From contig JAMPFC010000015.1 of the NCBI GenBank assembly GCA_023664685.1, positions 1 through 45,073 on the forward strand: a DNA stretch of 45,073 nucleotides. The letters run 5' to 3'. Of this stretch, positions 1-45,073 are shown piece after piece. Below the pieces are notes generated by a model. The model worked only from the letters and a program-made list of their open reading frames with translations, searched no databases and had not been told where the DNA came from. The first letter of the stretch is position 1; every line of letters begins with the position of its first letter. Position numbers and translations under genes: made by a program. The stretch comes from Roseburia sp. GTDB taxonomy: Bacteria; Bacillota; Clostridia; Lachnospirales; Lachnospiraceae.

Positions 1-111
1 CTTATACGCAGCCTAAGAACCGACGGTTTATAAGGCCCTCATCTGAAAATATTCCTGCTGTTGCACAAGTACGCCTTGAACAGTCGTCGTTTAAAATTGA
101 TTTCAGTGGCT

Positions 112-1539
112 TTATTGTTGTTTTACATTTTCAGAGTGGGGCAGGCTGACCCGGCAGAACCTCCGCATGAATTGTTTGTAATTAAATGGAAGAAGCGGGT
201 AAATGTAGCTTTTTCCGGATATGGTCTTGTTGCAGACGATGCATACGATCGTGAGAAGGATTCCGGCGACATATCCGTATACGTGGAATGCTGCGGTCAG
301 GCATATGAGGATGAGCCTCATAAATTTCAGCGCATATCCGAGTTCAAAACTGACTTGGGTATAATTGGCAACTGCGACAAATGCCATATAGAGCATGATT
401 TCGGAGTTAAACCATCCGGAACTGACCGTATAATCCCCAAGTACGATACCGGCAACGACGCTGAGCGGTGTGCTGAACATACTCGGCGTGTTGAGGGAGG
501 CAAGCCGCAATCCGTCGATTGCAAATTCGAGGATCAGAAGCTGCAAAAAGATCGGGACATTGATGGGATCATTGATCTCGATGAAGGCAAGGCACTCCGG
601 AATCCATTCCGGTTTCATGAACAGGAGTAAAAAAGTCGGCGTCAGGATGACCGCGAGTATATTGATGAGGATTCTCGACAGGCGGAGATATGTGCCGGTG
701 ACAGGGGGAAAATAATAGTCGTCGGCGTCCTCAATGATATCAAATACCGAGGTGGGAAGGATCATGGCAGAGGGGGAGTTATCGACCAGTATGACGATGC
801 TTCCCTCGAGAATGCTGGCAGCAGTCGTGTCGGGGCGCTCGGTAAATTTAAATTTTGGAAATGGGTTGTACCATTTGTGCTGGTAGAGGCATTCTGCCAG
901 ACTTTCCTGATTCATCGTCAGTGCGTCTACGTTGATCTTACTCAGGCGCTGTTTGATATCGTTCAACATCCTCTGCTCCACGCGGTCGGACATATAGGCG
1001 ATGACCACGTCCGTCCGTGAACTTTTTCCCACGGTATTCATTTCCATGACTAGTTTTGGGGAACGGATGCGCCGGCGGATCAGGGCGGTGTTATACACAA
1101 CAGTCTCGACAAAACCATCTTTGGAGCCGCGCATCACCTTATCTTTTTCCGGTTCGTCCACACTCCTCGCCGGATAGGTGCGGAAGTCCATCGCAAGGAA
1201 CTGGTCAAAACCGTCTACGATCAGAACGGGTACGCCGGATAGAAGTCTCTGGATCAATGAGTTTTCATCGGAGATCAGGTCGATCTCGCCATAAGGAAGA
1301 TTGTTTTTCAAAAAATCATGCGCGGTCTCTGGCATCTCCTCCGGTGTTATTTTATACATAAATTCCATTATTTTTTCCATGACTTCGTCTTTGCAGAAAC
1401 CATCAATAAAATAAAAGCACGCTGCCCTGCCGCCGATCGTCACCACGCGGTAGATCAGGTCAAAGCTTTTATCAATCTGAAAAAGACTGTCAATGTATTT
1501 TTTGTTTTCATTAAAATCTTTGGAAAAAGTGTCTGCCAT
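112..1539 (-). CDS. spoVAF: Spore germination protein, GerA/SpoVAF family
   Basis: This 475-residue protein has the GerA A-subunit layout: a soluble N-terminal half (about 1-285) and a C-terminal membrane half with roughly four to five hydrophobic segments (about 288-455). The phrases RVVTIGGRAACFYFIDGF near the N-terminus and FPPVTGTYLRLSRI before the first membrane segment are typical of the SpoVAF branch. GerA-family proteins sit in the spore inner membrane and take part in nutrient-triggered germination; SpoVAF acts with the SpoVA dipicolinate channel. No spoVA genes are visible in the window. The ATG at 1539 follows a GGAGG nine bases upstream. The SpoVAF assignment over a general GerA receptor subunit is likely but not certain. 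Confidence 0.85.
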   Translation of the reverse strand: MADTFSKDFNENKKYIDSLFQIDKSFDLIYRVVTIGGRAACFYFIDGFCKDEVMEKIMEFMYKITPEEMPETAHDFLKNNLPYGEIDLISDENSLIQRLLSGVPVLIVDGFDQFLAMDFRTYPARSVDEPEKDKVMRGSKDGFVETVVYNTALIRRRIRSPKLVMEMNTVGKSSRTDVVIAYMSDRVEQRMLNDIKQRLSKINVDALTMNQESLAECLYQHKWYNPFPKFKFTERPDTTAASILEGSIVILVDNSPSAMILPTSVFDIIEDADDYYFPPVTGTYLRLSRILINILAVILTPTFLLLFMKPEWIPECLAFIEINDPINVPIFLQLLILEFAIDGLRLASLNTPSMFSTPLSVVAGIVLGDYTVSSGWFNSEIMLYMAFVAVANYTQVSFELGYALKFMRLILICLTAAFHVYGYVAGILLTIVCIVCNKTISGKSYIYPLLPFNYKQFMRRFCRVSLPHSENVKQQ

Positions 1540-1598
1540 TCCGAAAACCTCCTGTCATTTACTGGTCGTCAGAGTAAAGTGTTGGCAGAATTTATGAA

Positions 1599-1627
1599 AT
1601 TATACAAAAAACTTGCTTTTAGTGCAA
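1599..1627 (-). promoter_or_regulatory. Predicted vegetative-type promoter for the GerA/SpoVAF gene
   Basis: On the minus strand TTGCAC (1627-1622) and TATAAT (1604-1599) are separated by 17 bases, upstream of the germination gene. This looks like a sigma-A promoter rather than the forespore sigma-G type expected for a germination gene. It overlaps the plus-strand promoter of the hydrogenase-like gene. Confidence 0.5.
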
Positions 1628-1641
1628 AAATTTTATATACT
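1613..1641 (+). promoter_or_regulatory. Predicted promoter for the hydrogenase-MCP gene
   Basis: TTGCTT (1613-1618) and TATACT (1636-1641) lie 17 bases apart, about 50 bases before the start codon. The same TATACTATAGG block occurs in the promoter at 17787. The divergent germination-gene promoter overlaps it. Confidence 0.55.
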
Positions 1642-1691
1642 ATAGGTATGGAAATGTCGGTAACAAACGAAAAAGGATGAGGGGGAAAGTA

Positions 1692-3632
1692 ATGAGTAGT
1701 ATTATTCAGGTAAAGAAAGATAAGTGTGTGGGGTGTAATGCGTGCGTAAGGGCATGCCCGGTCGGCGATGCGAATATCGCAAAGATGGATGATGAAGGAC
1801 AACTTCGGATACTGATTGATGATGAGAAATGTATCAAATGCGGTGCATGTATCCATGCATGTTCACATGGCGCCAGAACTTTTGAGGATGATATCGATAC
1901 GTTCCTTTCTGGTCTGAAGAATGGAGAGGAAATTGCGGTCATCGCAGCGCCAGCGATCAAAGTAGCATTTGACGGAAACTGGCGGCATGTACTCCAGTGG
2001 CTTCGCAATCATGGGATCAAAAAGATTTATGACGTGTCTTTTGGTGCAGATATATGTACATGGGCGCATCTGAGATATTTGCAAAGGCATCCGGGAACGA
2101 AAGTGATTTCACAGCCTTGTGCGGCTGTCGTGAATTACGTGCTGCGCCACAGGCCGGAACTGCTTTCGCATCTGTCACCGATCCACAGCCCGATGCTGTG
2201 TCTCGCTGTGTATATAAAGCGGGTTCTCGGATATAAAGGAAAGATCGCAGCAGTTTCTCCATGTATCGCAAAGATTGATGAGTTCCGTGACACCGGATTG
2301 ATCGATTATAATGTGACGATGGTACACTTGAAAGAATACTTTGAAGAAGAGGGAGTAAATCTTCCGGATATAAAGATTTACAGCGAATTTGAGTTTGATG
2401 ACTATCAGGGACTTGAGGGAGCGATCTATCCGACGCCGGGCGGTTTGATGACGAACCTTTTGATCCATGAGCCGAATCTGAATGTCATAACTTCCGAGGG
2501 GCCAGAGAAACTGTACCGTGAACTTGACCAGTATACGCAACAGAAGGATGAATATCTGCCGGATGTGTTTGACGTGCTGAACTGTGAGACAGGCTGTAAT
2601 GGCGGCCCTGCGACCGGAGTGGAGTACCAGCGTTTTATGATGAATGACATCATGCATGACGTAGAGGTCTATGCTCGCAAAAAACGAAAAGAAGGAACGA
2701 AAAAGACGAGAAAAGGGTATGAGGATCAGCAGTTTGCAAAATTTGACAGTGAACTTATACTTGAAGATTATATAAGGGAGTACCGTCCTCGTGAGACAAA
2801 GCAGTTGTCGGTATCAGAGATGGAGATCCAGAAAGCATTTGAAACGCTTGGCAAGCATACTGAAGTTGAAAAGAACTTTGACTGCCATGCCTGCGGATAC
2901 AGCTCCTGCCGAGAGATGGCGATGGCACTTGCGAGAGGTATCAATGAGAAAGAGAACTGTCATCAGTATATGCTCGAGAGCATCAAGGAGGAGCGCCAGA
3001 GGGTAAATACTGTAAATGCCGAAGTCGTTGCCATGAATCAGGAATTGATGGAGATTTTTGGCGAACTTACAAGAAATATCGAGAAGGTTAAGACGCAGGC
3101 GGTACTCATTCAGGAGTCTGGTCAGAGAAGTTCGTCAGAGATGACTACGGTAGCCGACCATATGAATGAGCTGAACCAGTTGAACCAGAATATTTCAGGC
3201 GCGATGCAGGATATCAATGAAAATGTAGAGCGCTATAATCTGATGACGCAGGATGTGGAGAGCATCGCCGGAAAGATCAATCTTCTTTCGTTGAACGCTG
3301 CAATCGAGGCAGCCAGAGCGGGAGATGCCGGAAGAGGTTTCTCCGTTGTTGCAACCAATATCCGTGATCTTTCGGAAAATTCCAAAGAAGCAGTAGGAAG
3401 TGCGAAAGAGAATGATGAGGGAATCCACAGAGCGATTGACAGCATCAATGATATCATTCAGAACTTTAATGAAGAGATCAAAAGGCTTGTAGAGTCTGTG
3501 GATACTACGGTAGAAAACGTAAACCAGTCATCGGTGAACAGTACTGAGATTCAGGATTCGATGTCAGAGGTATCGAGGATCGCTGAGAAGGTTCAGGAGG
3601 TAATCGACAAGACTAATCAGATTCTTGGATAA
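1692..3632 (+). CDS. [FeFe]-hydrogenase-like sensor fused to a methyl-accepting chemotaxis signalling domain
   Basis: This 646-residue soluble protein has, in order: a 2x[4Fe-4S] ferredoxin domain (Cys pattern at about 12-57), an [FeFe]-hydrogenase large-subunit C-terminal domain (about 80-320), a four-Cys Fe-S domain (C398, C401, C406, C423) and an MCP signalling hairpin whose tip, near 526-566, reads [17 protein letters not shown]. The H-cluster cysteines are all present: C143 (SQPCA), C191 (PCIAKIDE), C298 and C302 (CETGCNGG). The preceding proton-relay Cys of catalytic enzymes is Pro here, as in sensory hydrogenase groups. There is no membrane segment. The likely role is H2 or redox sensing passed to CheA or another partner. 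The start at 1692 follows AGGGGGAAAG; an in-frame upstream ATG at 1677 lacks this. Confidence 0.85.
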
Positions 3633-3636
3633 AATG

Positions 3637-3658
3637 AGTCTCAGCAAAGCTGAGCCAT
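3637..3658 (+). repeat. 22-nt hairpin repeat, copy 1
   Basis: The core CTCAGC-AAA-GCTGAG forms a 6-bp hairpin right after the hydrogenase-like gene. The identical 22 nt recurs at 19906-19927, and its first 10 nt recur at 19987. Confidence 0.7.
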
Positions 3659-3665
3659 TTATTGA

Positions 3666-3696
3666 GAGGTGCGCTAGAACAGGCGCACCTCTTTTT
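3666..3696 (+). terminator. Intrinsic terminator after the hydrogenase-MCP gene
   Basis: A 9-bp GC-rich stem (GAGGTGCGC with GCGCACCTC) and an 8-nt loop are followed directly by TTTTT. Confidence 0.9.
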
Positions 3697-3723
3697 AGTG
3701 ATGAGAAATTCTGTTGTTTCCAG

Positions 3724-3752
3724 TTGACAAAAGACCGTCTGGCATTTAAAAT
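3724..3752 (+). promoter_or_regulatory. Predicted promoter for the DUF4250/GNAT operon
   Basis: TTGACA (3724-3729) and TAAAAT (3747-3752) are 17 bases apart, just after the terminator of the previous gene and about 55 bases before the DUF4250 start. Confidence 0.65.
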
Positions 3753-3806
3753 TATAATGCAGCAGGAGGATTAACAGGTGGAACTGCACCAGAAAGCGAG
3801 GATATT

Positions 3807-3983
3807 ATGAGCATACCGGGTGATCCCATTATATTGCTTAGTTATGCCAATACACAACTGCGTGACCAGTACGCAACATTGGAGGAATTTTGCAAGACAA
3901 ATGATATCGATGAGGAAGTGCTGAGGGAAACGCTTGGCAGCCTTGATTATCATTATGATGAGGTGACAAACCAGTTCATATAA
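3807..3983 (+). CDS. DUF4250 domain protein
   Basis: This 58-residue protein begins MSIPGDPIILLSYANTQLRD, close to the conserved start of the DUF4250 family (small cytosolic proteins of Clostridia, function unknown). GAGG lies shortly upstream of the ATG. Its stop codon is five bases before the acetyltransferase start, so the two are probably co-transcribed from the promoter at 3724. It is short and has no membrane segment or catalytic motif that can be recognised. Confidence 0.8.
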   Translation: MSIPGDPIILLSYANTQLRDQYATLEEFCKTNDIDEEVLRETLGSLDYHYDEVTNQFI

Positions 3984-3988
3984 AGTAC

Positions 3989-4477
3989 ATGGATATAGAT
4001 GATATAAAGTTTCAGCATGAGATCAATGTGGAGGAATATAACCGCCTCCGGGAAAGCGTGGATTTTATCCGGATCACGCCAGAGCGGGCGAAATGCGCCC
4101 TGAAAAATTCCCTGTACCGGATCATTGCGGTTGATGGGGATACCCCTGTCGGGATGGCGCGCGTGGTCGGGGATGGCGGATATGTTTTTTTTATCTGCGA
4201 TGTGATCGTACATCCGCAGTATCAGTCGAAGGGACTCGGAAGAAAACTGATCGAGCGCGTTCTTGCTTGGCTCGAGGCACAGGTTGACGAGGGCGAGACG
4301 ATCATGGTAAATCTCATGTCTGCGATGAATAAGGAAGAATTTTACAGTAAGCTGGGATTTCACAGACGTCCGTTTGGAAATCATGGTTCCGGCATGTCCC
4401 AGTGGATCAGCGGGGATTCTAAGCGGGGTTTTACGGTAGAGGACGAGGGCGGAAGTGAAAAATGTAAAAAATTGTAA
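3989..4477 (+). CDS. GNAT family N-acetyltransferase
   Basis: This 162-residue protein has the GNAT acetyl-CoA-binding signature VHPQYQSKGLGRKLIERVL at about 75-93, and the later FYSKLGF strand-helix seen in many GNATs. It would transfer an acetyl group from acetyl-CoA to an amine; the substrate cannot be inferred. No clear ribosome-binding site precedes the ATG, which sits five bases after the DUF4250 stop, so translational coupling is likely. The C-terminal 20 residues are charged and probably disordered. Confidence 0.85.
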   Translation: MDIDDIKFQHEINVEEYNRLRESVDFIRITPERAKCALKNSLYRIIAVDGDTPVGMARVVGDGGYVFFICDVIVHPQYQSKGLGRKLIERVLAWLEAQVDEGETIMVNLMSAMNKEEFYSKLGFHRRPFGNHGSGMSQWISGDSKRGFTVEDEGGSEKCKKL

Positions 4478-4498
4478 AAGCAAGAAATAAGGAATAAT

Positions 4499-4522
4499 GC
4501 GAAAAATCGCTCAGAAAAGAGG
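4499..4522 (+). promoter_or_regulatory. Repeated 5' leader element with ribosome-binding site, copy 1
   Basis: A GCGA-AAAA-TCGC mini-hairpin is followed by CTCAGAAAAGAGG, which carries the ribosome-binding site six bases before the thioesterase ATG. The same 24 nt, with one mismatch, precede clpB at 33578-33601. Confidence 0.6.
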
Positions 4523-4528
4523 AATAAC

Positions 4529-5236
4529 ATGTATCAGTGTAAAGACCGGGTATCGTACAGCAGAATTGATACGGAAGGAAAGTTAAAAGTCCATGCGATC
4601 GTAAATGTATTGCAGGATTGCTGTCTGTTCCACAGTGAGGAAGTGGGGCGTTCCTGCATGGATCTTAAGGAGGATGCGCATGCATGGCTTGTCAATTCGT
4701 GGCATATCGTATTTAAGCGGCGGCCATCTATGGGAGAGGAATTTATCACAAAGACATGGCCCTATAAGTTCCGCGGCATTTTTGGCATGAGAAATTTTCT
4801 CATGGAGAGCATGACAGGGGAGACGCTTGTTTATGCAGACTCCCAGTGGTTTTATTTTGACCAGAAGTCCGGAAAGCCGATCAAACCAACGCCGGAGGAG
4901 GTAGAGCCTTTTGGTATGGAGGAAGCGTATCCGATGGAGTATACCTCGAGAAAGGTAGCGTACCCAGAGGAGATGGAATATTATGACACCATCCGGGTGT
5001 GTGAAAATCATATGGATACGAATGAACATGTGAATAATGGCGAGTACATCCGCATGGCGGCGAATTGTCTGCCGGCGGGGTATCGTGTCGATGAGCTGCG
5101 GGTGGAATACCGGCTTGCGGCAAAGCTTGGCGATGAGATCAATATATACGTAAAAAGGATGAAGGACTGTTTTTATGTGGTGATGACGGATCAGGAGAAA
5201 TCCCCTTATGTGATCACTTGTTTTCAGGGAGAATAG
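4529..5236 (+). CDS. Acyl-ACP thioesterase (FatA/FatB-like)
   Basis: This 235-residue protein has the double hot-dog layout of bacterial acyl-ACP thioesterases, which release free fatty acids from acyl carrier protein. The N-terminal half carries VNVLQDCCLFHSEEVG and the W..VFKRRP..GEE strand. The C-terminal half holds MDTNEHVNNGEYIRMA, which matches the conserved N-x-H-V-N-N-x-x-Y motif around the catalytic Asn and His. Length is normal for the family. The start is fixed by the GAGG in the repeated leader element just upstream. Downstream, cvfB starts 59 bases after the stop. Chain-length preference cannot be read from sequence. Confidence 0.9.
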   Translation: MYQCKDRVSYSRIDTEGKLKVHAIVNVLQDCCLFHSEEVGRSCMDLKEDAHAWLVNSWHIVFKRRPSMGEEFITKTWPYKFRGIFGMRNFLMESMTGETLVYADSQWFYFDQKSGKPIKPTPEEVEPFGMEEAYPMEYTSRKVAYPEEMEYYDTIRVCENHMDTNEHVNNGEYIRMAANCLPAGYRVDELRVEYRLAAKLGDEINIYVKRMKDCFYVVMTDQEKSPYVITCFQGE

Positions 5237-5295
5237 CACCATCATGCCAACCTGTTTTTGAGAAAAATTTAGTCCGGGAAGGAAAAAGGATAGAG

Positions 5296-6141
5296 ATGAA
5301 TGTAGAAGAAAAAGTGTTGGGGAGAGTTGTGAGGCTGTATGCATCAAAGACGACAGGCAACGGAGTTTACCTGAGTTCTTATGAGTATCCGGAGCTTCGC
5401 GTGCTTTTACCTAAAAATCAGGTTCCGAAGGATATGGAGAGAGGGGATATCCTTTCGGTGTTTTTGTACAAAGACTCCGAAGACCGTCTGATCGCTACGA
5501 CCTCAGAGCCATATGTTACTTTGGGAAAAATGGCGAAGCTTAAAGTGACAGATGTGACGAATATCGGCGCATTTCTTGATTGGGGGCTTGCCAAAGACCT
5601 GTTTCTTCCGTTTAAGGAGCAGACGCACCGGGTAAAAAACGGAGAAGAGGTGCTTATTGCACTTTATATCGATAAGAGCAGCCGTCTCTGCGCTACGATG
5701 CATATATATGACTATCTTGCTGTGGATGGGGAATTTCAGGTAAATGACCATGTGATGGGGCGCGTGTACGAGCTGACGGATTCTTTTGGCGCTTTTGTGG
5801 CAGTAGAGGATAAATATTCTGCACTCATCCCCCACAATGAAATGAGCCGGGAACTTAAGGTTGGGGAAACCGTATCAGCACGGATCAAAGAGATCCGTGA
5901 GGATGGAAAACTCACGCTCAGTCTTCAAGAAAAGCTTCCAGTGCAGATGGGAATTGATGCAAAAAATGTGATGGAAAAACTAGAGGCTGCGGGGGGATTT
6001 CTCCCATTTCATGATAAGACGTCTCCGGAGATCATAAAGCGGGAATTTCAGATGAGTAAGAATGCGTTTAAGAGAGCGATCGGGCGTCTTATGAAGGAGG
6101 GGCAGATTGCGATAGAACCAAATGGCATCCGGAAAAAATAG
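5296..6141 (+). CDS. cvfB: S1-type RNA-binding protein, CvfB family
   Basis: This 281-residue protein has the CvfB/YitL arrangement: tandem S1-like OB domains followed by a winged-helix C-terminus that reads FQMSKNAFKRAIGRLMKEGQ, a characteristic CvfB ending. The S1 repeats show as KVTDVTNIGAFLDWG and GRVYELTDSFGAFVAVEDKY. CvfB proteins bind RNA and affect virulence-factor or metabolic gene expression in other Firmicutes; the exact target is unknown. The ATG at 5296 follows GGAAAAAGGATAGAG; in-frame codons back to 5218 overlap the thioesterase end and are not needed. It is probably co-transcribed with the thioesterase. Confidence 0.88.
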   Translation: MNVEEKVLGRVVRLYASKTTGNGVYLSSYEYPELRVLLPKNQVPKDMERGDILSVFLYKDSEDRLIATTSEPYVTLGKMAKLKVTDVTNIGAFLDWGLAKDLFLPFKEQTHRVKNGEEVLIALYIDKSSRLCATMHIYDYLAVDGEFQVNDHVMGRVYELTDSFGAFVAVEDKYSALIPHNEMSRELKVGETVSARIKEIREDGKLTLSLQEKLPVQMGIDAKNVMEKLEAAGGFLPFHDKTSPEIIKREFQMSKNAFKRAIGRLMKEGQIAIEPNGIRKK

Positions 6142-6163
6142 GAGACCGATTGGTGCTGATAAA

Positions 6164-8557
6164 CTATGACCAGAAGGAGTGAAGGAGTTCTTTCATTCCT
6201 TTTTTGTTTGTGATATGGTAGGGAATCCATTCTTTTGGGAAAAGTTCGAGGTAGCTTCGTTGGGCAAAACGCTCGTCAAGAAGAAGGATCGCCCCCTTAT
6301 CACTGGCAGTCCGTATTACTCTGCCGCCTGCCTGAAATACTTTGTTTATGCCGGGGTAAAGATAGGCGTAGTCAAAGCCATTTCCTTTTTGGGCATCATA
6401 ATAACGCTTGAACAGTTCCCGTTCGTTGCATACTTGGGGAAGTCCGGTTCCCACGATGACTGTGCCGATCAGGCGGTCTTCTTTCAGGTCGATGCCTTCT
6501 CCGAAGATCCCGCCCATGACACAGAGACCGACGAGAGTGTGGTCATTTTCGGCATCAAAGGCATTGAGGAAATTTTCTTTTTCGGTTTCGCCCATTGACT
6601 GGCTCTGGAGGATGATCTCGGTATCTTCCGGAACATTCAGGCAGGCATGGACATGGTTTAAAAACGCATAGGAGGGGAAGAAAACCATATAATTTCCCTG
6701 TTTGGCGGCGATAAATTCCTCGATATAGGACGCTATTTTTTTGTATTCCTGTTCGTTTCTCCGGGTGTATTTGCTTGTTACGTCGTTGGCAATGATCACT
6801 TCCCGCTGTGTCTTTTGAAACGAGGATTTGGCATAAACGGCATAATCATCCTCGGTGGTGGAAAGCTGCTCCCGGTAATAGCGGACTGGCAAAAGCGTGG
6901 CAGAAAAAAATGCGGTTCCGCGGGCGGCTCCCAGTGTGTCCGCCAGACGGACAGACGGATCCATGCATTGGAGCTTGATGCGGAAGTTATTTTCAGAGTC
7001 ATAATCGGTATAAATCTGATATTTGTCATCTAACACGTCATAAATATTCAAAAAATGCCGGACATCAAAGAAGAAATTCAGTATGGTTTCCCGCTCTGGC
7101 AGATCGTGGATTTCTTTTGTAAATAATTCATAGCTGTTTATAACTCTCATAAGCTGAAAACTGAACGAAGAAATATCGTCGAGGACTTCAAATTCATCAC
7201 ATTGATGTTTCCAGTCAAGCATCGTTTTATTGCATTTTTCAATGGCGGCGATAAAGATTTTTATGATGTAGCGGACTTCCGGCGGGTAGGATTTGCGGGA
7301 TTCTGCTTTTAGGATGCGCTTTACTGCGAGAAAATTTTCTTTTACGAGGACAGCGCTGTACATTTCTCTGGCGCGTTCTACCAGATTGTGTGCCTCGTCG
7401 ATAAGAAACAAAAAGGAGTCCTTTTTTCCCTCTGAGAAGAAGCGGCGCAGATAAACATTCGGGTCAAACGCATAATTGTAATCGCAGATGATGCTGTCAG
7501 CAAAAAGAGCCGCATCCAGACACATCTCAAAGGGGCATACCTGATGCTTCCCAGCATAGGCGAGAATGGTGTCCCTGTCCATATTTGTCTCGTGGATGAG
7601 CAGGTCATATACGCTGTCATTTACCCGGTCATAATGCCCCTTGGCATAAGGACAGGCGGCAGGATTACAGTCAGGGGAACCCTCCAGAAAGCAGAGTTTT
7701 TCCTTGGCGGTTATCGTCAGATATTTGAAATTTAGGTTCTGGGCAGTAAGAAGTTGAAAGCATTCTTGTGCGACAGTCCGGGTGATCGTCTTGGCAGTCA
7801 GGTAGAAAATGCGGTCAGCCAGTCCTTCTCCGACCGCTTTTACCGATGGGAATACAGTGGATATCGTTTTTCCGACGCCGGTGGGTGCCTGAATAAATAT
7901 TTTCTTTTTTTGTTCCATCGTCTTATAAACACAGGCGGCCAGATGATGCTGTCCCTCCCGGTATTCAAAAGGAAATTCGAGATTTTGTATGGAGGCGTTC
8001 CGTTTTTGCTTCCAGTCGTATTCATAGACCGCCCACGGTTCATAGCGGCGGACGAGTTCCTCAAACCAAGTCCGGATCTCAAGGCTTGTATAAGTTTCCT
8101 TGAAGCGGCGTTCTTCCTCGGATTCGAGATGGCAGTACGTAACCTGAACAGAAATAAAAGCGGGATTTTCTTTTTCACAGATCATATAGGCATAGCACAT
8201 CGCCTGTGCTTTGTGGACGTAAATTGGTTCTTTCAGTTGATTGATGTCCATATAGACGCCCTTTATTTCGTCCACCATGATTTCCGACCCGTCACGCAGG
8301 ATCCCGTCGGCGCGGCCCTCTACTTTCAGTTCAAAGGTATCAGAAGTGTCCTTGCTGTTTAGTTTGACGCACGTAAATAAAGGCACCTCTGCCTCATAAC
8401 CGATGCCCATCCGTTTCTGTATTTTTCTGTGAATTTTATTTCCCAGCGCCATAGCTTCTGTATTTTTTACGCCGAAACCGGTGGAGTTGATATCTCCCTC
8501 GCGGAAGATAAATTCCACCAGTGAACGCACTGAGATTTTTACAGTGTTTTTTTCCAT
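6164..8557 (-). CDS. XPD/DinG-like Fe-S helicase with N-terminal PD-(D/E)XK nuclease domain
   Basis: This 797-residue protein joins a Cas4/RecB-like nuclease domain to a superfamily 2 helicase. The nuclease part shows H43, D84 in EGRADGI and DEIKG (E97, K99). The helicase part has Walker A APTGVGKT (224-231), a cysteine cluster suited to an Fe-S domain (C289, C297, C302, then C341 and C346) and the DEAH box (387-390). The C-terminal region has VVGTGLP and the arginine-rich QAGGRVIRT motif VI. Such proteins are DNA helicases probably used in repair or processing of branched DNA. Similar fusions are widespread in Clostridia, so this is not new. It is convergent with cvfB, and its end contains that gene's terminator. 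Confidence 0.88.
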   Translation of the reverse strand: MEKNTVKISVRSLVEFIFREGDINSTGFGVKNTEAMALGNKIHRKIQKRMGIGYEAEVPLFTCVKLNSKDTSDTFELKVEGRADGILRDGSEIMVDEIKGVYMDINQLKEPIYVHKAQAMCYAYMICEKENPAFISVQVTYCHLESEEERRFKETYTSLEIRTWFEELVRRYEPWAVYEYDWKQKRNASIQNLEFPFEYREGQHHLAACVYKTMEQKKKIFIQAPTGVGKTISTVFPSVKAVGEGLADRIFYLTAKTITRTVAQECFQLLTAQNLNFKYLTITAKEKLCFLEGSPDCNPAACPYAKGHYDRVNDSVYDLLIHETNMDRDTILAYAGKHQVCPFEMCLDAALFADSIICDYNYAFDPNVYLRRFFSEGKKDSFLFLIDEAHNLVERAREMYSAVLVKENFLAVKRILKAESRKSYPPEVRYIIKIFIAAIEKCNKTMLDWKHQCDEFEVLDDISSFSFQLMRVINSYELFTKEIHDLPERETILNFFFDVRHFLNIYDVLDDKYQIYTDYDSENNFRIKLQCMDPSVRLADTLGAARGTAFFSATLLPVRYYREQLSTTEDDYAVYAKSSFQKTQREVIIANDVTSKYTRRNEQEYKKIASYIEEFIAAKQGNYMVFFPSYAFLNHVHACLNVPEDTEIILQSQSMGETEKENFLNAFDAENDHTLVGLCVMGGIFGEGIDLKEDRLIGTVIVGTGLPQVCNERELFKRYYDAQKGNGFDYAYLYPGINKVFQAGGRVIRTASDKGAILLLDERFAQRSYLELFPKEWIPYHITNKKGMKELLHSFWS
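6174..6205 (+). terminator. Intrinsic terminator of the thioesterase/cvfB operon, inside the helicase 3' end
   Basis: AAGGAGTGAA pairs with TTCATTCCTT (one G-U pair), followed by a T run to 6205. The hairpin lies within the last codons of the convergent helicase gene. Confidence 0.6.
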
Positions 8558-8583
8558 AGGTCTATTGTAACAGAAGTTTTCCC

Positions 8584-9276
8584 CTACTCTGCCGGCCCCT
8601 GCTCGAGCATCAATTTATTATATAACTCCGATACTTTATCATGTATATCAGCTGACGCAGGTTTGAACCACTTACGTCCTTCAAGCATTTCTTCACTTGC
8701 CATAGTAAGATCGCGTTCCACTTTACCGTCTTCTGAATAGAAACGGACACGATAAGTCCAGCCAACTGTTCGCTGATTTGTATGATTATAGTCAAATCGG
8801 TAATTAGCAGCATTAAACAGCTTATACAAATATTGAGTCGTATTCACATCTCTTACTTCTACCATTTTTCCATCATTACCGTTCACAATATTTGCGTGAG
8901 TAACCCCTTCTGAAATCGTCGGCCATTTTGCTGGAACAGATATTAACGTAATTACATACTTAGCTTTCTTTGTCACTCCGGTTAGTTTAAACTCCCCTTG
9001 CTTTTTTACCTTGATTGTTTTCTTTGTCAGTTTGATCTGGGATTTCTTCGCCGACCATTTTACCTTTTTTCCTTTCAGACCATTTTTCAAGTTATCAAAT
9101 TCATCCGGATCCGTGATATCCGAAAGAATCTTTGATAGTTGATAAGTTTTTCCCTGCTGTACGTAAAGAGGATGAGTTTCCTTTTTCTCAAGTTTTTTAG
9201 CCGCAGATATAGGCTTATCCAAAAGCAAAAAGCTTGTTGCCAATAACAGCAACAATAATATAAGTTTTCTTTTCAT
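8584..9276 (-). CDS. Secreted protein with a basic Ig-like domain
   Basis: This 230-residue protein begins MKRKLILLLLLLATSFLLL and has an AA-type signal-peptidase site near residues 26-27, so it is exported. Residues about 35-115 form a Lys-rich, beta-strand-like region (VQQGKTYQLSKIL, KVKWSAKKSQIKLTKKTIKV, FKLTGV) resembling bacterial Ig-like (Big_2-type) domains. The C-terminal half (about 116-230) is not recognised. The ATG at 9276 is preceded by AAAGGAG; the TTG at 9285 lies inside that site. There is no LPXTG or other anchor. Similar Ig-like stretches occur in the xylanase and in the protein at 39761. Confidence 0.7.
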   Translation of the reverse strand: MKRKLILLLLLLATSFLLLDKPISAAKKLEKKETHPLYVQQGKTYQLSKILSDITDPDEFDNLKNGLKGKKVKWSAKKSQIKLTKKTIKVKKQGEFKLTGVTKKAKYVITLISVPAKWPTISEGVTHANIVNGNDGKMVEVRDVNTTQYLYKLFNAANYRFDYNHTNQRTVGWTYRVRFYSEDGKVERDLTMASEEMLEGRKWFKPASADIHDKVSELYNKLMLEQGPAE

Positions 9277-9335
9277 AAATACCAACTCCTTTTTTGTTTA
9301 CTTACTCGGATACAAAGAGTTCCTTATTTGTTTTT

Positions 9336-9365
9336 ATTGTAACAGATTTTACTATGAAATGGCAA
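9336..9365 (-). promoter_or_regulatory. Predicted promoter for the Ig-like secreted protein
   Basis: On the minus strand TTGCCA (9365-9360) and TACAAT (9341-9336) are 18 bases apart, about 60 bases before the ATG at 9276. Confidence 0.5.
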
Positions 9366-9425
9366 CCACTTTATGGGTTATTGTAAAATTTTGTCGTATA
9401 TTTGGGAAAATTAGGATGGAGTTTA

Positions 9426-9471
9426 TCGAATATCGTTAGTATTTGTCGAATAATGTCGAACGAAAGTTCGA
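9426..9471. promoter_or_regulatory. Cluster of TCGAA repeats upstream of the ligase/ACP operon
   Basis: TCGAA begins at 9426, 9446 and 9456, and the inverse TTCGA at 9467. The last two form a TCGAAC-GAAA-GTTCGA hairpin. Spacings of 20, 10 and 11 are close to whole helical turns, so this may be a regulator site. The -10-like TATAAT at 9513-9518 follows with no good -35. Confidence 0.4.
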
Positions 9472-9556
9472 AAAAATGCATGATTTCTATAGGAAATGTG
9501 TTTGAAATATTGTATAATAAAGGAAAATAACAAACCCATAAAAAGCGAGGCTACAT

Positions 9557-10783
9557 ATGAAGAAAGAACTGATACAACAGGCATATGAGGAAATACCATT
9601 TCTCTCAGAACGCTTAAATGGCACAGAAATTGACTGGAATCTGCCGGAGGGGGAATTTGAAAAAATTCCTCCTCTGGAAAAGGAAGAAATCGCCGCAGAT
9701 GTTCTCCGGCTGATACCGCCCCGTTATCTGGCGGATGTGTATGGTGGGAATCTGTTGCGGGCAAACACTTCTGGGTCGACAGGAAAGTGTCTGGAAATTT
9801 ACTGGAACACAGAAGACTGCAGGCGCTCCCTGTATCCGTTATGGTTTTACCGGAAAAAGTTTTATGGTATCTGCACATGGGATAAGAGATGCCAGTTTTA
9901 TACGATTTCCAGACCGGGGCCGGAGGAAGAAATGGTAAGATACCGGGATTACGGATTGGAATTTAGCAAAAATGATCTGGATGAAGAGAGATTGATCTGG
10001 ATCTATCAGGAGATCAAAAAATATGAACCGGTATGGATGATTCTGCAGCCTTGTATCGCAGAACTGCTGTGTCTTGTGAAAGAAACACATGATCTGCCGG
10101 AACTTGACTCGGTGCGATATATTGAAATGACAGGAGAAATGCTTTCGCAGGAGTTAAGGGATCGTATCGTGGAGACATTTCACTGCACCGTGGCGAATCA
10201 GTATGGGATGAATGAAGTAAACTCGATTGCTTATGAATGTCCGCAGGGAAACCTCCACTGCATGGAAGAAAATGTAGTTGTTGAAATACTGGATGACGAG
10301 GGAAATGTGCTGCCAGATGGCGAGGAGGGAAATATTTATGTGACGACGTGCCATAATCAGGTTATGCCTTTTATCCGTTATGGAACCGGAGACCGAGGAG
10401 TGCTTGAGAGAACACAGTGCAGTTGTGGGTGCCGAGGAAAGATTCTTCGTCTATTGACCGGAAGGAAACATGAATGGGTTCTCACGAGGGATGGGGAAAA
10501 GGTAACGCCTTATGTGTTTGTGCGTGCGGTTGAGGCAGTGAATTATCTTACTGATTTTTGTATTCTCCAATACGAGATTGTGCAGATGGATTATGATGAA
10601 TTTCTGGTTAGGATCGTATTGGACGAGCCAGTAGAGGGAATCCCGGAATTGTTTGTAGAAAATATAGGTCATGAGAGCCTGCAGGCTGCCATGTATGATT
10701 TTTGTTTTGAGAAAGAACTTTTCCCAGATGAGACAGGGAAAAGAAGTTTTTTTAAGAATCAGATCAGGAGCGAAAATACATAA
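9557..10783 (+). CDS. PaaK-like adenylate-forming ligase
   Basis: This 408-residue protein belongs to the phenylacetate-CoA ligase-like branch of AMP-forming enzymes. The ATP-binding loop reads TSGSTGK (71-77), followed by MTGEML and the NQYGMNEVNSIAYEC motif. A cysteine pattern CSCGCRGKI lies after the conserved GTGDRG segment. Such enzymes activate a carboxylic acid as acyl-adenylate and load it on CoA or, in biosynthetic loci, on a carrier protein. It is the first gene of a five-gene operon and is followed within 30 bases by a carrier-protein gene, so loading the carrier is the natural guess. The true substrate is unknown. Confidence 0.85.
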   Translation: MKKELIQQAYEEIPFLSERLNGTEIDWNLPEGEFEKIPPLEKEEIAADVLRLIPPRYLADVYGGNLLRANTSGSTGKCLEIYWNTEDCRRSLYPLWFYRKKFYGICTWDKRCQFYTISRPGPEEEMVRYRDYGLEFSKNDLDEERLIWIYQEIKKYEPVWMILQPCIAELLCLVKETHDLPELDSVRYIEMTGEMLSQELRDRIVETFHCTVANQYGMNEVNSIAYECPQGNLHCMEENVVVEILDDEGNVLPDGEEGNIYVTTCHNQVMPFIRYGTGDRGVLERTQCSCGCRGKILRLLTGRKHEWVLTRDGEKVTPYVFVRAVEAVNYLTDFCILQYEIVQMDYDEFLVRIVLDEPVEGIPELFVENIGHESLQAAMYDFCFEKELFPDETGKRSFFKNQIRSENT

Positions 10784-10810
10784 AGGAGAAAAGGAGGGAA
10801 TCTAGGCAAA

Positions 10811-11062
10811 ATGGACAGTATTTACGAAAGAGTGACCGAACTCATCTTGTTAAACGCTCCGGAAGAACCGCAGATGCCGCTAGAAGAGGATACCAGACTT
10901 CTTGAGGATTTGGGATATGATTCCATTGCGATGATGAGTCTTCTGGTGGACGTGGAAGAAGAGTATGATTTTGAGACAGAGGATATGGAAGAAAGTTTGA
11001 AAGCATTTGAAACCGTAAAAAGTTTTGTAGAGTTTGTCAGAACAAATCAAGGAAAGTTGTAA
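10811..11062 (+). CDS. Acyl/peptidyl carrier protein
   Basis: This 83-residue acidic protein has the carrier-protein motif DLGYDSIAMM; Ser38 is the expected 4'-phosphopantetheine attachment site. The predicted helices and length fit a free-standing ACP or PCP. It is separate from the fatty-acid synthesis genes and sits between an adenylating enzyme and two proteins of unknown function, which points to a dedicated biosynthetic carrier. A strong AGGAGAAAAGGAGGGA stretch precedes it. It is probably activated by the cell's general phosphopantetheinyl transferase, as none is visible here. Confidence 0.92.
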   Translation: MDSIYERVTELILLNAPEEPQMPLEEDTRLLEDLGYDSIAMMSLLVDVEEEYDFETEDMEESLKAFETVKSFVEFVRTNQGKL

Positions 11063-11080
11063 GAGAGGAAGGATAAGTAT

Positions 11081-12046
11081 ATGGAGTCAGGACACATATT
11101 ACCGATCCGGGAGCCATTGCTAAAGGCGTATTTACATATCGGAATGCCATTTAGTATTCTTCCGGAAAAATTTGAAACAAATGGCTGGGTATATAATACA
11201 TATATTCAGCTTGTTTATCATGATGAAAATCCGGCGGACGCTTTTATGGATTTTACCCAAGAGAGGTTTTGGGAGGAACATAACGTATTTACAAAAGGTT
11301 TTCTCGGATTTCCGGCAGGAACGGATGAGGAACGCATAGAAATGCTGATAGAATGGAAGCGGTTTATGGACATGGGATACTATATATTTGGAGACTGGGA
11401 CGAGTATTATATTCCGGATACACCGTTTTATGAAAAAAGTTTTTTTCGGCATTATTTTCTGGCATATGGTTATGAAAATGGGGAGATTTGTGTGGAGGGA
11501 TATCTGGCAGACGGCCACTGGCACCGATTTCGTGTAGAAGAAGAAATATTTTTGCAGGCAGTGCTTCCGGATAAGGACAGGGACAAAAATGGTTATGTAG
11601 GGGTCAATCTATACCGACCCAGAGCGGACAAGTTATTTACTTTTGATTCGGGGCAGGTAAAAAGAGAGGTAAAGGCTTATCTTTGCAGTGAGGGAGAAAC
11701 TACAGAGCTTCTCTATGGTGTGGAGGCGGTGAGAAAATTTTTTGACCAGATGACAGGAGCGATGGAAGAAGGTGCTGACTTTCCGATACAATCGGTGTAT
11801 ATCATCTATGAGCATAAGGTAATGATGCTTAAGCGGCTTGAGTACATGACAGCGGAAAAAAACGGATGCACAGAGGATGATGTGCAGGAATATCAAAAAG
11901 TTGTGGATCAGGTTTTTTCTGTCGTATGCAGTTGTGTAAAATACAGGATGACAAGAAGGGTGGCTCATTTGGAACGGATCAGGGAAAAAATAAACGATGC
12001 CATAGAGTCAGAACAAAGAATATTAAGGAGAATTTTTAATGAATAG
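11081..12046 (+). CDS. Unknown protein A of the ligase/ACP operon (possibly BtrH_N/C39-like)
   Basis: This 321-residue protein is not firmly recognised. Its middle part reads MGYYIFGDWDEYYIP (about 98-112), then YGYENGEICVEGY (129-141). This GYYI...DEYYIP...YGY...GY pattern recalls uncharacterised papain-fold-like proteins (BtrH N-terminal type) found beside carrier proteins in Firmicute biosynthetic loci. That is recollection, and no catalytic Cys can be pointed out in the usual place. The C-terminal half is mostly helical and charged. It starts 18 bases after the ACP stop and overlaps the next gene by 8 bases. A role in transferring or releasing the carrier-bound acyl group is an inference. 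Confidence 0.7.
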   Translation: MESGHILPIREPLLKAYLHIGMPFSILPEKFETNGWVYNTYIQLVYHDENPADAFMDFTQERFWEEHNVFTKGFLGFPAGTDEERIEMLIEWKRFMDMGYYIFGDWDEYYIPDTPFYEKSFFRHYFLAYGYENGEICVEGYLADGHWHRFRVEEEIFLQAVLPDKDRDKNGYVGVNLYRPRADKLFTFDSGQVKREVKAYLCSEGETTELLYGVEAVRKFFDQMTGAMEEGADFPIQSVYIIYEHKVMMLKRLEYMTAEKNGCTEDDVQEYQKVVDQVFSVVCSCVKYRMTRRVAHLERIREKINDAIESEQRILRRIFNE

Positions 12047-12557
12047 GCTTACGGTAAATACAGATATTAAAGATCAGGCAGCAGATATGATACTTACAAG
12101 AGCAGTACTGTCTCCGCAGATGGCAGAAAAGGTGAAAAAAAGACATATAAAGGATATTCCATTTTATGAAGATTTGTCCGTATTTTCTCATGGTTTTTTT
12201 AAATATTACTTCGGAGAAGATAATGTGGAGGATTCACTGGAAGAGGTTAACCGGGATATAAAAAATTTTATTGATTCTGGGTATTATATTCGGATTGGTC
12301 AAGATTGGGGAGAGAGTCTGATTATCTACGGATATGAGGAAGGAATGGTTTGCGTTATGGGAACTGCCAGATCAGAAAATGAGACGGAGATTTCTTTGTA
12401 TAAGGAAAAAATCAGCGAGTTATTGAAAAAATCTGGTTTTTTGGAAGGAAAAAGGAGAGATGAATACCTTCGCCTGCGCACCTTGAAAGAAAATTCTGCA
12501 TTTTCAGATGGAAAAGGCGGAGTGGCCGGATTTTTGAAAGGTCTTTGGCACAAATAG
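12039..12557 (+). CDS. Unknown protein B of the ligase/ACP operon, shorter relative of protein A
   Basis: This 172-residue protein shares a pattern with its upstream neighbour: VFSHGFF against VFTKGFL, IDSGYYI (78-84) against MDMGYYI, and YGYEEGMVCVMG (97-108) against YGYENGEICVEG. The DEYYIP segment of protein A is missing. The ATG at 12039 overlaps the end of the preceding gene, with AAGGAG inside that gene as the ribosome-binding site, so the two are translationally coupled. No known domain is recognised. It may form a heteromer with protein A or be a second copy of the same fold. Confidence 0.7.
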   Translation: MNRLTVNTDIKDQAADMILTRAVLSPQMAEKVKKRHIKDIPFYEDLSVFSHGFFKYYFGEDNVEDSLEEVNRDIKNFIDSGYYIRIGQDWGESLIIYGYEEGMVCVMGTARSENETEISLYKEKISELLKKSGFLEGKRRDEYLRLRTLKENSAFSDGKGGVAGFLKGLWHK

Positions 12558-12597
12558 CAGTATCCTGCCATACAGAAGTTTTAGAATGGAGGACGTT

Positions 12598-14016
12598 ATG
12601 AAAATGCTGAATGGAAGGGATGACGGTACTGCGGTCATCACAGAAGATGGCAGACAGATCTCCTATGCGGAAATAAAAAGATTTTGCCACGCCTTTCAGG
12701 AAAGGATGCCTGACAGAAGTCTTCTGATCATAATTTGTTCCAATACATTAGAATGTATTTCTGGTTACATCGGAAGTCTGATGGGAGAACATGTTCCACT
12801 GCTTCTTGGCCCGGACACGGATTTTTTTATGCTGTCAAAATATCTTGAGGCGTATCAGCCGGGATATGTCTGGACGAAAAAAGAAGAACTGGTAAATGAA
12901 CTGACGGAGAAACAGAAATTTGTGAAAATATTCGGGATGGGAGAATATGTTCTTTTAAAGACGAATTATGCAAAGGTTAAAATGAATCGGGAGCTTGCTC
13001 TTTTACTTACCACATCGGGAACGACAGGAAATTTAAAGACGGTGAGGCTGAGCAAAGAAAATCTTTTATCAAACACGCAGAGCATCTGTGAATATTTGAA
13101 AATTGAGGAATCGCATCGGGCAATTACCACTCTGCCAATGAACTACACATATGGCTTGTCAGTGGTCAACACGCATTTTTTCAGCGGGGCAACGATCCTT
13201 CTTACAGACCGGTCGGTCATTGACCGCAAGTTTTGGGATTTTTTTCGAAAATATCAGGTAACTTCTTTGGCTGGGGTGCCGTATACTTACGAGCTGCTTT
13301 GTCGAATGGGGATCAGAAAAATGGAGCTGCCCTCCCTCCGGGTTATGACACAGGCCGGCGGCGCACTGAAGGAACGGGAATGGTCGTATCTGTCCCGCTA
13401 TTCGGAGGAGCATAAATCTCGGTTTTTTGTAATGTACGGACAGACGGAGGCAACAGCAAGGATAAGTTATCTGGCTCCGGAAAAGATGAAAAGGAAAATG
13501 GGAAGCATCGGAAAAGCGATACCGGGAGGGCGATTATATGTGGCAAATGAAGAAGGGGAGAGGATAGACTCTCCTTATGAGAAAGGCCAACTGATCTATG
13601 AAGGGCCAAACGTAATGATGGGATATGCTGTGGATGTCCGGGATTTAATATCCGGAAATGAACAGCATGGAAAGCTGTGTACAGGAGATATCGGCTATTC
13701 GGATGAAGAAGGCGATTTTTATGTGACCGGACGGATGAACCGCTTTACTAAAATTTATGGAAAACGTATCAATCTTGATGATGTGGAACAGAATCTTTGC
13801 GAAAAGATGGGATGTCAGGCAGTATGTATCACCCGAGGAGATGAGATTGTTTTGCTCCACGAGGGAGGAAAAGACGCGGAGATGGCAGGAATCAGGGAAT
13901 TATGGGAACGGTATGGAATCGGAAGGAAAAATATCATTCCGGTAAAAACCGGGCAGATTCCTCATGCTGCTTCAGGAAAAGTTGATTACAAAGCAGCAGA
14001 GAAATTGATACCATAG
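12598..14016 (+). CDS. AMP-dependent acyl-CoA/acyl-ACP synthetase
   Basis: This 472-residue protein is a class I adenylate-forming enzyme. It has the phosphate-binding motif LTTSGTTGN (137-145), the YGQTEAT motif, the TGDIGY and GRMNRFTKIYGKRI hinge, and the C-terminal HAASGKVDYK segment with the catalytic Lys (K461). It would activate a carboxylate or amino acid as an adenylate. It closes the five-gene operon, which therefore has two activating enzymes for one carrier. The ATG at 12598 is chosen because GGAGG (12588-12592) lies five bases before it; the in-frame ATG at 12586 overlaps that site. Confidence 0.85.
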   Translation: MKMLNGRDDGTAVITEDGRQISYAEIKRFCHAFQERMPDRSLLIIICSNTLECISGYIGSLMGEHVPLLLGPDTDFFMLSKYLEAYQPGYVWTKKEELVNELTEKQKFVKIFGMGEYVLLKTNYAKVKMNRELALLLTTSGTTGNLKTVRLSKENLLSNTQSICEYLKIEESHRAITTLPMNYTYGLSVVNTHFFSGATILLTDRSVIDRKFWDFFRKYQVTSLAGVPYTYELLCRMGIRKMELPSLRVMTQAGGALKEREWSYLSRYSEEHKSRFFVMYGQTEATARISYLAPEKMKRKMGSIGKAIPGGRLYVANEEGERIDSPYEKGQLIYEGPNVMMGYAVDVRDLISGNEQHGKLCTGDIGYSDEEGDFYVTGRMNRFTKIYGKRINLDDVEQNLCEKMGCQAVCITRGDEIVLLHEGGKDAEMAGIRELWERYGIGRKNIIPVKTGQIPHAASGKVDYKAAEKLIP

Positions 14017-14041
14017 CCGAGCGAGGTTGATCATCATTGTG

Positions 14042-14866
14042 CTAATCCGATCGTTCCTGAAAAGTACGGTATGCATAACATGCAGTAAGTACGGTGACTG
14101 CGCCGCTGAGACACATACTGAGAGCCAGATTTTTGATCACTCCAACCTGTGTCAGATAAGTAGGTACATATCCGATGATATGAAGAACGATCGCAACCGG
14201 AAGAAAATACTTCCGCTTTTTATCGTTTACTGCGATATAGATCAAAACAGCAAGGGCGGCTTGGAAGAACAAGGCAAGAATCCGCTCTACACCGGCAGCT
14301 ACATTTTCTATCGGCGGGACAGCGATCAGTTGTGCGATCGCTGTTTTATAATCAGCAAGCGCTTCCCCGCTCAGGTTCAATTTGGCAAGGTAGTTATCCA
14401 TTCCCAGAGAATTTACCATAAAGGCGAGGACGATATTTCCCATAAAAAGCGAACTGCCATAGGCAATCGTTTCAAAGCCTCCATGACCGACTCCGAATAG
14501 AAAGGCGTTTTGTTTGCCGGGGCGGTTTTTCATAAACCGGCTGAGGCCGACGTATTTACCAATTTCTTCAAAGATTCCGGCGGCTACCGCGCCATAAAGG
14601 GCATACCAGACCGGGTGGGTCGACCGATTAAAAACATCTGCCAGAGAAAAAAAGTTAAATAGGAGCATATTGAGAAATCCTTCTGCCCCAAAGGCAAAAA
14701 GTACATAAAATGCCATTCCGATAAAAAAAGAAGATAATTTTGCTCCGGTTTTTGCCCGGTAATATCCCAAAAATATGAAGGGAACAGCAGTACAGATCAG
14801 GGCGATAACGATCATGCTTGCCAGTGATTCACTGGAAAATCTGGTTGCCATAAGTAATGTATTCAT
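14042..14866 (-). CDS. YhfC-family intramembrane glutamic-type protease
   Basis: This 274-residue polytopic protein has about seven hydrophobic segments. It carries the family motifs FEEIGKY (in the segment beginning AAGIFEEIGKYVG) and GHGGFE, where Glu and His residues are conserved in YhfC-like intramembrane proteases (related to the CPBP/Rce1 superfamily). It would cleave membrane proteins or peptides in the cytoplasmic membrane; the substrate is unknown. GGAGAG precedes the ATG. It converges on the ligase operon, with only 25 bases between the stop codons. Neighbouring genes give no clue to a partner. Confidence 0.8.
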   Translation of the reverse strand: MNTLLMATRFSSESLASMIVIALICTAVPFIFLGYYRAKTGAKLSSFFIGMAFYVLFAFGAEGFLNMLLFNFFSLADVFNRSTHPVWYALYGAVAAGIFEEIGKYVGLSRFMKNRPGKQNAFLFGVGHGGFETIAYGSSLFMGNIVLAFMVNSLGMDNYLAKLNLSGEALADYKTAIAQLIAVPPIENVAAGVERILALFFQAALAVLIYIAVNDKKRKYFLPVAIVLHIIGYVPTYLTQVGVIKNLALSMCLSGAVTVLTACYAYRTFQERSD

Positions 14867-15140
14867 AATTCACTCTCCATTCTAATAGAACGTTTATAGG
14901 TTCTTTTGTATCTCATTTTCTACATACTAAATATCATACCGTTCTTTTGGATGTTTGGCAAATGTTTTTTGTAAATAGGAAATAATGTAAACGGTAGTTG
15001 TTGTTTTATGTGGAAATTTGATGGCCGTTCATCGCATATTTTGGTTGTCTGTCGCTAGAGATGGAAATTTGTGTGATGGTGTGATATAATAAATATGATT
15101 TATTAATTGGGCTAAAAATCAGGAAAGGAGAATGCTTATC

Positions 15141-15728
15141 ATGAAGAAAATTACAAAGGGAATAGCAGTGTTGCTTTTAATTGCCACTATTTTGTTTAGA
15201 ACAAATAATGCGTATGCTGCATATAGTGGTGTTGAAGCGGTGAAGTATGCAGAGACGTGGTGGAATGGTTATAATACAAGTCAATATTATAAAGCGGATC
15301 TGGATTGTACAAATTTTGTTTCTCAATGCTTGGTCGCCGGCGGGCAGAAAACTTCGAGTAAATTACCAAGCTATTATGATACTGGTTATTGGCGTCCGCA
15401 TTCGGCCACTTGGGAAAATGCGACATATTGGAGAAAGTATTGGAAGGACAAAACGACACGATGTGGAAGAACGCTTGGAACAAATAAACTTGCTATAAAT
15501 AATGATTTGTATTCTGCACTTGGTTTGGGAGATGTTATCCAGTGGGGATATGGCACTTCTGATATACATCATTCACAGTTGGTAGAAGGATTTAAAACGA
15601 GAGGTGATGGTATCCGAACATGCTATATGATTCAGCATACGGATGCGAGACAGTACATTGACTTATATGATTATTTGAATGCTACTTATTATACGTATGC
15701 ATGTGGATATCATTTTAGTTTTAAATAA
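15141..15728 (+). CDS. Secreted amidase-domain protein (Amidase_6, cysteine hydrolase)
   Basis: This 195-residue protein has a signal peptide ending near AYA-A (residue 27) and then the Amidase_6 pattern: YAETWWNGYN, then DLDCTNFVSQCLVAGG with likely nucleophile C56, and DIHHSQLVEG with candidate catalytic His at 143-144. This family contains papain/NlpC-like secreted hydrolases seen in Firmicutes; cell-wall or peptide amide bonds are possible substrates. The ATG at 15141 lies ten bases after AAGGAG; an in-frame ATG at 15132 is only one base from it. It forms a probable operon with the following coiled-coil gene. Confidence 0.82.
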   Translation: MKKITKGIAVLLLIATILFRTNNAYAAYSGVEAVKYAETWWNGYNTSQYYKADLDCTNFVSQCLVAGGQKTSSKLPSYYDTGYWRPHSATWENATYWRKYWKDKTTRCGRTLGTNKLAINNDLYSALGLGDVIQWGYGTSDIHHSQLVEGFKTRGDGIRTCYMIQHTDARQYIDLYDYLNATYYTYACGYHFSFK

Positions 15729-15749
15729 ACAGAATAGGAGGGAATTTAT

Positions 15750-16262
15750 ATGAAAAAAAGAAAGTTTGAAAAGAGAAAAATAGTTGTTCTTGCAACATGT
15801 GTCTGCGCCATTTTGTGTGGAACTACGGTTTATGCATTGGTTCAGAGTGATGAAGCGATTCGTGACAAAAAGCTTGCTGAAATCGACAATTATGAAAAAC
15901 AGGCAAAAAGTTTAATGGAGGCAGATGCAAATACTGATGATGCTGATAAAAGGCAAGAGTTAAAAGATCAGTTGGGAACTGTTTTGGATAAGAAAATGAA
16001 ACTTGAAATAGAGACAAATTCCTATGATTATAAAGGGGAATTGGAAATCTCTATTCATTCTGTACTGACTGCAGTAGAAGATTCGGAGCGGTTTCTAAAA
16101 GAAAATCCGGAAAAATTATCAAAAAAGGGGGAAAAACGTCTCTCTGCTCTAAGAAACCTTTGTCAAAAATATGAAAAGGAACTGGAGTCCTGTGAGGATT
16201 ATAAGAAATTGTTAGAAAATTACCGACGGGAGTTAGATGAAATATATAATAACTATCGTTGA
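15750..16262 (+). CDS. Exported or membrane-anchored coiled-coil protein
   Basis: This 170-residue protein has a basic start (MKKRKFEKRK), one hydrophobic segment (about 11-30) and then a highly charged, helical body rich in Glu and Lys with heptad-like spacing, from about 35 to the end. No domain is recognised. It begins 21 bases after the amidase gene, with a GGAGGG ribosome-binding site, so the two are probably exported together. It may be a helical partner or inhibitor of the amidase, but this is only suggested by position. Confidence 0.7.
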   Translation: MKKRKFEKRKIVVLATCVCAILCGTTVYALVQSDEAIRDKKLAEIDNYEKQAKSLMEADANTDDADKRQELKDQLGTVLDKKMKLEIETNSYDYKGELEISIHSVLTAVEDSERFLKENPEKLSKKGEKRLSALRNLCQKYEKELESCEDYKKLLENYRRELDEIYNNYR

Positions 16263-16391
16263 TACAAATTAGGAAGTTTGCGAGAGAATATAAAACGAAT
16301 CTTATTAAAGATGGGCTATCATATCGTACTTTTCAGGAACTGTCGGATTAGCACAGTGATGATCTCCCTTAAAAAATAATGTGAGAAATCG

Positions 16392-16421
16392 TTGCCATTT
16401 CATAGTGAAATTTGTTATAAT
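16392..16421 (+). promoter_or_regulatory. Predicted promoter for the lipoprotein gene
   Basis: TTGCCA (16392-16397) and TATAAT (16416-16421) are 18 bases apart, about 45 bases before the ATG at 16468. Confidence 0.6.
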
Positions 16422-16467
16422 AAAAAGTAATAGTGGTATTCATTATGAAAAGATTGGAGGGGATCAT

Positions 16468-17640
16468 ATGCGAAGAATAGTAAGTTTGCTGATGCTCTGC
16501 ATACTGTGCCTTAACCTTTGTTCCTGTGGGACAAGTAATGTTTCTTCTGATGAACCAGAGGAGACAGCACAGGCTGAAACAGAAACATTTAAAGAAGGAA
16601 CGATACCGCTTGATGATAAAAGCGAAAATAAGAGCAGTCTTCCGTTCAAGGCATCAGACCATTATGAGTGTATAGAGACAGATACCCCGATTCATGATTC
16701 AGGCCTTACCTATATAGAAATCATAGATGATATGATCTATGTCACGATCCAACAGCATGATACGGAAAAAAATCGTGGTTATTATGAATACTGCACCTAT
16801 GATATGTTAGAGGAAGAATGGACAGAACCCCAAAGGTGTATATGGAGTGAAAATCTGTCCGAACTCGGAGGTGGACAGTTGTTTCACCGTGACACGGATG
16901 GAAGTTGGTACTGTCTTCTGGTTCCCAGACGAGAAACAAACCAGAGGGACTGTATCTGCAGACTGAATAATGATGGGACAGTTGAAAAGATTGACCTTCC
17001 GGAAGAAGTGTGGCAGGGAGAGAAGGATGTGGGAGTCCTGAATTATGAGTTTATTGGTGATGGGAAGGTTATGATCCTTCTGGAAAAACCGTCGGAAAAT
17101 ATATATGAGGGGTCTACAGAGGTCTATGGGACATGTCTGATGAATATAAAGACAAAAGAATATGAAATCCAGCAGATTTCTAAAGATCTGCTCATTCCAA
17201 TGGTGATCGGAAATGAATTTTTCTGTACTTCCTACACGGAAGAATCCTGTGGGTTTCTTGTCAAAAAAAAGGACAGCGAACAGCCGGTCAGGGAGTTGAG
17301 GTGTGAACCTTTTCAGACAGGTGTGGACCAGTGTACCCCTTTTTTTAAATATCCGCAGATCTGTCAGGATGATGGGGATAACGTATATATTATGTATGAT
17401 GATGGCATTTATGGCGGGTATTATAAGGACAAAAAGCTAAAACCGATATTAAAGGAAAATATGGCGTTGTTTTTGGGATTAGGTGGAAAGGGAAAAAACG
17501 CAGCACCTACTGTGGCGAGTTTTAGCCGGGGAGTGGATACGAAATACGTTGATTTTTATGTATTGATCGCTGAGGCGGCTAGCAGGATTGAAACACAACC
17601 GGATTTTAATTATAAGCTTGTGCATATTAAGGCGGAATAA
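16468..17640 (+). CDS. Putative lipoprotein of unknown function
   Basis: This 390-residue protein starts with a lipoprotein-type signal (MRRIVSLLMLCILCLNLCSC) with the likely lipid-bearing Cys at residue 20, followed by a Ser/Glu/Thr-rich spacer. The rest shows repeated short strand patterns (YIEIIDDMIYVTIQ, NDGTVEKIDLPEEV, YEFIGDGKVMILLE, DDGDNVYIMYDDGIYGG), as expected for a beta-propeller-like extracytoplasmic domain, but no family is identified. GGAGGGG precedes the ATG at 16468. It is a single-gene unit with its own promoter and a downstream terminator. Confidence 0.72.
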   Translation: MRRIVSLLMLCILCLNLCSCGTSNVSSDEPEETAQAETETFKEGTIPLDDKSENKSSLPFKASDHYECIETDTPIHDSGLTYIEIIDDMIYVTIQQHDTEKNRGYYEYCTYDMLEEEWTEPQRCIWSENLSELGGGQLFHRDTDGSWYCLLVPRRETNQRDCICRLNNDGTVEKIDLPEEVWQGEKDVGVLNYEFIGDGKVMILLEKPSENIYEGSTEVYGTCLMNIKTKEYEIQQISKDLLIPMVIGNEFFCTSYTEESCGFLVKKKDSEQPVRELRCEPFQTGVDQCTPFFKYPQICQDDGDNVYIMYDDGIYGGYYKDKKLKPILKENMALFLGLGGKGKNAAPTVASFSRGVDTKYVDFYVLIAEAASRIETQPDFNYKLVHIKAE

Positions 17641-17676
17641 TTTCTCTAGATACTGATTCAGAATATTGTAAGTGAT

Positions 17677-17724
17677 AAAAAGGATATCCTAAAGTCTGTT
17701 TGTGGCGGAGGGATACCTTTTTTT
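17677..17724 (+). terminator. Probable intrinsic terminator after the lipoprotein gene
   Basis: AAAAAGG (17677-17683) pairs with CCTTTTT (17716-17722), with a short inner stem, and ends in a T run. Confidence 0.5.
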
Positions 17725-17763
17725 GTTGTCATTAAAATAAAGAGTAAAGCTGGAATTATCCCA

Positions 17764-17792
17764 TTGCAAAAATAAAAGAAACTTAGTATACT
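17764..17792 (+). promoter_or_regulatory. Predicted promoter for the yaaO-rsmI block
   Basis: TTGCAA (17764-17769) and TATACT (17787-17792) are 17 bases apart, about 38 bases before the decarboxylase start. Confidence 0.6.
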
Positions 17793-17829
17793 ATAGGATA
17801 CAACAATACGAGGAAAAGATGGAAAACGG

Positions 17830-19239
17830 ATGAAGGACAGATTATATATGGCTTTGGAGCGTTATTGCCGGAAGGATATTCTTCCGATGCATATGCCCGG
17901 GCATAAAAGAAATAAAAAATTTCAGATGGGAAATCCGTATGAACTGGATGTCACAGAAGTTACCGGGATGGATGACCTGCATCATCCGACGGGGATCATA
18001 AAAGAACTGATGGATCAGATTTCTGCGATGTATCATTCGGAGCATTCTTATCTGCTCATAAACGGAAGCACCGGTGGGATTTTGGCGGCGATCGCCGCCT
18101 GTTGCCGCCACGGAGACCGGATCGTAGTAGCTAGAAATTGTCACAGGTCGGTGTATCATGCCATTCGCCTTTTGGAACTCCGGCCGGTGTATGTGTATCC
18201 GGAGCCTGCCGGAAGTGCCGGGGAGAGACTTGGGATCGCCGGGGAAATCCGGGCGGAAGCGGTGGAACAGGTACTGAGGCAGTATGATGACATCTCCTGT
18301 GTGGTGATCACGTCTCCTACATATGAGGGAATTGTGTCTCCAATCCGGGATATTGCAGAGGTTGTGCATCGAAAGCAGCTTCCGCTTATTGTCGATGAGG
18401 CACATGGCGCACATTTTAATTGGCACAATGCATTTCCTGACACAGCTCTGACAGAAGGAGCTGATATTGTAATAGAAAGTCTCCACAAAACACTTCCCGC
18501 CTTTACCCAGACGGGACTTCTCCATGTTCGGGAGGGATTTGTCCGGCTCCGGCGGCTTATGTGGAGTCTCGATACATTTCAGTCTAGCAGCCCGTCCTAT
18601 CTTTTTATGGCTGGCATCGACCGGTGTTTTGCATATATTGAAGAGGAGGGGGCGGAGGCATTTGATGCATATGTGAAAAATCTGCGGGATTTCAGGGAAG
18701 AGATGAGAGGACTTAAAAATCTGTATCTTTTTGAGACATCCGCAAAAGAACTTTCTAAAATTGTTGTGGCGACAGACCGGGCGGGTATTTCCGGAAAGAA
18801 ACTTGCCGATATATTATGTGAAAAATACCGGATCGAGACGGAGATGAGCTGTGGAAATTATTGTATCGCGATGACCAGTGTTTGCGATGAGCGGGCGAGT
18901 TTCCGGAGATTTGCCGATGCACTGAAAGAAATTGATGATACAGTTTTGGAAATAGCCGAGAAAAATGACGGTTCGCTTTGGTATGACTGGAGTGCGCCGG
19001 AAATCTGTATGTACAGTTTTGAGGCGGCAGACTGCGAAACGGAATCTTTGCCGGTGGGGGAATCGGCAGGACGCATCGCCGGAGAGGATATTTATCTGTA
19101 TCCGCCGGGGATTCCGGTTGTTGTTCAGGGAGAACGGATATCCGAAGAGACTGCGGCAGTTTTATATGCCGGGGAGAAAAAGGGATATCGAATCTATGGC
19201 GTGAGGGATGGAATGGTAACTGTGATTGCCGAGGCATAA
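17830..19239 (+). CDS. yaaO: Orn/Lys/Arg decarboxylase family PLP enzyme (YaaO/SpeA-like)
   Basis: This 469-residue protein is a fold-type I PLP enzyme of the small Firmicute amino-acid decarboxylases. It shows PMHMPGHKR near the N-terminus, NGSTGGILAAI, the DEAHGAH aspartate that contacts the PLP ring nitrogen, and ESLHKTLPAFTQ with K220 as the Schiff-base lysine. It would decarboxylate arginine, lysine or ornithine towards polyamines; the preferred substrate cannot be told. In B. subtilis yaaO stands just before tmk-yaaQR-holB, and the same order follows here. It is probably the first gene of the block running to rsmI. Confidence 0.87.
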   Translation: MKDRLYMALERYCRKDILPMHMPGHKRNKKFQMGNPYELDVTEVTGMDDLHHPTGIIKELMDQISAMYHSEHSYLLINGSTGGILAAIAACCRHGDRIVVARNCHRSVYHAIRLLELRPVYVYPEPAGSAGERLGIAGEIRAEAVEQVLRQYDDISCVVITSPTYEGIVSPIRDIAEVVHRKQLPLIVDEAHGAHFNWHNAFPDTALTEGADIVIESLHKTLPAFTQTGLLHVREGFVRLRRLMWSLDTFQSSSPSYLFMAGIDRCFAYIEEEGAEAFDAYVKNLRDFREEMRGLKNLYLFETSAKELSKIVVATDRAGISGKKLADILCEKYRIETEMSCGNYCIAMTSVCDERASFRRFADALKEIDDTVLEIAEKNDGSLWYDWSAPEICMYSFEAADCETESLPVGESAGRIAGEDIYLYPPGIPVVVQGERISEETAAVLYAGEKKGYRIYGVRDGMVTVIAEA

Positions 19240-19295
19240 AGGAAAAGGCATAAGTAAAGATGGAAATTGTCGGATTGACAGAAATGGAGGGAATC

Positions 19296-19895
19296 ATGGG
19301 AAAGTTATTTGTGATCATGGGAAAAAGTGCGACGGGAAAGGACTCTCTGTATCAGAAAATTGTAGAGCGGCATCCAGAACTACATGAGGTCGTATCGTAT
19401 ACGACGAGGCCGATCCGTGCGGGTGAGACATACGGGAAGGAATATTTTTTTGTAAATAAGGAAGAAATGTATGAGATGCAGGAGCAGGGGAAGATCATTG
19501 AGTGCCGCAAATACGATACGGTACTTGGCCCGTGGTTTTATTTTACTGCGGATGATGGGCAGATTGATTTTCAAAAAGGAAATTATATTTTGATCTCGAC
19601 ATTGGAGGGATACGAGAAACTCCAGAGCTTTTTTGGGATTGGAAATATTGTTCCGATTTATATTGAGGTAGATGATTTTAAGCGCCTTGAGCGGGCAGTG
19701 AACCGTGAACGGAGCCAGAAGAGTCCCTGTGTACCGGAACTGTGCCGCCGGTTTTTGGCGGATGAGGAGGACTTTTCAGAGGATAAGCTTCAGATGGCGG
19801 GGATTGAGACAAGGATTTTGAATGATGATCTGGAGCAGGCGATGGAGAATATTGAAATACTGATTCAGGATAGGACTGGAATAAATGAGAAATAA
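19296..19895 (+). CDS. Guanylate kinase-like nucleotide kinase
   Basis: This 199-residue protein has a P-loop GKSATGKDS (9-17) and the guanylate-kinase GMP-binding segment SYTTRPIRAGETYGKEYFFV. The P-loop has Asp right after the Lys, where classical Gmk has Ser or Thr, a variant common in clostridial paralogues. It sits where B. subtilis has tmk (thymidylate kinase). GMP phosphorylation is likely but not proven; a housekeeping gmk may exist elsewhere. The ATG at 19296 follows GGAGGGA; the in-frame ATG at 19260 lacks such a site. Confidence 0.78.
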   Translation: MGKLFVIMGKSATGKDSLYQKIVERHPELHEVVSYTTRPIRAGETYGKEYFFVNKEEMYEMQEQGKIIECRKYDTVLGPWFYFTADDGQIDFQKGNYILISTLEGYEKLQSFFGIGNIVPIYIEVDDFKRLERAVNRERSQKSPCVPELCRRFLADEEDFSEDKLQMAGIETRILNDDLEQAMENIEILIQDRTGINEK

Positions 19896-19905
19896 ATGAT
19901 ATAAT

Positions 19906-19927
19906 AGTCTCAGCAAAGCTGAGCCAT
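19906..19927 (+). repeat. 22-nt hairpin repeat, copy 2
   Basis: This stretch is identical to 3637-3658 (CTCAGC-AAA-GCTGAG core). Its first ten bases recur at 19987-19996. Two more hairpins lie between: GTTGC-TAC-GCAAC (19932-19944) and TGTGCA/TGCACA (19952-19970). Confidence 0.7.
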
Positions 19928-20016
19928 GCGAGTTGCTACGCAACATCGATATGTGCAAAAAGCATGCACAAAAAATATGATAAAATAGTCTCAGCAGAGA
20001 GAGGAGATGATAAGCG

Positions 20017-20457
20017 GTGGATATAAAGATCGACAATGTTCAGCAGACGCAGGCGGCGACGACAGCAAAACAGACCCAGAGTACCGGTGAAGACTTTAAG
20101 TTCACGCTTATGAGTTCTCTGGAGGAGGAAGGGCTTCAGGCACGTCTTACGCTCATGATGGAGGACATCACGATGCAGGGAAAGAAGCTTGGAAGGCATA
20201 TGGACGTACGGGATATGAAGCACTACCGAAAGCTGATCCAAGAATTTATGAATGAAATCGTGAACCGTTCCCACAAATTCAGCCGCGAAAATTTTCTGGA
20301 CAGGCGGGGGCGGCACCGGGTATATGGTATGATCAAGCGGGTCAATGCGGCGTTGGATGAACTGGCGCAGGAATTGATGCAGGAGGAGAAAGACCATCTT
20401 TCTATACTTGGAAAAATTGATGAGATTCGGGGAATGTTGTTGGATATACTCACATAA
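20017..20457 (+). CDS. yaaR: YaaR family protein (DUF327)
   Basis: This 146-residue protein matches the YaaR/DUF327 family: a Gln/Thr-rich start, then a helical body with MEDITMQGKKLGRHMDVRDMKHYRKLIQEFMNE. Function is unknown; the family is conserved beside holB in Firmicutes. It starts with GTG at 20017, about ten bases after GAGGAG. An out-of-frame ATG at 20007 is rejected. A leader of about 120 bases with several small hairpins lies upstream. Confidence 0.88.
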   Translation: MDIKIDNVQQTQAATTAKQTQSTGEDFKFTLMSSLEEEGLQARLTLMMEDITMQGKKLGRHMDVRDMKHYRKLIQEFMNEIVNRSHKFSRENFLDRRGRHRVYGMIKRVNAALDELAQELMQEEKDHLSILGKIDEIRGMLLDILT

Positions 20458-20476
20458 TGAGGGAAAGGAGGACGCT

Positions 20477-21460
20477 ATGTTTTTATTTTCAGAGATTATG
20501 GGGCATGATGATATTAAGGAGCATCTTCAGGCGGCGATCCGGGAAGACAAGCCATTTCATGCCTATATTTTTCAGGGCGAGGTAGGATGCGGCAAAGAGA
20601 CGATGGCAAGGACATTTGCTGCGGGTCTCCAGTGCTTGTCAGAGGAAAGCGACAGGCCATGTGGAACTTGTGCGTCCTGCAAACAGACAGATTCCGGCAA
20701 CCAACCGGACATTGTCTGGGTGAACCGGGAATTGTCAAGTATCGGCGTGGATGATATCCGGGAAAAAATAAATGGGTCGATCGCGATCCGGCCATTTTCC
20801 AGTCCGTATAAAATTTACATTGTGCCAGAGGCAGACCGCATGACAGAGGCGGCACAGAATGCCTTGTTAAAAACGATTGAAGAGCCGCCGGAATATGGCG
20901 TGATCATTCTTCTGACGAGTAATATCAATGCGCTTTTGCCGACGATCCAGTCACGGTGTTTGAAACTGGAGTTCCGGCCGCTGTCTACAGCGACGGTGGA
21001 AAAATATCTGATGGACAAGTATAATGTCGTTGACTACCGCGCGCGGACGAGTGCGATATTTGCACAGGGAAATCTAGGGAAAGCGATCCGCTACATTGAA
21101 TCCGAGGATTTTGAAGAGAAGAAAGACAAAGTGATGCGGATTTTGAAAAATGTCCAGACAATGGATGTGTCGGAGATGTTAGAGCTGATCAAGGAAATCG
21201 GCGAGGATAAAGATAACGTAAAAGATTATATCGATCTTATGGTTTTGTGGTATCGGGACGTGCTTTTGTTTAAGGCTACTAAAAATATGAACCACCTTAT
21301 TTTCCAGAGTGAGTTCCGTGCGATTTCCTCCGAGGCAAACCAAAGGGATTATGAAAAAATAGAAGAGATTCTCCAAGCATTTGACAAGGCAAAGCTTCGT
21401 CTGAAAGCAAATGTAAATTTTGAAGTTGCGATGGAGCTTATGCTGCTTACGCTTAAGTAA
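20477..21460 (+). CDS. holB: DNA polymerase III delta' subunit
   Basis: This 327-residue AAA+ protein is the clamp-loader delta' subunit. It has a P-loop-like GEVGCGKET (34-42), a zinc-binding cysteine group (CLSEESDRPCGTCASC), the EADRMTEAAQNALLKTIEEPP segment and the SRC motif in IQSRCLKLEF. It helps load the beta sliding clamp at the replication fork. The ATG at 20477 follows AAAGGAGG; codons back to 20408 overlap yaaR and are unlikely. The next gene starts 34 bases after its stop. Confidence 0.95.
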   Translation: MFLFSEIMGHDDIKEHLQAAIREDKPFHAYIFQGEVGCGKETMARTFAAGLQCLSEESDRPCGTCASCKQTDSGNQPDIVWVNRELSSIGVDDIREKINGSIAIRPFSSPYKIYIVPEADRMTEAAQNALLKTIEEPPEYGVIILLTSNINALLPTIQSRCLKLEFRPLSTATVEKYLMDKYNVVDYRARTSAIFAQGNLGKAIRYIESEDFEEKKDKVMRILKNVQTMDVSEMLELIKEIGEDKDNVKDYIDLMVLWYRDVLLFKATKNMNHLIFQSEFRAISSEANQRDYEKIEEILQAFDKAKLRLKANVNFEVAMELMLLTLK

Positions 21461-21494
21461 GAGGGAGATCGAAACAGAAAGGTAGGAAAACAAA

Positions 21495-22403
21495 TTGAAA
21501 ACGATCATAGGTGTACGTTTTCGCCAAGCGGGCAAGATCTATTATTTTGATCCGGGCGACAGGGAAGATATAAAAAGAGGGACGCATGTCATCGTAGAGA
21601 CAGCAAAAGGCGTGGAATATGGCATGGTGGTGCTTCCGCCTACCGAGATGCCGGAGGAAAAGATCGTGTCTCCCCTCAAGGGAATCATACGGATTGCGAC
21701 GCCGGAGGATGAGGAGAGCGAGAAGAAGAACCGGGAAAAGGAAGAAGAAGCTTTTGGGATCTGTCTCGAAAAGATTGCACAGCATGGCTTGGAAATGAAA
21801 CTGATCGCGGCGGAATACACATTTGACAAAAACAAGCTGCTGTTTTATTTTACTGCCGATGGGCGTATTGATTTTCGTGAACTTGTAAAGGACTTGGCGT
21901 CGGTATTTCGGACAAGGATTGAACTTCGTCAGATCGGAGTCAGGGACGAGACAAAGCTGCGGGGCGGTATCGGTATATGTGGACGGTCTCTCTGCTGTCA
22001 CACGTATCTTTCTGAATTTGCGCCGGTTTCGATCAAGATGGCAAAGGAGCAGAATCTTTCCCTCAATCCGACGAAGATTTCCGGGGTGTGTGGGAGACTT
22101 ATGTGCTGCCTGAAAAATGAGGAGGAGGCTTACGAAGAGCTGAACAGCCACCTTCCCAATGTGGGAAGCAGGGTGAGGACGCCGGAGGGACTGCCGGGCG
22201 AGGTTCAGAGCGTGAGTGTACTCAAGCAGAAAGTCCGGGTTATCGTGACGCTTGATAATGATGAAAAAGAAGTGCGGGAGTATCAGGTGTCAGAACTTAA
22301 ATTCAAAAGAGAGCGCAGGCGTAACCGCAGCGATAATGAAAACGATAAGGAACTGAAGGAGCTTGAGGCGATGGAGAAAAAGGAAGGTAAATCAAAAATC
22401 TGA
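21495..22403 (+). CDS. ricT: PSP1 domain protein RicT/YaaT
   Basis: This 302-residue protein has the PSP1 domain with the cysteine pattern CGRSLCCHTY and CGRLMCCLKNEEEAYEEL. In B. subtilis RicT (YaaT) works with RicA and RicF as an Fe-S-bearing complex that affects RNase Y-dependent mRNA processing and Spo0A phosphorylation. The start is TTG at 21495. The stop TGA overlaps the ATG of the next gene by one base, so the two are coupled. The C-terminal 30 residues are charged and variable. Confidence 0.93.
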   Translation: MKTIIGVRFRQAGKIYYFDPGDREDIKRGTHVIVETAKGVEYGMVVLPPTEMPEEKIVSPLKGIIRIATPEDEESEKKNREKEEEAFGICLEKIAQHGLEMKLIAAEYTFDKNKLLFYFTADGRIDFRELVKDLASVFRTRIELRQIGVRDETKLRGGIGICGRSLCCHTYLSEFAPVSIKMAKEQNLSLNPTKISGVCGRLMCCLKNEEEAYEELNSHLPNVGSRVRTPEGLPGEVQSVSVLKQKVRVIVTLDNDEKEVREYQVSELKFKRERRRNRSDNENDKELKELEAMEKKEGKSKI

Positions 22404-23158
22404 TGTCACAGGAGAAGAAATACAGGGAGAGCGGACTTTTAAAACAAGGAGAGCGGCTGGATGATCTGCAGCGGGACGGACTTATGATCATCCAGAATCC
22501 GGAATGGTTCTGCTTTGGAATGGATGCAGTACTTTTGACTGCGTTTGTTCGAGCGGGAAAAGGGAATCGTCTGCTTGATTTGGGATGCGGAAATGGCGTG
22601 ATCCCGCTCCTGCTCTCGGCAAAGACAGAAGGTGAGGCGTTTGAGGGGCTTGAAATTCAAGAGGACATTGCCGATATGGCGGCACGGAGTGTAAAGCTGA
22701 ACCGTCTGGAAAAGAAGATCCATATCATGACCGGAGATATCAGGGAGGCGTCTTCATATTATGAGGCGTCTTCTTTTGATGTGATCACCTCCAACCCGCC
22801 TTATATGACGAACGCCTGCGGACTGACGAATGAGGCGAGCCATAAGGCGGTCGCCAGACATGAACTTTTGTGTTCACTTGAGGATGTTGTCCGTGAGAGT
22901 GCAAGACTTTTAAAACCGGGCGGACATTTTTTTATGGTTCATAGACCGTTCCGGCTCAGTGAGATCATGAATACGATGTGCCGGCACAAACTCGAGCCGA
23001 AGAGACTGCGGATGGTATATCCGTATGTGGACAGGGAACCCAATATGGTGCTGATCGAGGGAACTAGAGGGGGAAATCAGGGGATGGTCGTGGAAAAGCC
23101 CCTGATCGTGTATGAGGATATCAATGTATATACAAAGGAAGTAAGAGAGCTTTATTAG
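22403..23158 (+). CDS. yabB: tRNA1(Val) adenine-N6 methyltransferase family (YabB/TrmN6-like)
   Basis: This 251-residue class I SAM-dependent methyltransferase has the SAM loop LLDLGCGNGVIPLLL and the adenine-N6 catalytic motif SNPPYM. It begins QRDGLMIIQNPEWFCFGMDAVLL, as in YabB/TrmN6 proteins that methylate A37 of tRNA-Val. It is coupled to ricT through a TGATG overlap, and rsmI follows 44 bases later, as in Bacillus but without yabA and yazA. Confidence 0.9.
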   Translation: MSQEKKYRESGLLKQGERLDDLQRDGLMIIQNPEWFCFGMDAVLLTAFVRAGKGNRLLDLGCGNGVIPLLLSAKTEGEAFEGLEIQEDIADMAARSVKLNRLEKKIHIMTGDIREASSYYEASSFDVITSNPPYMTNACGLTNEASHKAVARHELLCSLEDVVRESARLLKPGGHFFMVHRPFRLSEIMNTMCRHKLEPKRLRMVYPYVDREPNMVLIEGTRGGNQGMVVEKPLIVYEDINVYTKEVRELY

Positions 23159-23202
23159 CTTGATGTACCATCAGGTTAACGCGGAATGAAAGGAGACTGG
23201 TT

Positions 23203-24069
23203 ATGGGAACGCTCTATTTATGTGCGACGCCGATCGGGAATCTGGAGGATATCACGCTGCGGGTACTCCGGATCTTAAAAGAGGTGGATCTGATCGCTGC
23301 AGAGGATACGAGGCAGACAGTGAAATTGTTGAACCATTTTGAGATCAAGACGCCTCTTGTGAGTTATCACGAACACAATAAATACCAAAAGACGCCGGTG
23401 TTGATCCGGGAACTTTTAGAGGGAAAAGATATTGCGCTCGTGACGGATGCCGGAACGCCGGCGATTTCAGATCCCGGGGAGGAACTGGCTCTGGCGGCGT
23501 ATGAGGCGGGGATACCGGTTACATCCCTGCCGGGAGCTTCTGCGGTCATAACAGCGCTTACACTCTCCGGTCTGCCGACTAGAAGTTTTGCGTTTGAGGG
23601 GTTTTTGCCGCAGGATAAAAAAGAGTGTGACAGGGTGCTAAAACATCTGAAAACGTCCACGTACACGACGGTATTTTACGAGGCGCCGCACCGGCTTGTA
23701 AAAACATTAGAGAAGATCGCCGGAGTGATAGAGGGCGGCCGGAAGATCACGGTGTGCCGGGAACTGACCAAAAAGCATGAGACCGTAATGCAGTGTACAC
23801 TTGCCGAGGCTCTTTCGTATTTTCAGGAAAATGAGCCGAGGGGTGAATTTGTCTTTGTTTTGCAGGGAGCGGATGCGTCAGAATTGGAAAAAGAAGAGCA
23901 AAAGAAGTGGGAAAAGCTTTCCCTTGAAGAGCATATGGAAATGTATGTGTCGCAGGGGATGCAGCGGAATGCGGCGATGAAAGCGGTGGCAAAAGACCGC
24001 GGAATAACGAAAAATCAAGTGTATCGGGAATTGATGGTGGATTCAAAAGATCGCGCAGAAAGGCTTTGA
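23203..24069 (+). CDS. rsmI: 16S rRNA (cytidine1402-2'-O)-methyltransferase RsmI
   Basis: This 288-residue protein begins with the RsmI signature GTLYLCATPIGNLEDIT and has AAEDTRQTVKLLNHF, VTDAGTPAISDPG and LPGASAVITAL, all typical of this tetrapyrrole-methylase-fold enzyme. It 2'-O-methylates C1402 in the ribosomal P site. The length is normal, and AAAGGAG precedes the ATG. It ends the conserved block; a hairpin at 24112 follows. Confidence 0.95.
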   Translation: MGTLYLCATPIGNLEDITLRVLRILKEVDLIAAEDTRQTVKLLNHFEIKTPLVSYHEHNKYQKTPVLIRELLEGKDIALVTDAGTPAISDPGEELALAAYEAGIPVTSLPGASAVITALTLSGLPTRSFAFEGFLPQDKKECDRVLKHLKTSTYTTVFYEAPHRLVKTLEKIAGVIEGGRKITVCRELTKKHETVMQCTLAEALSYFQENEPRGEFVFVLQGADASELEKEEQKKWEKLSLEEHMEMYVSQGMQRNAAMKAVAKDRGITKNQVYRELMVDSKDRAERL

Positions 24070-24111
24070 AAAAATATCTTCCAGAATATTCCAGTGAACG
24101 CATAAAGGAAA

Positions 24112-24137
24112 GGCAGGAGTCTAGGGGGGCTCCTGCC
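24112..24137. terminator. Hairpin between rsmI and abrB, possible bidirectional terminator
   Basis: GGCAGGAG pairs with CTCCTGCC around a 10-nt loop between two convergent genes. There is no clear T run on either side, so termination is uncertain. Confidence 0.35.
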
Positions 24138-24156
24138 ACACTAAAGGGATATATGA

Positions 24157-24411
24157 TTAAATTAAACCAGCTAGCTTAGATAACTCTTCGATCGATTTTT
24201 TGGAAACAAGCTTTCCGTGATATTCTATCAAATTTTCCTCTGAACCCGTGAAAACATCACTTGGGCCGTATTTTTCCAAAACAATACGATTATCTTCTGT
24301 AAAAATTTCTAACGAATCCCGATCCTCGATTCCAAGCGAACGTCTGAGTTCAATCGGAATAGTGATACGACCTAATTCGTCCAATCGTCTTACGATTCCT
24401 GTGTTTTTCAT
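24157..24411 (-). CDS. abrB: AbrB-family transition-state regulator
   Basis: This 84-residue protein carries the AbrB/SpoVT swapped-hairpin DNA-binding motif GIVRRLDELGRITIPIELRR near its N-terminus, close to B. subtilis AbrB. The C-terminal part (about 50-84) is shorter than in AbrB or SpoVT and probably only mediates assembly. AbrB regulators control entry into stationary phase and sporulation. The ATG at 24411 is eight bases after AAAGGAG; the GTG at 24420 lies closer to that site and is rejected. Placement after rsmI matches Bacillus, with opposite orientation. Confidence 0.88.
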   Translation of the reverse strand: MKNTGIVRRLDELGRITIPIELRRSLGIEDRDSLEIFTEDNRIVLEKYGPSDVFTGSEENLIEYHGKLVSKKSIEELSKLAGLI

Positions 24412-24479
24412 AATTGACACTCCTTTGAATATTCATCCCAATAAATCAACGTACCCTTGTTATAATTTTTTATAGTATT

Positions 24480-24508
24480 ATATTATCATTTGTTTTTTGC
24501 ATAGTCAA
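24480..24508 (-). promoter_or_regulatory. Predicted abrB promoter
   Basis: On the minus strand TTGACT (24508-24503) and TAATAT (24485-24480) are 17 bases apart, giving an AT-rich leader of about 65 bases. Confidence 0.55.
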
Positions 24509-24569
24509 TAAAATGAATATTTAAAATTTATAAAATATGTATTAAAAAGTCTAATTGTGGGAAATTTTA

Positions 24570-25070
24570 TCAGATTTTGTCAGGAAGTCTCCGAAGCACC
24601 TGAACCGCCAGATATCCAATCAAAAAGCCAGTGATCAGTCCGCTAAAGTATAAAATTGGAAAATACCACAGCACAGAACGGAAACCGACGAGAAGGGCTG
24701 CGGTGAAAAACTGGCCGGTGTTGTGGAGGATTCCCCCCAGTGCGCTCACGGAAATAACGGAAAAATGCGATTTGCCGGTCTTTTTTAAGAACGCCATAAA
24801 GATCAGGCTCAGTATGCTTCCGGACAGACTGTATAAGAGCGCAAACAAACTTCCGAACGTAAAGGCGTTTAACAGGTTGCGGAGCATGGACAGCCCAAAC
24901 GCATAACGGAAATTTTTCCGAAAAAGTACAATGACGATGACCAGATTCGCAAGTCCGAGCTTCATCCCGGGAAAGGGGAGAGGAAGGGGGATGAGGCTTT
25001 CGATATAGCTGAAAATAAAGGCAATCGCAGTATAGAGCGAAAATTCGGCGATGTTTTTCAGGTTACTCAT
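24570..25070 (-). CDS. Gx transporter family membrane protein (heptaprenyl diphosphate synthase component I-like)
   Basis: This 166-residue protein has about five hydrophobic segments and the family phrase PLPLPFPGMKLGLANLVIVI, followed by a Gly-rich LGGILHNTGQF. It belongs to the Gx transporter family (older name: heptaprenyl diphosphate synthase component I), thought to move a small substrate such as a flavin- or quinone-related compound; the substrate is not proven. Its ATG overlaps the stop of the NusG_II gene by four bases (ATGA), so the pair is coupled. Confidence 0.85.
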   Translation of the reverse strand: MSNLKNIAEFSLYTAIAFIFSYIESLIPLPLPFPGMKLGLANLVIVIVLFRKNFRYAFGLSMLRNLLNAFTFGSLFALLYSLSGSILSLIFMAFLKKTGKSHFSVISVSALGGILHNTGQFFTAALLVGFRSVLWYFPILYFSGLITGFLIGYLAVQVLRRLPDKI

Positions 25071-25450
25071 GCTCCACCTCCTGTAATGGCGTCTGGCTGT
25101 GCATCCTCATCCCGGTTTATGATTTCCAGAACGAGTTTGTGGGGAAGGCATACGATGGTTTCGCCGGCCTTGGAAATTCCGCGCATGTTTACGCAGACCT
25201 TGTCATGGCAGTCGGCTTCTTTCATATAGACAGTTCCCGCTTTTATATAGAAGGTATTTGTTCCGCCCTCAGTCTGGATGTCCTCTGTGCAGTCCGTGGA
25301 CAGAGGGCGGGTGAAAAGGACGTTCCCATCCAAGCGTATTTCCACGTAATTTCCGGAGTCCGTGCGGGGCAGATAGATCATAATGCTTAAACATATTCCG
25401 AATAAGAAAAGAACCGCAACAAAAATAAGATCCGTTTTTCCGATTTTCAT
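25067..25450 (-). CDS. NusG domain II membrane-anchored protein
   Basis: This 127-residue protein has one N-terminal membrane segment (about 8-28) and then an extracytoplasmic NusG_II domain with CHDKVCVNMRGISKAGETIVCLPHKLVLEI, including three conserved Cys and the CLPH motif. The NusG_II/Gx pair is frequent in Clostridia near electron-transfer or flavin-related genes and resembles the eetA/eetB pair of Listeria, as I recall. Its redox role is inference. GGAGG lies upstream of the ATG. It is the first gene of a two-gene operon. Confidence 0.85.
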   Translation of the reverse strand: MKIGKTDLIFVAVLFLFGICLSIMIYLPRTDSGNYVEIRLDGNVLFTRPLSTDCTEDIQTEGGTNTFYIKAGTVYMKEADCHDKVCVNMRGISKAGETIVCLPHKLVLEIINRDEDAQPDAITGGGA

Positions 25451-25475
25451 CCTGCACCTCCTCCGCTTTTTCCTA

Positions 25476-25481
25476 AGTATA
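25476..25481 (-). promoter_or_regulatory. Extended -10 element for the NusG_II/Gx operon
   Basis: On the minus strand TGC-TATACT gives an extended -10 about 30 bases before the ATG. The -35 region (TTTTCC) is poor. Confidence 0.4.
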
Positions 25482-25544
25482 GCATAAATAACGTGTCCGG
25501 AAAATAAAAAAAGCAGAAATTGCAGTAAATTCTAAAAGATATTC

Positions 25545-25573
25545 TTGACAGAGGGATAGTAGTGGTATATGAT
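25545..25573 (+). promoter_or_regulatory. Predicted promoter of the acyl-CoA synthetase/PAP2 operon
   Basis: TTGACA (25545-25550) and TATGAT (25568-25573) are 17 bases apart, giving a leader of about 60 bases before the ATG at 25640. Confidence 0.7.
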
Positions 25574-25639
25574 AAGGGTACACATGGTTTTGAAAACTAC
25601 ATGAAGTAAAATTGATTACAAGGAAAGGATGTTGGTTTA

Positions 25640-27406
25640 ATGGGAAGCGCAGAAGGGAAAAAGTTTGAACTTGTGGGAATTGCAGATCGTTTTATCGAGA
25701 CGGAAACAGATGAAGCGGGGATACTGAGTACAATCTCATATAAGAATGATGAAAAGTTCAATTTTGCGTATGATGTGGTGGATGTGATGGCAAAGAAGTG
25801 TCCTGATAAACTGGCGATGCTTCATGTAGCAAAAGATGGACGGGAGAGGTATTTTTCATTCCGTGACATGGCGAAATATTCCAATATGGCGGCGAATTAT
25901 TTTAGTTATCTCGGGATCCGCCGGGGCGATAAGGTGATGCTCGTGTTAAAGCGGCATTTTCAGTTCTGGTTTTCGATCCTTGCACTTCATAAGATCGGGG
26001 CGATCGCGATCCCGGCTACAAATCTTCTTACCAAAAAAGATTTTGAATACCGTTTTAAGGCGGGCGAGGTAGATGCGATCGTCTGCACAGCGGATGGTGA
26101 GGTTTCCCGTGAGGTGGATAAGGCGGCGCATGGAAATTCAAGGTTAAAGACAAAGATCATGGTAGGCGGAGCCAGAGAGTCATGGCACTGCTTTAATAAG
26201 GATATCCGGTATTTTTCCGCTAACTTTACGAAGCCGGAGGATGTGCCGGGCGGAGACGATACGATGCTTATGTTTTTTACATCCGGCACGACTTCGTATC
26301 CCAAAATAACGACGCACAGCTACAAATATCCTCTGGGACATTATATCACTGCAAAGTACTGGCATCAGGTGGATCCGGACGGAATCCATTTTGCAATCTC
26401 CGATACCGGCTGGGGAAAGGCGCTCTGGGGAAAAATTTACGGACAGTGGATCTGTGAAGCGCCGCTCTTTACTTATGATTTTGATGATTTTGATGCAAAA
26501 GAGATTTTGCAGATGATTGAGAAATATCAGATCACTACGTTTTGCGCGCCGCCTACGGTGTACCGCGTGATGGTGCATCTGAAACTGGAGAATTACGACC
26601 TCTCCTCCCTGCAAAATGTGACGACAGCGGGAGAGGCGCTGAATCCAAAGATTTATGAGAAATTTAAAGAAAAAACCGGATTTGATATTATGGAGGGCTT
26701 CGGGCAGACCGAGACGACGATGATCATCGGAAATATTCAGGGAATGACGCCGCGTCCCGGCTCGATGGGGAAACCAAGCCCGCTTTATGATGTTTCCATT
26801 ATGCTTCCGGATGGGACGATTGCAGAACCTCACGAGGAGGGAGAAATCGTCGTAAAGACTTCTGAGGGGAGTCCGAATGGTCTTTTCACAGGATATTTTG
26901 GGGATCAGGAGAAAACGGATGCCGTCTGGTATGACGGTTATTATCATACGGGAGATACTGCGTTTATGGATGAGGATGGTTATCTGTGGTATGTCGGAAG
27001 AGTGGATGACGTCATCAAATCAGCCGGATACCGGATCGGGCCATTTGAAATCGAGAATGAGATCATGAAACTTCCGTATGTGCTTGAGTGTGCGGTGACT
27101 TCAGTGCCTGACCGGCTCAGGGGGCAGGCGATCAAAGCGACGATCGTACTGGCAGATGGCAGTGAAGGCGACGAGCATATGAAGAATGATATCGTCAAAT
27201 ATCTGAAAAGCAACATTGCTTCCTATAAATGGCCTAAGATCGTGGATTTTGCGAAGGAGCTTCCGAAGACGATAAGCGGTAAGATCCGGAGAGCGGAGAT
27301 CAAACAGGGCGACTGGAAGGAAGAAGGGGCAGCAGAGGAGCAAAAAGAACAAGATGGCTCTGACGAAGCTGCAACAGAAGAAAAGGAAGTATTAAAGGAT
27401 GAATAA
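25640..27406 (+). CDS. Acyl-CoA synthetase, AMP-forming (acetyl-/medium-chain type)
   Basis: This 588-residue protein is an ANL-superfamily ligase with FFTSGTTSYPK as the ATP-binding loop, EGFGQTETT, YHTGDTAFMDEDGYLWYVGRVDDVIKSAGYRI hinge elements (positions about 435-465) and PKTISGKIRR with the catalytic Lys. It resembles acetyl-CoA synthetase and medium-chain (ACSM) enzymes: carboxylate + ATP + CoA to acyl-CoA. A Glu/Ala-rich tail of about 30 residues after GDW is unusual and probably disordered. It overlaps the next gene by eight bases. Confidence 0.9.
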   Translation: MGSAEGKKFELVGIADRFIETETDEAGILSTISYKNDEKFNFAYDVVDVMAKKCPDKLAMLHVAKDGRERYFSFRDMAKYSNMAANYFSYLGIRRGDKVMLVLKRHFQFWFSILALHKIGAIAIPATNLLTKKDFEYRFKAGEVDAIVCTADGEVSREVDKAAHGNSRLKTKIMVGGARESWHCFNKDIRYFSANFTKPEDVPGGDDTMLMFFTSGTTSYPKITTHSYKYPLGHYITAKYWHQVDPDGIHFAISDTGWGKALWGKIYGQWICEAPLFTYDFDDFDAKEILQMIEKYQITTFCAPPTVYRVMVHLKLENYDLSSLQNVTTAGEALNPKIYEKFKEKTGFDIMEGFGQTETTMIIGNIQGMTPRPGSMGKPSPLYDVSIMLPDGTIAEPHEEGEIVVKTSEGSPNGLFTGYFGDQEKTDAVWYDGYYHTGDTAFMDEDGYLWYVGRVDDVIKSAGYRIGPFEIENEIMKLPYVLECAVTSVPDRLRGQAIKATIVLADGSEGDEHMKNDIVKYLKSNIASYKWPKIVDFAKELPKTISGKIRRAEIKQGDWKEEGAAEEQKEQDGSDEAATEEKEVLKDE

Positions 27407-28070
27407 GACAGGTTCTTTCTGGAGGACACACAGAGAGGCACTCGTATTTTTATATTTTCCGGTTTATCTGCTCTGGTTTTTTATGCTGGAGCAGATGGAG
27501 CCGGAAAATCTCTTTTTTGTGACAAACCCTCTGGATCACTATATTCCGTTTTGTGAATATTTTATCGTGCCATATCTGCTTTGGTTTCCTTATTTGTTCG
27601 GGGGACTTTTCTGGTTTTACCGTTGGGAACGAAAAAGCGGATTTATGAAATTTGCGCTGACTTTGATCGCAGGCCTGACCATCTGCCTTTTTATTTACAT
27701 GGTTTTTCCAAATGCTCAGGCACTCCGCCCGAATCCGTATCCCCGTGACAATTTTTTTACTGACGTGGTAAAGCTACTTCAGGGTTTTGATACGCCGACC
27801 AATGTCTGCCCGAGCATCCATGTATTTTCGACGGTCGCACTGCATATCGCTGTCATGAAAAGCGAAGTTCTCCGGAAAAAACGTTATGTAACATATGGTT
27901 CATGGATTCTTGCGGTATCCATCTGTCTGTCCACTGTATTTTTAAAACAGCACTCTTTTACGGATGTGATCTGCGCTTTGGCCTTGAATGCTGTACTGTA
28001 TTTTCTTATTTACCGGCTTCTCTCAAAGAAGTTCAGATGTTCTCTTGACAGTTTTGTGACAGGGGAGTAA
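27399..28070 (+). CDS. PAP2-family membrane phosphatase
   Basis: This 223-residue protein has about six membrane segments and the PAP2 motifs: ALRPNPYP (motif 1 region), NVCPSIHVFSTVA (motif 2, PSxH) and STVFLKQHSFTDVI (motif 3, with the nucleophilic His and Asp). Members dephosphorylate lipid phosphates or undecaprenyl diphosphate. The ATG lies within the last codons of the acyl-CoA synthetase, so translation is coupled. An imperfect hairpin (TTTGAG/CTCAAA, near 28086-28106) follows the gene. Confidence 0.87.
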   Translation: MNKTGSFWRTHREALVFLYFPVYLLWFFMLEQMEPENLFFVTNPLDHYIPFCEYFIVPYLLWFPYLFGGLFWFYRWERKSGFMKFALTLIAGLTICLFIYMVFPNAQALRPNPYPRDNFFTDVVKLLQGFDTPTNVCPSIHVFSTVALHIAVMKSEVLRKKRYVTYGSWILAVSICLSTVFLKQHSFTDVICALALNAVLYFLIYRLLSKKFRCSLDSFVTGE

Positions 28071-28133
28071 ACTAAAAGCAGTGATATTTGAGGCGGACTC
28101 TCAAAAATATATGTGTAAAGGAAGTACGATACT

Positions 28134-29159
28134 ATGGAAAAGAAAAATATCGATTGGGCAAACATAGGATTTTCTTATCGGCCGGCCGATAAGCGATACG
28201 TAGCAAACTTTAAAAATGGAGCATGGGATGAGGGGGCGATGACCGACGACCCGACGATCACCATGAGCGAATGCGCCTGTGTACTTCAATATGCACAGAC
28301 ATGTTTTGAAGGCTTAAAGGCATATACATCGGAGGATGGGCATATTGTGGCATTTCGTCCAGACATGAATGCGAAGCGTATGTCGGATACGGCAAAACGT
28401 CTTGAGATGCCGGTGTTCCCCGAGGATAAATTTGTGGATGCAGTTGTGCAGACTGTCCTTGCCAATGAAGCATATGTTCCGCCATATGGTTCTGGCGCCA
28501 CCTTATATATCCGGCCATTTCTATTTGGGATCGGGCCGGTGATCGGTGTAGCTCCGGCAGAGGAGTACCAGTTCCGTGTATTCTGTACACCGGTAGGCCC
28601 TTATTTTAAAGGCGGTGCAAAACCGATTACGATCCGTGTCAGTGACTTTGACCGTGCGGCGCCAAATGGCACTGGTAATATCAAGGCAGGACTCAATTAT
28701 GCGATGAGCCTTCATGCGATCGTAGACGCTCACGAGAAAGGATTTGCAGAAAATATGTATCTGGATCCGAAAACCCATACGAAGGTTGAGGAGACAGGCG
28801 GTGCAAACTTTATCTTTGTGACAAAAGACGGGAAAGTGGTTACGCCAAAATCAGACAGCATACTGCCTTCGATCACAAGACGTTCCCTCGTGGCGATTGC
28901 GAGAGACCACCTCGGACTGGAAGTAGAAGAGCGAGAAGTCTTTATGGATGAGGTGAAAGATTTTGCAGAGTGCGGTTTGTGCGGAACAGCGGCAGTGATC
29001 TCGCCGGTCGGCAAAATTGTAGACCACGGAAAGGAAATCTGCTTCCCGAGCGGCATGGAGGGAATGGGTGAAGTGACGAAGAAACTTTATGACACGCTGA
29101 CCGGAATGCAGATGGGAAGAATCGAAGCTCCGGAGGGCTGGATCAAAGTGATCAAGTAA
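28134..29159 (+). CDS. ilvE: Branched-chain amino acid aminotransferase
   Basis: This 341-residue fold-type IV PLP enzyme matches the eukaryote-like BCAT branch used by many Firmicutes: LQYAQTCFEGLKAY, YIRPFLFGIGP, and GTGNIKAGLNYAMSL with K184 as the PLP lysine, then EETGGANFIFV. It exchanges amino groups between Leu, Ile or Val and 2-oxoglutarate. GGAAG precedes the ATG. No T-box or peptide leader is evident in the 63-base gap upstream. A strong terminator follows. Confidence 0.95.
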   Translation: MEKKNIDWANIGFSYRPADKRYVANFKNGAWDEGAMTDDPTITMSECACVLQYAQTCFEGLKAYTSEDGHIVAFRPDMNAKRMSDTAKRLEMPVFPEDKFVDAVVQTVLANEAYVPPYGSGATLYIRPFLFGIGPVIGVAPAEEYQFRVFCTPVGPYFKGGAKPITIRVSDFDRAAPNGTGNIKAGLNYAMSLHAIVDAHEKGFAENMYLDPKTHTKVEETGGANFIFVTKDGKVVTPKSDSILPSITRRSLVAIARDHLGLEVEEREVFMDEVKDFAECGLCGTAAVISPVGKIVDHGKEICFPSGMEGMGEVTKKLYDTLTGMQMGRIEAPEGWIKVIK

Positions 29160-29187
29160 TTTTATAAACATTGGAAATATTTGGAAA

Positions 29188-29230
29188 GAAAGTATGTGTT
29201 TGGAAAAGATTCGCATGTACTTTCTTTTTT
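29188..29230 (+). terminator. Intrinsic terminator between ilvE and luxS
   Basis: GAAAGTATGTG pairs with CGCATGTACTTTC (G-U pairs in the inner part), followed by TTTTTT. luxS begins only 21 bases later without an evident promoter of its own, so read-through or attenuation is possible. Confidence 0.75.
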
Positions 29231-29250
29231 AGAAAGGAAGGTTGATAAAT

Positions 29251-29724
29251 ATGGAGACGATTGCAAGTTTTACAGTAGACCATCTGAAACTTTTGCCGGG
29301 AGTGTATGTGTCGAGAAAGGATTGTACGGGTACGGATATCGTGACGACATTTGATATCCGCATGACGAGACCGAACTTTGAGCCGGTTATGAATACAGCC
29401 GAGATACATGCGATCGAGCATTTGGGGGCTACGTTTCTGAGAAATCATCCCCAGATGGGGGAGAAAACCGTTTATTTTGGCCCGATGGGGTGCCGGACGG
29501 GATTTTACCTCATACTTGCCGGAGATTATGAGTCAGCCGATATCGTTCCTCTTTTAAAGGAAATGTTTATTTTTATAAAGGATTATGAGGGGGATATTCC
29601 GGGCGCAGCGCCGGAGGCGTGTGGAAATTATCTGGATCTCAATCTTCCGATGGCAAAATACGAAGCAGAGAAATATCTGTCCGAAGTATTGGAGGGTATT
29701 ACAGAAGAAAGGCTTGTTTATTAG
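29251..29724 (+). CDS. luxS: S-ribosylhomocysteine lyase LuxS
   Basis: This 157-residue enzyme cleaves S-ribosylhomocysteine to homocysteine and DPD, the AI-2 precursor. The metal ligands are H53 and H57 in the H-x-x-E-H motif (IHAIEHLGATFLR) and C124 (EACGNYLDL); E56 and C81 (GCRTGFYL) are the catalytic residues. Length is normal. The ATG at 29251 is nine bases after GGAAGG; the TTG at 29242 abuts that site and is rejected. No pfs (SAH nucleosidase) gene is visible in the window. Confidence 0.96.
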   Translation: METIASFTVDHLKLLPGVYVSRKDCTGTDIVTTFDIRMTRPNFEPVMNTAEIHAIEHLGATFLRNHPQMGEKTVYFGPMGCRTGFYLILAGDYESADIVPLLKEMFIFIKDYEGDIPGAAPEACGNYLDLNLPMAKYEAEKYLSEVLEGITEERLVY

Positions 29725-29772
29725 TCAGGCATTATTTTTGTCTCCCTGCATATTTATAATAAAAAGAATGTA

Positions 29773-30282
29773 ATGTGGGGCCAGAGCGGGATGTTCGATT
29801 GGGAAGGGCGGATTTTGGACAACAAAAGCATAATGATGGTAAAGGCAGCACTTCCCTTTCTGGATCTTCCTGTCGGAAATGTTGTGGATATCGAGGGGCT
29901 GCTCCGTGCGATCCGCGAATTTTGTCATAAGAGGGAACAGAGGATGATCGATATGATCCTGAACTTTTTTATGATGAAACGGATGATGTCGATCATGAGT
30001 ATGATGAATGAGACGCAAAATTCGGAGCGGGGCATGGAGGGGATGTTCGATCTCATCAAAAACCAGATTCCGAAAGAACAGCAGGATATGTTTGAAATGA
30101 TGTCCATGATGATGTCGATGTCTGAGATGGGAAATGCCGCGGCAGAGGCGGAGACACCGACGGAGCCACTGGCAGAGCCAGAACAGGAGGCATCACCGGA
30201 GGCAGCAGAGCCGGCACAGGAGGATGTGGAACAGCCGATTCCTGAGATTTGGCAGCGCATTGCAGATAATATCAGGGAGTAA
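29773..30282 (+). CDS. Met-rich hypothetical protein with acidic, Pro/Glu-rich tail
   Basis: This 169-residue protein is not recognised. Residues about 55-120 are extraordinarily rich in Met (MIDMILNFFMMKRMMSIMSM; FEMMSMMMSMSEMG), in amphipathic helical spacing. Residues about 125-160 are a Glu/Pro/Ala tail. There is no signal peptide. The start at 29773 lacks a good ribosome-binding site; ATG codons at 29791 and 29836 are alternatives. The next gene starts three bases after the stop, so they form a pair. Confidence 0.6.
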   Translation: MWGQSGMFDWEGRILDNKSIMMVKAALPFLDLPVGNVVDIEGLLRAIREFCHKREQRMIDMILNFFMMKRMMSIMSMMNETQNSERGMEGMFDLIKNQIPKEQQDMFEMMSMMMSMSEMGNAAAEAETPTEPLAEPEQEASPEAAEPAQEDVEQPIPEIWQRIADNIRE

Positions 30283-30285
30283 AAT

Positions 30286-30555
30286 ATGACAGACCAGAGT
30301 GAAATACTTCGCAACATGCATCCGTTGAAAGTCCAGATCATAAAAGAACTGGAGGAAAAGGCGGCAGGAAAGGGAATGAAGAGTACCGCCCCACTTATTA
30401 TGGAAGCGATGCAGAAATTAAAGGCAAACAATCTCTCCTTTTCGCAGGAGGAGGTTTCGGTCTTGTTGGAAATCATGACAAAGGGTATGAGCGCAGAGGA
30501 GAAACAGCGCGTGGAGATGATGAAACAGGTCGTAAGAAATAGAGGAAAGAAGTAA
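30286..30555 (+). CDS. Small hypothetical protein paired with the Met-rich protein
   Basis: This 89-residue, soluble, mostly helical protein (MTDQSEILRNMHPLKVQIIK...) has no recognised domain. It begins three bases after the Met-rich gene, with GGGAG within that gene's last codons, so translation is coupled. It contains LSFSQEEVSVLLEIMTKGMS, a helix-turn-helix-like spacing not strong enough to claim DNA binding. Confidence 0.65.
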   Translation: MTDQSEILRNMHPLKVQIIKELEEKAAGKGMKSTAPLIMEAMQKLKANNLSFSQEEVSVLLEIMTKGMSAEEKQRVEMMKQVVRNRGKK

Positions 30556-30595
30556 AAAGACGGAATGGGATACTACATGATGAAAGGAGAGTCCT

Positions 30596-33349
30596 ATGTA
30601 CAGGAAAATAAAAAAACCAACTGCTGTTTTATTGTTTTGTATCATGCTGGCGGGAACGGTGTGTCCTTATGACGCAGGAAATGTTCTGGCGGCCGCTCAG
30701 CCGAAACTGAGTACGAAAAGCATTACGGTACAAAAAGGAAAGCAAAAAAAGGTCACTTTAAAGAAGAAAACAGGAGCCAAAAAGATAAAGTGGGCGATCG
30801 GCAGTAAGAAGATTGCAACGATCAAAGCGAAAAAGGCGACTGTGACTGTAAAAGGGAAAAAAGCCGGTCAGACAAAATTGACCTGTCGCTTTGTTTATCA
30901 GGGAAAGGTGAAAAAACTTGTGTGCAAGGTAAAAGTTACAGAAAGCTCTAAGCCATCGGTGAGCAAGACGACTCCGGCGCCAGACGTAATACCGACGCCG
31001 GATTTGAACAGCACATCTGGAAATCCGGGTACATCGGATGACAGCCAGCAGCTACCTGCACCAGAAATATCAGAGGGGCCGGATGTATCCGGAAACCCGG
31101 GAACGTCAGGAGAGCCAGATGCATCTGGGAATCCGGAGACGTCTCAAAAACCACCTGCTCAAACATCTTCTGCCGGGACAGGCAAACCGGGTGAGACAGG
31201 CGCGCCGCAGAATACGGCAACTCCCACTCCGGAACCGGCTGAAGAAGGTGTTTTACTGGACAATGATTATTCGGATGGTTCGACAGGCGGTTTCCGTGGA
31301 AGAGGAGGTGCTGCGGTCAAATCGGTAGTGGACGAGAGCATCGCAGCAGTCCCTGTATTGGCTGTGACGGGGAGGACTGTTTCATGGAATGGCGCAGAAA
31401 TAGATGCTACCGCTCTTCTTGTACCCGGAAAAACTTATACTGTGAGTACCGCGGTCTATCAGAAAGCGGTGTCAGAGACAACGATCAAATTGACGCTTTC
31501 TTATAAAGAGAATAAAGTAGAAAAATATATGACGATTGCCTCGACAAAAGTTTCCCAGAATCAATGGTCGGGGATCAAGACAGAACTGTCTGTACCAGAG
31601 GGAGCGACGGATTTGATCCTGTATGTTGAAGAGAGTGATAAGAATGATTTTTATGTGGCACCCATACAGCTTTTTGACAATGACAGTTACGATAAGATTG
31701 TGATCGATGATTTTTCCGAGGGAACGCTTACTAATTTTAATGAGCGGTCTGCAACGATCGAGGTTTCGGATGGCGGCGTCAGCGGAAAGTGTCTGAAGGT
31801 GACGGGGAGGACAAATTCGTGGAACGGAGTTTCCTCGAAAGCTCCGATAGCGCCGGGGGCGTCTGTATATGTATCGGGATATGTCAAAACTCTTGCTGAG
31901 GGAGCTACGCTGAAAGTCAGTGCGCAAGGGACTTCGCCAGACGGGAAGGCGGATTATCCACAGCTTCTGAAAAAGGAACTGAATGCAGGGGAGTGGACGA
32001 AATTCAGTTGCGTGAAGACATTTAATAAAGCAGATTATATGAGTTTGGATTTCGTGTATTTTGAATTGGAAGACAGTAAAAATGCATATCCGGATTTTTA
32101 TTTGGATAATGTGAGTATCTGTGTGGTAAATGGAGAAACCGATGCATCGGATATACAGGCGGATTCGACTTATGATATAACAGGAAGTCTTCTCGATTCT
32201 TACAAACCATTTTTTGGAAATGTGGGAACCTGCATGAATCTTTCACAGTTAAATGGTTCTGGAACATTTGATTTTGCAAAGAGTCAGTATAACAGCATTA
32301 CTCCGGAAAATGAGACGAAACCGGACAGCCTTCTGAGTGCGGGTACGATATCCGTATCAGACGCAAAAAAGAATCAATACTATTATGTGCCGGATAATTA
32401 TACGGAAGAGAAGTGTCCGAAGATAAATTATACAAACATTGATGCGTATATGAAAAAAGCAGCAGAGAACGGAATGCGTATCCGGTTCCATGTATTCGTA
32501 TGGCATCAGCAGACACCAAAATGGTTCTTTAAGGAAAATTATGATGAAAATGGTGACTGGGTGAGTGAGGATGTGATGAATGCACGTCTTGAACTTTATA
32601 TTAAGTCTGTGATCAAGTATATTTCCATGAAGGAACAAGAACTTGGATATGGCGATGTGGTTTACTGCTATGATGTGGTCAATGAATATTTTCATAATAA
32701 TAACAACAAAGACAGCAATGGAAAGTTTTATAAATCTTATTGGGATGAGGTTTACTATCCGAAGAAAACAATCGATGAAAAAGAAGGTACTTATGAGCAG
32801 ACGACAGAACCGGTATATGTAAAAACTGCATTTACCTATGCCCGGGATATTCTTGATCAGTATAACAAGACGGATATTAAATTGTTCTATAATGATTTCA
32901 ACACATATGATGGTAGTACACCGAATAACATCATTGCCATGATGAAGTATGTAAATAAAGAAAAGATACTATGTGATGGGATCGGGATGCAGAGCCATCT
33001 GGCAGTAACTTATCCGACGCCAGCATATTACACAGCAGCCCTTAAGAAATTTGTCGCCAGTGAATACATCAAGGAAGTGCAGATTACAGAGCTGGATGTA
33101 ACAGCGGAGGAGAGTAAGGGCCAAACACTGGAGACACAGATGGCGTATTACTATAATCTGATGAAATTAGTTCTGGATGTGCAGAAAGATAATCCGGGTA
33201 AGATTACCGGATTGACATTCTGGGGACTGTATGATAGTGTCTCATGGAGAAAAGAGGGAAGACCGCTTCTCTTTACGAGTACATCCAAAGCAAAAGGCGT
33301 TTACTTTAAGGTTTTACAGGCGGCTGCAGAGGCGGCAGAGAACCGCTAA
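30596..33349 (+). CDS. Secreted multidomain endo-1,4-beta-xylanase (GH10)
   Basis: This 917-residue protein has a signal peptide (about 1-33), a Lys-rich Ig-like domain (about 35-115), a Pro/Thr/Ser/Gly linker (about 117-220) with PETSQKP-like repeats, two carbohydrate-binding-like beta modules (about 222-520; both contain TGRT-SWNG: VTGRTVSWNGAEI and VTGRTNSWNGVSS) and a GH10 domain (about 530-910). The GH10 acid/base is E697 (DVVNEYF) and the nucleophile E832 (ITELDV). It would cut the xylan backbone outside the cell. There is no dockerin or LPXTG anchor. AAAGGAG precedes the ATG. It stands alone, without other hemicellulose genes nearby. Confidence 0.92.
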   Translation: MYRKIKKPTAVLLFCIMLAGTVCPYDAGNVLAAAQPKLSTKSITVQKGKQKKVTLKKKTGAKKIKWAIGSKKIATIKAKKATVTVKGKKAGQTKLTCRFVYQGKVKKLVCKVKVTESSKPSVSKTTPAPDVIPTPDLNSTSGNPGTSDDSQQLPAPEISEGPDVSGNPGTSGEPDASGNPETSQKPPAQTSSAGTGKPGETGAPQNTATPTPEPAEEGVLLDNDYSDGSTGGFRGRGGAAVKSVVDESIAAVPVLAVTGRTVSWNGAEIDATALLVPGKTYTVSTAVYQKAVSETTIKLTLSYKENKVEKYMTIASTKVSQNQWSGIKTELSVPEGATDLILYVEESDKNDFYVAPIQLFDNDSYDKIVIDDFSEGTLTNFNERSATIEVSDGGVSGKCLKVTGRTNSWNGVSSKAPIAPGASVYVSGYVKTLAEGATLKVSAQGTSPDGKADYPQLLKKELNAGEWTKFSCVKTFNKADYMSLDFVYFELEDSKNAYPDFYLDNVSICVVNGETDASDIQADSTYDITGSLLDSYKPFFGNVGTCMNLSQLNGSGTFDFAKSQYNSITPENETKPDSLLSAGTISVSDAKKNQYYYVPDNYTEEKCPKINYTNIDAYMKKAAENGMRIRFHVFVWHQQTPKWFFKENYDENGDWVSEDVMNARLELYIKSVIKYISMKEQELGYGDVVYCYDVVNEYFHNNNNKDSNGKFYKSYWDEVYYPKKTIDEKEGTYEQTTEPVYVKTAFTYARDILDQYNKTDIKLFYNDFNTYDGSTPNNIIAMMKYVNKEKILCDGIGMQSHLAVTYPTPAYYTAALKKFVASEYIKEVQITELDVTAEESKGQTLETQMAYYYNLMKLVLDVQKDNPGKITGLTFWGLYDSVSWRKEGRPLLFTSTSKAKGVYFKVLQAAAEAAENR

Positions 33350-33399
33350 GGGTGTAAATGCGTACGAATGAGATAAAAATTGAAGAAAAATAAAAATTA

Positions 33400-33426
33400 T
33401 TAGCACTCGAGCTTGACGAGTGCTAA
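33400..33426. promoter_or_regulatory. CIRCE operator (HrcA binding site)
   Basis: TTAGCACTC-N9-GAGTGCTAA matches the CIRCE consensus exactly. HrcA bound here should repress clpB until heat or misfolding stress. It overlaps the -35 element. Confidence 0.95.
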
Positions 33427-33441
33427 TAATTATGTTATAAC
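33413..33441 (+). promoter_or_regulatory. clpB promoter
   Basis: TTGACG (33413-33418, inside the CIRCE) and TATAAC (33436-33441) are 17 bases apart. The start of transcription should fall near 33448, giving a 160-base leader. Confidence 0.8.
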
Positions 33442-33464
33442 AGAATTATAGAGGGAGGGACACT

Positions 33465-33515
33465 GTGAAAAATTGCACTGATGTGCCAATTTTTCGCAGG
33501 GCAATTTGTTTCTGA
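33465..33515 (+). CDS. Possible 16-codon leader peptide in the clpB 5' leader
   Basis: GAGGGAGGG is followed five bases later by GTG and 16 codons (MKNCTDVPIFRRAICF) before TGA. The frame spans hairpin 1 and the left arm of hairpin 2, so translating ribosomes would alter the fold. Whether it is translated is unknown. Confidence 0.35.
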   Translation: MKNCTDVPIFRRAICF

Positions 33516-33601
33516 GCGAAAACAAATTGCTCTGATCCGACACGAGAAACTCTTTGAGATTTCTCGTGCGGTTCTTCGCGATAAATCGCTCAGAAAAGAG
33601 G
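33467..33601 (+). promoter_or_regulatory. Structured clpB 5' leader with four hairpins
   Basis: Hairpin 1 (33467-33495) has 12 bp with one bulge around TGAT. Hairpin 2 (33501-33530) pairs GCAATTTGTTT with AAACAAATTGC. Hairpin 3 (33537-33571) pairs CACGAGAAA with TTTCTCGTG, extended by CCG/CGG. Hairpin 4 (33578-33589) is GCGA-TAAA-TCGC. The last 24 nt (33578-33601), including the start of the ribosome-binding site, repeat the thioesterase leader at 4499. This could act as an RNA thermometer or attenuator. Confidence 0.6.
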
Positions 33602-33608
33602 GGTTATC

Positions 33609-36170
33609 ATGGATGTTACAAAATTCACACAGAAATCAGTTGAAATCCTGAACAGTCTGGAAAAGATCGCCTATGATTTTGGGGCGCAGGAAATCGTACA
33701 GGAGCATTTGTTGTATGGAATGCTGACGATCGAGGACAGTCTCCTGAAAAAATTGATCGAAAAGATGGAGATTGACAGTGATGTATTTTTGGCGCAGGTG
33801 GAGGGACTTGTGCGCAAACGCCCGAAAGTCAGCGGTGGACAGGTATATATCGGTGAGCAGTTAAATAAGGTTCTGGTATATGCCGAAAATGAGGCGAAGG
33901 CTCTGGGGGATGAGTATGTATCTGTGGAGCATCTGTTCTTAAGCCTTCTTCGGAAACCGTCGCGGGAGGTCAAGCAGTTATTTCATGATTTTCAGATCGA
34001 CAGGGAGCGTTTTTTGCAGGCATTGTCGAAGATAAGGGGAAATCAGAAGGTGACGACGGATCATCCGGAAGCAGTTTATGACAGCCTGAATAAATACGGT
34101 TACGATCTGGTAGAGCGGGCGAGGGAGCAAAAACTGGATCCGGTCATCGGCAGGGATTCGGAGATTCGGAATATGATCCGTATCCTTTCCCGCAAATCCA
34201 AAAATAATCCGGTACTGATCGGAGAGCCGGGCGTTGGAAAGACGGCCGCTGTCGAGGGGCTTACCCAGCGGATCGTCCGGGGAGATGTGCCGGATGCGTT
34301 GAAGGAGAAGCAGATTTTTGCGCTTGATATGGGATCGCTGGTGGCAGGCGCTAAGTACCGGGGCGAGTTTGAGGAAAGGCTGAAAGCGGTTCTTGAGGAA
34401 GTGAAGGAGAGCGATGGGCAGATCATTCTTTTTGTGGATGAACTTCATACCATCGTCGGCGCGGGAAAGACCGAGGGTTCGATGGATGCGGGAAATATGC
34501 TCAAGCCGATGCTTGCCAGAGGGGAGCTGCATTGTATCGGTGCGACGACACTGGACGAGTACCGGATGTATATAGAAAAAGACGCCGCTCTTGAGCGGAG
34601 GTTTCAGCCGGTTCTGGTGGACGAGCCAACTGTCGAGGATACGATTTCGATTTTGCGTGGGCTGAAAGACCGTTATGAGGTATTTCACGGAGTTAAGATC
34701 ATGGATGCGGCGCTTGTCAGTGCAGCGGTTCTTTCGAACCGTTATATTTCCGATCGTTTTCTGCCGGATAAGGCGATTGATCTGGTGGATGAGGCGTGTG
34801 CTTTGATCAAGACTGAACTGGATTCTCTTCCAACCGAACTGGACGATGTGAAACGACACATCATGCAGTTAGAGATTGAGGAGGCAGCCCTGCGAAAAGA
34901 GACGGATAACCTGAGCGTGGAACGACTCGTTAATCTGCAAAAAGAGCTTGCGGAGCTGCGGGAGGATTTTGCCGGGGCAAAGGCAAAATGGGACAATGAA
35001 AAAAATGCGGTAGAGCGGGTTCATAGTTTGAAAGCAGAACTGGAAGAGGTAAATAACCAGATTGAGGTGGCAAAAAATAATTATAATCTCGAAAAGGCGG
35101 CGCAGCTTCAATATGGCGATCTTCCGAGGATCATGAAACAGATTCATGATGCAGAGGAGAAAGCGAAGCTGAGTGAACAGTCTATGGTGCATGAGCGCGT
35201 GACGGAGGAAGAAATCGCCAAGATCGTCTCTCGATGGACAGGGGTTCCGGTGGCAAAACTGACGGAATCTGAGCGGAACAAGACACTCCATCTCGATGAG
35301 GCGCTTCACCAGAGGGTGGTGGGACAGGACGAGGGCGTTACCAAGGTAACAGAGGCGATTCTCCGTTCTAAAGCGGGGATCAAAGACCCGGATAAACCGA
35401 TTGGTTCGTTCTTATTCCTCGGCCCGACCGGCGTCGGAAAGACAGAGCTTGCCAAGAGCCTCGCCCAGAATTTGTTTGACAATGAGCAGAATATTGTCCG
35501 CATCGATATGAGCGAATATATGGAGAAACATTCGGTTTCAAGACTGATCGGGGCGCCTCCGGGATATGTAGGATACGAGGAGGGCGGACAGCTCACAGAG
35601 GCGGTTCGCAGGAAACCGTATTCCGTCGTTTTGTTTGACGAGATTGAAAAAGCCCATCCGGACGTGTTTAATGTATTTTTGCAGATCCTTGATGATGGCA
35701 GGGTGACAGACTCCAAAGGCCGCACTGTGGACTTCAAAAATACGATCCTTATCATGACGTCAAATCTCGGGGCGGAATATTTACTGGACGGAATCGACGA
35801 GGACGGAAATATCCAAGAGGAAGCAGAAAATCTTGTCATGGAAAAACTCCGTGTCAGCTTCAAGCCAGAGTTTTTGAACCGTCTGGACGAGATCATCATG
35901 TTTACGCCGCTTTCCCGGAATCATATCCGGAGTATCATTGACCTTCAGATCGACGAGCTGAACCAACGCCTCTTTGAGCGCGAACTTTCGGTAAAACTTA
36001 CCGATGAGGCAAAAGACAAGATCGTGGAGGAGGCTTACGAACCGGCGTATGGGGCAAGACCGCTGAAACGTTATATACAGAAGCATGTGGAGACGCTTCT
36101 GGCAAAGAAGATTCTGGCGGATGAGCTGCATGCGGGGGAGACATTTGTGATCGATGCCGGGGAGATATAA
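33609..36170 (+). CDS. clpB: ATP-dependent disaggregase ClpB
   Basis: This 853-residue protein has the full ClpB layout: N domain (about 1-140), AAA-1 with Walker A GEPGVGKT (205-212) and the pore motif region [10 protein letters not shown], the coiled-coil M domain (about 400-530), and AAA-2 with Walker A GPTGVGKT (605-612), [12 protein letters not shown] and the C-terminal GARPLKR. It resolubilises aggregated proteins with DnaK, using ATP. CIRCE upstream indicates HrcA control. GAGGGG precedes the ATG. A weak hairpin (GATGG/CCATC) with TTTTT follows the gene. Confidence 0.97.
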
Positions 36171-36173
36171 CTT

Positions 36174-36201
36174 GATGGGGGGAAATCCATCGGAACTTTT
36201 T
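36174..36201 (+). terminator. Weak terminator after clpB
   Basis: GATGG (36174-36178) pairs with CCATC (36187-36191), and TTTTT follows at 36197-36201. The stem is short. Confidence 0.35.
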
Positions 36202-36222
36202 GATCCTAGAGTATGGGGTGTA

Positions 36223-36251
36223 TTGCGAATCATGGTTTCTTATGGTAAAAT
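36223..36251 (+). promoter_or_regulatory. Predicted promoter for the Rpn-type nuclease
   Basis: TTGCGA (36223-36228) and TAAAAT (36246-36251) are 17 bases apart, directly before the AAAGGAG of the nuclease gene. Confidence 0.5.
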
Positions 36252-36268
36252 AAATGAAAGGAGATACT

Positions 36269-37063
36269 ATGGAAGATGAGCAGAAGGAGTTTTATCCTTC
36301 AAAAGAAATGTTGGATAAAATTAAGGGATTTCGTTTGTTTGACGATGCCTTTATGACAAAGTGCTTTGAAGAAAATATAAATTGCACGGAATTTGTGTTG
36401 CGGATAATTTTGGATAAGCGTGACCTCACTGTTATCAAAGTGGATACGCAGCATGAAATATCAAATTTGAAGGGGCATAGTATCCGACTTGATATTTTTG
36501 CGAAAGATGCAAAAGGGGTATACTATGATATTGAAGTCCAAAGAAGTGATGAAGGTGCTATTCCGAAACGTGCGAGATATAACAGCAGTCTGATTGATGC
36601 AAATGTGCTGAAAAAGGGTGTGGGATATGACAAGTTACCAGAATCTTATGTGATATTTATTGCAGAAAATGATGTACTTGCGTATAATAGACCAGTATAT
36701 CATATTGACAGGACGATAAGAGAAACAGGAACAGTGTTCAATGACGAGGCACATATTGTCTATGTGAATGGTGCTTGGCGTGCAGATGATGCAATCGGAC
36801 ATTTGATGCATGATTTTAGTTGTAGTAACCCTGCGGACATGAATTATTCTTTGTTGGCAGAAACAACGCAATATTTTAAAGAAAATCCGGAAGGAGTGAG
36901 GCGTATGTGTAAAGGAATGGAAGAATTGATAGAAACAAATAATAAAAGAATTGCACTAAAAATGCTGAAAAAGGGCTATTCTGTAGAGGAAATAGCAGAA
37001 GTGACAGAATTAGACGAGGCAGTGATAAATAAGATGAAAGAGGAAAATTTAGCACTAGCATGA
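36269..37063 (+). CDS. Rpn/PDDEXK_2 family nuclease (putative transposase-type)
   Basis: This 264-residue protein belongs to the Rpn (recombination-promoting nuclease, formerly YhgA-like transposase) family. It begins with a family-like segment (KGFRLFDDAFMTKCFEEN) and has the PD-(D/E)XK core RLDIFAKDAKGVYYDIEVQR (Asp then E-x-Q). The C-terminus has GYSVEEIAEVTELDEAVI, a helix-turn-helix-like repeat common in the family. Such proteins are endonucleases linked to recombination or phage defence; many occur as scattered paralogues. The ATG at 36269 follows AAAGGAG; the one at 36254 does not. It opens an accessory region. Confidence 0.88.
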   Translation: MEDEQKEFYPSKEMLDKIKGFRLFDDAFMTKCFEENINCTEFVLRIILDKRDLTVIKVDTQHEISNLKGHSIRLDIFAKDAKGVYYDIEVQRSDEGAIPKRARYNSSLIDANVLKKGVGYDKLPESYVIFIAENDVLAYNRPVYHIDRTIRETGTVFNDEAHIVYVNGAWRADDAIGHLMHDFSCSNPADMNYSLLAETTQYFKENPEGVRRMCKGMEELIETNNKRIALKMLKKGYSVEEIAEVTELDEAVINKMKEENLALA

Positions 37064-37106
37064 TTTTGTTCTGTGAGAAGATAGGAAGTGCAGAAAAGAG
37101 GAATGT

Positions 37107-37295
37107 ATGACAGAATTAAATGAATTGGATTCAACTTGTGGCGTTTCAGATGAGGAACTGACCAAGCGGTTTCATGAGGCGGTACGGATCGATAATGAGA
37201 TTAAAAAAATAAAAGGTGTTCCTATTGCTAGGTATGACAAGGAGAAAAAACAGCCTTATCTGGAATATCCGGATGGGAGAAGAGAGTATGCCTGA
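37107..37295 (+). CDS. Small conserved-looking hypothetical protein
   Basis: This 62-residue charged protein ends KKQPYLEYPDGRREYA and has no recognised domain. The leader CAGAAAAGAGG before its ATG resembles the element at 4499 and 33578. It lies 43 bases after the Rpn nuclease and may be co-transcribed with it. I recall similar small proteins beside nuclease genes in Lachnospiraceae but cannot confirm it. Confidence 0.55.
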   Translation: MTELNELDSTCGVSDEELTKRFHEAVRIDNEIKKIKGVPIARYDKEKKQPYLEYPDGRREYA

Positions 37296-37345
37296 ATGGC
37301 AGTGGGAAAATTAAAAAGGCATTGGTTGCCATTATATTTATACAC

Positions 37346-37389
37346 AAAAAATAGTGCCCAAACTCTGGTAAAGTAAAGCACTATTTTTT
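37346..37389. terminator. Bidirectional intrinsic terminator (sRNA and small gene)
   Basis: A perfect 12-bp stem (AAAAAATAGTGC with GCACTATTTTTT) and a 20-nt loop. The A and T tracts make it work in both directions. Confidence 0.85.
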
Positions 37390-37438
37390 ATATTCACAAA
37401 CCGGGGGCTAGAATACATCTAGTTTCGGCTCTCTTGTT
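37346..37438 (-). ncRNA. Predicted small RNA, about 93 nt
   Basis: On the minus strand a near-perfect promoter is followed by about 93 transcribed bases and an intrinsic terminator. The RNA contains a small hairpin CTAGA-TGTAT-TCTAG (37410-37424), with CCG/CGG possibly extending it, and ends in the 12-bp stem AAAAAATAGTGC/GCACTATTTTTT. No reading frame of note is visible. It is convergent with the small gene at 37107. The family is not identified. Confidence 0.6.
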
Positions 37439-37444
37439 AAAAGT

Positions 37445-37473
37445 ATTATAGCATGGTTACTTTTGCCTGTCAA
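37445..37473 (-). promoter_or_regulatory. Strong promoter of the predicted sRNA
   Basis: On the minus strand TTGACA (37473-37468), a 17-base spacer and TATAAT (37450-37445), with TGC just before the -10 (extended -10). This is the best consensus promoter in the window. Confidence 0.8.
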
Positions 37474-37550
37474 GCAAAAAATGGTGTATCGATATACAGC
37501 TACCAATATAAGGGTAAGAAAATGTTTTGTTTCCCTTCAAATTTTTATCA

Positions 37551-38165
37551 TCAAGCAAGTATTTCGCTTTGAGCGGGATAATAAAAAATACGATTTCCGT
37601 CTTTAATCTTTCGGTATTCTAAATTCCAGATATTACCATCGATATCATCACATATTAACTGAAAATATTTTGGGTATCCATCCTGCTTATCAATGATGTC
37701 TTCGTCCATTGTGAAATTGTAGTCAGGATTTAGTTCTTTTTCTTCTATTACTGAGCGTGAGTATGTGATCTTATAGCTTTTTTCCTTGCCAATACTGCCA
37801 CTTATATACTCATCATAATAGAAAATATATCAAATGGGGGATGATGAGTGGTTTTCCACCGTTAATGCAAACAAGGAATCATTTAATTTTTCGATTTCAA
37901 TAGAAAAATCAGGCTTAATTTTTTTGATTCTTTCTATCCTGTTTTTCTTGCTTTCATATGTATAAGTTAAATATGAAGTAAAAATTCCTGCGGCTACTCT
38001 GTAAAAGGAAAGTAAACTATCTAAGCCAATATCTAAAAATTGTTTTATTAGTAATGCATGCAGTATCCCCATTATGATTGGAAAAAACATAATAATTATA
38101 AGTAATAATAATGCATAATGGTATTTGTTGATAAATCTTTTTGTTTTGCATTTTATTTTTTTCAT
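37551..38165 (-). pseudogene. Two-segment membrane protein interrupted by an in-frame TGA
   Basis: The first 111 codons (38165-37833) encode MKKIKCK..., two hydrophobic segments (about 17-42 and 50-68) and a strand-rich start (KPDFSIEIEKLNDSLFALTVEN). A TGA at 37832-37830 is followed in the same frame by 92 more sense codons (YIFYYDEYISGS ... FYYPAQSEILA) before a TGA at 37553-37551. The second part continues the same beta-rich soluble domain, so the original protein was about 204 residues. Either this is a recent nonsense mutation or a sequence error. AAAGGAGG precedes the ATG. Function unknown; it follows the HEPN-like gene. Confidence 0.7.
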
Positions 38166-38171
38166 TGTAGT

Positions 38172-38204
38172 GCCTCCTTTATTATTTTAATAATGTACGG
38201 TGAC
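38172..38204 (-). repeat. 33-nt upstream module, copy 1 (before the membrane protein)
   Basis: On the minus strand this holds a GTAC and an AT-rich palindrome (TTATTAAAATAATAA), followed by GGAGGC. It is 30/33 identical to 38859-38891 before the HEPN-like gene. TAAAAT within it may be the -10. Confidence 0.65.
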
Positions 38205-38223
38205 TTATAAGAAATATTTGCTG

Positions 38224-38262
38224 TTAAAAAAGGAGAGTGCCGTCTGCCATGACAGGTGACAC
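38224..38262 (-). terminator. Probable terminator after the HEPN-like gene
   Basis: On the minus strand GTGTC...CTGTC pairs with GGCAG...GGCAC (two 5-bp stems with an AC/AC interior), followed by CTCCTTTTTT. Confidence 0.5.
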
Positions 38263-38310
38263 CCTTCTTTTAAGATGTGACTTAAAAATAATCTGCTTAG
38301 TTAACAAATA

Positions 38311-38853
38311 TCAGATGCAATTTTCATTAATGCACTTGTTGTTTGTACATTTACAATTCATAGGAAACTGACCTTTTGGTTCATCAGATTCATACCATTT
38401 GTTTCTAAAATTCGTACAAGCATCATATAATTCAAAAACCAAAGGAACACCTAGTGAAGCAAGTTTTTTAAATTCATCATCATATTTTTTATAATGCTCT
38501 AAACTTACCAGTCCATGAACTAATTCGTTTCTCTTGTGGCACCAGTCTAAGATACGGTTCAACAAATTGACATCAAATGAATCAAATGCGCCATATTTGG
38601 TGTTCACTAATTTTTTTAAACAGTTAATTCTTGTTGATATTGCAGCTGTTGTTTTGTTTGTTCTTTTTGGTAGTGTACATTTATCTATGTATTTGGCAAT
38701 TAAGCGACTAATTCTCTGGTCAAATATTGCATAACAATACCATACAGCCTCAACATAAAATTTGTCATCATAAGCTACCGACATTTTATCAATAAATTCC
38801 TCATGCATATCAGACATTTCTAGTCGAATGTTGTACTCTTCCTTTGCATTCAT
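38311..38853 (-). CDS. HEPN-like domain protein (RNELVH motif) with Cys-rich tail
   Basis: This 180-residue, mostly helical protein has RNELVH at 108-113, the R-x4-H motif of HEPN domains, placed before the last helices as expected. HEPN proteins are often RNases in toxin-antitoxin, abortive-infection or CRISPR systems. The final ten residues contain four Cys (CKCTNNKCINENC), perhaps a metal site or artefactual tail. GGAGG precedes the ATG. The next gene on this strand encodes a membrane protein with the same upstream module. The HEPN call rests on motif and helical pattern only. Confidence 0.6.
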   Translation of the reverse strand: MNAKEEYNIRLEMSDMHEEFIDKMSVAYDDKFYVEAVWYCYAIFDQRISRLIAKYIDKCTLPKRTNKTTAAISTRINCLKKLVNTKYGAFDSFDVNLLNRILDWCHKRNELVHGLVSLEHYKKYDDEFKKLASLGVPLVFELYDACTNFRNKWYESDEPKGQFPMNCKCTNNKCINENCI

Positions 38854-38858
38854 AATTT

Positions 38859-38898
38859 GCCTCCATTATTATTTTAATAATGTACATTGACATTGTCA
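38859..38898 (-). promoter_or_regulatory. 33-nt upstream module, copy 2, with an operator-like palindrome
   Basis: 38859-38891 repeat the module before the membrane protein. On the minus strand ATGACA and TAAAAT are 17 bases apart. The palindrome TGACATTGTCA (38888-38898) overlaps the -35 and could bind a repressor. Confidence 0.5.
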
Positions 38899-39107
38899 TC
38901 ACAATCTAAAGTGGTTAAATTCGGATTGTTTGTCAACCCCAAAACGGTTAGTCGATTATTGCCACACTTTAATCTCTCTAGTTTCGTTATCTTCTTACCG
39001 GTTTACACCTGTTTTCCCCTACTGTCAAAATTTCTATATTGAATGATGAAGTAAAGGAGTTGTTAGTTAAGAAGTGCAACCTCTGTCACCTATAAATAAT
39101 TCTTGCA
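38899..39107. other. AT-rich intergenic stretch without a recognised feature
   Basis: About 210 bases between the FN3-like secreted gene and the HEPN-like gene. Only short frames are open, and no convincing RNA fold or repeat is seen. Confidence 0.5.
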
Positions 39108-39554
39108 TTACCAATAAGAGAGGAAAGCTGTGGCTAACTCTTTAGTATAGCTTTTCCCATACACTTTTTTTCCGTTCGATTTACTAAATGCTTTTACAAC
39201 TATTTTATAAAAAAATGCAGTCTCTCCCAAATAGTAAGTATATTTTAAACTTGCATTTTTCTTTGTGCCCAAATCATATAAATCTTTCTTTGTTTCAAGA
39301 TAATATAAATCATCAACGTCGTCATCTTCTCTATAAATCCAAACAGTATATCCTTTCGCTTTAGGTACCTTTTTCCATGTTACTGTAAGTATATTGTCAT
39401 CGGAAAGCCTCCATTTCCCTTTGGGTGCTGCTAGTTTTGCCTTCTTGGTTGCTGCATATACTTTTTGCTCTGTTGTAGGAACAGAAACACTACCTATCAA
39501 AGCTATGCAAAATATCAATAGTGCCAAACTCAATTTCTTGTTATGTTTTTTCAT
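39108..39554 (-). CDS. Small secreted FN3-like protein
   Basis: This 148-residue protein has a signal peptide (MKKHNKKLSLALLIFCIALI..., cleavage near VYA, about 34) and then a single beta-sandwich-like domain with WRLSDDNILTVTWKKV and GYTVWIYR, the strand pattern of fibronectin type III modules. It has no anchor or catalytic motif. AAAGGAGG precedes the ATG. It overlaps the preceding small frame by 14 bases and so is the third gene of a compact minus-strand run of secreted or membrane proteins. Confidence 0.72.
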   Translation of the reverse strand: MKKHNKKLSLALLIFCIALIGSVSVPTTEQKVYAATKKAKLAAPKGKWRLSDDNILTVTWKKVPKAKGYTVWIYREDDDVDDLYYLETKKDLYDLGTKKNASLKYTYYLGETAFFYKIVVKAFSKSNGKKVYGKSYTKELATAFLSYW

Positions 39555-39780
39555 GTTTAGCCTCCTTTGTTTTTCTATTATTTATTCTAGAGTTTACGAC
39601 TTTATTTGCCAGTGATACGACAGCTGCTAAATTTGCTGCGCTAGTGGACAGACTAACAGCTTCATATATTAGGGACTTCCCGATGTTCTGTTTATCAAAA
39701 CGAGTATCATCTTTTCCAGAGTCCTTGAATTGTTTTTGGGTAAAATAGCTAATATAGTGATTATTTATCCCGAAAGCCAA
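39541..39780 (-). CDS. Possible small membrane protein without a standard start
   Basis: This open frame of up to 79 residues overlaps both neighbours (20 bases upstream, 14 downstream), as operon genes often do. It contains a hydrophobic stretch (AVSLSTSAANLAAVVSLANKVV) between charged ends. No ATG is present; the only candidate is a TTG at 39780 without a ribosome-binding site. It may be translated by coupling, or be a decayed gene. Confidence 0.35.
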   Translation of the reverse strand: MAFGINNHYISYFTQKQFKDSGKDDTRFDKQNIGKSLIYEAVSLSTSAANLAAVVSLANKVVNSRINNRKTKEAKHEKT

Positions 39781-40552
39781 GGTCTGACATGTGAAGACCT
39801 ACATTCGATATCAATAGAATTTCCCAATCGAGATATGCGATGTTAAAAATGATATCCGCACCTTTTTTTGTTGTGGCAAATAGAGCGGCCTCGCATTCTG
39901 TGATTCTCCAGTCAAAGGTACTGTCTTTTCTAGTAATGCTGACGGTCGCTGTAGCGGAACCCTTTGCACCCCATGAATCTGAATAATTCAGATTGGCAAC
40001 CCCCGGATTATTTTCGTTTATCTCCATAGTTATTTGGTCACCGGCAGAAAAAGTATTGAATACAAACAGCTGTTGTTCAGGATAATAATTAATGAAAGAT
40101 TCGATTCCATTATAGTTCCTGCTCATTCCTTTGGAGCCGTCGCTTGCTGTATAGCCTTGTGTCAGCAGGTGTTTTTTCAGTTTGTCCAAACCGCTTTCTA
40201 CTGGAATTGTCTGCTTTTTGGGTTTTACCGTCACTTTGCATTTTAGCGTTACTTTTCCAATCTTAGCCGTGATTCTTGTTGTTCCCGTTCGTTTTGCCGT
40301 CATGAAACAGTAGTGTCTTGTCTTTCCCCACAGCGATACAACCTTTTTGTTGCTTGTACTCCATTTTACGTTTTGGGATTTGGTGTTGTTTTTAAGGTCG
40401 ATACAACCTGTGTTCCCGACGGTCAGGGTCATTTTCGTCCGATTGAATTTCAGTTTCTTTTTTTTCTGTGCAGCTGCGCCTTGCCCTGAAAATACCGATA
40501 GGACAAGAGCGGTGATCAACAGCATAACAATGGGTGTTTTTCTCTTTTTCAT
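39761..40552 (-). CDS. Secreted protein with a basic Ig-like domain
   Basis: This 263-residue protein has a signal peptide (MKKRKTPIVMLLITALVLSV, cleavage near GAAA) and then a Lys-rich Ig-like (Big_2-type) domain, about 30-110, with LKFNRTKMTLTVGNTGCIDL, VKWSTSNKKVVSL and GTTRITAKIGKVTLKCKVTV. The C-terminal 150 residues are unrecognised. The Ig-like part resembles the N-terminus of the xylanase at 30596. The ATG at 40552 follows AAAGG; the GTG at 40558 is nearer and less likely. Confidence 0.75.
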   Translation of the reverse strand: MKKRKTPIVMLLITALVLSVFSGQGAAAQKKKKLKFNRTKMTLTVGNTGCIDLKNNTKSQNVKWSTSNKKVVSLWGKTRHYCFMTAKRTGTTRITAKIGKVTLKCKVTVKPKKQTIPVESGLDKLKKHLLTQGYTASDGSKGMSRNYNGIESFINYYPEQQLFVFNTFSAGDQITMEINENNPGVANLNYSDSWGAKGSATATVSITRKDSTFDWRITECEAALFATTKKGADIIFNIAYLDWEILLISNVGLHMSDLGFRDK

Positions 40553-40607
40553 AAGCACGCCTTTCTGTTAGTAAATATCATTTAAATACAAAACAAAAGA
40601 TTCCAGA

Positions 40608-40656
40608 TTTTGTTCATGTGTCTTTGTATAACTTGTAGAATCAAAGGCGAACAAAA
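40608..40656. repeat. Nested inverted repeat in the divergent promoter region
   Basis: TTTTGTTC (40608) pairs with GAACAAAA (40649), and inside it CTTTG pairs with CAAAG. It lies between divergent genes and may be an operator or an early RNA hairpin. Confidence 0.45.
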
Positions 40657-40672
40657 CCTGAAATCGCCAGAG

Positions 40673-40701
40673 TTGAAAAAATTTAACTTTTCGGATATAA
40701 T
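40673..40701 (+). promoter_or_regulatory. Predicted promoter for the XRE regulator
   Basis: TTGAAA (40673-40678) and TATAAT (40696-40701) are 17 bases apart, giving a leader of about 120 bases that contains the ACCTCTTGA/TCAAGAGGT inverted repeat. Confidence 0.6.
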
Positions 40702-40723
40702 AGGACTACCACATCAACTAAAT

Positions 40724-40794
40724 ACCTCTTGAAAGCTAAATTTATTTAACTAATAATTGAATTATAGCTAAATATTTTTAACTTGTCAAGAGGT
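40724..40794 (+). repeat. Long-spaced inverted repeat in the XRE gene leader
   Basis: ACCTCTTGA (40724-40732) and TCAAGAGGT (40786-40794) are perfect complements 53 bases apart, with AGCTAAAT repeated between them. It could fold the leader RNA or mark paired operator sites. Confidence 0.5.
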
Positions 40795-40829
40795 TTGTTT
40801 GCATATTTTACCTTTTAAGGAGACAAACC

Positions 40830-41225
40830 ATGACTTTTTATGAAAGATATGAAAAAGTTTGCAGGGAACGGGGATGGGAGCCTTGTTCCCAAAAGGCGGC
40901 AGATGCATTTGGAGTTACAAGGGCGACGATTTCTATTTGGAAAAAGAGGAACACTGCTCCCCGGGGAGAGACGGTAAGGGATATTGCCGATATGTTGGGA
41001 GTATCTTGTGATTATTTGCTTGGTCGTACTGATAATCCGACTGATTATGCTGTGCAGAGCCACATGGACGAGGATTTTTTTACGATGAGTATAGATGGAG
41101 AAAAGAAACTGCTTTATTCGATGATACAAATTTTTGATAAGTTGGATGATTCGGATAAAATAAAGGTAGTGGCATATGCGGAGGGGGTTTTTTCTGCTGA
41201 CAAATACAGTGTTCAAAAACGGTGA
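40830..41225 (+). CDS. XRE-family transcriptional regulator
   Basis: This 131-residue protein has an N-terminal XRE helix-turn-helix (SQKAADAFGVTRATISIWKKR, about 20-40; DIADMLGVSCDYLLGRTDN) and a short C-terminal helical part. It is the type found as a phage-like or stress repressor. AAGGAG precedes the ATG, and a clear promoter lies at 40673. The target may be its own promoter or the divergent secreted genes; the inverted repeats upstream are candidate sites. Confidence 0.85.
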   Translation: MTFYERYEKVCRERGWEPCSQKAADAFGVTRATISIWKKRNTAPRGETVRDIADMLGVSCDYLLGRTDNPTDYAVQSHMDEDFFTMSIDGEKKLLYSMIQIFDKLDDSDKIKVVAYAEGVFSADKYSVQKR

Positions 41226-41371
41226 TCCCAAAATCAATTTCTCGTTGTTCTTTATCAAGATTTCGTTGTTAGCATTTTTTTCAGTATTCTGTTATATTGA
41301 ACTTAGCCCGAGGGTACCATCAGGCTACGGTATTGGAACGTCAATATAATGATTTGGAAAGGAATGATGAC

Positions 41372-42499
41372 ATGAAAAGTTCAATCGGAACGAATATAAA
41401 AATAGCGCGAAAGAAAATGGGGATGACTCAGGAGGAACTTGCCTCGCAGTTGGGAGTGACAGCGCAGGCAGTGAGCCGCTGGGAATCAGAAGTTGGGCTG
41501 CCGGATATTTCTCTGGTAGTGCCGCTTGTGCAGGCGCTTTCGATTTCTACGGATGCCCTTTTTGGATTGACACAGAACTCTTATAGTGAACTGCGTTATA
41601 TGGAGATCAGAGATAAGATGGATGAAATTCATGATGGCATGGATGCGAAAAAGAGTGCTTTGGAGGTGTGCAGGTATTTGCAGGGGGAAATCCAGAAAGA
41701 CCCCGGGGATTATGCAGTACTCAGCCTTTTTACAGAGCAGGCAGCAAATCTGAGCAGATATGTGGATTTTAACCATTATGCGGAGGAAGAATGGCCGGAG
41801 ATACGGAGTGCGGCGATCAACAGCGGACTTCGCATCATACGTTATAGTGCAGACCGGGAGCTGATCGAGCGGACGCATTTTGCCCTCGCTTGGATTTACA
41901 TTCACGAGGCGGATTATGCCAGTGCGAGAGAGCATATCGCAATTCTTCCGAGCGTGGCATCGAATCGCTTGCAGGAAAGCATTTTGGCGGAGTTGGCAGT
42001 CTTTGAACATGGAATAGAGGCCGAAAAAGATGTCTTGCGGAAAAATCTACAGAATTTTACGAGGGTGATCAACAAGGAAATCCGCTATGCAGTAGAAACA
42101 TTTTGTTGGCATGCTTCTCCCGAAGAAACGATTTCTCTGGGAAAATGGGGACTGCACATCATGGATGTTTTGTCTGAAAATCCGGACATGATTCCTTATT
42201 GCCGGGGTTTCACAAGGGACTGTCACAAATATCTGATCAGCGCATGGCTGAAACTAGGCGATTATAAAGAAGCGGCGAATCAGTATGGTGAACTGAAAAA
42301 GAGCATGGAACGTCATTTTCAGTATTATCAGATGGTGTTACAGAACGAGGAGGAACTTCGGAAGCTTAATGAGAGACAGCTCAGGTATATACGCGCTTAC
42401 ACGGAAGAGTTTATCGAGAATACCCAGCAGGAAATCCTTGAACAGTTGAAAAACTGGCATGGCGAAGAGGTTTATGGGAAATTTTCAAGGGAGTTATAA
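41372..42499 (+). CDS. XRE regulator with helical-repeat C-terminal domain
   Basis: This 375-residue protein has an N-terminal XRE domain (IARKKMGMTQEELASQLGV...AVSRWE, residues about 10-60) and a long C-terminal region of helical pairs (LLERTHFALAWIYIHEADYASAREHI and the like) resembling TPR repeats. Such RRNPP-like or TPR-XRE proteins sense peptides or other ligands, but the repeat class is not certain. The start at 41372 follows AAAGGA; in-frame codons upstream to 41297 are not supported. It is not in an obvious operon. Confidence 0.82.
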   Translation: MKSSIGTNIKIARKKMGMTQEELASQLGVTAQAVSRWESEVGLPDISLVVPLVQALSISTDALFGLTQNSYSELRYMEIRDKMDEIHDGMDAKKSALEVCRYLQGEIQKDPGDYAVLSLFTEQAANLSRYVDFNHYAEEEWPEIRSAAINSGLRIIRYSADRELIERTHFALAWIYIHEADYASAREHIAILPSVASNRLQESILAELAVFEHGIEAEKDVLRKNLQNFTRVINKEIRYAVETFCWHASPEETISLGKWGLHIMDVLSENPDMIPYCRGFTRDCHKYLISAWLKLGDYKEAANQYGELKKSMERHFQYYQMVLQNEEELRKLNERQLRYIRAYTEEFIENTQQEILEQLKNWHGEEVYGKFSREL

Positions 42500-42537
42500 G
42501 CAGCATGATGGCGTCCGCCACTGTGCAAAAGGCAAGC

Positions 42538-42560
42538 CCCCGGTCTGCAATCAGCCGGGG
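42538..42560. terminator. GC-rich terminator hairpin shared by the XRE gene and cotJC remnant
   Basis: CCCCGG (42538-42543) pairs with CCGGGG (42555-42560) around an 11-nt loop, between two convergent genes. Only TTTT after six bases follows on the minus strand. Confidence 0.55.
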
Positions 42561-42585
42561 ACTTCCTTTGAAATAGATAGGATGG

Positions 42586-42804
42586 TTATTTACAGAACTG
42601 TTTATCAAAATCTGGGTTGAATGCGTAGTAATTTTTGCTGTTCAGGTCATCCAGAATGAGGCGCAGTCCCTCACCGAAACGCTGGTAGTGTACAACTTCC
42701 CGCTCACGCAGATAGCGGATCGGGTCGCAGACCTCCGGATCCTTGACAAGACGAAGGATGTTGTCGTAGGTGAGGCGGGCTTTCTGCTCTGCTGCTACCT
42801 TGTA
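42586..42804 (-). pseudogene. cotJC: 3' remnant of cotJC (manganese catalase-like spore coat protein)
   Basis: On the minus strand the last 70 or so codons read YKVAAEQKARLTYDNILRL, then KDPEVCDPIRYLRERE, VVHYQRFGEGLRLILDDL and NPDFDKQFCK before TAA. This is the typical C-terminus of CotJC. The N-terminal two thirds (from about 42804 on) are missing, and what follows is unrelated AT-rich DNA. The intact gene is about 190 codons. A deletion or insertion associated with the toxin cassette beyond is likely. Confidence 0.85.
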
Positions 42805-42883
42805 AGGAGAACACGATGGTATTCTTTGAATAAAAATAGTGAAATTTTTTAAATTTGTGTTATACTAATAGAAACGGAGGATA

Positions 42884-43123
42884 TTGTTTGATGATTTATT
42901 AGCATGGTCGTATATTCTCGAATATGAAAATGAAAAGATTCTTTCTTTTGCTGAAAGTTTAGCTGATAAAGGAATCAAAAAGTTTGATGCACTTCACATT
43001 TCATGTGCGGTGTATGCAAAATGTGATTATTTTCTAACGACAGATAAAAAATTATTGAATGCATCAATATCTGAGATAAAGGTAGTAAATCCAATTGATT
43101 TTGTTAATGAAATGGAGGACTGA
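42884..43123 (+). pseudogene. Truncated PIN-domain toxin
   Basis: The frame reads LAWSYILEYENEK, then KKFDALHISCAVYAKCDYFLTTDKKLL and VVNPIDF, the middle and C-terminal part of clostridial PIN (VapC-like) toxins. The N-terminal LD-containing strand with the first catalytic Asp is absent, and only a TTG three bases from GGAGG could start it. An upstream ATG is followed at once by a stop. It is probably inactive. The partner gene follows two bases after the stop. Confidence 0.65.
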
Positions 43124-43125
43124 AA

Positions 43126-43323
43126 ATGAAGACGGATACATTAATACGAAATGAAGGAATGGATGCTCTGATTGCAAAACTCGGTTATGTTGATGCGGAG
43201 CGGTTTATTATGTTGGTAAGCAGAGAACCATTTGATTATACAGAATGGCGTCAGGAACATTTAGAGGAGGACATAACTGTTCGGGAACTGAGTAGTATGG
43301 CGATGAGTGCTGTTAAACAGTGA
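43126..43323 (+). CDS. Antitoxin-like partner of the PIN toxin
   Basis: This 65-residue protein (MKTDTLIRNEGMDALIAKLG, then AERFIMLVSREPFDYTEWR) matches the small proteins that accompany PIN genes in Clostridia. GGAGGA precedes the ATG, two bases after the toxin stop. As the toxin is truncated, it may now be an orphan antitoxin. Confidence 0.7.
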   Translation: MKTDTLIRNEGMDALIAKLGYVDAERFIMLVSREPFDYTEWRQEHLEEDITVRELSSMAMSAVKQ

Positions 43324-43365
43324 ATATATTGTGATATTGAATCAGGTAGCGAAAGAAGAATGAAT

Positions 43366-43546
43366 CGGAGTTCTGCCCTTTTCCTAGCTATCCCATCTCG
43401 CATGTTCCACAAATTCTTCCAGATCCTCTCTGGTAATCCGCCATCGTGAGCCAATCTTAAAACCGTCCAGCTTTCCATCATGCAGCAGGTCAAGCAGCGT
43501 GTTTTTTCCGACATGAAGAATATCCTGACATTGGGAAAAGGTCATA
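43366..43546. repeat. 181-nt direct repeat, copy 1
   Basis: Copy of 44350-44530 with six mismatches by eye (about 97% identity). It carries the excisionase-like coding sequence but ends just inside the start region, and it includes only the right arm of the terminator hairpin seen at copy 2. Confidence 0.9.
43384..43545 (-). pseudogene. Partial copy of the excisionase-like HTH gene
   Basis: The 53 codons (MTFSQCQDILHVGKNTLL ... VEHARWDS) match the gene at 44368, with Asn/Ser changes at the end. The upstream codons of the other copy (MKHEIPPV) and its ribosome-binding site are replaced by unrelated sequence with a stop. The HTH itself is intact, but expression is doubtful. Confidence 0.65.
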
Positions 43547-43632
43547 GTGAAATCAGGAATAGCGGGGTAGTGTTATATGAGAAATGAAATAATAATTGAG
43601 AACATGGTTATATTTTTTTGATTCGTAAAGTA

Positions 43633-43661
43633 TTGCTAAACGTAATTGGATATGCTATGAT
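43633..43661 (+). promoter_or_regulatory. Predicted promoter for the Phd/ParE module
   Basis: TTGCTA (43633-43638) and TATGAT (43656-43661) are 17 bases apart, with TGC before the -10 (extended -10). Confidence 0.6.
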
Positions 43662-43686
43662 AAAAAAGTAGAAAGGATGTGTGGAT

Positions 43687-43950
43687 ATGGCTATTATTAG
43701 TCCGGTTTCAGACCTTCGTAATTACAATGCTGTTCTTGAAAAGGTGTCTGTTGGTTCTCCGGTATACCTTACGGTTAATGGAAGAGGCAAATATACGATT
43801 CGGGACATTGTAGAAGATGAAGAGTTTGAAAAAACAAAAGCGATGCTCCGGCTGATGTGTGAATTGAATGAGGGAAAGCGTTCTGGAGAGGAAGAGGGGT
43901 ATGTATCCTCGAATGATGTACGGGCATACTTTCATGGTAAAAGATTATGA
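43687..43950 (+). CDS. Phd/YefM-type antitoxin
   Basis: This 87-residue protein has the N-terminal Phd/YefM fold signature (ISPVSDLRNYNAVLEKVSVG, then PVYLTVNGRGKYTIRDI), which dimerises, binds its own operator and neutralises the toxin through the acidic C-terminal half. The ATG at 43687 lies nine bases after AAAGGA; the GTG at 43681 is only three bases from it. Its stop overlaps the toxin ATG by four bases. Confidence 0.88.
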   Translation: MAIISPVSDLRNYNAVLEKVSVGSPVYLTVNGRGKYTIRDIVEDEEFEKTKAMLRLMCELNEGKRSGEEEGYVSSNDVRAYFHGKRL

Positions 43951-44273
43951 AATTTGAAGTGAAGTATTCTAAGAATGCTATTCGCGATCTTGACCGGGTT
44001 TGGTCGGAAGTATATGAGGTTTCTAAAAGTCATGATATTACGATCAAGTACATGGATGAACTGATGGATAAGGTAGAGGCGAAGGCAAATTATCCTAAGT
44101 CGGGGTCTCCATTGTATTATGAAGACAGTTTTACTGGTTACTATTTTATAGTATTCAAGGCGTATATGGCATTTTATCATTTGGAGGATAATAAGATGCT
44201 TGTTGATAGAATTTTATACGGAAAGAGTGACTACATGAGATGTCTTCATATTTATTCTGATGAAGAATCTTAG
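43947..44273 (+). CDS. RelE/ParE-type toxin
   Basis: This 108-residue protein has the RelE/ParE superfamily pattern: MKFEVKYSKNAIRDLDRVWS, an internal helix, YYFIVFKAYMAFYHL and VDRILYGKSDYMRCL near the end. Members are gyrase poisons (ParE) or mRNA interferases (RelE); the sequence does not decide which. Coupled by an ATGA overlap to the antitoxin. The module lies between the two 181-nt repeats. Confidence 0.88.
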   Translation: MKFEVKYSKNAIRDLDRVWSEVYEVSKSHDITIKYMDELMDKVEAKANYPKSGSPLYYEDSFTGYYFIVFKAYMAFYHLEDNKMLVDRILYGKSDYMRCLHIYSDEES

Positions 44274-44333
44274 ATGCGGGATGTTATCGCATTTATCAGG
44301 TAAAGTAACTACAAATTTTTACATAAATTTTGA

Positions 44334-44366
44334 GGGCAGAACCCCAAGACGGAGTTCTGCCCTTTT
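44334..44366 (+). terminator. Terminator of the Phd/ParE module
   Basis: GGGCAGAAC (44334-44342) and GTTCTGCCC (44354-44362) form a perfect 9-bp stem followed by TTTT. The right arm is part of the 181-nt repeat. Confidence 0.8.
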
Positions 44367-44530
44367 CCTAGTCATCCCATCTCGCATGTTCCATAAATTC
44401 TTCCAGATCTTCTCTGGTAATCCGCCATCGTGAGCCAATCTTAAAACCATCCAGCTTTCCGTCATGCAGCAGGTCAAGCAGCGTGTTTTTTCCGACATGA
44501 AGAATATCCTGACATTGGGAAAAGGTCATA
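44350..44530. repeat. 181-nt direct repeat, copy 2
   Basis: Copy of 43366-43546 with six mismatches by eye. The complete excisionase-like gene lies here, so this is probably the parent copy. Confidence 0.9.
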
Positions 44531-44553
44531 ACAGGTGGAATCTCATGTTTCAT
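44368..44553 (-). CDS. Excisionase-like helix-turn-helix protein
   Basis: This 61-residue protein has the MerR-like winged-helix fold of the excisionase family (HTH_17): MTFSQCQDILHVGKNTLL, then HDGKLDGFKIGSRWRITRED. Such proteins direct excision of integrated elements or act as small regulators. AAGGAG precedes the ATG. It stands next to the DUF932 gene at the window end, which also fits a mobile element. Confidence 0.85.
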   Translation of the reverse strand: MKHEIPPVMTFSQCQDILHVGKNTLLDLLHDGKLDGFKIGSRWRITREDLEEFMEHARWDD

Positions 44554-44732
44554 AAAAAATCATCTCCTTAAAAAATTTCAAAAAAATGGTTTACTGCGTC
44601 TTTATTTAGTTGTTTTCGGTTTATTCTGCCATAATCACGGTGGGACGGAGACCGATACAAAAAATAAGTATTTTTCACTTTTTTATTCATACATTATCTT
44701 CCTGCACACGAGTGAAAGGAGATGTTAAATAC

Positions 44733-44894
44733 ATGGCACAAGTCAAAAAAATTCTCGAATGTATCGGGCATGGGGCGACGATTGCCCTTACCGCACTGGA
44801 TACCTATGTCGAGTACAGAAAATTTCAGTCAAAGCAAAAAAAGAAAAAGAAGAAAATGAAAGGAAGGGAACGACATGAAAGAACAACAGTTTAG
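44733..44894 (+). CDS. Small basic hypothetical protein upstream of the DUF932 gene
   Basis: This 53-residue protein (MAQVKKILECIGHGATIALT ... ) has one modest hydrophobic helix and a Lys-rich tail (QKKKKKKM). AAAGGAG precedes the ATG at 44733. It overlaps the next gene by 20 bases, so it is its operon partner. No family is recognised. Confidence 0.6.
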   Translation: MAQVKKILECIGHGATIALTALDTYVEYRKFQSKQKKKKKKMKGRERHERTTV

Positions 44895-45073
44895 CAAAAG
44901 AAAACCTACATGGAACGGACTTGGCACGGATGTCCGGCAGGCACAGACCGCTTACGAGGCACTCGCCTGTTCCGGGCTTGACTGGACCGTCTACCAGCAG
45001 ACCATGACAACCGGGGAGGGCATTCCAGTTACAGGATATCTTGCCAACATCCGTGATACCGATGACAAAATAC
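44875..45073 (+). CDS. DUF932/phage-plasmid-like protein, 5' part (runs off the window)
   Basis: Sixty-six codons are visible: MKEQQFSKRKPTWNGLGTDV, then QTAYEALACSGLDWTVYQQT and GYLANIRDTDDKI. This fits the start of DUF932 (TIGR03299-type) proteins, typical of integrative conjugative elements, plasmids and phages. GGAAGGGA precedes the ATG. The frame is open to the end of the window. Confidence 0.8.
   Translation, partial: MKEQQFSKRKPTWNGLGTDVRQAQTAYEALACSGLDWTVYQQTMTTGEGIPVTGYLANIRDTDDKI

Follow-up and report, generated by a model that had tools for sequence, protein, structure and literature searches.

Five genes on the forward strand of the window (the whole 45,073-nucleotide stretch analysed here) were confirmed as one real operon, whose products probably make up a thiotemplated module for activating and transferring acyl (or aminoacyl) groups without megasynthase parts, with protein A passing the carrier-bound group to an amine. 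The features concerned are:

8584..9285, - strand: gene for an exported-looking protein, divergent from the operon, signal peptide recognised by eye
9286..9556, no strand: divergent intergenic region, presumed site of the operon promoter, TATAAT seen by eye
9557..10783, + strand: P1, PaaK-type adenylate-forming ligase, 408 aa
10811..11062, + strand: P2, free-standing acyl carrier protein (ACP), 83 aa, attachment Ser38 in a DSI site
11081..12046, + strand: P3 (A), putative acyltransferase of BtrH-like type, 321 aa, retains His124, first Cys at residue 137
12039..12557, + strand: P4 (B), shorter protein related to A that lacks the conserved His, 172 aa
12586..14016, + strand: P5, AMP-forming ligase, 476 aa

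As a sequence-only reading had proposed, the five genes are packed as one coupled operon: they share a strand, the intergenic gaps are 27 bp (P1-P2), 18 bp (P2-A) and 28 bp (B-P5), and the A and B genes overlap by 8 bp. This tight packing counts in favour of an acyl activation and transfer module. The promoter presumably lies within 9286..9556, a scan of which scored 14, not clearly above shuffled sequences (mean 10.9, sd 3.0). Also in agreement with that reading, Pfam matched no ketosynthase, condensation domain, thioesterase or transporter in the five operon proteins, which, having no condensation domain, do not form an NRPS assembly line. The genome as a whole is not free of condensation domains, since one match, with a stop inside, was found outside the operon on contig C41.

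Both ligases match the Pfam AMP-binding profile (P1, 6.7e-12; P5, 3.3e-41) and carry conserved motifs, which we take individually to be the named motifs of adenylate-forming enzymes, including a C-terminal Lys. Lys395 of P1 is present in 38 of 41 clade rows, and Lys465 of P5 in 16/16 rows (the other 3 of the 19 rows are gapped there). The carrier P2 matches Pfam PP-binding (2.7e-6), with Ser38 kept in 47 of 48 rows; retention of these three residues speaks for the module. The best solved chain for P1 is a phenylacetate-CoA ligase (2.2e-16), while the closest ones for P5 are oxalate- and succinylbenzoate-CoA ligases, and several pocket-region residues of P5 are identical in 19/19 relatives. The best NCBIfam match of P5, TIGR03098 (2.7e-51), falls far below the curated cut-off. 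Counting against the module, the window genome has a single phosphopantetheinyl-transferase match, which is of AcpS size and not of the Sfp type. In the draws made, the P1 ligase clade is almost confined to one bacterial family, with one 33% match outside it. A protein search with P1 gave 6 phage and 74 plasmid records, and among the matches listed (10 of the 74 for plasmids) all had less than 60% identity. Relatives were found neither in GTDB contigs by peptide patterns of P1 or of A nor in viral contigs by a five-sequence A alignment, and a DNA search of plasmids with the operon gave no match.

Window A itself has no Pfam match up to E 1 and no NCBIfam match, which counts against the module, and B has no Pfam match up to E 1. 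Eight of the 23 members of the A family alignment match Pfam BtrH_N (best 1.4e-5), and profile comparison of the A branch (40 rows) with a Cys-bearing BtrH-like branch (17 rows) gave a probability of 97.1 (E 6e-11); this split was made by eye, with four unclear A-type rows in neither branch, and alignment of the two branches is loose in the N-terminal stretch. A and B had been described as related unknown proteins. Their relationship stands (BLASTP E 2e-7 over 83 residues), but A is now tied, through its family, to BtrH_N. With profiles, the A-B relationship was recovered at E 8.9e-5 (probability 60%) from five A rows and at E 0.0069 (probability 5.6%) from 40 rows. No relatives of B other than A occurred in the fetched loci, and the 270-277 aa partners in L059-L062 were rejected as its orthologues (no significant match, probability 0.5%). 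The AlphaFold2 model of A alone was unusable (pLDDT 42, pTM 0.30), which again counts against the module, and the fold assignment of A therefore rests on profiles. A PDB profile search with the A family returned three matches, at E 1.1 or worse, and the Cys-bearing alignment matched the putative C39-like peptidase 3erv (E 6e-5).

A Cys is invariant in all 14 Cys-bearing sequences aligned to examine it (the 17 less two short or cut ones and that of L137), and by analogy with papain-like families it would be the nucleophile. Window A, whose first Cys is residue 137, lacks this BtrH-type N-terminal Cys, and at most 7 of the 40 rows of the A branch share a Cys at any one of columns 15 to 29. Since 19 of these rows have some Cys within the N-terminal motif stretch or immediately behind it, a relocated nucleophile may exist in relatives of A, which counts against a Cys-free reading. 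Consistent with a catalytic role, His124 of A lies opposite a His that is invariant in the Cys-bearing branch (17/17) and kept in 35 of the 40 A-branch rows; B has no such His. The triad Asp, found in 17/17 Cys-bearing rows, is not conserved in the A branch (Gly in 22/40, Asp in 9/40), and at this site window A has Gly in one alignment and Glu139 in another. A is predicted to belong to a BtrH-like papain-fold branch in which the Cys is not conserved.

In the mechanism we propose, P1 and P5 would each adenylate a carboxylic acid, and at least one of them, perhaps both in turn, would load the phosphopantetheine thiol of P2. A would then pass the carrier-bound acyl group on to an amine, with a small molecule or a (poly)peptide as possible acceptor. 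Because window A has no N-terminal Cys, we infer that the transfer would proceed by direct attack helped by the conserved His124, not through a Cys-bound acyl-enzyme, and that B may be a degenerate partner shaping or regulating A. A might also be a non-catalytic scaffold, which counts against the module.

Relatives of the operon, obtained by whole-genome searches, were compared in fetched loci with mechanical longest-ORF gene calls; names of neighbour clusters were given by eye, and few members were checked by Pfam or NCBIfam. Of 44 ligase-clade genes, 43 of which were also matches of P1 searches at 1e-24 or better (that of L043 entered via its A gene), 29 have an ACP no more than 9 kb away, 24 an A-type gene, 19 a P5-type ligase and 13 all three. 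Nine of the 44 had none of the three partners (five near contig ends, four not), which counts against the module. In the genus, 31 ligase genes were found in 14 of 39 genomes, with up to seven per genome. Outside the window genome, 9 of 14 A matches in the genus lay within 10 kb of a ligase-clade gene, versus 0.30 expected under uniform placement; these nine are on 6 contigs, and any shared descent of loci breaks independence, which makes the P value an idealised one. The lack of co-conservation that was to speak against the proposed pathway was thus not found. As to the same five genes in other genomes, the ligase/ACP/A/P5-type module recurs but the exact combination does not, being confined to the window among the loci examined. 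The nearest ligase orthologues are 56-58% identical; in L119 and L120 the fetched stretch encodes a BtrH-like protein of the Cys-bearing kind but neither A nor B, and the L118 ligase lies at the end of its contig. The sequence-only interpretation holds in part: operon content, packing and module co-conservation support its compact carrier-tethered pathway with two activating enzymes.

From the side of A, an ACP gene lies no more than two genes away in the same orientation for 22 of 58 A-type genes (counted with a profile that also captures Cys-bearing BtrH-like proteins), which counts for the module, but not for the other 36, which counts against it. Given these neighbouring ACPs and the relation of the A family to BtrH_N acyltransferase domains, the earlier suggestion that A and B could transfer the product seems likely. 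Also in favour of the module, the order ACP, A, phosphopantetheinyl transferase occurs at seven loci (L039 by Pfam, the others by BLASTP), with A proteins 68-76% identical to the first, and a PLP decarboxylase and an ATP-grasp gene are added in L122, L123 and L125 (by clusters; families tested on L122 only). A P5-ACP fusion in L063 was set aside, as it looks like an ordinary adenylation-carrier protein.

The tight packing and a co-location in relatives well above expectation make it extremely improbable that unrelated ligase and carrier genes are neighbours by chance, even though adenylate-forming enzymes are common and the window genome has seven AMP-binding matches. It also seems quite improbable that one ligase feeds the carrier while the other makes a CoA thioester used elsewhere, with A and B serving to hydrolyse or edit away wrongly loaded acyl groups. 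That the solved-chain neighbours of P1 and P5 are CoA ligases would fit such a division, as would loci with a ligase and an ACP but no P5-type ligase within 9 kb; it is at odds with the packing, with the 13 of 44 cases in which both ligases are kept together with ACP and A, and with the absence from window A of the N-terminal Cys that a papain-like thioesterase would use.

Exported proteins are frequent neighbours of the ligase clade, a link that the sequence-only reading had not noticed. By a home-made hydropathy rule applied to mechanical gene calls, signal-like N-termini were found in 104 of 211 non-core genes of the ligase strand run. The remaining genes of those loci gave 63 of 332, and 22 control loci that lack a ligase, retrieved on account of their A gene, gave 40 of 312. 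Of 51 places at which a subtilase family occurs, 13 (one being that of the query itself) are no more than 10 kb from a ligase, versus 0.56 expected under uniform placement and independent loci, and 7 of 13 genus matches of the 8584..9285 gene (the window's included) are within 10 kb of a ligase-clade gene. The window lipoprotein (16381-17640) was rejected as a counterpart of those in L137 or L122, with which single-sequence profiles gave no match.

These neighbours raise the possibility of post-translational acylation, in which A and B would pass the carrier-bound group to a nearby-encoded exported protein or ribosomal peptide. Besides the enrichment in the strand run and the subtilase association, it would accord with ligase-clade genes in CLI_3235/CcpM peptide clusters (L137 and L138 by NCBIfam, L139 by clustering), L137 uniting a precursor, a radical SAM gene, the ligase, an ACP, a P5-type ligase and a BtrH-like gene. 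We nevertheless consider it unlikely: the strand run of the window contains no exported protein, the nearest being either divergent from it or separated from it by a gene on the opposite strand; the exported families vary from locus to locus; the run lacks any signal-like gene in 14 of 43 ligase loci; the signal calls come from the rule described above; Sec substrates would need modification before or during export; and the L138 and L139 ligases are on a long branch.

We consider it quite possible, though slightly less likely than not, that the operon serves a specialised metabolite or signal pathway, in which a small amide (an acyl-amine or short peptide-like compound) would be exported and sensed, the neighbours providing export, immunity or response. 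Butirosin and closthioamide offer precedents, as far as the excerpts of the papers cited below describe them, and clusters named by eye in 43 ligase loci include ABC transporters (16), LytTR-type regulators (11) and histidine kinases (7), though clustering was single-linkage and some clusters are of mixed lengths. An AgrB-like gene in L043 (by eye) and the decarboxylase and ATP-grasp genes noted above point the same way. However, the window operon holds no transporter or regulator, and the link to exported proteins is wider than immunity would need.

If the module works as proposed, with the carrier loaded and A forming amides, it would make amides without a megasynthase, by means of a transferase that has no nucleophile of the usual kind, and its ligase is present in up to seven copies per genome. 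A wider picture, which we regard as doubtful, is that one bacterial family would have evolved acylation machinery, multicopy and recombining, whose dedicated ligases, carriers and BtrH-like transferases (many without the conserved Cys) would modify adjacently encoded exported proteins and ribosomal peptides, a non-ribosomal carrier system thus decorating ribosomal products. The system found here links three elements: the ligase clade, a branch of papain-like transferases in which the Cys is not conserved, and exported proteins or peptide clusters. Its acceptor, small molecule or polypeptide, is open to direct test.

In the butirosin side-chain module (BtrI, BtrJ, BtrK, BtrH), BtrI is the carrier, BtrJ an ATP-grasp ligase and BtrK a decarboxylase. 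According to excerpts of two papers, BtrI, BtrJ and BtrK serve the side chain (PMC11405602), and BtrH_N is part of an ACP:aminoglycoside acyltransferase close to the C39 and C70 papain-like families (PMC10318531). A free-standing ACP and a BtrH-type protein are common to butirosin and the window, the likeness of A to BtrH being drawn via Pfam BtrH_N and Cys-bearing relatives, and the butirosin decarboxylase and ATP-grasp genes resemble those of L122, L123 and L125. In contrast, the window operon has two AMP-forming ligases, no ATP-grasp or decarboxylase, an A without the N-terminal Cys and the additional B, and reading of the flanking ORFs brought up no recognisable aminoglycoside gene. The assembly of closthioamide is not known to involve condensation domains. 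Excerpts of PMC6772006 describe free-standing carriers (CtaE, CtaH), with CtaI as adenylate-forming enzyme and CtaG and CtaJ as separate transferases, a plan that by this description is like that of the window but includes two carriers, an ATP-grasp and a thioamide synthetase.

The CLI_3235/CcpM clusters (L137-L139) have in common with the present system the ligase clade, an ACP-like protein and a subtilase. Similar clusters are described in PMC4573289 and PMC10731318, the excerpts of which mention no such ligase. Reading ORFs of at least 20 aa in 9286-9560 and 14010-15130 and of at least 60 aa in 5000-19000 revealed neither a precursor peptide nor a radical SAM gene beside the window operon. 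Exosortase A-associated families also come up as best NCBIfam matches, the TIGR03098 ligase for P5 and the TIGR03099 decarboxylase for the L122 decarboxylase, both far below cut-off. Among the open-licence papers searched, none was recognised as describing this gene set. The operons predicted in PMC2922099 are built round tRNA-synthetase-like enzymes, none of which was seen in the window, and its excerpts describe no PaaK/A/B set; several of them nevertheless combine, in the manner of the window, an acyl-CoA ligase and an ACP with a transacylase of the BtrH family or another papain-like type.

The ligase-carrier locus of the window consists of five genes:

9557-10783, plus strand: P1, AMP-binding enzyme (PaaK-type ligase)
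10811-11062, plus strand: P2, phosphopantetheine carrier (acyl carrier protein, ACP)
11081-12046, plus strand: P3 (A), without Pfam or NCBIfam match at E 1
12039-12557, plus strand: P4 (B), without Pfam or NCBIfam match at E 1
12586-14016, plus strand: P5, AMP-binding enzyme

The tight packing described in the sequence-only reading was confirmed, with all genes on one strand, gaps of 27, 18 and 28 bp, and an 8-bp overlap between A and B. Operon status rests on this packing, since neither the promoter scan (14 vs a shuffle mean of 10.9) nor the terminator scan (5 vs 3.3) was clearly higher than in shuffled sequence. An inverted repeat seen by eye upstream of P1 (TCGAAC-GAAA-GTTCGA, 9450-9475), absent from the repeat finder's list, is perhaps a candidate operator. 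Directly past the operon, on the opposite strand, lies a YhfC-family intramembrane metalloprotease gene (14042-14866; Pfam, 6e-37), and genes for an exported-looking Amidase_6 protein, a 170-aa protein and a lipoprotein (the last by eye) occupy 15132-17640; single-sequence profiles of these three turned up no relative elsewhere among the fetched loci. A further AMP-binding ligase (588 aa, 25640-27406) belongs neither to the operon nor to the P5-type set.

A and B had been called unknown proteins, and neither matched Pfam or NCBIfam at E 1; A could be placed through its relatives. Matches to A came from 16 of the 200 family-draw genomes (23–34% identity over the matched part) and from 7 of the 39 genus-draw genomes (22–28%), both counts including the window's genome. 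Of the 23 rows in an alignment of A, B and 21 relatives, Pfam BtrH_N was matched by 8 (best 1.4e-5), Peptidase_C39_2 by 4, and the NCBIfam BtrH-related acyltransferase DarH by 1 (0.038). Later-fetched loci contain Cys-bearing relatives, with Cys41, His148 and Asp164 (numbered by the first row of the alignment) invariant in 14 sequences. The branch of A (40 rows, separated by eye) matched the Cys-bearing set (17) at a profile probability of 97.1 (E 6e-11), in an alignment that begins at residue 85 of the window A and places His124 opposite the invariant His. In the joint alignment, the His is kept in 35 of the 40 rows and the Asp in 9; each of columns 15 to 29 has Cys in at most 7 rows, and 19 rows have some Cys within or just past these columns. 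The window A has no Cys before residue 137. Given the BtrH_N-related alignment, the retained His124 and the Cys position, the window A is, as judged by sequence comparison, a divergent BtrH-like protein that lacks the N-terminal Cys usual in this family; as it differs from BtrH at both the Cys and the Asp, it is named BtrH-like and not a BtrH.

That A and B are related, as also proposed earlier, is borne out by a common 83-residue stretch (BLASTP E 2e-7), with weaker results from two profile comparisons (probability 60%, E 8.9e-5; probability 5.6%, E 0.0069). B is without the conserved His. In L059, L061 and L062, a His-bearing A is paired with a shorter protein without His, and L060 has a 270-aa partner at the same place; comparison did not establish B as an orthologue of these partners.

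P1 is a member of a distinct clade; at E 1e-24 or better, 14 of 39 genus genomes carry it, with 31 genes altogether and as many as seven in one genome. At E 1e-35, the clade was found in 4 of 392 order-draw genomes, all of the same family, and in 2 of 398 phylum-draw genomes, namely the window's and one outside the family (33% identity). The module is co-conserved: among 44 clade genes from 43 loci (43 of the genes also found by P1 searches at 1e-24 or better, that of L043 entering via its A gene), an ACP accompanies 29, an A-type gene 24 and a P5-type ligase 19 at a distance of up to 9 kb, with all three near 13 and none near 9. In the P1 tree (41 rows), the window clusters with L118, L119 and L120 (support 100/100). 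Since L119 and L120 encode a Cys-bearing BtrH-like protein, with no A or B within the stretch fetched, the transferase seems to have been swapped and the ligase kept. The 19 P5-type ligases are identical at Tyr187-Thr188-Tyr189-Gly190, Thr255, Ala257-Gly258 and from Met283 to Arg292, suggesting that they use the same acid. HMMER aligned the Tyr187-Gly190 stretch with the equivalent region of oxalate- and succinylbenzoate-CoA ligases. Amino-acid-activating domains have Asp at the corresponding position, which, with this placement, makes an alpha-amino acid a less likely P5 substrate.

Of 58 A-type genes, 22 have an ACP on their own strand no more than two genes away. In seven loci (L030, L031, L036, L038, L039, L040 and L042), the order is ACP, A and phosphopantetheinyl transferase (Pfam assignment for L039, BLASTP for the remaining six), the A proteins being 68–76% identical to the first. 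The strong conservation of this set suggests a shared role. In L034 the transferase is near A, with the ACP not among the called genes; in L039 the set adjoins the ribosomal protein genes L11 and L1. The search of the window's genome gave a single phosphopantetheinyl-transferase match, with the size of an AcpS; producing holo-P2 would fall to this enzyme. On contig C41 of that genome (L154), a condensation-domain match interrupted by a stop neighbours a carrier domain and an incomplete AMP-binding match at the contig's edge.

Most economically, the locus can be read as a module for carrier-tethered acyl activation and transfer. The analysis establishes its gene content, the retention of motifs, the family relationship and the co-conservation. 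The ligases would activate acids, which would be tethered to P2 before transfer of the acyl group, and we infer that A may act by a Cys-free mechanism. A small molecule is a plausible, if tentative, acceptor. An exported polypeptide is an unlikely one, weakened for this locus because the window's exported-looking genes are outside the operon run. Signal-like N-termini (genes of at least 100 aa; a home-made hydropathy rule) occur in 104 of 211 non-core genes of the ligase's same-strand run, against 63 of 332 other genes of the ligase loci, 40 of 312 genes in 22 loci without the ligase, and 1 of 170 core genes (negative control); such genes are present in the run in 29 of 43 ligase loci and absent in 14. 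A subtilase family (Peptidase_S8 in the query) is no more than 10 kb from the ligase at 13 of 51 genus places including the query's own (0.56 expected). For the family to which the divergent gene next to the operon (8584-9285) belongs, this holds at 6 of 12 places, counted outside the window's genome, with 0.23 expected. Twelve loci have a cluster containing a BspA-type LRR protein (identified through Pfam on a single member), and L122, L123 and L125 have a PLP decarboxylase with an ATP-grasp gene (families tested on L122).

The loci L137, L138 and L139 are peptide clusters of the radical-SAM type. Both L137 and L138 matched TIGR04065 and TIGR04069, and L138 also matched TIGR04068 and TIGR04066; TIGR04066 and the L138 precursor passed curated cut-offs, the other peptide-cluster matches fell below, and L139 and the remaining L137 gene families were assigned via clustering. 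L137 (2501-14720) encodes, partly by clustering, a CLI_3235-type precursor, a radical SAM protein, PaaK-type and P5-type ligases, two ACP-like proteins, a BtrH-like protein, an ABC transporter and a subtilase. One run in L043 (198-11820) holds two ABC-transporter genes, two A-type genes, an ACP and ligases, together with an AgrB-like and two dehydratase-like genes (by eye). In L069 (9532-10861) and L125 (10775-12020), mechanical gene calls gave A-type genes in pieces only, possibly disrupted copies.

The gene set was not recognised in any description in the open-licence literature searched. The window A departs from BtrH in the Cys and Asp; butirosin side-chain transfer and closthioamide assembly are the systems that the window module would resemble in its working.
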